NCBI GenBank assembly: GCA_021809525.1
Contig: JAKAYU010000007.1
Span: 1-40,005, forward strand
DNA: 40,005 nt
Origin: Pseudomonadota bacterium
Lineage (GTDB): Bacteria; Pseudomonadota; Gammaproteobacteria; Steroidobacterales; Steroidobacteraceae
Direction: 5' to 3'
In this document: piece after piece, positions 1 to 40,005 of the stretch
Position numbering within the stretch: position 1 is the first letter of the stretch
Layout: the number at the start of each line of letters is the position of its first letter
Translations under genes and position numbers: made by a program
The notes under the pieces: model-generated
What the model was told of the DNA's origin: nothing
What the model saw: the letters and a program-made list of their open reading frames with translations, nothing else
Databases searched by the model: none

Positions 1-92
1 TCCGATCCGCCGCTGCCACCGCCGCCGCAGCCTGACAGGGCGAGTAAGGCTGCAAGAACCAGTGTCCAGCGCATGGCGCGTCCGAAGCGCAT
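1..92 (-). CDS. N-terminus of a lipoprotein (partial, runs off the left edge)
   Basis: Only the first 30 or so codons are present, read leftward from an ATG at 92-90. They encode a basic start (Met-Arg-Phe-Gly-Arg), a hydrophobic stretch and a lipobox Leu-Ser-Gly-Cys, followed by a Gly/Ser-rich linker. This is the pattern of a type II signal peptide, so the mature protein should be lipidated on that Cys and anchored in an envelope membrane. A purine-rich ribosome-binding site (GGGGAGA) lies just upstream of the start. A second in-frame ATG at 74-72 is possible but has no comparable site. The functional domain lies outside the window, so no role can be given. Confidence 0.75.
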   Translation of the reverse strand, partial: MRFGRAMRWTLVLAALLALSGCGGGGSGGS

Positions 93-130
93 CTCTCCCC
101 TCTGATTTCTGGTCTTGTCTCGGCATCAAA

Positions 131-152
131 GCCGATGCCGGCGGGCATCGGC
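131..152 (-). terminator. Possible hairpin terminator between the M20 gene and the lipoprotein gene
   Basis: A perfect 9-bp inverted repeat (131-139 paired with 144-152) closes a 4-nt loop. Read on the minus strand it is followed by TTTGAT, a weak U-run. It lies between two leftward genes in an otherwise gene-free 256-nt gap and may separate their transcripts. The short U-tract keeps confidence low. Confidence 0.4.
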
Positions 153-348
153 CACTATAACACCGCCGAACTGGCTGCGGGGTAGCGCGGCGCGGGTGCT
201 GCTGCGCAGCATGCGGAACGTGGAGAAGCCCGGCGCGTCACCCGGCGGGCGCGCGAGGAGCCTTGAGCGGCATCGAACGCGCCGCGCGTGCCGCACGATT
301 GAGCAGCTGGCGCTCGCGCCGGCTGTGCGGGTCGTCCTCGAGTCATCC

Positions 349-1524
349 TCATGCAGCGGCGAGGGATCTGCGCACCAGAGCGACCCACAGTTCAATGCCC
401 GCCGCTAGCGCCTCGTCATTGAAATCATAGCGCGGCGAGTGCAGGCCGGGATTCTCTCCGGGACGTGCCGCGCCCAACCAGAGGTAGCAGCCGGGAACCG
501 CGTGCAGCAGGTAGGCGAAGTCCTCAGAGCCCATGCTCGGCTGAGCGTCGATCACCTCGAGCCCGAGCCCGCCGGCGACCTCGCGGGCGAACTGGGCCGC
601 TGCCGGATCATTGATGGTGGCCGGAAAGCGCCTCTGGTACTGGATCTCGGCGCTGCAGCCGAATCCGCCGGCGATCGACTGCGTCAGATGGGTGATGCGC
701 TCCTCGATGGCATCGCCGACCTTCTCCTCGTACCAGCGCGTGGTGCCGCGGATGAGGCATTCATCGGGAATGACGTTCCAGGTGTCACCCGCCTGGATCT
801 GCGTCACGGACACGACTGCAGGCTGCTGCGGATCGACGTTGCGGCTCGCGATGCTCTGCAGCGCCGAGACGAGCTGCGCGCTCGCCAGGATGGCGTCGGT
901 TCCCTCATGCGGCATCGCGCCGTGGCAGCCCTTGCCGCGGATTCGTATCTCGAACGTCCCGAGCGCCGCCATCATCGCGCCATCGCGCGCAACGCAGGTG
1001 CCGAGCGGCAGCGCCGGCCAGTTGTGCAGCGCATAGACGGCATCGCAGGGAAACAGTCTGAACAGACCTTCCTCGACCATGCGCCGTCCGCCGCCCTCGT
1101 TCTCCTCGGCCGGCTGGAAAATGAAATGCACGCTGCCATCGAGATCGGGCAGGGTGGCGCAGACGCGGGCCGCCGCGAGGGCGATGGCGGTGTGTCCATC
1201 GTGTCCGCACGCGTGCATGACGCCTGGGTTGCTTGAAGCGTGTGCCACACCGCTTGCTTCGCGTATCGGTAATGCGTCCATGTCGGCGCGTATGCCGATG
1301 CTGCGGCGGCTCGAGCCTCGGCTGATCGTGCCGACCACGCCCGTTCCGGCGAGGCCGCGGTGAACTTTCAGGCCGAATTGCGCAAGCTGCCGGGCGAGAA
1401 ACTCGGCGGTCCGCTCCTCGCGATAGGCGAGCTCCGGCTGCTGATGAAACTGATGTCGCCAGGAGACGGCATCGGCGAGCAGATCGGCGGCAACGGCGCC
1501 GCCCGCGTTCTTCGAGTTCGACAC
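349..1524 (-). CDS. M20 family amidohydrolase (hippurate / N-acyl-amino-acid hydrolase type)
   Basis: A 391-residue zinc or manganese peptidase of the M20 family, HipO/AbgB/IAA-amino-acid hydrolase group, which removes acyl groups from N-acylated amino acids in the cytoplasm. The metal site is visible: the Arg-Ala-Asp-Met-Asp-Ala-Leu-Pro motif near residues 79-86, HACGHDGHT at 104-112 with Cys106 and His108, and PAEENEGG near 138-145. A GSEDFA motif near the C-terminus supplies another ligand. The insert between the catalytic halves fits the dimerisation domain, and the length is normal. Translation starts at a GTG (1524-1522) with GGGGAGG five bases upstream. No signal peptide is seen. The true substrate cannot be read from sequence. 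The gene stands alone, with a pseudogene upstream. Confidence 0.9.
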   Translation of the reverse strand: MSNSKNAGGAVAADLLADAVSWRHQFHQQPELAYREERTAEFLARQLAQFGLKVHRGLAGTGVVGTISRGSSRRSIGIRADMDALPIREASGVAHASSNPGVMHACGHDGHTAIALAAARVCATLPDLDGSVHFIFQPAEENEGGGRRMVEEGLFRLFPCDAVYALHNWPALPLGTCVARDGAMMAALGTFEIRIRGKGCHGAMPHEGTDAILASAQLVSALQSIASRNVDPQQPAVVSVTQIQAGDTWNVIPDECLIRGTTRWYEEKVGDAIEERITHLTQSIAGGFGCSAEIQYQRRFPATINDPAAAQFAREVAGGLGLEVIDAQPSMGSEDFAYLLHAVPGCYLWLGAARPGENPGLHSPRYDFNDEALAAGIELWVALVRRSLAAA

Positions 1525-1745
1525 TCAGGCCTCCCCAGGGTGTTGGCCGGACAGAGCACGGCAGCGTTACGTCAATCCGTGCGCATGCGCGGTCTCCTCG
1601 CGAGTGCGCACATGCTGCGCGTGCCGCTTCGCCCGGAGCACCAGAATACGGCACCCGCCACGATCTTCCCATCGCCCCGCCGAGCGCCGCGGCCGGTGGG
1701 GGCATCGGGACTTACCGTGCGCTGCGGACCCGGTGCTCTCGGCCC

Positions 1746-2160
1746 TCAGTCCGGGGCGGCCGCTTCGCTCACGACAGTTCCGCGGTGATAGAGGAATCTC
1801 CAGGAGCGGCCGATGCGCCGCCAGATGCTCGCTCTGCGCGTGAACGGGCCGGACTGCCGGCGTAGGTAGTTGAACAGCTAGAGGTCCGCCGCGAGTTGCT
1901 GGCAGCGGGGTTTGGGCATCTGCACAGCCGCCTCGGCACCCGCTGCGGCCTCGTTGCGCCGCGCGAGCTCTTGCGTGGCGGTTTCGCGGGCGGCCATAGT
2001 GCCGCCCCGAGCCGCCGGTCTCCCAGAATTGCCCATCGAGCAGCGCCGCGAGATCCGCGCTTGAGGTCCCGGCGGACAGCAGGGCCATCTCGTGGCCGCG
2101 CAGTGTCCGCAGGATGGCCGCCAATTCGGGGCTCAGCTCGATTCCGCTCACCGCCGCCAC
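1746..2160 (-). pseudogene. Decayed DUF4440 (SnoaL/NTF2-like) gene
   Basis: Leftward reading from about 2160 gives a DUF4440-like N-terminus: helix, then Asp-Leu-Ala-Ala-Leu-Leu-Asp, then Phe-Trp-Glu-Thr-Gly-Gly-Ser-Gly-Arg. Around 1985-1995 the homology moves to another frame, and a TAG stop interrupts that frame at 1880-1878. It then continues through Leu-Phe-Asn-Tyr-Leu-Arg-Arg and an ARG-rich strand ending Trp-Arg-Phe-Leu-Tyr-His-Arg-Gly-Thr, the usual C-terminal strand of the family, to a TGA at 1748-1746. DUF4440 proteins are small cone-shaped folds, often of unknown substrate. One frameshift plus one nonsense codon in about 415 nt makes this a broken gene. No start with a good ribosome site is seen; a GTG at 2160 is possible. 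It lies next to a second broken gene in the same direction. Confidence 0.65.
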
Positions 2161-2192
2161 CTGCGTGTCGCTGACGATTCAGACAGTGTACG

Positions 2193-2735
2193 TCAGGCCG
2201 CGGTCGCGCTGCGCGTCCCCCGCGGCGCTCTCGGCTCGCGGTCCGCCGGTCCGCATGGGCCATCCCGGGGCGCACCCCAGGGCGGCTCGAGCCGCATCAG
2301 TACCGAGAGGCCGCCCAATCGGCGGCGGACTGCGCGCGGGCTTGATGCCGATGCGCTCATAGACCGGCACGCATTGCGGCTCGCGTGGACGGCGAATGCA
2401 CCGCAGTGTCCGGCCTGAAGCGCCCGGTCGCACAGAAATTGCTACAGCGTGCGCCCGGGCCCCTGTCGCTGGCTGCACAAGCGCACGAGCAGGGGGAAAC
2501 AGCAGTCCGGCGGCGCGCACGGCGCCAGCCCCAGCGAGCGGGTCGGTGCCCGAGGCCACAGCGAGGATGTACGTCATGTCGGTGCGTGCCAAGAGCGCGT
2601 GAATCGCCCCTTCGCTGATCGTTGCGAAGAATGCTGCGGTATCGGCCGGCGTCGGTGCGCGCAGGTACGTGTGGCGGAAGGACTGCAGCAGCGCTCTCAC
2701 GGCCCGTGCGTCGGCAGGCCTTGCAGTGTATCGCC
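2193..2735 (-). pseudogene. Decayed GNAT-family N-acetyltransferase
   Basis: The leftward frame from about 2735 begins like a GNAT enzyme (Ala-Arg-Pro-Ala-Asp-Ala-Arg-Ala-Val, then a helix). Near 2500 the homology moves to another frame that carries the acetyl-CoA pyrophosphate loop Arg-Gln-Gly-Pro-Gly-Arg-Thr-Leu. A TAG at 2444-2442 follows, where the family usually has Trp. Reading continues to Ala-Val-His-Ala-Ser-Arg-Asn-Ala. Near 2371 one base seems lost, because the classic Val-Pro-Val-Tyr-Glu-Arg-Ile-Gly follows in the first frame. A further shift probably precedes the C-terminal Val-Leu-Met-Arg-Leu-Glu, and that frame ends at a TGA (2195-2193). With at least two frameshifts and a stop the gene cannot make a full enzyme. 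Both ends are approximate. Confidence 0.7.
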
Positions 2736-2854
2736 GCCGTGGCGTGCGCCACGGCGTGCTCCTGCGCTGCGGCCGCAAGGTTGCCCGGCAGTCACTGTGA
2801 CAGGACGGGGCGGCAGGAGGTCCGCCGGGGGTGCGGAACGGCAGGTGCCGCCCT

Positions 2855-2897
2855 CAAAAAGAACGCGCCCGACGGGAAGCAAGCCCCGCCGGGCGCG
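2855..2897 (-). terminator. Rho-independent terminator of the S10 carboxypeptidase operon
   Basis: Read leftward, a GC-rich stem (2897-2885 with 2876-2864, 13 pairs with one mismatch) and an 8-nt loop are followed by TTCTTTTT. It begins 11 nt after the stop codon of the downstream S10 gene, which is the expected place for an intrinsic terminator. Confidence 0.85.
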
Positions 2898-2907
2898 AGC
2901 GAGCGTC

Positions 2908-4557
2908 TTATTGCTGTTGGAATTCGGTCGAATGGATGAAGTTCACGATATTCGCGTGCAGCTGCTTCAGCGCGGGCAGGTGCACGTAGATCATGTGTCC
3001 GGTCATGTAGTAGTGGTACTGGATGTTCGCCTGCAGCCTGCGCTGCATCGGCAGATGCTCCATCTCGTAGATGCCCTCGTAGAAGGGCGTCGCGAGGTCG
3101 AAGTATCCGCCGTTCAGCATGACCTTCAGGTCAGGGTCGTACTTCATCGCGTTGGCGAGGTCCGGCATCACGTTGAGCGCCTGCGGGAAGGCGAACCGCG
3201 CACCGGGCGGGCGGTGCGCGAAGTCCCAGGTGCGCCACAGCGGAATTTCCGGCAGATACTTCATGCCCTCGCCGTAGTGCAGGTCAGAGTGCACGTAGGC
3301 GTTGAAGGCCGACACGTAGGCCGAGCTGATGGCGGCGGCCTGCGGGTCGTACTCGGCGCGCTCGCTGAGCGGATTGAGCGAGGGACCTGCAAAGCGCGTA
3401 TCCAGGCGTCCCGTGGTCTCGTTCTCATCCGCGAGCAGCTCGTGCTCGAACTGCCCGCCGTCGATGCGCAGGTTGGCCTTTTCGATGTACGAGACCGGCA
3501 GCCCCGTGTACTCGTGCAGCTTGGCGGCGATAGCGGCGAATTTCGTCGGGCTGAGCAGCGAGCCCTCGCGCAGCGCCTGGGCGTAGTCGGTCATGGCGAA
3601 CTGCTCGACCTTGGCGAGCAACGGCTTCAGCGGCTGGGTGCTGTCGGGGAGCTTGTGGTGGTACCACGCGGTCGCCGTCATGCTCGGCAGCGCCAGCTCG
3701 TAGGACAGATCGAGGCCGGGGTCGAACTGCGCCAGTCCGGTCGATGCGTTGTAGTTGAGGATCTGCGAGAGCAGGATCACGCCGTTGAAGTCGATGTTGT
3801 CGTGCGTCTCGAGCACGTTGATCAGAGCGGCCGAGCGCGGCGTGCCGTAGCTCTCTCCCAACAGGTATTTCGGCGAATTCCAGCGCCCGTACTGGGAGAG
3901 GAACTTCACGATGAACTGGGAGAACGCGTGCACGTCCTGATCGACGCCGTAGAAGTGCTTGGCCGGGTGCGGGCCGCGTACACGGCTGTAGCCGGTGCCC
4001 GGGGCGTCGATGAACACGAGGTCGCTGGCATCGAGCAGGCTGTACTCGTTGTTCACCAGCTGATACGGCGCTGGCGGCGTGTGGGTGTGATCGCTGGTCA
4101 CGACTCGCACCGGGCCGAATGCGCCCATGTGCAGCCAGACCGTCGAGGATCCCGGGCCGCCGTTATAGAGGAAGGTGATGGGACGCTTGGCCGGATTGGT
4201 GCCGTCCTTGAAGTAGGCGACGTAGAACATCGAGGCTTCCGGCTGCACCTTCTTCGGGCCGCCCGGCGGGGGCTGGCCGGGACCGTAGGCATCCGTGGCG
4301 TCGTTCCAGCCGGCGGCGTGCACGATGATCATGCCGGCCACCGCGTGGTAGTGGATGGTCTTGCCATCGACCTTCACGGTGCCCTGCGTGGTGCTCGTGG
4401 TCGTGCGGAAGTATGGGTTGGAGTGGGAGGCGTGAGGCGCGGCGCTGGGCGCCTTCGCCAGCGCCGGGCCGGCGGCTAGCGCCAGCGTGAGGGCCGAGGC
4501 GGCCGCCAGCACATGAACGCCGCGCGGGGAGAACCGGCTTCGCATGGTATCGCTCAT
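2908..4557 (-). CDS. Secreted S10 family serine carboxypeptidase, copy A
   Basis: A 549-residue alpha/beta-hydrolase peptidase of family S10, which cuts C-terminal residues from peptides, usually at acidic pH. A Sec signal peptide covers about residues 1-34, with Ala-Leu-Ala before the cut. The NGGPGSS oxyanion-hole motif is at 132-138, and the nucleophile is Ser236 in GESYG. A likely Asp (about 487, in GGYFDLATP) and His (about 521, in TGHMIYVH) complete the triad. The protein should be periplasmic or exported. The start ATG (4557-4555) lies 2 nt beyond the stop of the upstream paralogue, and its AGGAGG sits inside that gene's end, so the two are translationally coupled. It is followed by an intrinsic terminator. 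The physiological substrate is unknown; peptide scavenging is the simplest guess. Confidence 0.9.
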   Translation of the reverse strand: MSDTMRSRFSPRGVHVLAAASALTLALAAGPALAKAPSAAPHASHSNPYFRTTTSTTQGTVKVDGKTIHYHAVAGMIIVHAAGWNDATDAYGPGQPPPGGPKKVQPEASMFYVAYFKDGTNPAKRPITFLYNGGPGSSTVWLHMGAFGPVRVVTSDHTHTPPAPYQLVNNEYSLLDASDLVFIDAPGTGYSRVRGPHPAKHFYGVDQDVHAFSQFIVKFLSQYGRWNSPKYLLGESYGTPRSAALINVLETHDNIDFNGVILLSQILNYNASTGLAQFDPGLDLSYELALPSMTATAWYHHKLPDSTQPLKPLLAKVEQFAMTDYAQALREGSLLSPTKFAAIAAKLHEYTGLPVSYIEKANLRIDGGQFEHELLADENETTGRLDTRFAGPSLNPLSERAEYDPQAAAISSAYVSAFNAYVHSDLHYGEGMKYLPEIPLWRTWDFAHRPPGARFAFPQALNVMPDLANAMKYDPDLKVMLNGGYFDLATPFYEGIYEMEHLPMQRRLQANIQYHYYMTGHMIYVHLPALKQLHANIVNFIHSTEFQQQ

Positions 4558-4559
4558 GA

Positions 4560-6176
4560 TCAGCCTCCTGAAACGTTGTCGGTCTTGCGGATGAAGGCCG
4601 CAATGTTGGCGTGCAGCTGCTTCAGAGCGGGAATGTTCACGTAGATCATGTGCCCCGACTTGTAATAGTGATACGAAATGTTCGACTGCAGGCTGGCCGG
4701 AATCTGCAGGTGGTGCATCTCGTACAGACCCTCACAGAAGGGCGTCGCGAGATCGTAGTAGCCGCCGTTCAGCATGACCTTCAGCAGCGGGTCGTACTTC
4801 ATCGCCGTGGCCAGATCCGGCATCACGTTCGTGGCGATCGGCAACGCGATGCGGGCGCCCGGCGGCCGGTGCTTGAAGTCCCAGTGGGTGAAGATCTCCG
4901 GCAGATAGCGCAGATCCGTCTTGTAGTGCAGATCCTTGCTCGCGTAGGCATTGAAGGCGGTCACGTACGCCGAGCTGATGGCCGCGGACTGCGGGTCGTA
5001 CTCGGCGGTACGGCTCAACGGGTCCATCGACGGGCCCTGGAAGCGGGTGTCGAGCCGTCCGGTGGTCATGTCATCGTTGGCGAGCAGCTCGTGCTCGAAC
5101 TCCGGTCCGCTCACCTGCAGGTTTGCCTTGAGCAGGTAGGCCACCGGCAGCCCGATGTACTGGTGCATCTGCTCGGCGATGCTCTGCCGCTCGGCCTCGG
5201 GCAGAGCGGCTCCCTGCGCGAGGGCGTCGGCGTACTTGCCCATGGCGAAGTGCTCGACCTGCTTCAGGAAGGGGCGCAGGTGCGGCGGATCGGACGGTAC
5301 CCGGTGGTGGTACCAGGCGGTCGCCGCCATGCTGGGCAGCGCCAGCTCGTACGGCAGCTCGACGCCGGGATCGGTGCCCGGCGCATCATCGTTCAGCGAG
5401 AAGTTCAGGATCTGCGACAGGAGGATCACCCCGTTAAAATCGACGTTGCGGTCGATCGAGAGATCCTTGATCAGCACCGCCGAGCGCGGCGTGCCGTAGC
5501 TCTCCCCGAGCAGGTACTTCGGCGAGTTCCAGCGCTTGAAGCGCGTGAGGAACTGGGTGATGAAGGACGCGAATGCATGCGCGTCCGGATCGACCCCGTA
5601 GAATGCCTTGACCGCGCCCTTGCCCTCGATGCGGCTGTAGCCGGTGCCCGGGGCATCGATGAACACGAGGTCCGTGGCATCGAGCAGGCTGTACTTGTTC
5701 TTGATGATGCCGTACGGGGCGGCCGGGGTGTGCGTGTCGTTATTGGTCACGACGCGCACCGGGCCGAAGGCGCCCATGTGCAACCACACGGTCGAGGAGC
5801 CCGGACCGCCGTTGTACAGGAAGGTGACCGGCCGCTCGTGCGCGGGCACGCCGCGCCTGAAGTACGCGACGTAGAACATCGAGGCGACGGGCGGGCCGTC
5901 CGGCATGCCGAGCGCGTGCTTGCCGCCGGTGGGCGTCGCCGCATCGTCCCAGCCCTTGGGGCGCACGATGATGGTTCCCGCGACGGCCTCGTAGGCGATC
6001 TTATGGCCGCCGACGGTGACGGTACCGTAGCTTTTCACTTCTCGGGGCGTGAACAGCGCGGATGCTCTCGCAGCCGAGGGGGGCGGGCCATCGTGACCCG
6101 CGGCGAACGCGGGTGCTACGCAGGCCTCGCACGCGGCCAGAGAGAAAACGGCCGCGAGTGCAACAACGTGCTTCAT
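4560..6176 (-). CDS. Exported S10 family serine carboxypeptidase, copy B
   Basis: A 538-residue paralogue of the next gene, collinear through the catalytic core: NGGPGSS at 122-128, GESYG with Ser226, and the C-terminal Asp (GGYYDLATP) and His (SGHMIYV). The open frame extends upstream to 6542, but the ATG at 6176 is chosen because GGAGGAG lies seven bases before it and an export signal follows at once. The signal is ambiguous: Leu-Ala-Ala-Cys at 13-16 could be a lipobox, while Ala-Phe-Ala near 24-26 could be a Sec cleavage site. The protein is therefore either a lipoprotein or a soluble exported enzyme. It is the first gene of a two-gene operon. Divergence in the N-terminal 100 residues and in the region between nucleophile and Asp suggests different substrate ranges. 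Confidence 0.88.
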   Translation of the reverse strand: MKHVVALAAVFSLAACEACVAPAFAAGHDGPPPSAARASALFTPREVKSYGTVTVGGHKIAYEAVAGTIIVRPKGWDDAATPTGGKHALGMPDGPPVASMFYVAYFRRGVPAHERPVTFLYNGGPGSSTVWLHMGAFGPVRVVTNNDTHTPAAPYGIIKNKYSLLDATDLVFIDAPGTGYSRIEGKGAVKAFYGVDPDAHAFASFITQFLTRFKRWNSPKYLLGESYGTPRSAVLIKDLSIDRNVDFNGVILLSQILNFSLNDDAPGTDPGVELPYELALPSMAATAWYHHRVPSDPPHLRPFLKQVEHFAMGKYADALAQGAALPEAERQSIAEQMHQYIGLPVAYLLKANLQVSGPEFEHELLANDDMTTGRLDTRFQGPSMDPLSRTAEYDPQSAAISSAYVTAFNAYASKDLHYKTDLRYLPEIFTHWDFKHRPPGARIALPIATNVMPDLATAMKYDPLLKVMLNGGYYDLATPFCEGLYEMHHLQIPASLQSNISYHYYKSGHMIYVNIPALKQLHANIAAFIRKTDNVSGG

Positions 6177-6196
6177 TCGGGTGCTCCTCCAGCGCT

Positions 6197-6910
6197 CGGG
6201 CTCCAGTATTTGGTGGACTGATTCGCGGGGCCGAGCGCGACATATCATGCCGCATCCGTGCCCGCAGGGGCCAGAAGCGCTGTATGGCGAGGGGAATTTT
6301 GCGGCGAACGCCCCGCAGGCCGCGACGAAGCGAGTCGGAGTGTGGGAAGCGACGCCCTGCCGGCCCGGCGCACGGCTTGTCGAGCCGCCTGAGTGCATGT
6401 GGGGGGTGTGGAGTGGCGCGAGCCTGGCCACCGGCGCGACAGTGAGCATCGGCGCGCGGGTGTGCAGCTGCTCGCAGCCGCCGCTGCGCCGATCCGCAGG
6501 CTGTTGGGATATGGCGTCCTGTGCCGCGCGACATAACGGCACGCGGGAGCGGAACCGCCCGTACGCCCGGTGCGCAGAGCGGCACTACAGCGCTGCAGCG
6601 CACGACCTGCACGTCCGATAGTGCAGTCATGGATGTCATGCGATTGGCAGATCATGCCGGTCCGGGCGGGGCGACCATAAGAGCGCCTCGGTGCGCCGGT
6701 CGCACCGGCATGAGCCGTCATCGCGATCGCGTGTGAGGATGGTGCTCCGCTGTCGAGGTCCGGTGCGAGTATCCGCGGGGAAATCGGTGCGCAGCTGCCC
6801 CGTAACAACGATCGGCTTGCGGTGTTCCTGAGTATCGGTCAACCTTCGCGCAGAGCGCGTTGCCTGCGCACATCCGTACCGACCAGACGTTCAACGGCCG
6901 GGCCCTGTTG
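6197..6910. other. Gene-free stretch upstream of the S10 operon
   Basis: About 0.7 kb in which I recognise no protein, RNA gene or repeat on either strand. Open frames here are shadows with composition typical of GC-rich noncoding DNA. The promoter of the S10 operon should lie near its right-hand side of position 6176, but no convincing -35/-10 pair stands out. Confidence 0.5.
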
Positions 6911-6914
6911 GCAA

Positions 6915-7215
6915 TCACGCCACGGGGTTTGCGGCATTACAGCGCCTGATGAGCGCCTGATGCATGAGGCGACTGGAAGCGTCTTTACTAACGGCAAATG
7001 GGCGCTGGTTACGGCGCGGCATGCGCGTCGGCTGCGCATCTGCGGGGCGCGGCTACGGGGAGTATTTTCGGTTGCTCAGCAGTGGCGAGTCACCGCCATG
7101 GTGCTCGAGGACGTGCTGGCTGGCAGGGTTGAGGTGATAGGTTCGGACATCAGTGCGCGGGTGCTCGCGCAGGCGCGAGGTGCTCGCTATCCGATGGATG
7201 CGTTGGACGTCCGCC
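6915..7215 (+). pseudogene. Probable relic of a CheR-type chemoreceptor methyltransferase
   Basis: One frame contains Ala-Met-Val-Leu-Glu-Asp followed by Val-Ile-Gly-Ser-Asp-Ile-Ser-Ala-Arg-Val-Leu and Ala-Arg-Gly-Ala-Arg-Tyr-Pro-Met (about 7095-7200). This matches the SAM-binding core of CheR, where an acidic SDIS or TDIN motif is followed by an AR..YP segment. Just upstream, in another frame, Ser-Ser-Gly-Glu (7078-7089) resembles the CheR CSSGEEPY motif. Leu-Arg-His-Tyr-Ser-Ala near 6930 and Val-Phe-Thr-Asn near 6980 resemble its N-terminal domain in further frames. Two stops follow Tyr-Ser-Ala. The catalytic C-terminal half is absent, cut off before the next gene. CheR methylates receptor glutamates in chemotaxis. 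No other chemotaxis gene is in the window. A weakly supported relic rather than a firm call. Confidence 0.45.
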
Positions 7216-7264
7216 ATCCGGGGCGGGTAGACTGGCGCACATTCCACTGCTGCGGCGATTGTCC

Positions 7265-7960
7265 ATGCGCTACGTCTTTGCCCCGCCGCCCACCGTGAGC
7301 GCGCCGGTGGCCGGGGTCGCGGAACGATTCCCCGTGCATCGCATCTACTGCGTCGGCTCGAATTATCTCGCCCACGCGCAGGAAATGGGTCGCACCGGCC
7401 GCGAGCCGCCGGTGTTCTTCATGAAGCCCGCCGATGCGCTCTTGCCCGTCGAGGCGGGTGCGACCGGCGCGATGCCCTATCCAAGTCTGACGCACAATCT
7501 GCACCACGAAGTGGAGCTGGTGGTGGCCATCGGCACGGGTGGCCGGGACATCGATGCCGCGCGGGCACTCGAGTACGTGTTCGGCTACGCCGTCGGACTC
7601 GACATGACGCGCCGGGATCTGCAGTCCGAAATGAAGAAGCGCTCGGCGCCCTGGTGCATCGGCAAGGGCTTCGATCACGCCGCGCCGCTCGGGCCCATCA
7701 CCCCGAGCGTGCGCGCCGGCGCGATCAGTGCCGCCGAGATCGCCCTGCACGTCAACGGCGCCGAGCGGCAGCGCAGCGCGGTGAGCCAGATGATCTGGAG
7801 CGTGCCGGAGATCATTGCGCACCTCTCGAGCGCCTGGACGCTGGCGAGCGGCGATCTGATCTTCACCGGCACGCCGGCTGGAGTCGGCGCCGTCGAGCGC
7901 GGCGATGTGATGGAGGCGACCTGCACCGGCCTTGAGGCGCTGCGTGTGCGGGTGAGCTGA
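7265..7960 (+). CDS. Fumarylacetoacetate hydrolase (FAH) family protein
   Basis: A 231-residue single-domain FAH-fold enzyme. The family cleaves carbon-carbon bonds of acylpyruvates or decarboxylates/hydrates related keto acids, using Mg2+ or Mn2+. The metal ligands are visible as Glu82 and Glu84 in HHEVELVVAIG, with an Asp in the Gly-Leu-Asp-Met-Thr-Arg-Arg-Asp stretch. The length and the Gly-Ser-Asn-Tyr-Leu-Ala-His-Ala motif fit the fumarylpyruvate/acylpyruvate hydrolase group (human FAHD1-like) rather than the larger true FAH. The ATG at 7265 is preferred; an in-frame TTG at 7259 is possible. It is convergent with the PcaF-like thiolase, 19 nt away, and follows a decayed CheR. The exact substrate cannot be assigned. 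Confidence 0.88.
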   Translation: MRYVFAPPPTVSAPVAGVAERFPVHRIYCVGSNYLAHAQEMGRTGREPPVFFMKPADALLPVEAGATGAMPYPSLTHNLHHEVELVVAIGTGGRDIDAARALEYVFGYAVGLDMTRRDLQSEMKKRSAPWCIGKGFDHAAPLGPITPSVRAGAISAAEIALHVNGAERQRSAVSQMIWSVPEIIAHLSSAWTLASGDLIFTGTPAGVGAVERGDVMEATCTGLEALRVRVS

Positions 7961-7979
7961 CGAGCCCGCCTGACTCGCG

Positions 7980-9185
<1,206 letters not shown>

Positions 9186-9297
9186 CACTGTCATCCAAGT
9201 GGTTGAAAAGCAAGGTCGGCACACTACTGCATCGGACGGCGTTTATCCATGGAGCTGCCTGCGGGTTTTCCACGCATCGGGCCGCGGCCCGCGCCGA

Positions 9298-9303
9298 TAC
9301 AAT
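9298..9303 (+). promoter_or_regulatory. Candidate -10 element (TACAAT) of the acuI-like gene
   Basis: TACAAT matches the sigma-70 -10 consensus at five of six positions and stands out in GC-rich DNA 31 nt before the acuI-like start. No good -35 is seen at the usual distance, so an activator or a weak promoter is likely. Confidence 0.3.
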
Positions 9304-9333
9304 ATCCACCGGTGTCCTGACCCCGTGGCGCGC

Positions 9334-10335
9334 ATGTCGACCTTCAAAGCCCTGCGAGTTCATCACAGCCCGAGCGGCCCGAGCGCCGCCGTGGAGTCGA
9401 TCTCAACTGAGCAGCTGAGCCCCGGGGCGGTGCGGGTGCGCGTGGCGTATTCCGGGCTGAACTACAAGGATGCGCTCGCGATCACCGGCCGCGGCGCGAT
9501 CATGCGCAGCTATCCGCGGGTCGCCGGCATCGATCTGTCCGGGGTGATCGAGTCGAGCGAGGATCCGGCGTGGCGACCCGGCGAGCGGGTGCTCGCCACC
9601 GGCGCCGGTTTGGGCGAGTGGCTCGACGGGGGACTTGCCGAGTACGCGCGGCTGCCGGCCGAGGCGCTCGTGCCGCTGCCGGCGGGACTGACTCTTTTGG
9701 AGGCGATGGCGCTCGGCACGGCGGGCTTTACCGCGGCGCTCGCGCTACGGCGCATGCTCGAGAATCACCAGGATCCGGCCCAGGGCCCGATCGCGGTGAG
9801 CGGCGCCTCGGGGGGCGTCGGCGGCATCGCGCTGCTGCTGCTGAAGCAGGCGGGCTTTCAGACCGCGGCCATCACCGGCAAGCCGGAGGCCGCCCCGCAG
9901 CTGCAGGAGCTCGGCGCCGATGAGGTCATCGACCGCGGGCAGCTCGATCTCGGCGCCAAGCCGCTCGAGAAGGCCATCTGGGGCGGCGCGGTGGACAATC
10001 TCGGCGGCGAGGTGCTGACGTATCTGACGCGCACCGTCAAGCCCTGGGGCAACATCGCGTGCATCGGCCTCGCACAGTCCGCGACGCTCGCGACCACCGT
10101 CATGCCGCTGATCCTGCGCGGAGTGAGTCTGCTCGGCATCCACTCCGTGCAGGTGCCGCGCCCCTGGCGCCTGGCGCTGTGGGAGCAGCTGGCCGGCCCC
10201 TGGCGCCCGCAGCGGCTCGAGCAGCGCATCGTGCGCGCGGTCATCGGCCTGGAGCAGGTGCCGCAGGCGGCGCGCGAGTTGGTCGCGGGGCAGGCCAGGG
10301 GCCGCTACGTCGTGCGGCTGGCGGGGGATTTGTGA
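9334..10335 (+). CDS. acuI: AcuI/YhdH-type acrylyl-CoA reductase (MDR family)
   Basis: A 333-residue medium-chain dehydrogenase/reductase of the YhdH/AcuI subgroup, which reduces acrylyl-CoA to propionyl-CoA with NADPH and so removes a toxic electrophile. The substrate half carries the subgroup motif Ser-Gly-Leu-Asn-Tyr-Lys-Asp-Ala-Leu and the Pro-Gly-Ile-Asp-Leu-like segment (here Ala-Gly-Ile-Asp-Leu-Ser-Gly). The Rossmann glycine motif GASGGVGGIA is near residues 155-164. No zinc-binding Cys set is present, as expected. The open frame extends upstream to 9151, but the ATG at 9334 matches family starts; a GTG nine bases earlier is an alternative. It is divergent from the thiolase with a 148-nt shared promoter region. 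The next small gene follows it closely. Confidence 0.85.
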   Translation: MSTFKALRVHHSPSGPSAAVESISTEQLSPGAVRVRVAYSGLNYKDALAITGRGAIMRSYPRVAGIDLSGVIESSEDPAWRPGERVLATGAGLGEWLDGGLAEYARLPAEALVPLPAGLTLLEAMALGTAGFTAALALRRMLENHQDPAQGPIAVSGASGGVGGIALLLLKQAGFQTAAITGKPEAAPQLQELGADEVIDRGQLDLGAKPLEKAIWGGAVDNLGGEVLTYLTRTVKPWGNIACIGLAQSATLATTVMPLILRGVSLLGIHSVQVPRPWRLALWEQLAGPWRPQRLEQRIVRAVIGLEQVPQAARELVAGQARGRYVVRLAGDL

Positions 10336-10367
10336 CCAAGGTGCGATGGCGCACCGGGGAGCGACTC

Positions 10368-10628
10368 ATGAAGCGAGAAGCGGGTACGGGCGCCGCCGGG
10401 CGCGCATTGCCGCAGGTCGGCGCCGCCGATCCGGAGCGGCGCAACTCTCCCTGGCAGAGCGATCCGCAGGAATCCTTCGGGCTGCTGCGCGAGCAGGTCG
10501 GGGACGAGGCCGGCTGGTGCTACTTCAACGACGTGCGCTATGCGGACGGCGCTGAAGTGTTGAGCGGCGATACGCGCCTGAAGTGCGAGCGCGGCATCTG
10601 GGTCGAGTTGACCGAGCGGCAGGTCTGA
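10368..10628 (+). CDS. Small conserved-looking protein of unknown function
   Basis: An 86-residue soluble protein, not recognised with certainty. The N-terminal half is charged and probably disordered. The C-terminal half has Gly-Trp-Cys-Tyr-Phe-Asn-Asp-Val-Arg-Tyr, then a Gly-Ala-Glu-Val turn and Leu-Lys-Cys-Glu-Arg-Gly-Ile-Trp-Val, with two cysteines about 26 residues apart. This loosely recalls DUF1496-type small proteins (a CYY/F.. motif with a second Cys), but I would not assign it on that. The ATG at 10368 is preferred because GGGGAG lies six bases before it. A GTG overlapping the acuI stop (10332) would give a 98-residue form. No signal peptide or membrane segment is seen. Its position suggests cotranscription with the acuI-like gene. 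Confidence 0.65.
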   Translation: MKREAGTGAAGRALPQVGAADPERRNSPWQSDPQESFGLLREQVGDEAGWCYFNDVRYADGAEVLSGDTRLKCERGIWVELTERQV

Positions 10629-10818
10629 GCCTGCCGCGCGCCCCGCTCGCGTGCGGCCTTGCCGCTCGCTATGCTTGCCGCTTGCGGGCGCGAGCGGCGG
10701 TGAATCCAGTGGAGCGAGCGAGCAGGGCATGGGGCGGCCTGGCGCCGGCGGGGCGGGCAGCAGGTTGTGCGGCGCAGGCGGGAGCCTCGGGCGTGCGGGC
10801 GATCGCGGGCTGCGACCG

Positions 10819-12438
10819 ATGAGCGCCAGCGAGCAGGTCGCACCCGGGCGCGCCCCCGGGGAGAAGCTCAATACCCGAGCCGCGCTGGTGATCTCCCTCG
10901 CGGTGCTCTCCAGCCGGGTGCTCGGCCTGGTGCGCCTGATCGTGTTCGGCGCGCTGTTCGGCGGCGGGCGACTGATGGACGCCTACATCACCGCCTTTCG
11001 CATTCCCAACCTGCTGCGCGACCTGGTGGGCGAGGGGGCGTTGTCGACCGCCTTCGTGACGACCTTCAGTAAGACCCTGGTGCGCGAGGGCGAGCAGTCC
11101 GCGTGGCAGCTGGCCAACAAGGTGCTCACGCTGGCGGTCATCGTGCTCAGCATCCTGGTATTGCTCGGCATCGTGATCGCGCCCTGGCTGGTGGCCCTGC
11201 TCGGCTGGGGGTTCAGTCCGGCCAAGGCGGCACTCACCGTCGAGCTGACGCGGATCCTCTATCCGTTCATCCTGATCGTGTCGCTCGCGGCGCTGGTCAT
11301 GGGCATGCTGAACGCGCGCAACGTGTTCGGCATACCGGCGCTCGCCTCCGCGTTCTTCAATCTCGGCACCATCATCGCCGGGGCGGGACTCGGCTGGTGG
11401 TTCGACCCGCACTTCGGTCCGAAGGCCACCGTGGGGCTCGCGCTCGGCACCCTCGTCGGCGGCCTGCTGCAGCTCGGGGTGCAGATCCCGCGGCTGCGGC
11501 GGTTCGGCTACCGGTTCCGCCCGGACTTTCGCTGGCGCGACTCGAGGGTCAAGGCCGTCCTGCTGATCATGGGGCCCTCGGTGATCGCCGCGAGTTCGGT
11601 GCAGGTCAACGTGGTGGTGAATTCCGCCTTCGCCTCGCTGCTCGGCAATGGGCCGATCACCTGGCTGCAGTACGCGTTTCGGCTGATGCAGTTCCCGCTC
11701 GGGATGTTCGGGGTCGCCCTGGGCACGGTGGCCCTGCCGATGCTCTCGCGGATGGCCGCCGCCGGCAATCACGAGGGGTTTCGCAGCGAGCTCGCCCGCG
11801 GTCTGCGCATGGTTCTGCTCATGACCGTGCCGTCGGCCGTCGGCCTGATCGTCCTCGCCCAGCCGATCGTCTCGGTGCTCTACCAGCACGGGCGGTTTTC
11901 GGCGGCCGATGCGGCCGAGACTGCCGCGGCGCTGCGTTTCTACGCCATCGGGCTGTGCGGGTATGCAGCGCTGAAGGTTCTCGTCAACGCGTTCTATGCG
12001 GTCGACCGGCGCAAGACCCCGATGGTGGTGAGTCTGTGCGCCATGGGGCTGAACCTGCTGCTGTGCTGGCTGATGACCCAAAGGTTTCACTGGGGGGCGC
12101 AGGGCCTGGCGTTCTCCACCGCGTGCGTGGCCACGACGAATTTCCTGGTGCTCTATGCGCTCATGCGCCGCCATCTGGGACGGCTCGAGTCGCGCGCCAT
12201 GCTCGCGATGCTGCTCAGGCTCGGCCTTGCCTGCGCGGTCCTTGCCGCGCTGTCCTGGGGCGGCGCGCACTGGCTGCTCGCCCACTGGCAGAGTGAGCCG
12301 TTTTGGCCGAAACTCCTCGCGCTGATGCTGGTCATCGTCACGGCCGCTGGCGCGTTCTTCGGTTGTGCGATGCTGCTCGGCATCGAGGAGATGCGCGACA
12401 TCGTTCGGGTTGTCCAACGCAAGCTGCATGCCGCGTAG
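10819..12438 (+). CDS. murJ: Lipid II flippase MurJ
   Basis: A 539-residue polytopic inner-membrane protein of the MOP superfamily, MviN/MurJ branch, that moves lipid II across the membrane for peptidoglycan synthesis. The N-terminal signature is intact: Ser-Arg-Val-Leu-Gly-Leu-Val-Arg, then Asp-Ala-Tyr, Phe-Arg-Ile-Pro-Asn-Leu-Leu-Arg and GEGALSTAFV. These include the conserved Arg/Asp residues lining the cavity. About 14 hydrophobic segments run through the protein, which is the normal size. An ATG at 10819 begins just before the family-like sequence. The frame is open further upstream to 10651, but that extension is Gly/Arg-rich and unlike the family. Ribosome binding looks weak. The usual neighbours (ribF, ileS, rpsT) are not here. 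An outer-membrane protein gene follows. Confidence 0.93.
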   Translation: MSASEQVAPGRAPGEKLNTRAALVISLAVLSSRVLGLVRLIVFGALFGGGRLMDAYITAFRIPNLLRDLVGEGALSTAFVTTFSKTLVREGEQSAWQLANKVLTLAVIVLSILVLLGIVIAPWLVALLGWGFSPAKAALTVELTRILYPFILIVSLAALVMGMLNARNVFGIPALASAFFNLGTIIAGAGLGWWFDPHFGPKATVGLALGTLVGGLLQLGVQIPRLRRFGYRFRPDFRWRDSRVKAVLLIMGPSVIAASSVQVNVVVNSAFASLLGNGPITWLQYAFRLMQFPLGMFGVALGTVALPMLSRMAAAGNHEGFRSELARGLRMVLLMTVPSAVGLIVLAQPIVSVLYQHGRFSAADAAETAAALRFYAIGLCGYAALKVLVNAFYAVDRRKTPMVVSLCAMGLNLLLCWLMTQRFHWGAQGLAFSTACVATTNFLVLYALMRRHLGRLESRAMLAMLLRLGLACAVLAALSWGGAHWLLAHWQSEPFWPKLLALMLVIVTAAGAFFGCAMLLGIEEMRDIVRVVQRKLHAA

Positions 12439-12499
12439 GCGCCGCAGGGCGCGCGAGCGGCCGGATGGGGCGCCAGGTGGCGCCGAAGGAGTCCATCGC

Positions 12500-13183
12500 G
12501 TGAACCGTTACCTCTTGCCTCTGGGTGCTGCGGTGCTGCTCGGCCTGTCGGGGCCGGCCCTGGCTCAGACCACGTATTACGAGCAGACCTTCGCGCCGGC
12601 GCAGCCCGTGCACTGGCACCTGCAGATCGGCTACAGCCCGACGGTCGGGTCGACCTCGGAGTACTTCGATGGCGGCTTTACCTTTGGCGGTGGCTTGACC
12701 TGGCGGCCGCGGACGGACGAGCCGTTCGGGCTGCGCGCAGACCTCGAGTACAGCCGCTTCTCTGCCACCCGCAACCTGATCGCGATCAATGAGCTGGCCA
12801 ATCAGATTGAGATTGATTCCGGCTATGGCGAGGTGGTCGGACTGAACGTGGACGGTCAGTACAAAGTGCACTTCACGCCCACGGTGAGCGGCTTCGCGCT
12901 CGCCGGCGTCGGGGTGGATCACATGCGGGTCGCGCTCACCCAGACCGTGGCGTTCGGCAGCTACCTGTGCGACCCCTGGTTCGGGTTCTGCAGCTACGGG
13001 CTGGTGCCCGGGGACATCGTCGTGGCGAGCGGCAGCAGTACGCGCTTTTCCTGGAACGCCGGGGTGGGTGTGGATTTCCTGATGCGCAACGGCCAGACCT
13101 TCTTCGTCGAGGCGCGCTACCAGCGCATCCAGACCACCCAGCCCACCGAATTCATCCCGATCACGGTGGGACTGCGCTTCTGA
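12500..13183 (+). CDS. Outer-membrane beta-barrel protein of unknown function
   Basis: A 227-residue exported protein. A Sec signal peptide spans about residues 1-22, ending Pro-Ala-Leu-Ala before Gln. The mature part has alternating hydrophobic strands rich in Tyr, Phe and Gly, and ends in Val-Gly-Leu-Arg-Phe. A C-terminal Phe is the typical BAM recognition signal, so an eight-strand or similar small barrel of the OmpA/OmpW-like or porin-like opacity class is likely. Two Cys in Leu-Cys-Asp-Pro-Trp-Phe-Gly-Phe-Cys could form a disulfide in an extracellular loop. The GTG start at 12500 is supported by AAGGAG eight bases upstream. It follows murJ by 61 nt, and a hairpin follows it. No specific function can be assigned. 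Confidence 0.8.
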   Translation: MNRYLLPLGAAVLLGLSGPALAQTTYYEQTFAPAQPVHWHLQIGYSPTVGSTSEYFDGGFTFGGGLTWRPRTDEPFGLRADLEYSRFSATRNLIAINELANQIEIDSGYGEVVGLNVDGQYKVHFTPTVSGFALAGVGVDHMRVALTQTVAFGSYLCDPWFGFCSYGLVPGDIVVASGSSTRFSWNAGVGVDFLMRNGQTFFVEARYQRIQTTQPTEFIPITVGLRF

Positions 13184-13200
13184 GCCGACCGCAGCCGCCT

Positions 13201-13224
13201 TGCCGGGCACATGTTCGCCCGGCA
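13201..13224 (+). terminator. Hairpin after the outer-membrane protein gene
   Basis: A perfect 8-bp inverted repeat (13201-13208 with 13217-13224) and 8-nt loop lie 17 nt after the stop. No U-run follows, so it may be a weak or Rho-assisted terminator, or a 3' stabilising hairpin. Confidence 0.4.
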
Positions 13225-13248
13225 GGGGCGCGCGCGCCGGTCCGAAGC

Positions 13249-13257
13249 TGCTAAAAT
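13249..13257 (+). promoter_or_regulatory. Candidate extended -10 promoter of the arn operon
   Basis: TGCTAAAAT is an extended -10 element (TGN followed by TAAAAT, five of six matches) within an AT-rich patch at 13249-13271 that contrasts with its surroundings. It lies about 50 nt before the first arn gene. No clear -35 is present, which suits an extended -10 or activator-dependent promoter. I see no obvious PmrA/BasR direct repeat. Confidence 0.5.
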
Positions 13258-13305
13258 TCTTCTTTTTATTATGCGTCGGGTGTGTCCCGGGCACGAAGGG
13301 TTTCC

Positions 13306-14364
13306 ATGGCACTGAAGATCATGATTCTCGGGGCGAACGGCTTCATCGGCAGCGCGCTCACCAGCGCGATTCTGCGCCAGCGCGACTGGGAGGTGTACGG
13401 CATTGACCTCTCGGACAACAAGCTCGGCGATCTGCCGAAGGATGATCGCTTCCACTTCGTCGAGGGTGACATCACCATCAACAAGGAGTGGGTCGAGTAT
13501 CACGTCAAGAAGTGCGATGTGGTGGTGCCGCTGGTGGCGATCGCCAACCCGGCGCAGTACGTGACGCATCCGCTGAAGGTCTTCGAGCTCGACTTCGAGG
13601 CGAATCTCTCCGTGGTGCGACACTGCGTCAAGTACGGCAAACGGCTGGTGTTTCCCTCGACCTCCGAGCTCTACGGCATGTCCCCGGACGCGGTGCTCGA
13701 TGAGGAGACGAGCCCGCTGGTGTACGGGCCGATCAACAAGCAGCGCTGGATCTACGCCGCCTCCAAGCAGCTGCTCGACCGGGTGATCTACGCCTACGGC
13801 GTGCGCGACAGCCTCGATTACACTCTGTTCCGCCCGTTCAACTTCATCGGGCCGAACCTCGATAACATCGAGGAGCCGAAAGAGGGCAGTTCGCGCGTGT
13901 TCACGCAGTTCCTCTCCAACGTGCTCTACCGCCGAGCGATCAAGCTCGTCGACGGCGGGCGGCAGAAGCGCTCCTTCACCTACATCGATGATGCGATCGA
14001 GGCGCTGCTGACGATCCTGGAGAACAAGGACGGCCGGGCGACGCGGCGCATCTTCAACATCGGCAACCCCGACAATTGCGTGTCGATCCGTGAGCTCGCC
14101 GACCGCACCATTCGCATCGCGCAGGAGTTTCCTGAGCTGCGCGATGCGGCCAAGAGCACTGAGATCGTCGAGGTGTCTGCCGGGGAGTACTACGGCAAGT
14201 ACTACCAGGACATCCAGGTGCGCGTGCCGGCGATCGAGGCGGCCAAGCGCGATCTCGGCTGGCGGCCGAGCACCGATCTCGACACGGCCATCCGCCGGAC
14301 GATCGACTTCTACGTGAGGCTCGGCAGCTTCAACGCGCTCAACAGCATGGCGACGGGGCTTTGA
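13306..14364 (+). CDS. arnA: UDP-glucuronate decarboxylase (C-terminal half of ArnA as a separate protein)
   Basis: A 352-residue extended short-chain dehydrogenase that oxidises and decarboxylates UDP-glucuronate to the UDP-4-keto-pentose, the first committed step to L-Ara4N. It corresponds to the dehydrogenase half of E. coli ArnA. The NAD site GANGFIG is at residues 9-15. The catalytic Ser120-Glu121 pair lies in FPSTSELYG, and Tyr150/Lys154 in IYAASK. These match the ArnA-specific acid residues and separate it from ordinary epimerases. The formyltransferase half is absent here and encoded five genes downstream. AAGGG five bases before the ATG supports this start; an in-frame GTG at 13282 is less likely. 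It is first in the operon, after a promoter-like AT-rich patch. Confidence 0.9.
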   Translation: MALKIMILGANGFIGSALTSAILRQRDWEVYGIDLSDNKLGDLPKDDRFHFVEGDITINKEWVEYHVKKCDVVVPLVAIANPAQYVTHPLKVFELDFEANLSVVRHCVKYGKRLVFPSTSELYGMSPDAVLDEETSPLVYGPINKQRWIYAASKQLLDRVIYAYGVRDSLDYTLFRPFNFIGPNLDNIEEPKEGSSRVFTQFLSNVLYRRAIKLVDGGRQKRSFTYIDDAIEALLTILENKDGRATRRIFNIGNPDNCVSIRELADRTIRIAQEFPELRDAAKSTEIVEVSAGEYYGKYYQDIQVRVPAIEAAKRDLGWRPSTDLDTAIRRTIDFYVRLGSFNALNSMATGL

Positions 14365-14399
14365 GCGGCGCCCGAGGGGCCTGACGGGGAGTGTGACCT

Positions 14400-16061
14400 A
14401 TGAGCGCAGCGCAGGCGCGCGCCGAGCGGCTGAGATGGTGGGCGTGGGTGCTGCTGGCGGCGATCTGGTTCGCAACGCTGCAGATCCGCCCCATGTTCGA
14501 CCCGGACGAGGGCCGCTACGCGGAGATCCCGCGGGAGATGCTGGTCACGGGCAACTGGGTGACCCCCCGGCTCGATGGGCTGAAGTACTTCGAGAAGCCG
14601 GCGCTGCAGTACTGGGCGACGGCCAGCGTGTACAGCGTATTCGGCGTCAGCAACTGGTCCTCGCGGCTCTGGACGGTGGGCCTGGGGTTCGGGTGTCTGG
14701 CGCTGATCTACGCGTGGCTCGCTCGTCTCTACGACCGGCGCGCGGCGATTGCGGCGGTCGCGCTGCTCGCGATGAGCCCGTACTTCGGCATCATCGGCCA
14801 TCTGGATCTGCTCGACGCCGGTTTGTGCTTCTGGCTCACCGCCATGGTGCTCGCGTTCACGCGCGCGCAGTGCGCCACGCCGGGCTCGGGCGCGGAGCGC
14901 AACTGGATGCTGGTGTCCTGGGCCATGGCGGCGCTGGCGCTGTTGACCAAGGGACTCGAGGTCTACGTGCTCGCCGGACTGGCGCTGATCAGCTATAGCG
15001 CGCTCGAGCGCGATGCGCGGCCCTGGCGCCGCCTGCACCTGCTCACCGGCATCCCGCTGATGGTGCTCATCGGGGCGCCGTGGTTCGTCGTCGTCTCGCT
15101 GCGCAACCCGGCGTTCGCGCACTACTTCTTCATCGACCAGCACTTCGAGCGCTTCCTGACCGACCGGGCGCGGCGGGTCGAGCCGTGGTGGTATTTCATC
15201 GCGCTGCTGGTGATCGGAGCGTTCGCCTGGCTCGTGCCGCTTGCGCGCGCAGCGCGTGCGGCGTGGCGCGATCCGGGACCGGTGCCGCACTTCAAGCCGC
15301 TGAAGTTCCTGCTGCTGTACTCGCTGCTCACGGTCATCTTCTTTTCCATCTCGGACTCGAAGCTGGCCACCTATATCCTGCCGATATTCCCGCCGATCGC
15401 GGCGCTCACCGGCGTGTACCTGACGCGCCGCCCCGGCGCGCTCGCGCGCACGGCGTGGGTGGCCGCGGGGCTTGCGACCTTCGTGGCCGTCGGACTACTC
15501 GTTTATTCGCATCATCGCAACGGCTTCATCCCGCCGCATGCGATCGGCTGGGGGGCCGCGGCCGTCGCTGCAGCGCTCGTGGCGGTGGTGGTGAGCGCTC
15601 GCGGCGAGCGCCGCGAGGTCCGCCCAGCCGAGGCGGGCGGCGGCAGTGTCGCGGTGCCGTTGGCCGTGACCGCGGCGTTCATCTTCGTCTGGCAGGCGCT
15701 GCTGTGCCAGTATGCGGTCATTCCCCCGTCGCGCTCGGCCTATCAGCTGGTCCAGCAGATCAAGCATGACGTGCATCCGGACACGGCCCTCTACAGCGTG
15801 CAGCAATACCGCCAGACCATCCCGCCGTATCTGGGTCGGCTGCTCACCCTCGTGGACTACAAGGGCGAACTCGGCGCCGGCGAGCGCTGGCAGCCGGGGC
15901 TGATGAGCGCGACGCCGGCGCAGTTCGTCCGGCAATGGAAGGCGAGCCGGGATGCGGTCGCATTCTTCCCGCCGTCGGTCTGGCGGCGGTATCGTCAGGA
16001 GGGCCTGCCCGGGCGCGTGATCGGGCGGGACAGTTTCACGGTCGCGGTGAGCCGGCAATGA
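14400..16061 (+). CDS. arnT: L-Ara4N transferase ArnT (GT39/GT83 family)
   Basis: A 553-residue inner-membrane glycosyltransferase with about 12 hydrophobic segments and a C-terminal periplasmic part. It moves L-Ara4N from undecaprenyl phosphate to lipid A phosphates on the periplasmic face, which lowers negative charge and binding of cationic peptides. The first periplasmic loop has the family motif Asp-Pro-Asp-Glu-Gly-Arg-Tyr-Ala-Glu-Ile-Pro-Arg-Glu-Met, with acidic residues needed for catalysis. Lys-Tyr-Phe-Glu-Lys-Pro-Ala-Leu and Asp-Ser-Lys-Leu-Ala-Thr-Tyr-Ile-Leu-Pro also match ArnT. Length is as in E. coli (550). The ATG at 14400 lies 35 nt after the decarboxylase gene. Its stop overlaps the next start (ATGA). 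Confidence 0.9.
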   Translation: MSAAQARAERLRWWAWVLLAAIWFATLQIRPMFDPDEGRYAEIPREMLVTGNWVTPRLDGLKYFEKPALQYWATASVYSVFGVSNWSSRLWTVGLGFGCLALIYAWLARLYDRRAAIAAVALLAMSPYFGIIGHLDLLDAGLCFWLTAMVLAFTRAQCATPGSGAERNWMLVSWAMAALALLTKGLEVYVLAGLALISYSALERDARPWRRLHLLTGIPLMVLIGAPWFVVVSLRNPAFAHYFFIDQHFERFLTDRARRVEPWWYFIALLVIGAFAWLVPLARAARAAWRDPGPVPHFKPLKFLLLYSLLTVIFFSISDSKLATYILPIFPPIAALTGVYLTRRPGALARTAWVAAGLATFVAVGLLVYSHHRNGFIPPHAIGWGAAAVAAALVAVVVSARGERREVRPAEAGGGSVAVPLAVTAAFIFVWQALLCQYAVIPPSRSAYQLVQQIKHDVHPDTALYSVQQYRQTIPPYLGRLLTLVDYKGELGAGERWQPGLMSATPAQFVRQWKASRDAVAFFPPSVWRRYRQEGLPGRVIGRDSFTVAVSRQ

Positions 16062-16429
16062 AGTGGTCCGTGTTCGCGTTTCTCTTCGGCGGCGTGCTGC
16101 TGAATGCGTTCGCGCAGCTCGCGCTGAAGGCGGCAACCGACGATACCGGGCCGCTGTTCGGCACCGGGGTGCCCGTCATCGCGCGGCTGCTCGAGCTGGC
16201 CGCCGTGCCGTGGATGTGGCTCGCCGTGGGCTGCTACGGCGTCTCGCTGATCGTGTGGGTGGTCGGGTTGTCCCGGGTGCCGGTGAGCCAGGCCTACCCG
16301 CTGCTCTCGCTCGGCTACGTCATCAACGCGGGCTTCGCCTGGTGGCTACTCGGGGAGGCGCTGAACCTCGAGCGCGTGGCCGGCATTTTCGTGATCATAT
16401 TTGGTGTGATACTGGTGGCTCGCTCATAA
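16058..16429 (+). CDS. Small EmrE-like carrier (ArnE/ArnF type)
   Basis: A 123-residue protein with four hydrophobic segments of the SMR/DMT superfamily. In E. coli two such proteins, ArnE and ArnF, are thought to form the flippase for undecaprenyl-phosphate-L-Ara4N. Here only one gene of this type is present, so a homodimer or a partner elsewhere must be assumed. The sequence has Asn-Ala-Phe-Ala-Gln-Leu-Ala-Leu-Lys-Ala in helix 1, typical of the ArnE/F and SugE-like branch, and Pro-Val-Ser-Gln-Ala-Tyr-Pro-Leu-Leu-Ser-Leu-Gly-Tyr in helix 3. I cannot say whether it is closer to ArnE or ArnF. The ATG overlaps the arnT stop as ATGA, so translation is coupled. arnB starts 3 nt after it. Confidence 0.82.
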   Translation: MKWSVFAFLFGGVLLNAFAQLALKAATDDTGPLFGTGVPVIARLLELAAVPWMWLAVGCYGVSLIVWVVGLSRVPVSQAYPLLSLGYVINAGFAWWLLGEALNLERVAGIFVIIFGVILVARS

Positions 16430-16432
16430 GTC

Positions 16433-17560
16433 ATGAACTCCTTCCTGCCCTTTACGCGTCCAACTATCGACGAGCAGACCATTGCCGAGGTCGCGCAGGT
16501 GCTGCGTTCCGGCTGGCTTGCGAGCGGCCCGAAGGTCAAGGCGTTCGAAGCGGCGCTGTCGCAGTACTGCGGCGGCCGTCCGGTACGCACCCAGACTTCG
16601 GCCACCGCGAGCCTCGAGCATGCGCTGCTCGCCTGCGGCATCGGTGCGGGCGATGAGGTGATCGTGCCGGCGATGAGCTTCGTCGCGAGCGCCAACGTGG
16701 TGGTACGCACCGGCGCGCGCCCGGTGTTCGTCGACGTGAATCTCGATACACGCAACATCGATCTCGACCAGGCCGAGGCGGCGGTGAGCGCGCGGACCCG
16801 CGCCATCATGCCCGTGCACCTGTGCGGCATGCCGGTGGACTGCGACCGCGTGTACGCGCTCGCCGAGCGCCATCAGCTGCGCGTGATCGAGGACGCCGCG
16901 CAGGCGATGGGCTCGAGCTACCGCGGCAGGCGCATCGGCAGCTTCGGCGATCTGGTCTGCTTCAGCTTCCATCCCAACAAGAACATCACCTCCATCGAGG
17001 GCGGTGCGGTGGTCGGCGGATCTCCCGAGGAGGTGCACGAGCTCGAGCTGCACCGCTTCCACGGACAGGAGAAGTCCGCCGCCGATGCATTCGAGACCTA
17101 CTTCGCGGGCGGCAAGGCGAATCTCACGGACGTGGCCGCCTGTGTCGGCCTCGGGCAGCTGCGCCGGCTGGAGGAGTTCAACGCCCGGCGCCGCGACCTC
17201 GCGGCGCGCTACTTCGAGCTATGGGGAGAGGATGCGCCGCTTGCGCTGCCGGCGCGCGGGGACGCCGGACACAACTGGCACATGTTCGCAGCGCGGCTGC
17301 CGCTCGAGCGGCTGCGCATCAGCCGGCTCGAATTCATCGAGGCGATGGCCGCGCGCGGCATCGGCATCGGTGTGCACTACCCGGCGATTCACCTCTTCAG
17401 CGCCTATCGGGCGCTCGGCTACCGCGAGGGACAGTTCCCCAACGCCGAGCGGATCGGCCGCGAGACGGTGACGCTGCCGTTGTTTCCGGCGATGAGCTTC
17501 GAGGATGTCGGGCGGGTGGTGCACGCCACCAACGAAGTGCTGCGTGAGGCGAAACGGTGA
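16433..17560 (+). CDS. arnB: UDP-4-amino-4-deoxy-L-arabinose aminotransferase ArnB
   Basis: A 375-residue PLP enzyme of the DegT/DnrJ/EryC1 sugar aminotransferase family. It transfers an amino group from glutamate to the UDP-4-keto-arabinose made by the decarboxylase. The Schiff-base Lys183 is in FSFHPNKNIT, the aspartate contacting the pyridine nitrogen is in Val-Ile-Glu-Asp-Ala-Ala-Gln, and Ser/Thr phosphate contacts lie in Ser-Ala-Thr-Ala-Ser-Leu near 56-61. The C-terminal Gly-Val-His-Tyr-Pro-Ala-Ile-His is characteristic of ArnB-like enzymes. Size is normal. It acts in the cytoplasm. The start is 3 nt after the carrier gene, and the stop overlaps the GTG of arnC (GTGA). Confidence 0.92.
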   Translation: MNSFLPFTRPTIDEQTIAEVAQVLRSGWLASGPKVKAFEAALSQYCGGRPVRTQTSATASLEHALLACGIGAGDEVIVPAMSFVASANVVVRTGARPVFVDVNLDTRNIDLDQAEAAVSARTRAIMPVHLCGMPVDCDRVYALAERHQLRVIEDAAQAMGSSYRGRRIGSFGDLVCFSFHPNKNITSIEGGAVVGGSPEEVHELELHRFHGQEKSAADAFETYFAGGKANLTDVAACVGLGQLRRLEEFNARRRDLAARYFELWGEDAPLALPARGDAGHNWHMFAARLPLERLRISRLEFIEAMAARGIGIGVHYPAIHLFSAYRALGYREGQFPNAERIGRETVTLPLFPAMSFEDVGRVVHATNEVLREAKR

Positions 17561-18609
17561 GTGCCACGGTATCGGTCGTCATTCCCGTCTACAATGAAGA
17601 GGCGGGTCTCGCGGCGCTGTTCGAGCGGCTGTATCCGGCGCTCGATGCGCTCGGCCGCGACTATGAGGTGATCTTCGTCGACGACGGCAGCCGCGACCGC
17701 TCCGCGGCGGCGCTGCGCCAGCAGTTCGAGCGTCGCCCGCAGTGCACCCGGGTGGTGCTGCTGACGCGCAATGCCGGTCAGCACATGGCGATCCTGGCCG
17801 GCTTTGCGCACGCGCGCGGGGACTACATCATCACCCTCGATGCCGATCTGCAGAACCCGCCGGAGGAGATCGGCAAGCTGATCGCGGCCATGGATCAGGG
17901 CGCGGACTATGTGGGCACGGTGCGTGCGCGCCGCCATGACGTGTTCTGGCGCAAGGCGGCCTCACGCCTGATGAACCGCATCCGCGAACGTACCACGCAG
18001 ATCCGCATCACCGATCAGGGCTGCATGCTGCGCGGCTACCACCGCACCGTCGTCGATGCGATCAATCGTTGCGTCGAAGTGAGCACCTTCGTGCCGGCCC
18101 TCGGCTACACCTTCGCGCGCCATCCGGTCGAGATCGAAGTGGCGCACGCCGGGCGCGCCGCCGGCCAATCGAAGTACTCCTTCTACCGGCTGATCCGGCT
18201 GAACTTCGATCTGATGACCGGCTTCTCGGTCGCGCCGCTGCAGTTCTTCACGATGTTCGGCATCCTGGTATCGCTGCTGTCGCTCGCGTTCGTGGTGGAC
18301 CTGGCGATCCGCAGGCTGTTCATCGGACCGGAAGTGCAGGGCGTATTCACTCTATTCGGGCTTGCGTTCTTCTTCATCGGCGTGCTGCTGGTCAGCGTCG
18401 GAGTGGTGGGCGAGTACGTTGGGCGCATCTACGAGCAGGTGCGCCAGCGGCCGCGCTATACGATTTCGGCGATCCTCGAGGACGGCTCCGGCATCGATAC
18501 CGGGGAGACCGGGGTGCGGCCGGCGGTGCTGCCGGTGCCCAAGCCGCATCCGCAGATGGATCACAGTGAGATGCTGCGCGCCGAACACGACCCGGGCCCC
18601 TCACCGTGA
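17557..18609 (+). CDS. arnC: Undecaprenyl-phosphate L-Ara4FN transferase ArnC (GT2)
   Basis: A 350-residue GT2 glycosyltransferase that moves formylated L-Ara4N from UDP to undecaprenyl phosphate at the inner membrane. Val-Asp-Asp-Gly-Ser (41-45) and the DxD-type Asp-Ala-Asp-Leu-Gln-Asn (95-100) mark the nucleotide-sugar site. Ser-Lys-Tyr-Ser-Phe-Tyr precedes two transmembrane helices at about 225-250 and 262-285. E. coli ArnC is about 322 residues. The extra 30 are a Pro/His-rich tail that looks unstructured. The GTG start overlaps the arnB stop, and the GTG of the formyltransferase overlaps its own stop, so three genes are linked by 4-nt overlaps. Confidence 0.9.
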   Translation: MSATVSVVIPVYNEEAGLAALFERLYPALDALGRDYEVIFVDDGSRDRSAAALRQQFERRPQCTRVVLLTRNAGQHMAILAGFAHARGDYIITLDADLQNPPEEIGKLIAAMDQGADYVGTVRARRHDVFWRKAASRLMNRIRERTTQIRITDQGCMLRGYHRTVVDAINRCVEVSTFVPALGYTFARHPVEIEVAHAGRAAGQSKYSFYRLIRLNFDLMTGFSVAPLQFFTMFGILVSLLSLAFVVDLAIRRLFIGPEVQGVFTLFGLAFFFIGVLLVSVGVVGEYVGRIYEQVRQRPRYTISAILEDGSGIDTGETGVRPAVLPVPKPHPQMDHSEMLRAEHDPGPSP

Positions 18610-19535
18610 CCGGCGCGGCGCGCGCAGTCGTATTTGCGTACCACGACGTCGGCGTACGCTGCCTGAAGACGCTGCTGTCCGGCGGTGTCGAGGTGCCGCT
18701 GGTGGTCACGGTGGCGGACGACCCGCGCGAGCAGCAGTGGTTCGCGAGCGTGGCGGAAACCGCGCGCGATTACGGGCTGCCCGTCGTCATGCCCGAGGAT
18801 CCCAACACCCCGGAATTCGCGGCGCGGCTCGCGGCGCTCGGTGTGGATTTTCTCTTCTCCTTCTACTACCGCTCCATGCTGGGCGCTCCGTTGCTCGCGT
18901 GCGCGCGCCGCGGAGCGCTCAACATGCACGGCTCGCTGCTGCCGAAGTATCGCGGGCGCGCGCCGGTCAACTGGGCGATCCTCAACGGGGAGCGCGAGAT
19001 CGGTGCGACGCTGCACTACATGGTCGCGCGGGCCGATGCCGGGGATATCGTCGATCAGCAGGCAGTGCCCATCCTGGCCGATGACGAGGCGCGTGAGGTC
19101 TACGCCAAGGTGACCGCGGCGGCGGAGATCGTTCTGGCCCGCTCGCTTGCGGGCCTGCTCGACGGCACGGCGCCGCATCGTCCACAGCCGCTGATCCCCG
19201 GCCAGTACTTCGGCCGGCGGCGCCCCGAGGACGGGCGGATCGACTGGAACTGGCCCGCCCAGCGCATCCACGATCTGGTGCGCGCGGTCGCGCCGCCGTT
19301 TCCGGGGGCGTTTGGGGAGGTTGGCGGGCAGCGGTGGTGGCTGCACCGAACGCGTCTCGCCACGCGCACGATGACGCCCGGGCCGGCGCGGCTGATCGGC
19401 GTAGAGGGCGAGTGCCAGGTCGCCTGCGCGGATGGGTCGGTGCTGCGGATATTGCGGGCAGCCAATGCGGCCGGCCCGATCGACCTCAGAGGCCTCGCCC
19501 ATGATCTCGAACGCCGTCCGGTGACGCTCGGTTGA
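18606..19535 (+). CDS. arnA: UDP-L-Ara4N formyltransferase (N-terminal half of ArnA as a separate protein)
   Basis: A 309-residue folate-dependent formyltransferase that formylates the 4-amino group of UDP-L-Ara4N, which drives the pathway forward before ArnC. It aligns with residues 1-304 of E. coli ArnA. Catalytic residues are intact: Asn106 and His108 in LNMHGSLLPKYRG, and Asp144 in ARADAGDIV, with the same 36-residue spacing as His104/Asp140 in ArnA. A small OB-like C-terminal domain follows, as in methionyl-tRNA formyltransferases. It differs from Fmt in gene context and in the Leu-Pro-Lys-Tyr-Arg-Gly-Arg-Ala-Pro-Val-Asn stretch. The GTG at 18606 overlaps the arnC stop. Separate from the decarboxylase gene, so ArnA is split. 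The same symbol is used for both halves for lack of a standard split name. Confidence 0.9.
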   Translation: MTGAARAVVFAYHDVGVRCLKTLLSGGVEVPLVVTVADDPREQQWFASVAETARDYGLPVVMPEDPNTPEFAARLAALGVDFLFSFYYRSMLGAPLLACARRGALNMHGSLLPKYRGRAPVNWAILNGEREIGATLHYMVARADAGDIVDQQAVPILADDEAREVYAKVTAAAEIVLARSLAGLLDGTAPHRPQPLIPGQYFGRRRPEDGRIDWNWPAQRIHDLVRAVAPPFPGAFGEVGGQRWWLHRTRLATRTMTPGPARLIGVEGECQVACADGSVLRILRAANAAGPIDLRGLAHDLERRPVTLG

Positions 19536-19566
19536 GGAGCCGGCCGCCGAGGGAGTCGGGCATACA

Positions 19567-20469
19567 GTGACCACGATTGCGCTGAAGATCGACGTCGATA
19601 CGTACCGTGGCACCCTGGACGGGGTGCCGAGGCTTGCGGCGGCACTCGAGCGCTGCGGAGCACGGGCAACCTTTCTCTTTACGCTGGGTCCGGATCACAC
19701 GGGGCGCGCGATCAAGCGGGTGTTCCGACGCGGATTTCTCGGCAAGGTGCGCCGCACCTCCGTCGTGAGCCACTACGGCGTGCGCACGCTGCTGTATGGC
19801 GTGCTGTTGCCCGGTCCGCGCATCGGGCGGCGCTGTGAGGCGCTGCTGAGGAGCATCGATGCACGCGGTTTCGAAGTCGGCGTGCATACCTGGGATCACG
19901 TTAAATGGCAGGATGGGGTTGCGCACGCGAGCGGCGAGTGGACCCGCCGCCAGCTGGAGCTGGCGCGCGCGGAGTTCACGCGCGTGTTCGGGCGAGAGCC
20001 CGTGGCGCACGGCGCGGCCGGCTGGCAGGTCAACCGCTACGTGCCGCAGCTGCAGGCCGAGGCCGGTTTCCGCTACGCCTCGGATACCCGCGGAACCTCC
20101 CCGTTCATCCCGTTCCTCGACGGTCACGACATTCCGGTGCCGCAGCTGCCGACCACGCTGCCGACGCTCGATGAGTTGATTGGCCGGGAGGATCTGCCCG
20201 GAGCCGATCCGATCGAGCACCTGCTGCGCTTGAGCGACGGCGGGGGCGATCACGTGTTTACCCTGCACGCTGAGCTCGAAGGTGGCGCCTACCTCGAGGG
20301 CTTCGAGCGGCTGCTGCACGCGTGGCGCGAACGGGGCGCGAGGCTGACGGATATGGCGACCTATGCCGCGACGCTCGATCCGGCGCGCCTGCCGCGCTGT
20401 GCGATCGAGAGTGGCAGCGTCCCGGGACGCTCCGGTACGCTCGCCGTGCAAGGCCGGGCGCACGCATGA
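19567..20469 (+). CDS. arnD: Undecaprenyl-phosphate-L-Ara4FN deformylase ArnD
   Basis: A 300-residue NodB-type polysaccharide deacetylase of the ArnD branch, which removes the formyl group from the lipid-linked sugar so that it can be flipped and used by ArnT. Metal site: Lys-Ile-Asp-Val-Asp-Thr-Tyr-Arg-Gly-Thr near 7-16, and Gly-Val-His-Thr-Trp-Asp-His near 104-110. Ala-Ala-Gly-Trp-Gln and the C-terminal Leu-His-Ala-Glu-Leu-Glu-Gly match ArnD of E. coli. No signal peptide is seen, and a peripheral position on the cytoplasmic face fits the pathway. The GTG start at 19567 is 31 nt after the formyltransferase gene. Its stop overlaps the start of the next gene (ATGA). Confidence 0.9.
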   Translation: MTTIALKIDVDTYRGTLDGVPRLAAALERCGARATFLFTLGPDHTGRAIKRVFRRGFLGKVRRTSVVSHYGVRTLLYGVLLPGPRIGRRCEALLRSIDARGFEVGVHTWDHVKWQDGVAHASGEWTRRQLELARAEFTRVFGREPVAHGAAGWQVNRYVPQLQAEAGFRYASDTRGTSPFIPFLDGHDIPVPQLPTTLPTLDELIGREDLPGADPIEHLLRLSDGGGDHVFTLHAELEGGAYLEGFERLLHAWRERGARLTDMATYAATLDPARLPRCAIESGSVPGRSGTLAVQGRAHA

Positions 20470-21464
20470 ACGAACTGCCCACGACGATGCATGCCGTCGA
20501 GATCGCAGCGCCCGGGGGGCCGGAGGTGCTGCGGCTCGTACGCCGGCCGGTGCCGCAGCCCGGCGCACGCGAGGTGTTGATCCGCGTGCGCGCCGCGGGC
20601 GTCAATCGTCCCGATGTCCTGCAGCGCCGCGGGGCGTATCCGCCCCCGGCAGGCGCGAGCGACATCCCTGGTCTGGAGCTCGCCGGCGAGGTGGTGCTGG
20701 TGGGCGATGAGGTCAGGCAGTGGGCGGCAGGGGATCGGGTCTGCGCGCTGGTGGCCGGCGGTGGCTATGCCGAGTACGCGCTCGCGCCGGCGGTGCAGTG
20801 CCTGCCGATCCCCAAGGGGCTCACCGTCGAGGAGGCCGCCGCGCTGCCGGAGACCGTCTTCACCGTCTACTACAATGTCTGGGAGCGCTCGCGCCTGCAG
20901 CCGGGCGAGTGGCTGCTGGTGCACGGCGGCTCGAGCGGCATCGGCACCACCGCCATCCTGCTCGCCAAGGCGTTCGGTGCCCACGTGGTGGTCACTGCGG
21001 GCAGCGATGAGAAGTGTGCCGCCTGCCTGCGCCTGGGCGCGGATGCGGCGATCAACTACAGGCGCGAGGACTTCGTCCCGGCCACGGTTGCGGCCACCGG
21101 GGGGCGCGGGGCGGACGTCATTCTCGACATGGTGGGCGGCGATTACCTCGCGCGCGACATCGCCTCGGCCGCACCGGAAGGACGCATCGCGGTGATCGCC
21201 ACCCAGGGCGGACGCAAGGCCGAGATCGATCTGGCGCAGGTGATGGGCAAGCGGCTCATGATCGGCGGCTCGACGCTCAGGCCTCAGACGGTCGAGCGCA
21301 AGGGCGAGATCGCCGCGGCGCTGCGCCGGACGGTCTGGCCGCTCATCGAATCGAAATCACTGCGCCCGCCGATTCACGCGCGCTTCGCCCTGGCCGAGGC
21401 CGCGCAGGCACATGCCCTGATGGAATCCGGCGGACACATCGGCAAGATCGTGCTGGTGCTCTAG
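20466..21464 (+). CDS. Quinone oxidoreductase-like MDR protein (NAD(P)H)
   Basis: A 332-residue zinc-free medium-chain reductase of the quinone oxidoreductase/PIG3 group. It has Ala-Gly-Val-Asn-Arg-Pro-Asp-Val-Leu-Gln-Arg in the catalytic domain, and the nucleotide motif GGSSGIGTTA near residues 155-164. A C-terminal Gly-Gly-Ser-Thr-Leu-Arg segment is typical of PIG3-like proteins. Enzymes of this type reduce quinones or enones with NADPH. It is the last gene of the arn transcript by position: the ATG overlaps the arnD stop. No role in lipid A modification is known for the family, so the link may be only transcriptional. It converges with an Lrp gene 2 nt away. Substrate is unknown. Confidence 0.87.
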   Translation: MNELPTTMHAVEIAAPGGPEVLRLVRRPVPQPGAREVLIRVRAAGVNRPDVLQRRGAYPPPAGASDIPGLELAGEVVLVGDEVRQWAAGDRVCALVAGGGYAEYALAPAVQCLPIPKGLTVEEAAALPETVFTVYYNVWERSRLQPGEWLLVHGGSSGIGTTAILLAKAFGAHVVVTAGSDEKCAACLRLGADAAINYRREDFVPATVAATGGRGADVILDMVGGDYLARDIASAAPEGRIAVIATQGGRKAEIDLAQVMGKRLMIGGSTLRPQTVERKGEIAAALRRTVWPLIESKSLRPPIHARFALAEAAQAHALMESGGHIGKIVLVL

Positions 21465-21466
21465 CA

Positions 21467-21949
21467 TCACGCCTGGCGCTGAGCACTCGAGCGCACCGGC
21501 AGCACCGGCGAGCGCGTCACGGTGCGCATCGCGAAGCTCGACTGTACCCGCACCACGCTTGGCAGCCGGGTCAGATGCTGGCTGTGGATGCGCTCGAAAT
21601 CATCCAGGTCCGCCACGACCAGGCGCAGCAGATAATCGTGCTCGCCGGTCATCAGATAGCACTCCATGACCTGCGGGATCTTGCGTACCGCCGCCTCGAA
21701 GGCCTCGAGCCCGGACTGGCTCTGCCGGTCGAGGGTGATGTTGACGAACACGTTGACTGGATAGCCCGCCTGGTGCTGATCGATGAGGGCGGTGTAGCCC
21801 TCGATCACGCCGGATTCCTCGAGCGCCTTGACCCGGCGCAGGCAGGCCGATTCGGACAGGCTCACCTCGCTCGCGAGGCGCGCGTTGGTGATGCGGGCAT
21901 CCTGTTGCAGGCGGCGTAGGATGGCGTGATCGTAGCGGTCGAGGTCCAT
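21467..21949 (-). CDS. Lrp/AsnC family regulator, probably of alanine dehydrogenase
   Basis: A 160-residue Lrp/AsnC regulator. The N-terminal helix-turn-helix is at about 5-55 (Arg-Ile-Thr-Asn-Ala-Arg-Leu-Ala through Ser-Glu-Ser-Ala-Cys-Leu-Arg-Arg-Val). The RAM effector domain follows from about 65, with the Gly-Glu-His-Asp-Tyr-Leu-Leu-Arg motif used in amino-acid binding and oligomer contact. Such proteins form octamers that sense amino acids. The gene is divergent from ald across 139 nt, a layout seen for AldR-type regulators of alanine dehydrogenase. Regulation of ald by alanine is therefore likely, but inferred. The ATG at 21949 is chosen because Asp-Leu-Asp-Arg-Tyr-Asp is a typical start; the frame is open further upstream. 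A near-palindrome adjoins the start. Confidence 0.88.
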   Translation of the reverse strand: MDLDRYDHAILRRLQQDARITNARLASEVSLSESACLRRVKALEESGVIEGYTALIDQHQAGYPVNVFVNITLDRQSQSGLEAFEAAVRKIPQVMECYLMTGEHDYLLRLVVADLDDFERIHSQHLTRLPSVVRVQSSFAMRTVTRSPVLPVRSSAQRQA

Positions 21950-21950
21950 C

Positions 21951-21966
21951 GGCGAAATATTCTGCC
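21951..21966. promoter_or_regulatory. Candidate Lrp-type operator beside the regulator start
   Basis: GGCGAAATATTCTGCC is a near-palindrome (GGC and GAA mirrored by TTC and GCC) in an AT-rich patch 2 nt before the regulator's start codon. Its position suggests autoregulation. AATATTCT (21956-21963) recurs beside the second Lrp gene of the window at 39823-39830. No footprint information is available. Confidence 0.35.
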
Positions 21967-22088
21967 ACAAAGTAGGCCGAAAGTCGCAGATTTCACCGAG
22001 ACGGGCGGTGCAATGGGCCATTTCGCAAGCTGCTGCCGGCGCCCCTCCGTAAGCTGCTGACCCCATTCCACTTCGGGGGAGATTCTCA

Positions 22089-23201
22089 ATGCGTATCGGC
22101 GTTCCGCGCGAAATCAAGGTGCACGAGTATCGAGTGGGTCTGGTTCCGGCCGGGGTGCGTGAGCTCACCGGCGCGGGGCACGAGGTGCTGATCGAGACCG
22201 GTGCGGGCGCCGGCATCGGCATCCCCGACGCGGACTATCAGGCCGTCGGGGCGAAGATCGTGCCGGGCGCGGCCGATGTGTTCGGCAGCGCCGATCTGGT
22301 CGTGAAGGTCAAGGAGCCGCAGCCGGCCGAGTGCGCGATGCTGCGCCGCGGGCAGGTGCTCTTCACCTACCTGCATCTGGCGCCGGATCCACAGCAGGCC
22401 CGCGCGCTGATGAAGTCCGGCGCCACGGCGATCGCCTACGAGACCGTCACGCGCCGCGGCGCGCTGCCGCTGCTTACGCCGATGAGCGAGGTGGCCGGGC
22501 GCATGTCCGTGCAGGTCGGCGCGACCTGCCTGCAGAAGGCCAACGGCGGGCGCGGCGTGCTGCTCGGCGGCGTGCCGGGCGTGCTGCCGGCAAAGGTCGT
22601 GATCCTCGGCGGCGGAGTCGCCGGGACTCACGCGGCGCAGATGGCCGTGGGCATGCATGCCGACGTGACGGTGGTGGATCGCTCCATCGAGCGGCTGCGC
22701 GAGCTGTCCGACATGTTCGGCTCCTCGCTGCGCACCGCCCATTCCACTGCGGCAGCCATCGAACGGCTGGTGAAGGACGCCGATCTGGTCATCGGCGCGG
22801 TATTGATCACCGGCGCGGCCGCGCCGAAGCTGCTCACGCGTGCGATGCTGAAGAGCATGCAGCCTGGATCGGTGCTGGTCGACATTGCGATCGACCAGGG
22901 CGGCTGCTTCGAGACGAGCAAGCCCACGACGCACGCCGAACCGACCTTCCTCGTCGATGGCATCGTGCACTACTGCGTCGCCAACATGCCGGGCGCAGTG
23001 GCACGCACCTCCACGTTCGCCCTGACGAACGCGACCCTGCCGTACGTGCGTCAGCTCGCCGATCTCGGCTGGCAGGAGGCGCTGCGCCAGGACGCGGGGT
23101 TCGCGGCCGGCCTGAACGTACACGCCGGCGCCATCACCCATGCGGCGGTGGCGCACTCGCTCGGTATCGAGCTTGCCCCTTCGCCCATACAGGCCGGTTA
23201 A
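22089..23201 (+). CDS. ald: Alanine dehydrogenase
   Basis: A 370-residue NAD-dependent L-alanine dehydrogenase that interconverts alanine and pyruvate plus ammonia. It provides carbon from alanine or assimilates ammonia. It has the substrate-binding Lys75 (Val-Lys-Val-Lys-Glu-Pro) and the catalytic His96 (Tyr-Leu-His-Leu-Ala), both at the standard numbering. The Rossmann motif GGGVAGTHAA lies near residue 172, and Val-Asp-Ile-Ala-Ile-Asp-Gln-Gly-Gly supplies the active-site Asp near 270. Length is normal for the hexameric enzyme. The ATG at 22089 is preceded by GGGGGAG. The gene is divergent from an Lrp/AsnC gene that probably controls it. A structured hairpin follows the stop. Confidence 0.95.
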   Translation: MRIGVPREIKVHEYRVGLVPAGVRELTGAGHEVLIETGAGAGIGIPDADYQAVGAKIVPGAADVFGSADLVVKVKEPQPAECAMLRRGQVLFTYLHLAPDPQQARALMKSGATAIAYETVTRRGALPLLTPMSEVAGRMSVQVGATCLQKANGGRGVLLGGVPGVLPAKVVILGGGVAGTHAAQMAVGMHADVTVVDRSIERLRELSDMFGSSLRTAHSTAAAIERLVKDADLVIGAVLITGAAAPKLLTRAMLKSMQPGSVLVDIAIDQGGCFETSKPTTHAEPTFLVDGIVHYCVANMPGAVARTSTFALTNATLPYVRQLADLGWQEALRQDAGFAAGLNVHAGAITHAAVAHSLGIELAPSPIQAG

Positions 23202-23222
23202 ACGCATGTAACGTCTGGCGCA

Positions 23223-23260
23223 GCGGGGCCGCTGGCCGGTAGGCTAGCGGCTCGCCCCGC
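23223..23260 (+). terminator. Long GC-rich hairpin after ald
   Basis: Seven pairs (23223-23229 with 23254-23260) are extended, after a short bulge, by CGCT/AGCG and a GGCC/GGCT inner stem. It begins 22 nt after the ald stop. There is no U-run, so termination would have to be Rho-assisted; it may instead protect the 3' end. Confidence 0.4.
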
Positions 23261-23319
23261 GTGCGACGGTGCCGAGCGGCTCCGCCGGCGCAGGCGTTCA
23301 CCCATTCAGGAGGTTCTCG

Positions 23320-23904
23320 ATGCGTCTCAGCAAACTCATTGTGCCGCTGGCTCTGCTTGCGGTCTCGTGCGGCACGGCGTTCGCCAAGCCCGTGACCTAC
23401 GTGTGCGACCCGACCCACACGCATCCGAGCTTCTCGACCGATCATTTCGGCGGGCTGTCGGTGTGGCGCGGCATCTTCACCAAGACGAGCTGCACCATCG
23501 TGCTCGACCGCGCCGCGCAGACCGGCACGGTGCACGTGACGGTCGATACCGCCTCGGACGATTTCGGCGAGTCGCAGCTCGACAAGGATGCCCGCGGGCC
23601 GCAGCTGCTCGATGTGGCCAAGTACCCGACGGCCACCTACGTGGGGCGTCTGGCGGACTTCAAGCACGGCGCACCGACCCGCGTGATCGGCAAGTTCACG
23701 CTGCACGGGGTGACGCGGCCGCTGACGCTCACCATCCGGCACTTCGAATGCAAGGAAATCGTCTTCTTCCACCAGTACCGCTGCGGGGCGGATGCGTTCG
23801 CCGAGTTCAACCGCGCCAAATACGGCATCACTTATGGCCGCGCGATCGGCTTTCAGATGTGGGTGCGCCTGCACATCCAGGTCGAGGCCGTCCGTCAGGG
23901 ATGA
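23320..23904 (+). CDS. Periplasmic YceI family protein
   Basis: A 194-residue exported protein of the YceI family, an eight-stranded lipocalin-like barrel that binds polyisoprenoids or other amphipathic ligands. The signal peptide covers about residues 1-22, ending Ala-Phe-Ala before Lys. The mature protein starts with Thr-Tyr-Val-Cys-Asp-Pro-Thr-His-Thr. It has the family strand Asp-Lys-Asp-Ala-Arg-Gly-Pro-Gln-Leu-Leu-Asp-Val-Ala-Lys-Tyr-Pro and the Gly-Lys-Phe-Thr-Leu-His-Gly-Val-Thr-Arg-Pro motif. Four cysteines in the mature form may make disulfides. The ATG at 23320 has AGGAGG six bases upstream. Single gene with hairpins on both sides. The ligand is unknown. Confidence 0.9.
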   Translation: MRLSKLIVPLALLAVSCGTAFAKPVTYVCDPTHTHPSFSTDHFGGLSVWRGIFTKTSCTIVLDRAAQTGTVHVTVDTASDDFGESQLDKDARGPQLLDVAKYPTATYVGRLADFKHGAPTRVIGKFTLHGVTRPLTLTIRHFECKEIVFFHQYRCGADAFAEFNRAKYGITYGRAIGFQMWVRLHIQVEAVRQG

Positions 23905-23961
23905 GCGGCGCGGGGACCTGAGAACCTAATCACATAGCTCGAAAGTCTGAGCGGCCGAGCG

Positions 23962-23990
23962 CGCCCGGCGGGCGCGCCGGGCGTTGCTTT
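23962..23990 (+). terminator. Intrinsic terminator after the YceI gene
   Basis: A perfect 9-bp GC stem (23962-23970 with 23975-23983) with a 4-nt loop is followed by TTGCTTT. It lies 57 nt after the stop and directly before the promoter region of cysQ. Confidence 0.7.
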
Positions 23991-24029
23991 GTGTAGACTT
24001 GGGCGCTGGATTTTCAACGGAACGATCCT

Positions 24030-24842
24030 GTGCCCCTGACCGCAGACTCAGCCCTGCTCGAAGCGCTGCTTCCGGTGGCCGTGGCCGCCGGCCGCGAGGC
24101 CCATGCCGTGTATCTGCGCGGCTGCCCGGTCGAGGAAAAGGCCGACCGCACACCGGTGACCGAGGCCGACCGCGCCGCCGAGGCGATCATTCTTGCGCAC
24201 CTGGCGCAGCTCTCCCCGCACATCCCCGTGGTGGCCGAGGAGTCCTGTGCGGCCGGAGGCGTGCCGAAGGTGGGCGAGATGTTCTTCCTGGTCGATCCGC
24301 TTGACGGCACCAAGGAGTTCATCGCCCGACGCGGTGATTTCACGGTCAACATCGCGCTGATTCGCGCCGGAGAGCCGGTGCTCGGCGTCGTGTACGCGCC
24401 CGTCACGGGCATGGTCTATGCGGGCGAGGTGGCCGCCGCCCGCGCCTTCCGCTACGCGCAGCCGGCCGCGGGCGGCCCGGCCGGTCCACGCGAGTCGCTG
24501 CACGTGCGAGCCGTGCCCGCAGCCGGTCTGACGGCGGTGGTGTCCCGCTCGCACGCCACCCCCGAGACCGAGCAGTACCTGCGCGCCTACACGCTGCACG
24601 AGCGGGTCTCGGTCGGCTCGTCGCTGAAGTTCTGTCTGGTCGCCTCGGGGCAGGCGGATCTGTATCCGCGTCTCGGGCCGACCATGGAGTGGGACACCGC
24701 CGCCGGCCACGCGGTGCTCGTTGCCGCCGGCGGCCAGGTGCTCGCCCCGGGCGGAGGGCCCCTGCGTTACGGCAAGCCGCAGTTCCGCAACACGTTCTTC
24801 GTGGCGGGGGGGGCGTTCCCCCTCGTGCCGCTGGCCGCGTGA
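24030..24842 (+). CDS. cysQ: 3'(2'),5'-bisphosphate nucleotidase CysQ
   Basis: A 270-residue Mg2+-dependent, Li+-sensitive phosphatase of the inositol monophosphatase superfamily. It hydrolyses 3'-phosphoadenosine 5'-phosphate (PAP) to AMP and may also act on PAPS, which prevents build-up during sulfate assimilation. Metal-binding motifs are present: Val-Ala-Glu-Glu-Ser near 68-72, DPLDGTKEF at 89-97, and Trp-Asp-Thr-Ala-Ala-Gly near 223. The Gly-Ser-Ser-Leu-Lys-Phe-Cys stretch is typical of CysQ. The start is a GTG at 24030. It heads a cysQ-cysD-cysNC operon; the next gene begins 4 nt after its stop. An upstream terminator isolates it from the YceI gene. Confidence 0.92.
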
Positions 24843-24846
24843 GCCT

Positions 24847-25779
24847 ATGAGCACGAGCACACCGAGCCCCTCCGGCACGCGCCTCTCCCCGCACCTGCGC
24901 CAGCTCGAGTCCGAGTCGATCGGCATCCTGCGCGAGGTGGTTGCCGAGTTCCACAATCCGGTGATGCTCTACTCGATCGGCAAGGACTCCGGCGTCATGC
25001 TGCACCTGGCGCTGAAGGCGTTCCACCCCGCGAAGCCGCCGTTTCCGCTGCTGCACATCGACACCGGCTGGAAATTCCGCGCCATGATCGAGCACCGCGA
25101 TCAGATCTGCGCGCGCTACGGCGTGAAGCTCCTCGTGCACACCAACCCCGATGGTCTGGCGCGCGGAATAAATCCGATCACCTGCGGCTCGCAGCTGCAC
25201 ACCCAGGTGATGAAGACCGAGGCGCTGAAGCAGGCGCTCGACAAATGGCAGTTCGACGCCGCCTTCGGCGGTGCACGGCGCGACGAGGAGAAAAGCCGCG
25301 CCAAGGAGCGCATCTTCTCGTTCCGCTCCGCCGGGCACGTGTGGGATCCGCGCAATCAGCGCCCCGAGCTGTGGAATCTCTACAACACCCGCATCAGCCA
25401 GGGCGAGACCATCCGGGTCTTTCCGCTCTCGAACTGGACCGAGCTCGACATCTGGCAGTACACGCGCGCGCAGAACATTCCGGTGGTGCCGCTTTACTTC
25501 GCAGCGGCCCGGCCGGTCATCGAGCGCGACGGGCAGCTCATCATGCGGGACGATGAGCGCATGGCGCTGAAGCCCGGGGAGCGCGAGCAGGTGCGCATGG
25601 TGCGCTTCCGCTCCCTCGGCTGCTATCCGCTGTCGGCCGCGATCGAGAGCCAGGCCGCGACGATCGATGAGGTCATCGCCGAGATGCTCGCCACGCGCAC
25701 GTCCGAGCGCTCCGGACGGCTGATCGATACCGACGAGGCGGCCTCGATGGAGAAGAAGAAACGTGACGGATACTTCTGA
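24847..25779 (+). CDS. cysD: Sulfate adenylyltransferase subunit 2 CysD
   Basis: A 310-residue catalytic subunit of ATP sulfurylase, which makes adenosine 5'-phosphosulfate (APS) from ATP and sulfate with GTP hydrolysis by CysN. The PP-loop Ser-Ile-Gly-Lys-Asp-Ser-Gly-Val is at 43-50. [14 protein letters not shown] and the Arg-Phe-Arg-Ser-Leu-Gly-Cys motif are characteristic. The C-terminus ends Arg-Asp-Gly-Tyr-Phe, as in the E. coli protein. Length is normal. The ATG at 24847 follows the cysQ stop by 4 nt. The 3' end overlaps the CysNC start by 17 nt, so the two subunits are coupled. It acts in the cytoplasm. Confidence 0.95.
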
Positions 25780-27646
25780 CAGCGCGGCCGCGGGCGCGGC
25801 CGAGCGCAAGGAGCTGCTGCGCTTTCTCACCTGCGGCTCGGTCGATGACGGCAAATCGACGCTGATCGGCCGGCTGCTCTATGACACGCAGCTCGTGCTG
25901 GACGATCAGCTCGCGGCGCTCGAGCGCGACAGCCGCAAGCACGGCACGACGGGCGAGGATCTCGATCTGGCGCTGCTCGTCGACGGACTGCAGGCCGAGC
26001 GCGAGCAGGGCATCACCATCGACGTCGCCTACCGGTTCTTCGCCACGCCGCGCCGCTCGTTTATCGTGGCCGACACCCCGGGCCACGAGCAGTACACGCG
26101 CAACATGGCCACCGGGGCCTCGAACAGCCAGGCGGCGGTGATCCTGATCGATGCGCGCAAGGGCGTGCTCACCCAGACGCGCCGGCACAGCTACATCTGC
26201 GCGCTGCTCGGCATCAAGCACGTGGTGCTCGCGGTCAACAAGATCGACCTGGTGGATTTCTCCGGCGAGCGCTTCCACCGCATCGTCGCCGATTACCTCG
26301 GATTCGCCGAGCCGCTGAAGTTGCGCTCCATCACCAGCATTCCACTCTCGGCGCGCTTCGGCGACAACGTGATCCGCCGCTCCGAGCGCACCGGCTGGTA
26401 CGAGGGGCCGACGCTGATCGAGCACCTCGAGGCGCTCGATGTCAGCGAGGAACTCGCCGGTAAGCCGCTGCGCTTCCCGGTGCAGTGGGTGAACCGGCCG
26501 GACCTCGACTTCCGCGGCTTCGCCGGCACGGTCGCCTCGGGCGTGGTGCGCCCGGGCGACAGGGTCGTGGTGGCCGAGTCCGGGCGCGAGAGCCGGGTGG
26601 AACGCATCGTCACGGCCGACGGGGATTTGTCCGAGGCCCGAGCCGGCGATGCGGTCACTCTGACGCTCACGGACGAAGTGGACGTGGCGAGAGGAGACGT
26701 GCTCGCGCATGCGGATGCCCGCCCGGAAGTGGTCGATCAGTTCGCCGCCGATGTGCTGTGGATGAGCGAGGAGCCGATGCTGCCGGGACGCTCCTATCTG
26801 ATGCGCATCGGCACGCGCTACGTGCCGGCGCGCATCACGAGCCTGAAGCACAAGACGGACGTCAATACCCTCGAGCACATTGCGGCCAAGACGCTCGGCC
26901 TGAACGAGATTGGCTCGTGCAACCTCTCCACCGCGACGCCCGTCGCCTTCGATCCGTATGCCGAGAACCGGGCGACGGGCGCATTCGTGCTCATCGACCG
27001 CTTCACCAACGCCACCGCTGGCGCCGGCATGATCAGTTTCGGGCTGCGCCGCGCCACCAACATCCACAGGCAGGCGCTGCTCGTCGATAAATCCGCGCGG
27101 GTGCGCTTGAACGGGCACCGGCCGGCGATTCTGTGGTTCACGGGCCTGTCCGGCTCCGGCAAGAGCACCATCGCCAACATCGTCGAGCGCGAGCTGCACG
27201 CGCTCGGCGCGCATACCTACATGCTCGATGGTGACAACGTCCGCCACGGGCTGAACCGCGATCTGGGCTTCACCGACGCCGACCGAGTCGAGAACATCCG
27301 CCGGGTCGGGGAGGTGGCCAAGCTCTTCGTCGACGCCGGGGCGATCGTGCTGTGCTCGTTCATCTCGCCGTTTCGCGCCGAGCGGCGCATGGTGCGCGAG
27401 CTGGTTGCGGCGCAGGAGTTCATCGAGGTCTTCGTCGACACGTCGCTCGAGGAGTGCAAGCGGCGCGATCCGAAGGGGCTGTACGCGCGCGCGCTCGAGG
27501 GCAAGATCAAGAACTTCACCGGCATCGACTCGCCGTACGAGCCGCCGGAGGAGCCGGAGATCGTGCTCGGCAGGAGCCCGCTCGCTCCCGAGGAGGAAGC
27601 GCGGCGGGTGCTCGAGGCGCTCAAGGCGCGGCAGATCATCGGCTGA
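25763..27646 (+). CDS. cysNC: Bifunctional sulfate adenylyltransferase subunit 1 / APS kinase CysNC
   Basis: A 627-residue fusion. Residues 1 to about 445 are the CysN GTPase, which powers APS formation by CysD: P-loop GSVDDGKST near 25-33, Asp-Thr-Pro-Gly-His near 104, Asn-Lys-Ile-Asp near 158, then two beta-barrel domains. Residues from about 450 are CysC APS kinase with its own P-loop Gly-Leu-Ser-Gly-Ser-Gly-Lys-Ser-Thr, and Asp-Gly-Asp-Asn-Val-Arg. It gives PAPS, the substrate of PAPS reductase or sulfotransferases. The fused form is common in proteobacteria and in nodPQ. The GTG start at 25763 lies inside the 3' end of cysD. No cysH, cysI or cysJ is in the window. A perfect hairpin follows the stop. 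Confidence 0.95.
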
Positions 27647-27657
27647 GCGCTTCCCCG

Positions 27658-27688
27658 GGCGAGCGAGGCTCGATTAGCCTCGCTCGCC
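27658..27688 (+). terminator. Perfect hairpin after cysNC
   Basis: A 13-bp perfect stem (27658-27670 with 27676-27688) and a 5-nt loop, starting 12 nt after the cysNC stop. The bases after it are GC-rich (CGCGTTACC), so a classic U-run is missing, but the strength and position suggest the operon's transcript end. Confidence 0.55.
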
Positions 27689-27726
27689 GCGTTACCATCG
27701 CGCGACCCGGTGCGTTGGGAGATGTT

Positions 27727-29790
27727 GTGCCGACCCATTATCTGCGCGAGCGCGATGTCGCCGTGCTCGAAATCGACAATCCGCCGGTCAACGCGCTCAG
27801 CCTCGAGGTGCGCACCGGACTCATCGCGGGCCTGGAGCGGGCGGCGGGCGATGCGGCCGTCAAGGCGGTGGTGATCGCCGGCGCCGGCGGCAGTTTTCCC
27901 GCCGGCGCCGACATCAACGAGATCGCCTCCGGCGTGGCATTCCAACCACCCATCCTGCTCGATGTGATCGCTCGTCTGGAGTCCCTCGGCAAACCGACGG
28001 TCGCGGCGATCGAAGGGCTCGCGCTCGGCGGGGGCTTCGAGCTCGCGCTTGCCTGCCACGCGCGCATCGGCGCACCGGCCGCGCGGGTCGGGCTGCCGGA
28101 AGTCAAACTCGGGCTGATCCCTGGCTCTGGGGGCACTCAGCGCTTCACGCGCCTCGCGGGACCGGAAGCGGCGCTCGAGGCGATCACCTCGGGGGAGCAG
28201 CTGAGCGCCTCGCGCGCCCTGAGGCTCGGGCTGATTGATGCGCTCGCCGCCGAGGTGCCGAGCGCTGCCATCGAGTGTGCCCGGCGGCTCGCCGCCGAGG
28301 GTGCCCCGCCGCCTGCGAGCGAGCGCATGCAGAAGATCACCGGCGTCGACCCGCAGCTCTTTATGCGCTGGCGCGCCGCGCACGAGTGGAAGTTTCGCGG
28401 GCAGCTCGCGCCTTGGCGCATCGTCGATGCGATCGAGGCGGCTTGCACGCGCGGGCGCGAGGAGGCTTTCCAACTCGAGCGCCAGTACTATCTGCAGTGC
28501 CGCGAGAGTCCGCAGCGCAAGGCGCTGATGCACGTGTTTCATGCCGAGCGCGCCGCGCGCAGGATTCCCGACGTGAGCGCGGAGGTCGAGCCGCTGCCGA
28601 TCCGGCGCGCCGGGGTGGTCGGCGCCGGGACCATGGGCGCGGGCATCGCGATCTGCTTCGCCAGCGCCGGCATCCCGGTGACGCTGCTTGATGTGTCCCC
28701 GGCGGCGCTCGAGAGCGCGCGTGCGCGCATCCGTGAGCTCTACGGCCAGAGCGTCGAGCGCGGCAAGCTCACGGCCGAGCAGGCCGATGCCGCATTTGAG
28801 CGTATCAGCACGGCGAGTCGCTATGAGGCGCTCGGGGAAGTGGACATCGCGATCGAGGCGGTGTTCGAGGATCCGGCGCTCAAGCGCGAGGTGTTCGAGC
28901 AGCTCGACCGCAGCACCCCGCCGCACGCCATCCTCGCCAGCAACACCTCGACGCTCGACATCGATCGACTCGCGGCGGCGACCGGCCGGCCGCAGCAGGT
29001 GGTCGGCACGCACTTCTTCAGTCCGGCGCACGTCATGAAGCTGATGGAGAACGTGCGCGGGGCGGCGAGTTCGCCGCAGACGCTGCTCACCGTGATGGCG
29101 CTCGCGCGGCGACTGGGGAAGATTCCGGTGCTCGCCGGCAACTGCGACGGATTCATCGGCAATCGCATGCTGCAGTACTACGGGGCGGAGGCCGAGCGGC
29201 TGCTCGAGGAGGGCGCGACACCCGAGCAGGTCGACGGCGCCATCGAGGCATTCGGCTTCGCCATGGGGCCGCTCGCGATGCGCGATCTGGCCGGCAACGA
29301 TGTCGGCTGGGCGATCCGCCGCAACCGCACACTGCCGCCCGATGAGCGCTGGTCGCCGATCCTGCAGCGCATGGCCGAGCAGGGCCGCCTCGGCCGCAAG
29401 AGCGGGCAGGGCTTCTATCGTTACGAGGGCGGCAAGCGGCGCCACAATCCCGAGGCGCTGGCGCTGATCGAGGCGGTTTCGCGCGAGCTGCGCATCGAGC
29501 GGCGCCCCATCGGGGAGGAGGAGATTCTCGCGCGGCTGCTGCATCCGCTCGTCAACGAAGGGGCGAAGATCCTCGCCGAGGGCATCGCCAGCCGCTCCGG
29601 GGACATCGATGTCGTGTACATCCACGGGTACGGATTTCCGCCCTACAAGGGCGGTCCGATGTTCTGGGCGGAACAGGACGGGCTCGAGAAGGTCATCGCG
29701 ACGATGGAGCGGCTTGCCCCGAGCCACGGGATGCGGTGGCAGCCCGCGCCGCGGCTGATCGAGGCGGCCAGGCGGGGCCGCTGGAGCTGA
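27727..29790 (+). CDS. Multifunctional enoyl-CoA hydratase / 3-hydroxyacyl-CoA dehydrogenase (hydratase first)
   Basis: A 687-residue beta-oxidation enzyme related to FadB/FadJ and to peroxisomal bifunctional enzyme. Residues 1 to about 190 are a crotonase domain with Gly-Gly-Gly-Phe-Glu and Leu-Pro-Glu-Val, so both catalytic Glu are kept. From about 295, Gly-Ala-Gly-Thr-Met-Gly-Ala-Gly starts the NAD domain, with the catalytic His in His-Phe-Phe-Ser-Pro-Ala-His. Two C-terminal dehydrogenase domains follow. It hydrates trans-2-enoyl-CoA and oxidises the 3-hydroxy product. The GTG at 27727 is chosen because GGGAG lies five bases upstream; the frame is open to 27352, but the extension overlaps cysNC. 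It is shorter than E. coli FadB (729). The TetR gene follows. Confidence 0.9.
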   Translation: MPTHYLRERDVAVLEIDNPPVNALSLEVRTGLIAGLERAAGDAAVKAVVIAGAGGSFPAGADINEIASGVAFQPPILLDVIARLESLGKPTVAAIEGLALGGGFELALACHARIGAPAARVGLPEVKLGLIPGSGGTQRFTRLAGPEAALEAITSGEQLSASRALRLGLIDALAAEVPSAAIECARRLAAEGAPPPASERMQKITGVDPQLFMRWRAAHEWKFRGQLAPWRIVDAIEAACTRGREEAFQLERQYYLQCRESPQRKALMHVFHAERAARRIPDVSAEVEPLPIRRAGVVGAGTMGAGIAICFASAGIPVTLLDVSPAALESARARIRELYGQSVERGKLTAEQADAAFERISTASRYEALGEVDIAIEAVFEDPALKREVFEQLDRSTPPHAILASNTSTLDIDRLAAATGRPQQVVGTHFFSPAHVMKLMENVRGAASSPQTLLTVMALARRLGKIPVLAGNCDGFIGNRMLQYYGAEAERLLEEGATPEQVDGAIEAFGFAMGPLAMRDLAGNDVGWAIRRNRTLPPDERWSPILQRMAEQGRLGRKSGQGFYRYEGGKRRHNPEALALIEAVSRELRIERRPIGEEEILARLLHPLVNEGAKILAEGIASRSGDIDVVYIHGYGFPPYKGGPMFWAEQDGLEKVIATMERLAPSHGMRWQPAPRLIEAARRGRWS

Positions 29791-29804
29791 AGGGGAGACA
29801 CGGC

Positions 29805-29833
29805 TTGACCGCGAAATAAAATAAATGTACGTT
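29805..29833 (+). promoter_or_regulatory. Candidate sigma-70 promoter of the TetR gene
   Basis: TTGACC (29805-29810) matches the -35 consensus at five of six positions. TACGTT (29828-29833), 17 nt further on, is a weak -10. The whole patch is AT-rich against the surrounding GC. The operator candidate begins 2 nt after it, so repression by the encoded regulator would be natural. Confidence 0.4.
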
Positions 29834-29834
29834 T

Positions 29835-29848
29835 AAAACGAGTGTTTG
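29835..29848. promoter_or_regulatory. PsrA-like operator candidate
   Basis: AAAACGAGTGTTTG is an imperfect palindrome, AAAAC-N4-GTTTG, close to the Pseudomonas PsrA consensus of (G/C)AAAC-N2-4-GTTT(G/C). It overlaps a smaller palindrome, CGTTTAAAACG (29830-29840). It lies 4 nt before the GTG of the TetR gene, downstream of a promoter candidate, where a repressor would block transcription. The match to the PsrA consensus is from memory, not a search. Confidence 0.5.
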
Positions 29849-29852
29849 AGTT

Positions 29853-30560
29853 GTGGAACCCGTGAAGTCCTCCTCCGTGTCCAGCGACGCCCACCCTGAG
29901 CCGAAGTACTCCGAGACCGCCACGCGGATCCTCGATGCGGCCGAAGGGTTGTTCGTCGAGCTCGGCCTGGAGGCGACCTCGCTGCGCCAGATCACGCAGC
30001 AGGCCGGGGTCAACCTGGCGGCGGTGAACTATCACTTCCGCTCCAAGGATGCGCTGTTCGAAGCGGTGTTCGCGCGCCGCTTCGCGCCGTGGGCCCGGGA
30101 GTGTCTGTGCGAGCTCGATGCGCTCGAGGCCAACGTTGCCAGTGGCAAGGCGGCTCTCGATGTCGAGGCGGTGGTGATGTGCTACGTGCGCCCGGCGCTC
30201 GCGCTCTCGAAGGATCCCTCCCGCGGCGGGGCGGTGTTCGTGCGGCTGTTCTCGCGAGTGTTGGTGGAGAATCACCGCCAGCTGCGCGAGACGCTCTCAC
30301 GCGAGTGGGGACACCTGGTCACGCGCTACAGCGCCGCGCTCGGCCGCGCATTGCCGCGGCTCTCGAGCGAGGAGGTGGCCTGGCGGCTGCACCTCGGCTT
30401 CAGCGTAATGTTTCATGCGTTTGCCGGCAACGACATCCTCAAACTCTTCGGTCGCTCGGCCGTGTCGGCGCGCGACCCGGACTTGATCGTCAAGCATATG
30501 GTTCCGTTCGTCGTGGCGGGCATGAGCGCCGCAGCGAACGGCAAGCCTGCCGCAGGCTGA
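29853..30560 (+). CDS. TetR family regulator, probably of beta-oxidation (PsrA-like)
   Basis: A 235-residue TetR regulator. The helix-turn-helix is at about 20-70: Arg-Ile-Leu-Asp-Ala-Ala-Glu, then Thr-Ser-Leu-Arg-Gln-Ile-Thr-Gln-Gln-Ala-Gly-Val and Val-Asn-Tyr-His-Phe-Arg-Ser-Lys. That recognition helix is shared with PsrA-type acyl-CoA-responsive repressors, which bind long-chain fatty acids and then release beta-oxidation genes. The ligand domain has the Phe-Val-Arg-Leu-Phe-Ser-Arg stretch also seen in that group. The GTG at 29853 is used here; a second GTG at 29865 is possible. It sits between two multifunctional beta-oxidation genes. An upstream palindrome resembles a PsrA site. Control of the block is inferred. 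Confidence 0.82.
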   Translation: MEPVKSSSVSSDAHPEPKYSETATRILDAAEGLFVELGLEATSLRQITQQAGVNLAAVNYHFRSKDALFEAVFARRFAPWARECLCELDALEANVASGKAALDVEAVVMCYVRPALALSKDPSRGGAVFVRLFSRVLVENHRQLRETLSREWGHLVTRYSAALGRALPRLSSEEVAWRLHLGFSVMFHAFAGNDILKLFGRSAVSARDPDLIVKHMVPFVVAGMSAAANGKPAAG

Positions 30561-30619
30561 GCGCGCGGCAGGCATCGTGAGCGGTCCGCCGGGTTCGGGC
30601 CGCGACAGCAGGGGAAGTC

Positions 30620-32989
30620 ATGTCTGAGACGAATTTCATCATCCGCAAGGTGGCCGTGCTCGGGGCAGGCGTGATGGGCGCGCAGATCGCCGCCCATCTG
30701 GTCAATGCCGGGGTGCCGACCGTTCTTTTCGATCTGCCGGACCCCGAGGGCGGCAGCGGCATCGTCACCAGAGCCATCGCGGCGCTGCGTAAGCAGCAGC
30801 CCGCGCCGCTCGCCGCGGGCGGCCTGGAGGCATTCATCGAGCCGGCCAACTATACGCAGGATCTTGGTCGGCTCGCCGAGTGCGATCTGGTGATCGAGGC
30901 CATCGCCGAGCGGCTCGACTGGAAGCGCGAGCTGTACCACAAGGTCGCCCCCGCGCTCGGCGCCGGGGCGATCTTCGCCACCAATACCTCGGGACTGTCG
31001 ATCGAGGCGCTCGCCGAGGCCTGCCCGGCGGCATTGCGGGCGCGCTTCTGCGGGGTGCATTTCTTCAATCCGCCGCGCTACATGCACCTTGCCGAGCTCA
31101 TTCCATGCCGCGCCTGCGAGGCGCAGCTGCTCGATCAGCTCGAGACCTTCCTCGTCACCACGCTCGGCAAGGGCGTGATCCGCGCCAAGGACACGCCGAA
31201 CTTCATCGCCAACCGCGTCGGGGTGTTCTCGATGCTGGCCACGCTGGCCAATGCGGCCAAGTACAACCTGCGCTTCGATGTGGTCGACGATCTGACCGGC
31301 CCGAAGCTTGGCCGGCCGAAGTCCGCCACGTTCCGCACCGCGGATGTGGTCGGCCTAGACACCTTCGCGCACGTCGTGCGCACCATGCGCGAGGGTCTGC
31401 CGAAGGATCCCTGGCACGGGTTGTATGCCGCGCCGCCGTGGCTCGAGAAGCTGATCGCCGCCGGCGCGCTCGGGGCGAAGAGCAAGAGCGGCATCTATCA
31501 GAAGAAGGGCCGCGATCTGCTCGTGCTCGATCCGGCGAGCGGCAGGCACGTGCCGGCCGGCGAGCAGGCCGATGCCTCGGTGCTTGAGATTCTGAAGATA
31601 GCGGACGTGGCCGAGCGGTTCTCAGCGCTGCGCGCGAGCGCGCATCCGCAGGCGAAGTTCCTCTGGGCCTCCTTGCGCGACACCTTCCATTACGTGGCCT
31701 ATCACCTCTCGGACATCGCCCATTCGGCGCGCGACATCGATCTCGCCATGCGCTGGGGCTTTGGCTGGCAACGCGGGCCGTTTGAGCTGTGGCAGGCCGC
31801 CGGCTGGTCGCGCGTGGCCGAGTGGATCGAGGCGGACATGCGCGCCGGTGAGACGCTCTCGCAGGCTGCGCTGCCGCAGTGGGTGCGCGAGGCCGGACGC
31901 ACCGGCGTGCACTGCCCGGACGGCTCGTACGATGCGGGCGGCAAGCGCCTGGTGCGCCGCTCGCAGCTGCCGGTGTACCGACGGCAGCTCGCGCCTGCTG
32001 CGCTCATCGGCGAGCGGCGCGACCTCGGCGAGACGGTCTACGAGAACCCGGCCGTGCGGGCCTTCACGAGCGGCGATGGTGTGCTGGTCGCCTCCTTCAA
32101 GACCAAGGCGCACTCGATCAGTCCGGAGGCGCTCGAGGGGCTGAACCAGGCCATCGATCTGGCCGAGCAGCGCTTCCGGGCGCTGGTCATCTGGCAGAGC
32201 GAGCCGCCGTTCTCGGTCGGGGCGAATCTCGAGGCGCTGCGTCCGGCGCTCGCCGCCGGTGACTGGGCCACCATCGGGTCGGTCATCGCCCGGTTTCAGA
32301 GCACCTCGATGCGTCTGCGCTACAGTCTCATTCCAACGGTCGCGGCCACCGAGGGCTATGTGTTCGGCGGCGGCTGCGAGTTCGTCATGCACTGCGACCG
32401 GGTCGTGGCGGCGCTCGAGTCGTACGTCGGCCTGGTGGAGGTCGGTGTCGGACTGCTGCCGGGCGGCGGTGGCTGCAAGGAGCTCGCGCGCCGCGCCGCA
32501 CGCGAGAGCCGCGGCGATCTGCTTGCGGCGCTGAAGGATTACTACATGGCGGTCGCCACTGCGAAGGTCGCCGGCAGCGGCATCGAGGCGCGCCAGATCG
32601 GTTATCTGCGCGAGAGCGACGTGGTGGTGTTCAACGCCGATGAACTGCTCTACGTCGCCAAACAGCAGGCGCTCGCCCTGGCCGAGAGCGGCTACCGCCC
32701 CCCGCTTGCCGGCGCGCGCTTCCCGGTCGCCGGCCGCACCGGCGCGGCTTCGATCAAAGCGCAGCTGGTGAATCTGCTCGAGGGGCATTTCATCAGTCCG
32801 TACGACTTTGAAATCGGCTCGCGCATCGCCGAGGTGATGACCGGCGGTGAGCTCGAGGCGGGCACCGAGGTCGATGAGTCGTGGATCCTCGCCCTCGAGC
32901 GGCGGCACTTCGTCGAGCTGCTGAAAAACCCCAAGACCCAGGAGCGCATCGTGCATACGCTCAAGACCGGCAAGCCGCTGCGCAATTGA
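30620..32989 (+). CDS. fadN: 3-hydroxyacyl-CoA dehydrogenase / enoyl-CoA hydratase (dehydrogenase first, FadN-like)
   Basis: A 789-residue beta-oxidation enzyme with domain order opposite to FadB. It starts with the NAD motif Gly-Ala-Gly-Val-Met-Gly-Ala-Gln (about 15-22). His in Val-His-Phe-Phe-Asn-Pro-Pro is the catalytic base, and Asn-Phe-Ile-Ala-Asn-Arg-Val-Gly begins the dehydrogenase C-domain. The crotonase domain begins near 485, with Gly-Gly-Gly-Cys-Glu and Val-Gly-Leu-Val-Glu, so both hydratase Glu are present. Length and order match Bacillus FadN and its proteobacterial relatives, where a thiolase gene follows, as it does here 21 nt downstream. AGGGGA supports the ATG at 30620. Long-chain acyl-CoA degradation is likely. 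An acyl-CoA dehydrogenase is not in the window. Confidence 0.9.
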   Translation: MSETNFIIRKVAVLGAGVMGAQIAAHLVNAGVPTVLFDLPDPEGGSGIVTRAIAALRKQQPAPLAAGGLEAFIEPANYTQDLGRLAECDLVIEAIAERLDWKRELYHKVAPALGAGAIFATNTSGLSIEALAEACPAALRARFCGVHFFNPPRYMHLAELIPCRACEAQLLDQLETFLVTTLGKGVIRAKDTPNFIANRVGVFSMLATLANAAKYNLRFDVVDDLTGPKLGRPKSATFRTADVVGLDTFAHVVRTMREGLPKDPWHGLYAAPPWLEKLIAAGALGAKSKSGIYQKKGRDLLVLDPASGRHVPAGEQADASVLEILKIADVAERFSALRASAHPQAKFLWASLRDTFHYVAYHLSDIAHSARDIDLAMRWGFGWQRGPFELWQAAGWSRVAEWIEADMRAGETLSQAALPQWVREAGRTGVHCPDGSYDAGGKRLVRRSQLPVYRRQLAPAALIGERRDLGETVYENPAVRAFTSGDGVLVASFKTKAHSISPEALEGLNQAIDLAEQRFRALVIWQSEPPFSVGANLEALRPALAAGDWATIGSVIARFQSTSMRLRYSLIPTVAATEGYVFGGGCEFVMHCDRVVAALESYVGLVEVGVGLLPGGGGCKELARRAARESRGDLLAALKDYYMAVATAKVAGSGIEARQIGYLRESDVVVFNADELLYVAKQQALALAESGYRPPLAGARFPVAGRTGAASIKAQLVNLLEGHFISPYDFEIGSRIAEVMTGGELEAGTEVDESWILALERRHFVELLKNPKTQERIVHTLKTGKPLRN

Positions 32990-33010
32990 GCGGCACGGGA
33001 GATAACCGTC

Positions 33011-34213
33011 ATGACGAAACAGATTCAAGACGCCTACATCGTGGCCGCGACCCGCACGCCGGTCGGCAAGGCGCCGCGCGGCATGCTGCGCCAGGTGCGC
33101 CCGGATGACCTGCTCGTTCACGCGCTGGTGAGCGCGCTCGCGCAGACGCCGGCGATCGAGCCGGCTCTGGTCGAGGACGTGGTGGTCGGCTGCGCCTTTC
33201 CCGAAGCCGAGCAGGGGTTGAACATGGCCCGCGTCGCGGCGCTGCTCGCCGGGCTGCCCGACACGGTGCCCGGCGTCACAGTCAACCGCTACTGCTCCTC
33301 GGGGCTGAATGCGGTGCAGATCGCGGCCGACCGCATCCGCCTCGGCGAGGCCGACGTGGTGCTCGCCGGCGGCGCGGAGTCGATGTCGATGGTGCCGATG
33401 ATGGGCAACAAGGTCGCGGTCAACCCGCGGGTCTTCGAGCGTGAGGAGAACTACGCGATCGCCTATGGCATGGGCATCACGGCTGAGAAGGTTGCGCTCC
33501 AATGGCGCGTGTCGCGGGAGGACCAGGACGCGTTTGCGCTCGAGTCGCACCGCCGCGCGCTCGCGGCGCGGGCCGCTGGCGGCTTCAGCGCGGAGATCTC
33601 CCCGCTCGAGGTCACCTACCGGACGGCAGATCTGGCCGCCGGCGAGGTGCGCACCACCGTTAAGCGGCTGAGCGAAGACGAAGGGCCGCGCGCGGACACC
33701 TCGCTCGAGGCGCTCGCGAAGCTCAAGCCCGTCTTCGACGCCAAGGGCAGTGTCACCGCCGGCAACAGCTCGCAGACCTCGGACGGCGCAGGCGCGGTCG
33801 TGCTCGTGTCCGAGGCGGTGCTCAGGCGCTACAATCTGACTCCGCTCGCGCGCTACGTGACCTTCGCGGTCAAGGGCGTTCCGCCGGCGATCATGGGCAT
33901 CGGCCCGAAGGAGGCCGTGCCGGCCGCGCTGTCGCGTGCGGGACTGAAGCAGGATCGGCTCAAGTGGATCGAGCTCAACGAGGCCTTCGCCGCGCAGTCC
34001 CTCGCGGTGATCCGCGATCTTGAGCTCGATCCGGCGCGTGTCAATCCGCACGGCGGGGCCATCGCGCTCGGCCATCCGCTCGGGGCGACCGGCGCGATCC
34101 GCACGGCCACGCTGGTGCACGGCATGCGCCACAGGGGCGAGAAGGGCTACGGCATGGTCACCATGTGCATCGGCACGGGCATGGGGGCGGCGGGGATCTT
34201 CGAGGTGTTCTGA
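33011..34213 (+). CDS. fadA: Acetyl-CoA C-acyltransferase (FadA-type thiolase)
   Basis: A 400-residue degradative thiolase that completes the beta-oxidation cycle by cleaving 3-ketoacyl-CoA with CoA. Nucleophile Cys95 is in Val-Asn-Arg-Tyr-Cys-Ser-Ser-Gly. His is in Gly-Gly-Ala-Ile-Ala-Leu-Gly-His-Pro-Leu-Gly, and the C-terminal Cys in Val-Thr-Met-Cys-Ile-Gly-Thr-Gly. Leu-Asn-Glu-Ala-Phe-Ala-Ala-Gln gives the Asn-Glu-Ala-Phe motif. It is not the PcaF branch, unlike the other thiolase in the window. It follows the fadN-like gene by 21 nt, which is the fadN-fadA order known from Bacillus. It converges with an ABC permease gene 16 nt away. Confidence 0.92.
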   Translation: MTKQIQDAYIVAATRTPVGKAPRGMLRQVRPDDLLVHALVSALAQTPAIEPALVEDVVVGCAFPEAEQGLNMARVAALLAGLPDTVPGVTVNRYCSSGLNAVQIAADRIRLGEADVVLAGGAESMSMVPMMGNKVAVNPRVFEREENYAIAYGMGITAEKVALQWRVSREDQDAFALESHRRALAARAAGGFSAEISPLEVTYRTADLAAGEVRTTVKRLSEDEGPRADTSLEALAKLKPVFDAKGSVTAGNSSQTSDGAGAVVLVSEAVLRRYNLTPLARYVTFAVKGVPPAIMGIGPKEAVPAALSRAGLKQDRLKWIELNEAFAAQSLAVIRDLELDPARVNPHGGAIALGHPLGATGAIRTATLVHGMRHRGEKGYGMVTMCIGTGMGAAGIFEVF

Positions 34214-34229
34214 AGGGCCGTGCCTGCAC

Positions 34230-35411
34230 CTACTCCGGCCGCAGCCCCGCGGCGATCGACAATCGCGCGGCGCGCACCGCCGGCAGCGCCCCGCCGGCGA
34301 TCCCGAGCGCGAGCGCGTACAGGATGCCGAGGGCGATCAGGTGTGGCGTGACGGCGAAGCGGAAGGCGACGACGCTGAACTGGTTGTAGGTCGTCGCGCG
34401 AAAGCCGTTGAACAGCGCGTACGCGAGCGCCGCGCCGCCGAGCCCGCCGAGGGCGGCGAGGACTGCGGACTCGAGCAGTACCGAGCACAGCACCGCCGAG
34501 CGGGCGAACCCGAGCGCGCGCAGCGTGGCGAGCTCGCGGGTGCGCACCGTCACGGCCGTGTACATCGTGTTGATGGCGCCGAACACCGCTCCGCCGCCCA
34601 TGAGCAGTGCGATGGCGCCGCCGACAATGTCGATGAACAATGCAAGGTTGCGCGCCTGAGCGGCGAAGTAGGCGCTCTCGCGCTGCACGCTGACGTCGAG
34701 CCGAGGGTTGGCGGTGAGAAAGCGCTTGAAGCGCTCGAAAGCTGCGCTCGAGCGCAGCCGCACGTAGAGGGAGCTGAACGAGCTGCCTCGGTGGTACGCG
34801 CCCTGCAGGACCGGCAGGCTCGTCCAGAGCTCCGAGTCGTGTAGCCCGCCGCCATCGTCGAATACTCCGACCACGCGCCAGCGGTACGGCCCGGCATGCA
34901 GCACGCTGCCCACGCGCAGGCCGCGGAAGTCGCGCTGCGCGTCGGCCCCGACGATGATCTCATCGAGCCCCGGGGTGAACATCCGCCCGCGCACGATCCG
35001 CAGGCGCGGATCGATCTGCAGCGCCTGCGCCGTCACGCCGCGGAAGGAGACCTCCGCCATGGTGCCGGTGAGGCGCTTGGTGAGGCTCACCTGGGTGAGC
35101 AGCTGCGGGGAGATGAGCCGCACCCCGCCAGAGCGCGCGATCCCGGGTGCCTGGGCGATCACCGGGATCAGCTGCGCGCCGAGCACGCTGTTGACCTCGG
35201 TGCCGGCCCCGCCGTGCAGCACGATCGCGATGTCCGGGGAGCCGCTTGCCGCCAGCGTGGCGCGGAACCCGCTGCGGATCGAGAGCACTGCCAGCATCAC
35301 GAGCACCACTCCGGCGAAACCGAATACCGCGGCGAGGGAGGACTCGAGCCGCCGCCCGAGAGTGCCGAGGCTGTGCGCGCTCGTGAGCAGGGTTTGCCGC
35401 AGCCAACGCAC
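34230..35411 (-). CDS. FtsX/MacB-type ABC transporter permease
   Basis: A 393-residue permease of the FtsX/MacB family. It has an N-terminal helix (about 25-45), a periplasmic MacB_PCD-like domain of about 200 residues, and a C-terminal set of three helices. The last is preceded by Thr-Val-Arg-Thr-Arg-Glu-Leu-Ala-Thr-Leu-Arg-Ala-Leu-Gly, the coupling-helix motif shared by MacB and LolC/E. Such proteins drive mechanotransmission rather than classic import, for macrolides, lipoproteins or peptides. The GTG at 35411 is chosen because it falls one base after the stop of the upstream permease gene; a longer open frame upstream overlaps that gene. No ABC ATPase is seen within the window. The cargo is unknown. 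Confidence 0.85.
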   Translation of the reverse strand: MRWLRQTLLTSAHSLGTLGRRLESSLAAVFGFAGVVLVMLAVLSIRSGFRATLAASGSPDIAIVLHGGAGTEVNSVLGAQLIPVIAQAPGIARSGGVRLISPQLLTQVSLTKRLTGTMAEVSFRGVTAQALQIDPRLRIVRGRMFTPGLDEIIVGADAQRDFRGLRVGSVLHAGPYRWRVVGVFDDGGGLHDSELWTSLPVLQGAYHRGSSFSSLYVRLRSSAAFERFKRFLTANPRLDVSVQRESAYFAAQARNLALFIDIVGGAIALLMGGGAVFGAINTMYTAVTVRTRELATLRALGFARSAVLCSVLLESAVLAALGGLGGAALAYALFNGFRATTYNQFSVVAFRFAVTPHLIALGILYALALGIAGGALPAVRAARLSIAAGLRPE

Positions 35412-35412
35412 C

Positions 35413-36577
35413 TCAGCCCTCGCGCAGTCCGGCCGCTGCCGGCGCAGTGAGCAGCGTGACGATGGGCAGCATTGCCGCCAGCGCGCCGAGCAGCAGCATG
35501 AACGCTCCGCCCAAGGGCAGGGCCGCAGACGGTACGCGCAATCCGGGCAGGAACTCCAGCAGCGCAGCGGCGAAGTCGCTGAAGCTTGCCACGAGCGCAT
35601 ACGCCCCCGCGAGGCCAAGCGCACCGCCGAGTGCGGTTACGGTCAGGGATTCCAACAGGATGAGCACGCAGAGCCGCCGCGTGCCGAAGCCGAGCGAGCG
35701 CAGCAGCGCGAATTCCCGCAGCCGCTCGCGTACCGACTGCATCATGGTGTTGCCCGTGACGAGCAGCATCGTGAAGAATACTGCGCTCACCACTGCCGAT
35801 ACGATGGCGGCTATGTCGCCGAACTGACTGGTGAAGTCGCGCACGAAGGCCGCCTCGGGCGCGGTGCGGGTCTGCTCCGGGGAGTTCGCGAACAGCGCAT
35901 CGATCGAGCGGCCGATGCGGTCCGCTTCCCCGGGATGGGCGATGCGCAGCACGAAGAAGCTCGCCGTGCCGTTGGCGAACGTGCGCACATCATCCAGGTA
36001 TCGGTAGTGCAATAGCAGCAGGTTATTCTGCCTGCCGCCGGGGCTGCTCACGATCCCCGCGACGATCACCTGCCAGGTGTTCGTCCCGTCGCGGTTGCGC
36101 CAGATGCTCGAGCGCAAGGGAATCTGCTCGCCGATCCGCCACCCGTAGCGTCTGGCGAGACGCCGTGCCGATCAGCACTCCGCGGCGGTCGGCAAGCCAG
36201 GCACGCCGCGCGCCGGGCGGCAGCTGCAATCGCGGGTAGACCTGCAGATACGGCCGCGCCTGCACGGCGAGCGCGTAAATCGCGTTGCTGGATTCGCGGA
36301 AGTAGCCGCCGAACCAAGCCTGCGCATCGACGGCGCGCACGCCCGGCAGTGCGCCGATCTGGCGCGCATCGGCGAGCGGCAACTGCACGGTGAGCGACAC
36401 TGCGTTGAAAGTCAGCAGCCGCGCGACGCGCTCGAAGCGCGGGCCGGCATTGAAGGCTTGGCGCAATGCGAGCAGGACACCGAACAGCGCGAACGCGAAA
36501 ATGACCGAGAGGAGCGTGAAGATGAAGCGCGCCCTGCGCCGAGTAAGGTTTGCCCAGATCAGCGACCAATGATTCAT
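35413..36577 (-). pseudogene. FtsX/MacB-type ABC permease with one apparent frameshift
   Basis: Two overlapping frames make one permease. The first runs from an ATG at 36577 (a GTG at 36583 is an alternative) with an N-terminal helix and periplasmic domain to Arg-Gly-Val-Leu-Ile-Gly-Thr-Ala. Then the reading must move by one base at about 36160. The second frame continues as Leu-Ala-Arg-Arg-Tyr-Gly-Trp-Arg-Ile-Gly-Glu-Gln-Ile-Pro-Leu and goes on to the helices and the Arg-Glu-Phe-Ala-Leu-Leu-Arg-Ser-Leu-Gly motif. One extra T (or two lost bases) explains it. Repaired length is about 387 residues, matching the adjacent copy of 393. Either a recent disabling mutation or a sequence error. The downstream permease starts one base after it. 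Confidence 0.8.
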
Positions 36578-36792
36578 TCGCACTCGGCCGGCCGGGCAGG
36601 TGGCACGCGGATGATCCGGTCACGGGCACACATCGGTTCCTCGGTTCGAAGACGGCGAGGCGGCGACGGTGCCGATTGTAGCGCCGCGGGAGCCGCAAGG
36701 TGAGGTGTGCCGGTGGTGCGGCGAAATCGACTTGTGCGCCCGCGCAACGCCCTGCGACACTGCGCGCAGTCAGTCCGGCCGTGGAGCATCGC

Positions 36793-37966
36793 GTGGACCG
36801 TCCCGCCCCGTCCGATCGCTTCGCCTCGCTCTGGAAGCTCGACCCGAAGGTCTTGTACCTCAACCACGGCTCCTTCGGCGCCTGCCCGGCGGCGGTGCTG
36901 CGCGCGCAGGCGCGCCTGCGCGCCGAGATGGAGCGCGAGCCGGTGGATTTCCTCGACGGAGCGCTCGCTGGGCGGCTCGATGCAGCGCGCGCGACGCTCG
37001 CGCGCCTCATCGGTGCGGATGCCGCCGATGTGGTGTTCGTCCCGAACGCCACGACCGCGGTGAACGCGGTGTTGCGCTCGCTCACGCTCGAGCCGGGTGA
37101 TGAGCTGCTGCTGACCAGTCAGACCTACGGCGCGTGCCGCAAGAGCGCGCAGTTCGTGGCGGCGCGGGCCGGCGCGCAGGTGGTGACGGCCCGCGTGCCG
37201 TTTCCGCTGCGAACCGAGGGCGAGGTGCTCGCGGCAGTGCTTGCGGCCGTCTCGCCGCGGACACGCCTCGCGCTTGTGGATCACGTCACCAGTCCGACGG
37301 CGCTCGTCCTGCCGGTCGAGCGCCTGGTGAGCGAACTCAGTGCCCGCCGCGTCGATACGCTCATCGACGGCGCGCATGCCCCCGGCATGGTGCCGCTCGA
37401 TCTGCGCCGCATCGCAGCGGCCTACTATACGGGCAATGCCCACAAGTGGCTTTGCGCGCCGAAGGGCGCGGCGTTTCTGCACGTGCGCGCTGACCGCCAC
37501 GCACGTGTCCATCCGACGGTCATCAGCCATGGCTACGGGGGCGGCCTGCGCGCTGAGTTCGACTGGACCGGCACCTGTGACCCCACGCCGTGGCTGTGTA
37601 TCCCGGCCGCCCTGGAGCACCTCGGCGCGGCGCTTCCCGGCGGCTGGCCGCAGCTGATGGCGCGCAATCGCGCGCTCGCGCTCGCGGCGCGCGCGGTGCT
37701 GCTCGATGCGCTCGGCGTCGCGCCGCCGTGTCCCGAGAGCATGATCGGCTCGATGGCCTCGATCCTGCTGCCCGCCCCACGGGCGGGCGCCCCGGCCGAA
37801 GGACTCGATTGCAGGCAGCTGCACGGCTGGTTGCGCGCGCGGCATCGAGACGTGGCTGTTTCCCAAGCCGGCGCTGCTGCTGCGCATCTCGGCGCAGCTG
37901 TACAACGACCTCGGCCAGTTTCGGCGTCTCGCCGCGGCGCTGCGCGAGTGCTGCGGCGATGGGTGA
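36793..37966 (+). pseudogene. Class V PLP aminotransferase (isopenicillin N epimerase-like) with one apparent frameshift
   Basis: The frame gives an aminotransferase class V protein like isopenicillin-N epimerase or cysteine desulfurase relatives. It starts Leu-Tyr-Leu-Asn-His-Gly-Ser-Phe-Gly, with a PLP Lys in Gly-Asn-Ala-His-Lys-Trp-Leu. The C-terminus ends in a different frame: Gly-Ile-Glu-Thr-Trp-Leu-Phe-Pro, then Leu-Leu-Leu-Arg-Ile-Ser-Ala-Gln-Leu-Tyr-Asn, a classic family ending. The change falls in a GC run at 37833-37841, consistent with loss or gain of a base or a GC unit. The shifted frame stops at 37964-37966, overlapping the start of the next gene. Repaired length is about 390. 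The GTG at 36793 is preferred, with GGAG six bases upstream. Without repair the last 40 or so residues are wrong. Substrate is unknown. Confidence 0.8.
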
Positions 37967-39315
37967 GGCGGCCCGCATCGAGCCGCGGCTCTCGACCTTC
38001 GACACTGCCATGGTGGTCTTCAGCCTGGTGGTGGGCATCGGGATCTTCCGCACGCCGGCCATCGTGGCGCGGGCTGCGGGCAGCGCGATGCTGTTCTTCA
38101 CCGCCTGGATCCTCGCCGGGGCCGTCAATCTGGTCGGTGCGTTCGTGTTCGCCGAGATCGGCGCGCGCCATCCGGGTGCGGGTGGCTACTACCGCGTGGT
38201 CGCGGATTGCTATCACCCCACGCTCGCCTTCATGCTCAATTGGTCGCAGACCATCATGCAGGGCGCGGGCGCGGGCGCGGGCGCGGCGGGGGTGGCGTTC
38301 ATCGGCGCCGATTACCTCGGCCCGCTGCTGCTGCCGGCCCGCTACGTGAATGCGCACGCGACGCTCGCGCTCGCCTGCGCGACCATGCTGGTGCTGCTGG
38401 CGTTCAATTACCGTGGCGTGAGCCTGGGGGCGCGCGCAGAACGTGCTCTCGCTGCTCAAGATCGCGCTCATGGCCGCCCTGGTGATGGCCGCGTTCGCCC
38501 TGGTTCGGCGGGCGCCGCCCGCCGCCGGTGCGCTCGGCGGGGCGCATGGGCCGTGGCCGCTGCGCCTTGCCACGGCGCTGGTGCCGTGCTTTTACGCTTA
38601 CGGCGGCTATCACCTGACGATGAATCTCGGGGCGGATTTGAAGGACGCGCGCCGGCGCTTTCCGCTCGCGATTGGCGCCGGTGTGCTGACCGTGGTGGCG
38701 TTGTATCTGCTGCTGAATCTTGCCTACCAGCACGCGCTCGGGGCCGGCGGCGCGGCGGACTCGCCCCTGGTCGCTGCGGCGCTCACCGGCGCGCTGTTCG
38801 AAGCGGCGGGCAAGGCGGTGGTTTCAGTCGTGGTGTTCTTCTCGGCCGCCGGCTTCGTCAACGCGACCATCGTGCACATGCCGCGCACCTTTTATGCGCT
38901 GGCCGAGGACGGGGCGCTGCCGCCGACCCTTGGCAAGGTCAATGCCCGCACCCAGGCGCAGGAGGCGGGCCTGCTGTTCTTCGGTGCGACGATGCTGGTG
39001 CCGGCGCTTGTGCTCGGCTCGTTCGCCAAGCTGCTCGATTACGTGATTCTGGTCGATACGGTGAGGCTTGCCGTGGTCGCCTCGAGTCTGTTCGTGCTGC
39101 GCCGCGGCGCGCAAGGCGAGGGCGGCCTTGCGATGCGCAGCTATCCGCTGCTGCCGGCGCTGTACATTTTGTGTCTGCTCACCGTGGCGGTGCAGGTGGC
39201 GGTGCTGCAGCCGGCACTTGCGCTCGGCGGCGGCGCGCTCCTCCTCACCGGATGGCCGTTGTTTCGTTTCGGCCGGCGCCTGTCCGGCACGAGCGCTCGG
39301 GTGAGCGGCTCGTGA
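37959..39315 (+). pseudogene. APC-family amino-acid permease with one apparent frameshift
   Basis: Two frames form a 12-helix APC transporter. The first runs from the ATG at 37959 (Glu-Pro-Arg-Leu-Ser-Thr-Phe-Asp, then Val-Gly-Ile-Gly-Ile-Phe-Arg-Thr-Pro) to Phe-Asn-Tyr-Arg-Gly-Val-Ser-Leu-Gly-Ala-Arg. The second takes over as Ala-Gln-Asn-Val-Leu-Ser-Leu-Leu-Lys-Ile-Ala-Leu and runs to the stop at 39313. The break lies in a GC run at 38431-38441. Repaired length is about 451 residues, usual for the family. The Gly-Ile-Gly-Ile-Phe unwound-helix motif of amino-acid binding is intact. The start overlaps the end of the aminotransferase, so the pair looks like an operon for import and conversion of one amino acid. 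Recent pseudogene or sequence error. Confidence 0.8.
38261..38284 (+). repeat. Four tandem copies of GGGCGC within the permease gene
   Basis: A perfect (GGGCGC)x4 repeat. It encodes alternating Gly-Ala in a transmembrane segment (Met-Gln-Gly-Ala-Gly-Ala-Gly-Ala). The spacing of GGG triplets also fits a G-quadruplex motif on the plus strand. Length change by whole units would keep the reading frame. Confidence 0.8.
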
Positions 39316-39325
39316 GCGGCGCCGC

Positions 39326-39793
39326 TCAGCCGAGCGGCAACTGCGTGGTGAACTTCTTGGTGCGCAGCACGAAGCTGGTATTGACCGAGCGGACCGAGGC
39401 GAGCGCCAGCAGGTGAGTGGAGAGGAAGTGCTCGTACGCCTCCATGCTCGCCGCCACGATGCGCAATAGGTAATCGTTCGTGCCGCTCATGGAATGGCAC
39501 TCGAGCACCTCCCTGCGCTCGCGCACGAGCCGATCGAAGGCGGCCACGGTGTCGGCGTGGTGATTCTCCAGCGACACCAGCGCGTACGCCTGCACGGGCA
39601 GACCGATCGCGGGCGCCGAGAGCAGCGTCGCGTAGCCGGCGATCACCCCTTCACTCTCCAGCCGCTTCAGCCGTCGCCAGCACGGGGCGGGTGAGAGGCC
39701 CACGCGCTTGGCCAGCTCCTGGTTGGTGATGCGGGCTTCGAGCTGCAGCGTCTCGAGAATCCGCCGGTCGAGTCGATCGAGAGGGCGTGCCAC
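39326..39793 (-). CDS. Second Lrp/AsnC family regulator
   Basis: A 155-residue Lrp/AsnC regulator. The helix-turn-helix is near residues 5-50 (Ala-Arg-Ile-Thr-Asn-Gln-Glu-Leu-Ala-Lys-Arg-Val-Gly-Leu, then Ser-Pro-Ala-Pro-Cys-Trp-Arg-Arg-Leu). The RAM domain has Ser-Gly-Thr-Asn-Asp-Tyr-Leu-Leu-Arg. It belongs to the specific-regulator type that often controls a divergent catabolic gene; that gene starts at 39927. The GTG at 39793 is preferred because GGAG lies six bases upstream. A TTG at 39805 also has a GGAG before it and would add four residues. It converges with the permease gene 10 nt away. Effector unknown, and control of the neighbours is inference. Confidence 0.86.
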   Translation of the reverse strand: MARPLDRLDRRILETLQLEARITNQELAKRVGLSPAPCWRRLKRLESEGVIAGYATLLSAPAIGLPVQAYALVSLENHHADTVAAFDRLVRERREVLECHSMSGTNDYLLRIVAASMEAYEHFLSTHLLALASVRSVNTSFVLRTKKFTTQLPLG

Positions 39794-39862
39794 GGCAGGC
39801 TCCAAATGGGCTCCAGATAGAAAGAATATTGCCAGAAATGCCGGTAAATAAGCAATAAAAGC

Positions 39863-39893
39863 AAGCCTATTTCCGGTGTGGGAGCATAGGCTT
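39863..39893. promoter_or_regulatory. 8-bp inverted repeat in the divergent promoter region
   Basis: AAGCCTAT (39863-39870) is repeated inverted at 39886-39893 with a 15-nt spacer, in the 133-nt gap between the Lrp gene and the next gene. The gap is AT-rich on its left side (ATAAAAGC, AGAATATT). It may be a regulator site or a hairpin in the leader of the rightward gene. Confidence 0.35.
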
Positions 39894-39926
39894 CGCCAAT
39901 TACGCTTTCAGATCCGGAGCGATCCC

Positions 39927-40005
39927 ATGGCGGTCTCAGCCTCTCCCACGGCGCTCGCTGGGCGCGATCCGGCGCCACTTGCCGAGCCCGACTGGCAGCG
40001 GATAA
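39927..40005 (+). CDS. Start of a rightward gene (partial, runs off the right edge)
   Basis: The ATG at 39927 has GGAG seven bases upstream and opens a frame to the edge of the window (26 codons). The N-terminus is Ala-Val-Ser-Ala-Ser-Pro-Thr, then Asp-Pro-Ala-Pro-Leu-Ala-Glu-Pro-Asp-Trp-Gln-Arg-Ile, with no signal peptide. It is divergent from an Lrp/AsnC regulator that may control it. Too short to assign a family. Confidence 0.55.
   Translation, partial: MAVSASPTALAGRDPAPLAEPDWQRI

Follow-up and report, generated by a model that had tools for sequence, protein, structure and literature searches.

The window, by which we mean the whole stretch of 40,005 nucleotides analysed here, is the entire contig C238 of a 3.57-Mb assembly in 325 contigs. 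Its right end carries, on the minus strand, two FtsX-type permease genes (34230-36577), followed by an aminotransferase gene and an amino-acid transporter gene on the plus strand and a regulatory gene that is again on the minus strand. The first permease gene, permB (34230..35411), encodes an FtsX/MacB-like ABC permease (Pfam MacB_PCD, 1.4e-14; FtsX, 5.2e-12) and is intact. The second, permA (35413..36577), encodes an FtsX-like permease whose frame is broken near 36161; its C-terminal piece matches Pfam FtsX (1.2e-12), and the N-terminal piece gave no match to a Pfam family. permA is transcribed divergently from the other pair, which consists of a class-V aminotransferase-fold gene (36793..37966; Pfam Aminotran_5, 4.6e-22), read in frame 1 up to about 37842 and then in frame 2, and a gene for an amino-acid permease of the APC superfamily (37959..39315), read in frame 3 up to about 38430 and then in frame 1. 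The corresponding APC protein of genome G029 matches Pfam AA_permease_2 at 2.6e-52. The APC start, as read off the sequence, overlaps the aminotransferase stop by 8 nt. An intact Lrp/AsnC-family regulator gene (39326..39805, minus strand; Pfam AsnC_trans_reg, 5.8e-22) adjoins the module.

A scan of genome contigs found a near relative of the locus, L064, in genome G060 (JAJYUL010000004.1, metagenome-assembled genome DX4.bin29). It is colinear with the window, with 94.7% identity over 30792-40001, and the extended match covers window positions 7202-40001 at 95.6% identity, with 1,391 substitutions. The left 7.2 kb of the window is 89.9% identical to L064 and carries many indels, none of them inside the coding segments of the hidden Markov model (HMM) described below. 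In this left part, 2908-4557 and 4560-6206 are neighbouring minus-strand paralogues with about 60% protein identity, apparently from an old tandem duplication; a similar pair occurs in G029 and G036. L064 is the single relative about 95% identical to the window among the six that align at both GC-run sites discussed below. The bins of the relatives may originate from a study of acid-mine-drainage sediments (PMC9061769) that used Illumina MiSeq reads and SPAdes, and whose bin names have the same form; the label 'DX4' is absent from its main text.

Two analyses agree on which genes are broken. A frameshift-aware coding HMM, trained on long open reading frames of the window's genus, with frame changes allowed and homologues left aside, called ten frame changes in the 40-kb window. 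Gene overlaps or junctions account for seven of them, which leaves three, at 36146, 37839 and 38426. In the alignment with L064, the only frame-breaking coding indels over 32.8 kb are +1 at 36161, −2 at 37832 and −2 at 38429; shifts of +1 and −2 have the same phase, which is thus shared by all three genes. The original prediction of three single-frameshift genes in a row was therefore right in its coordinates, gene identities and common phase, as it was in describing the genes elsewhere in the window as intact, with no other unexplained frame change called by the HMM. permB, for its part, shows no unexplained frameshift in the HMM and no indel in the L064 alignment, and the HMM called no second break in permA, the aminotransferase gene or the APC gene. 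In permA, −1 at 36209 and +1 at 36213 compensate each other and were summed to zero before counting. The remaining coding indels relative to L064 over 7202-40001 are both in frame, +12 at 25782 and +12 at 38261, and six more indels fall outside genes or at gene edges. Both in-frame insertions are GC-rich repeats, the one at 25782 being almost a duplicate of the next 12 bases. The one at 38261, overlooked in the prediction's list of breaks, lies in the same APC gene.

The comparison with close strains proposed at the outset gave a uniform answer: all aligned relatives have an in-frame length at the sites, namely three of three for permA (L064, L065 and L016) and six of six (L064-L069) for each of the other two genes. 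It follows that the breaks belong to the window's lineage alone, or else to its assembly. The three sites are 1.6-3.8 kb away from the contig end.

The three events differ in kind. In permA (36146..36166, minus strand), the window has one base more than L016, L064 and L065; this gain lies in no GC run and is flanked by several substitutions relative to L064. The aminotransferase break (37832..37841, plus strand) is a −2 shift at the left edge of a GC run, with all six relatives two bases longer. There, GCGCGCGCGG is preceded by TTCC in L064, L065 and L069 and by TT in the window. The simplest account is that CC was lost in one event, because loss of a GC unit requires an additional substitution. 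At the −2 break of the APC gene (38429..38438, plus strand), all six relatives are again two bases longer, and the run measures 10 nt in L064, L065 and L069 and 8 nt in the window, which reads clearly and unambiguously as the loss of one GC unit. The proposal that two sites had lost one GC unit from a GC run thus holds clearly only for the APC gene. The in-frame insertion in the same gene (38261..38285, plus strand) adds two GGGCGC units, encoding Gly-Ala, that are absent in L064-L067 and L069; L068 is also shorter than the window at this point.

How unusual such a cluster is depends on the background. Elsewhere in the assembly, four contig stretches provided 62,481 bp of coding DNA aligned with G060, with one coding frameshift, at a G run (L061:12564); the rest of the window adds none beyond the three in 30,780 bp of aligned coding DNA. 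These counts took BLAST matches of at least 800 bases and at least 90% identity, and thus left out the left 7.2 kb of the window. Three coding frameshifts in 2.27 kb, against one in 62.5 kb elsewhere, bear out the prediction's view of the cluster as striking. In a simulation, three of four random events in 93.3 kb fell within 2.27 kb with p 0.007, a value that is optimistic, the window having been chosen for its cluster. As a side observation, the matches of G060 around L061:12564 are scattered across several contigs.

The coding HMM gave six frame-change candidates in a 240-kb sample of the assembly, which were followed where G060 DNA had been fetched. At L061:12567 the assembly does differ from G060, and L044:2393 lies in aligned DNA with no difference from it; L044:17613 fell outside the kept alignment, and the remaining candidates are two in L051 and one in L055. 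In 182 kb from G029, G036, G026 and G024, there was one candidate (L041:16623). At L044:17559-19999 and 12729-17558 the G060 match falls to 90% or is interrupted, which shows a difference in content or order between the two assemblies in that contig.

GC runs as such do not predict breakage. DNA aligned with G060 has 102 runs of 8-11 nt, and four overlap an indel: two belong to the cluster, one has a 1-base indel (L058:16733) and one lies inside a 42-base deletion (L061:18942), the latter two indels both being called noncoding or edge. Outside the cluster, no run of this length in the aligned sample shows a coding loss of a GC unit, so it is the place, not the motif, that predicts the breaks. 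We rejected a blanket sequencing failure in GC runs, as runs of 10-11 nt persist in both the window and the sample. A mutator lineage was rejected too: GC runs elsewhere are kept, and loss of mutS or mutL, as in mismatch-repair deficiency, is not seen, given an 870-aa open frame that contains a MutS_V domain and a 653-aa one that contains a MutL_C domain.

Across the wider set of relatives, the scan kept 80 loci, and in 23 of these the APC gene adjoins the aminotransferase gene, so the two form a conserved pair. The APC gene is broken in three of these 23 loci: L065 has a deletion of about 51 codons, L068 has large deletions and L079 has a premature stop at residue 50. These lesions would be independent of those in the window. 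The L065 deletion (L065:8161-8175) sits at a 15-base overlap of two matches, close to a contig end, and could be repeat-mediated or an assembly collapse. In L066, L072 and L082 the gene runs into contig ends, and in L070 a stop occurs only near the natural end. All six near relatives aligned have an intact aminotransferase gene.

The permease pair is also unevenly distributed. Among seven genomes with both flanks, it is present in L064 and L065, not at this place in L030, L031, L032 and L034, and fragmentary in L029, where the fragments point to loss; absence here refers to this locus only. In L016 (genome G014), the permease pair stands beside the Lrp gene. L029:6110-7087 (genome G029) holds a different gene in the place of the permease pair, with fragments of the second permease beside it; its product has a tail that we take to be PEP-CTERM-like.

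We then considered amino-acid change on the two branches, as polarised by outgroups; differences that the outgroups could not polarise are dropped from these counts. On the window branch, 25 nonsynonymous changes stand beside 19 synonymous ones in the APC gene; in 22 control genes the corresponding counts are 114 and 343 (Fisher p 2.6e-5). The part after the break accounts for most of this excess, with 20 nonsynonymous and 10 synonymous changes, against 5 and 9 before it. On the L064 branch the same gene has 10 nonsynonymous and 14 synonymous changes, and the difference between the two branches is not significant (p 0.31). The window branch shows no excess over the controls in the aminotransferase gene (14 and 24, p 0.12) or permA (7 and 19, p 0.82). 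On the L064 branch, where all three genes are intact, their pooled counts are 31 and 39, raised over the controls of that branch (p 0.024). The three genes may thus be less constrained in general, which would account for part of the APC signal.

Pairwise dN/dS against L064 is 0.37 for the APC gene, 0.21 for the aminotransferase gene, 0.18 for permA and 0.12 for the pooled controls; between pairs of intact APC copies it is 0.18-0.21. One control gene (24868-25851), whose coordinates run past its stop, is included in the pooled dN/dS (23 genes) and excluded from the branch counts (22 genes). Altogether, the APC gene may have lacked function over some of the window branch, and the other two breaks are either recent or errors. 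Separately, the aminotransferase gene is unusually alike in L064 and G029, with a dS of 0.154 against 0.33-0.47 in four neighbours, and the identity of the window to G029 also peaks at this gene (36700-37900, in the comparison with L069/L029); the pattern suggests recombination of the gene between lineages.

The intact aminotransferase has 398 aa in G029 over the same span. Its nearest solved structures are PDB 5uts and 5v12, of the hercynylcysteine sulfoxide lyase Egt2, and the G029 protein matches 5uts best, with an E value of 6e-34. By sequence it matches class-V enzymes like EgtE/Egt2 and SufS/CsdA, and for all 25 NCBIfam families shown its score stays far under the respective cut-off. The R-x-S-A-Q-x-Y segment of Egt2 aligns with it, in a second stretch whose score of just −2.8 bits is too weak alone. 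The arginine of this segment would be the one that binds the substrate carboxylate in class-V enzymes. The break falls near residue 355 of 398 (G029 numbering) and takes away about the last 43-45 residues, including the RISAQ segment at 372 with that arginine. The APC protein is cut at about residue 155-157 of about 450-453, after roughly one third of the transporter.

We consider the locus to be probably a case of recent ordinary decay, in which a dispensable aminotransferase/APC pair and the neighbouring permease gene have been lost. A lineage no longer needing this stretch of genes would have come under relaxed selection, the APC gene perhaps first; replication slippage or other small indels would then have turned permA, the aminotransferase gene and the APC gene, with one small indel each, private to the window's lineage, into young pseudogenes whose products are presumably dead. 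This reading is supported by the concentration of coding frameshifts next to a colinear L064 that lacks all three, by the permease pair being absent at this place or fragmentary in five of seven genomes, and by the MutS and MutL domains lying in long open frames. The support comes mainly from the APC gene, with its −2 shift, its +12 insertion, its excess of amino-acid change and the breaks in 3 of 23 loci. It is weakened by the lack of a significant difference in APC change between the window branch and the L064 branch, where the pooled genes are raised too, by the intact aminotransferase genes of all six near relatives, by the two other genes, which show no excess, by the lack of a second called break in any of the three, and by the closeness of the sites to the contig end.

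The main rival is an error of consensus or assembly: sparse coverage or a mixture of strains close to the contig end could have produced some or all of the indels, the genes being intact in the cell. We rate this as possible, though clearly the less probable of the two. The window is one of 325 contigs and the sites lie less than 4 kb from its end; the records of the six nearest relatives are tagged with coverages of 3-7x in four cases and of 22x and 37x in the other two, which would matter if the window's assembly is alike. The extra mismatches around the permA indel and the unremarkable amino-acid change in permA and the aminotransferase gene also speak for it. Against it, the DNA covered elsewhere looks clean: other contigs have a single coding frameshift in 62.5 kb, and the window's aligned coding DNA has none outside the cluster; long GC runs are kept elsewhere, and the APC gene bears further signs of decay.

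Phase variation, in which slippage in the GC runs would toggle the aminotransferase and the transporter within the population, seems to us very improbable. We hold the same slim expectation for its fuller form, in which reversible slippage silences a whole operon for amino-acid uptake and processing in part of the population and the permA break is a separate event. What speaks for it is that two of the sites are at GC dinucleotide runs, with breaks of the same phase, and that the window and L064 differ in length at both. However, the tracts are just 8-10 nt long, similar runs elsewhere show no coding loss of a unit, open frames contain the MutS and MutL domains, and none of the six relatives is out of frame at either GC-run site. 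At the aminotransferase site, 78 of 80 loci are spanned by one continuous match, L142 and L143 stopping short of it; at the APC site this holds for 22 of 23, the exception being L082, which stops before the site. Moreover, the aminotransferase break is most simply a loss of CC and the permA break lies in no run. Programmed translational frameshifting that restores full-length products, for which one same-phase shift per gene would suffice, has practically no claim on the data, since the aligned relatives encode the genes in a single frame at the break sites, which leaves no frame change conserved among orthologues and excludes a conserved recoding signal there for those relatives. Among the three options first put forward, decay is thus the best supported and assembly error its main competitor, and switching by slippage finds no support.

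Ordinary decay of this kind has small significance outside this genome, where it offers a clean case of a gene pair going in one lineage, within a genus that keeps both the aminotransferase/APC pair and the FtsX permease pair patchily. It also illustrates that a relative of 95% identity tells real frame breaks from background, and that claims of a lost GC unit require a relative.

Hypermutability at contingency loci requires a sufficient tract length. Here, a tract of 8-10 nt occurs at two sites and none at the third, and as for on and off lengths among close strains, six of six aligned relatives are in frame at both GC-run sites, one of them, and only one, about 95% identical. The simple-sequence-repeat contingency loci of Campylobacter or Neisseria share with our locus the indels at a coding dinucleotide run; they differ from it in that our tracts are short, no aligned relative is out of frame and one site has no repeat. 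The locus is not a new kind of system. Bacterial pseudogenes ordinarily form by small indels. In all three genes the frame is broken relative to intact orthologues, and the likeness to such pseudogenes extends to one private indel per gene, intact relatives and a single dispensable unit. Nothing essential differs; the genes here are young, with no second frame break called.
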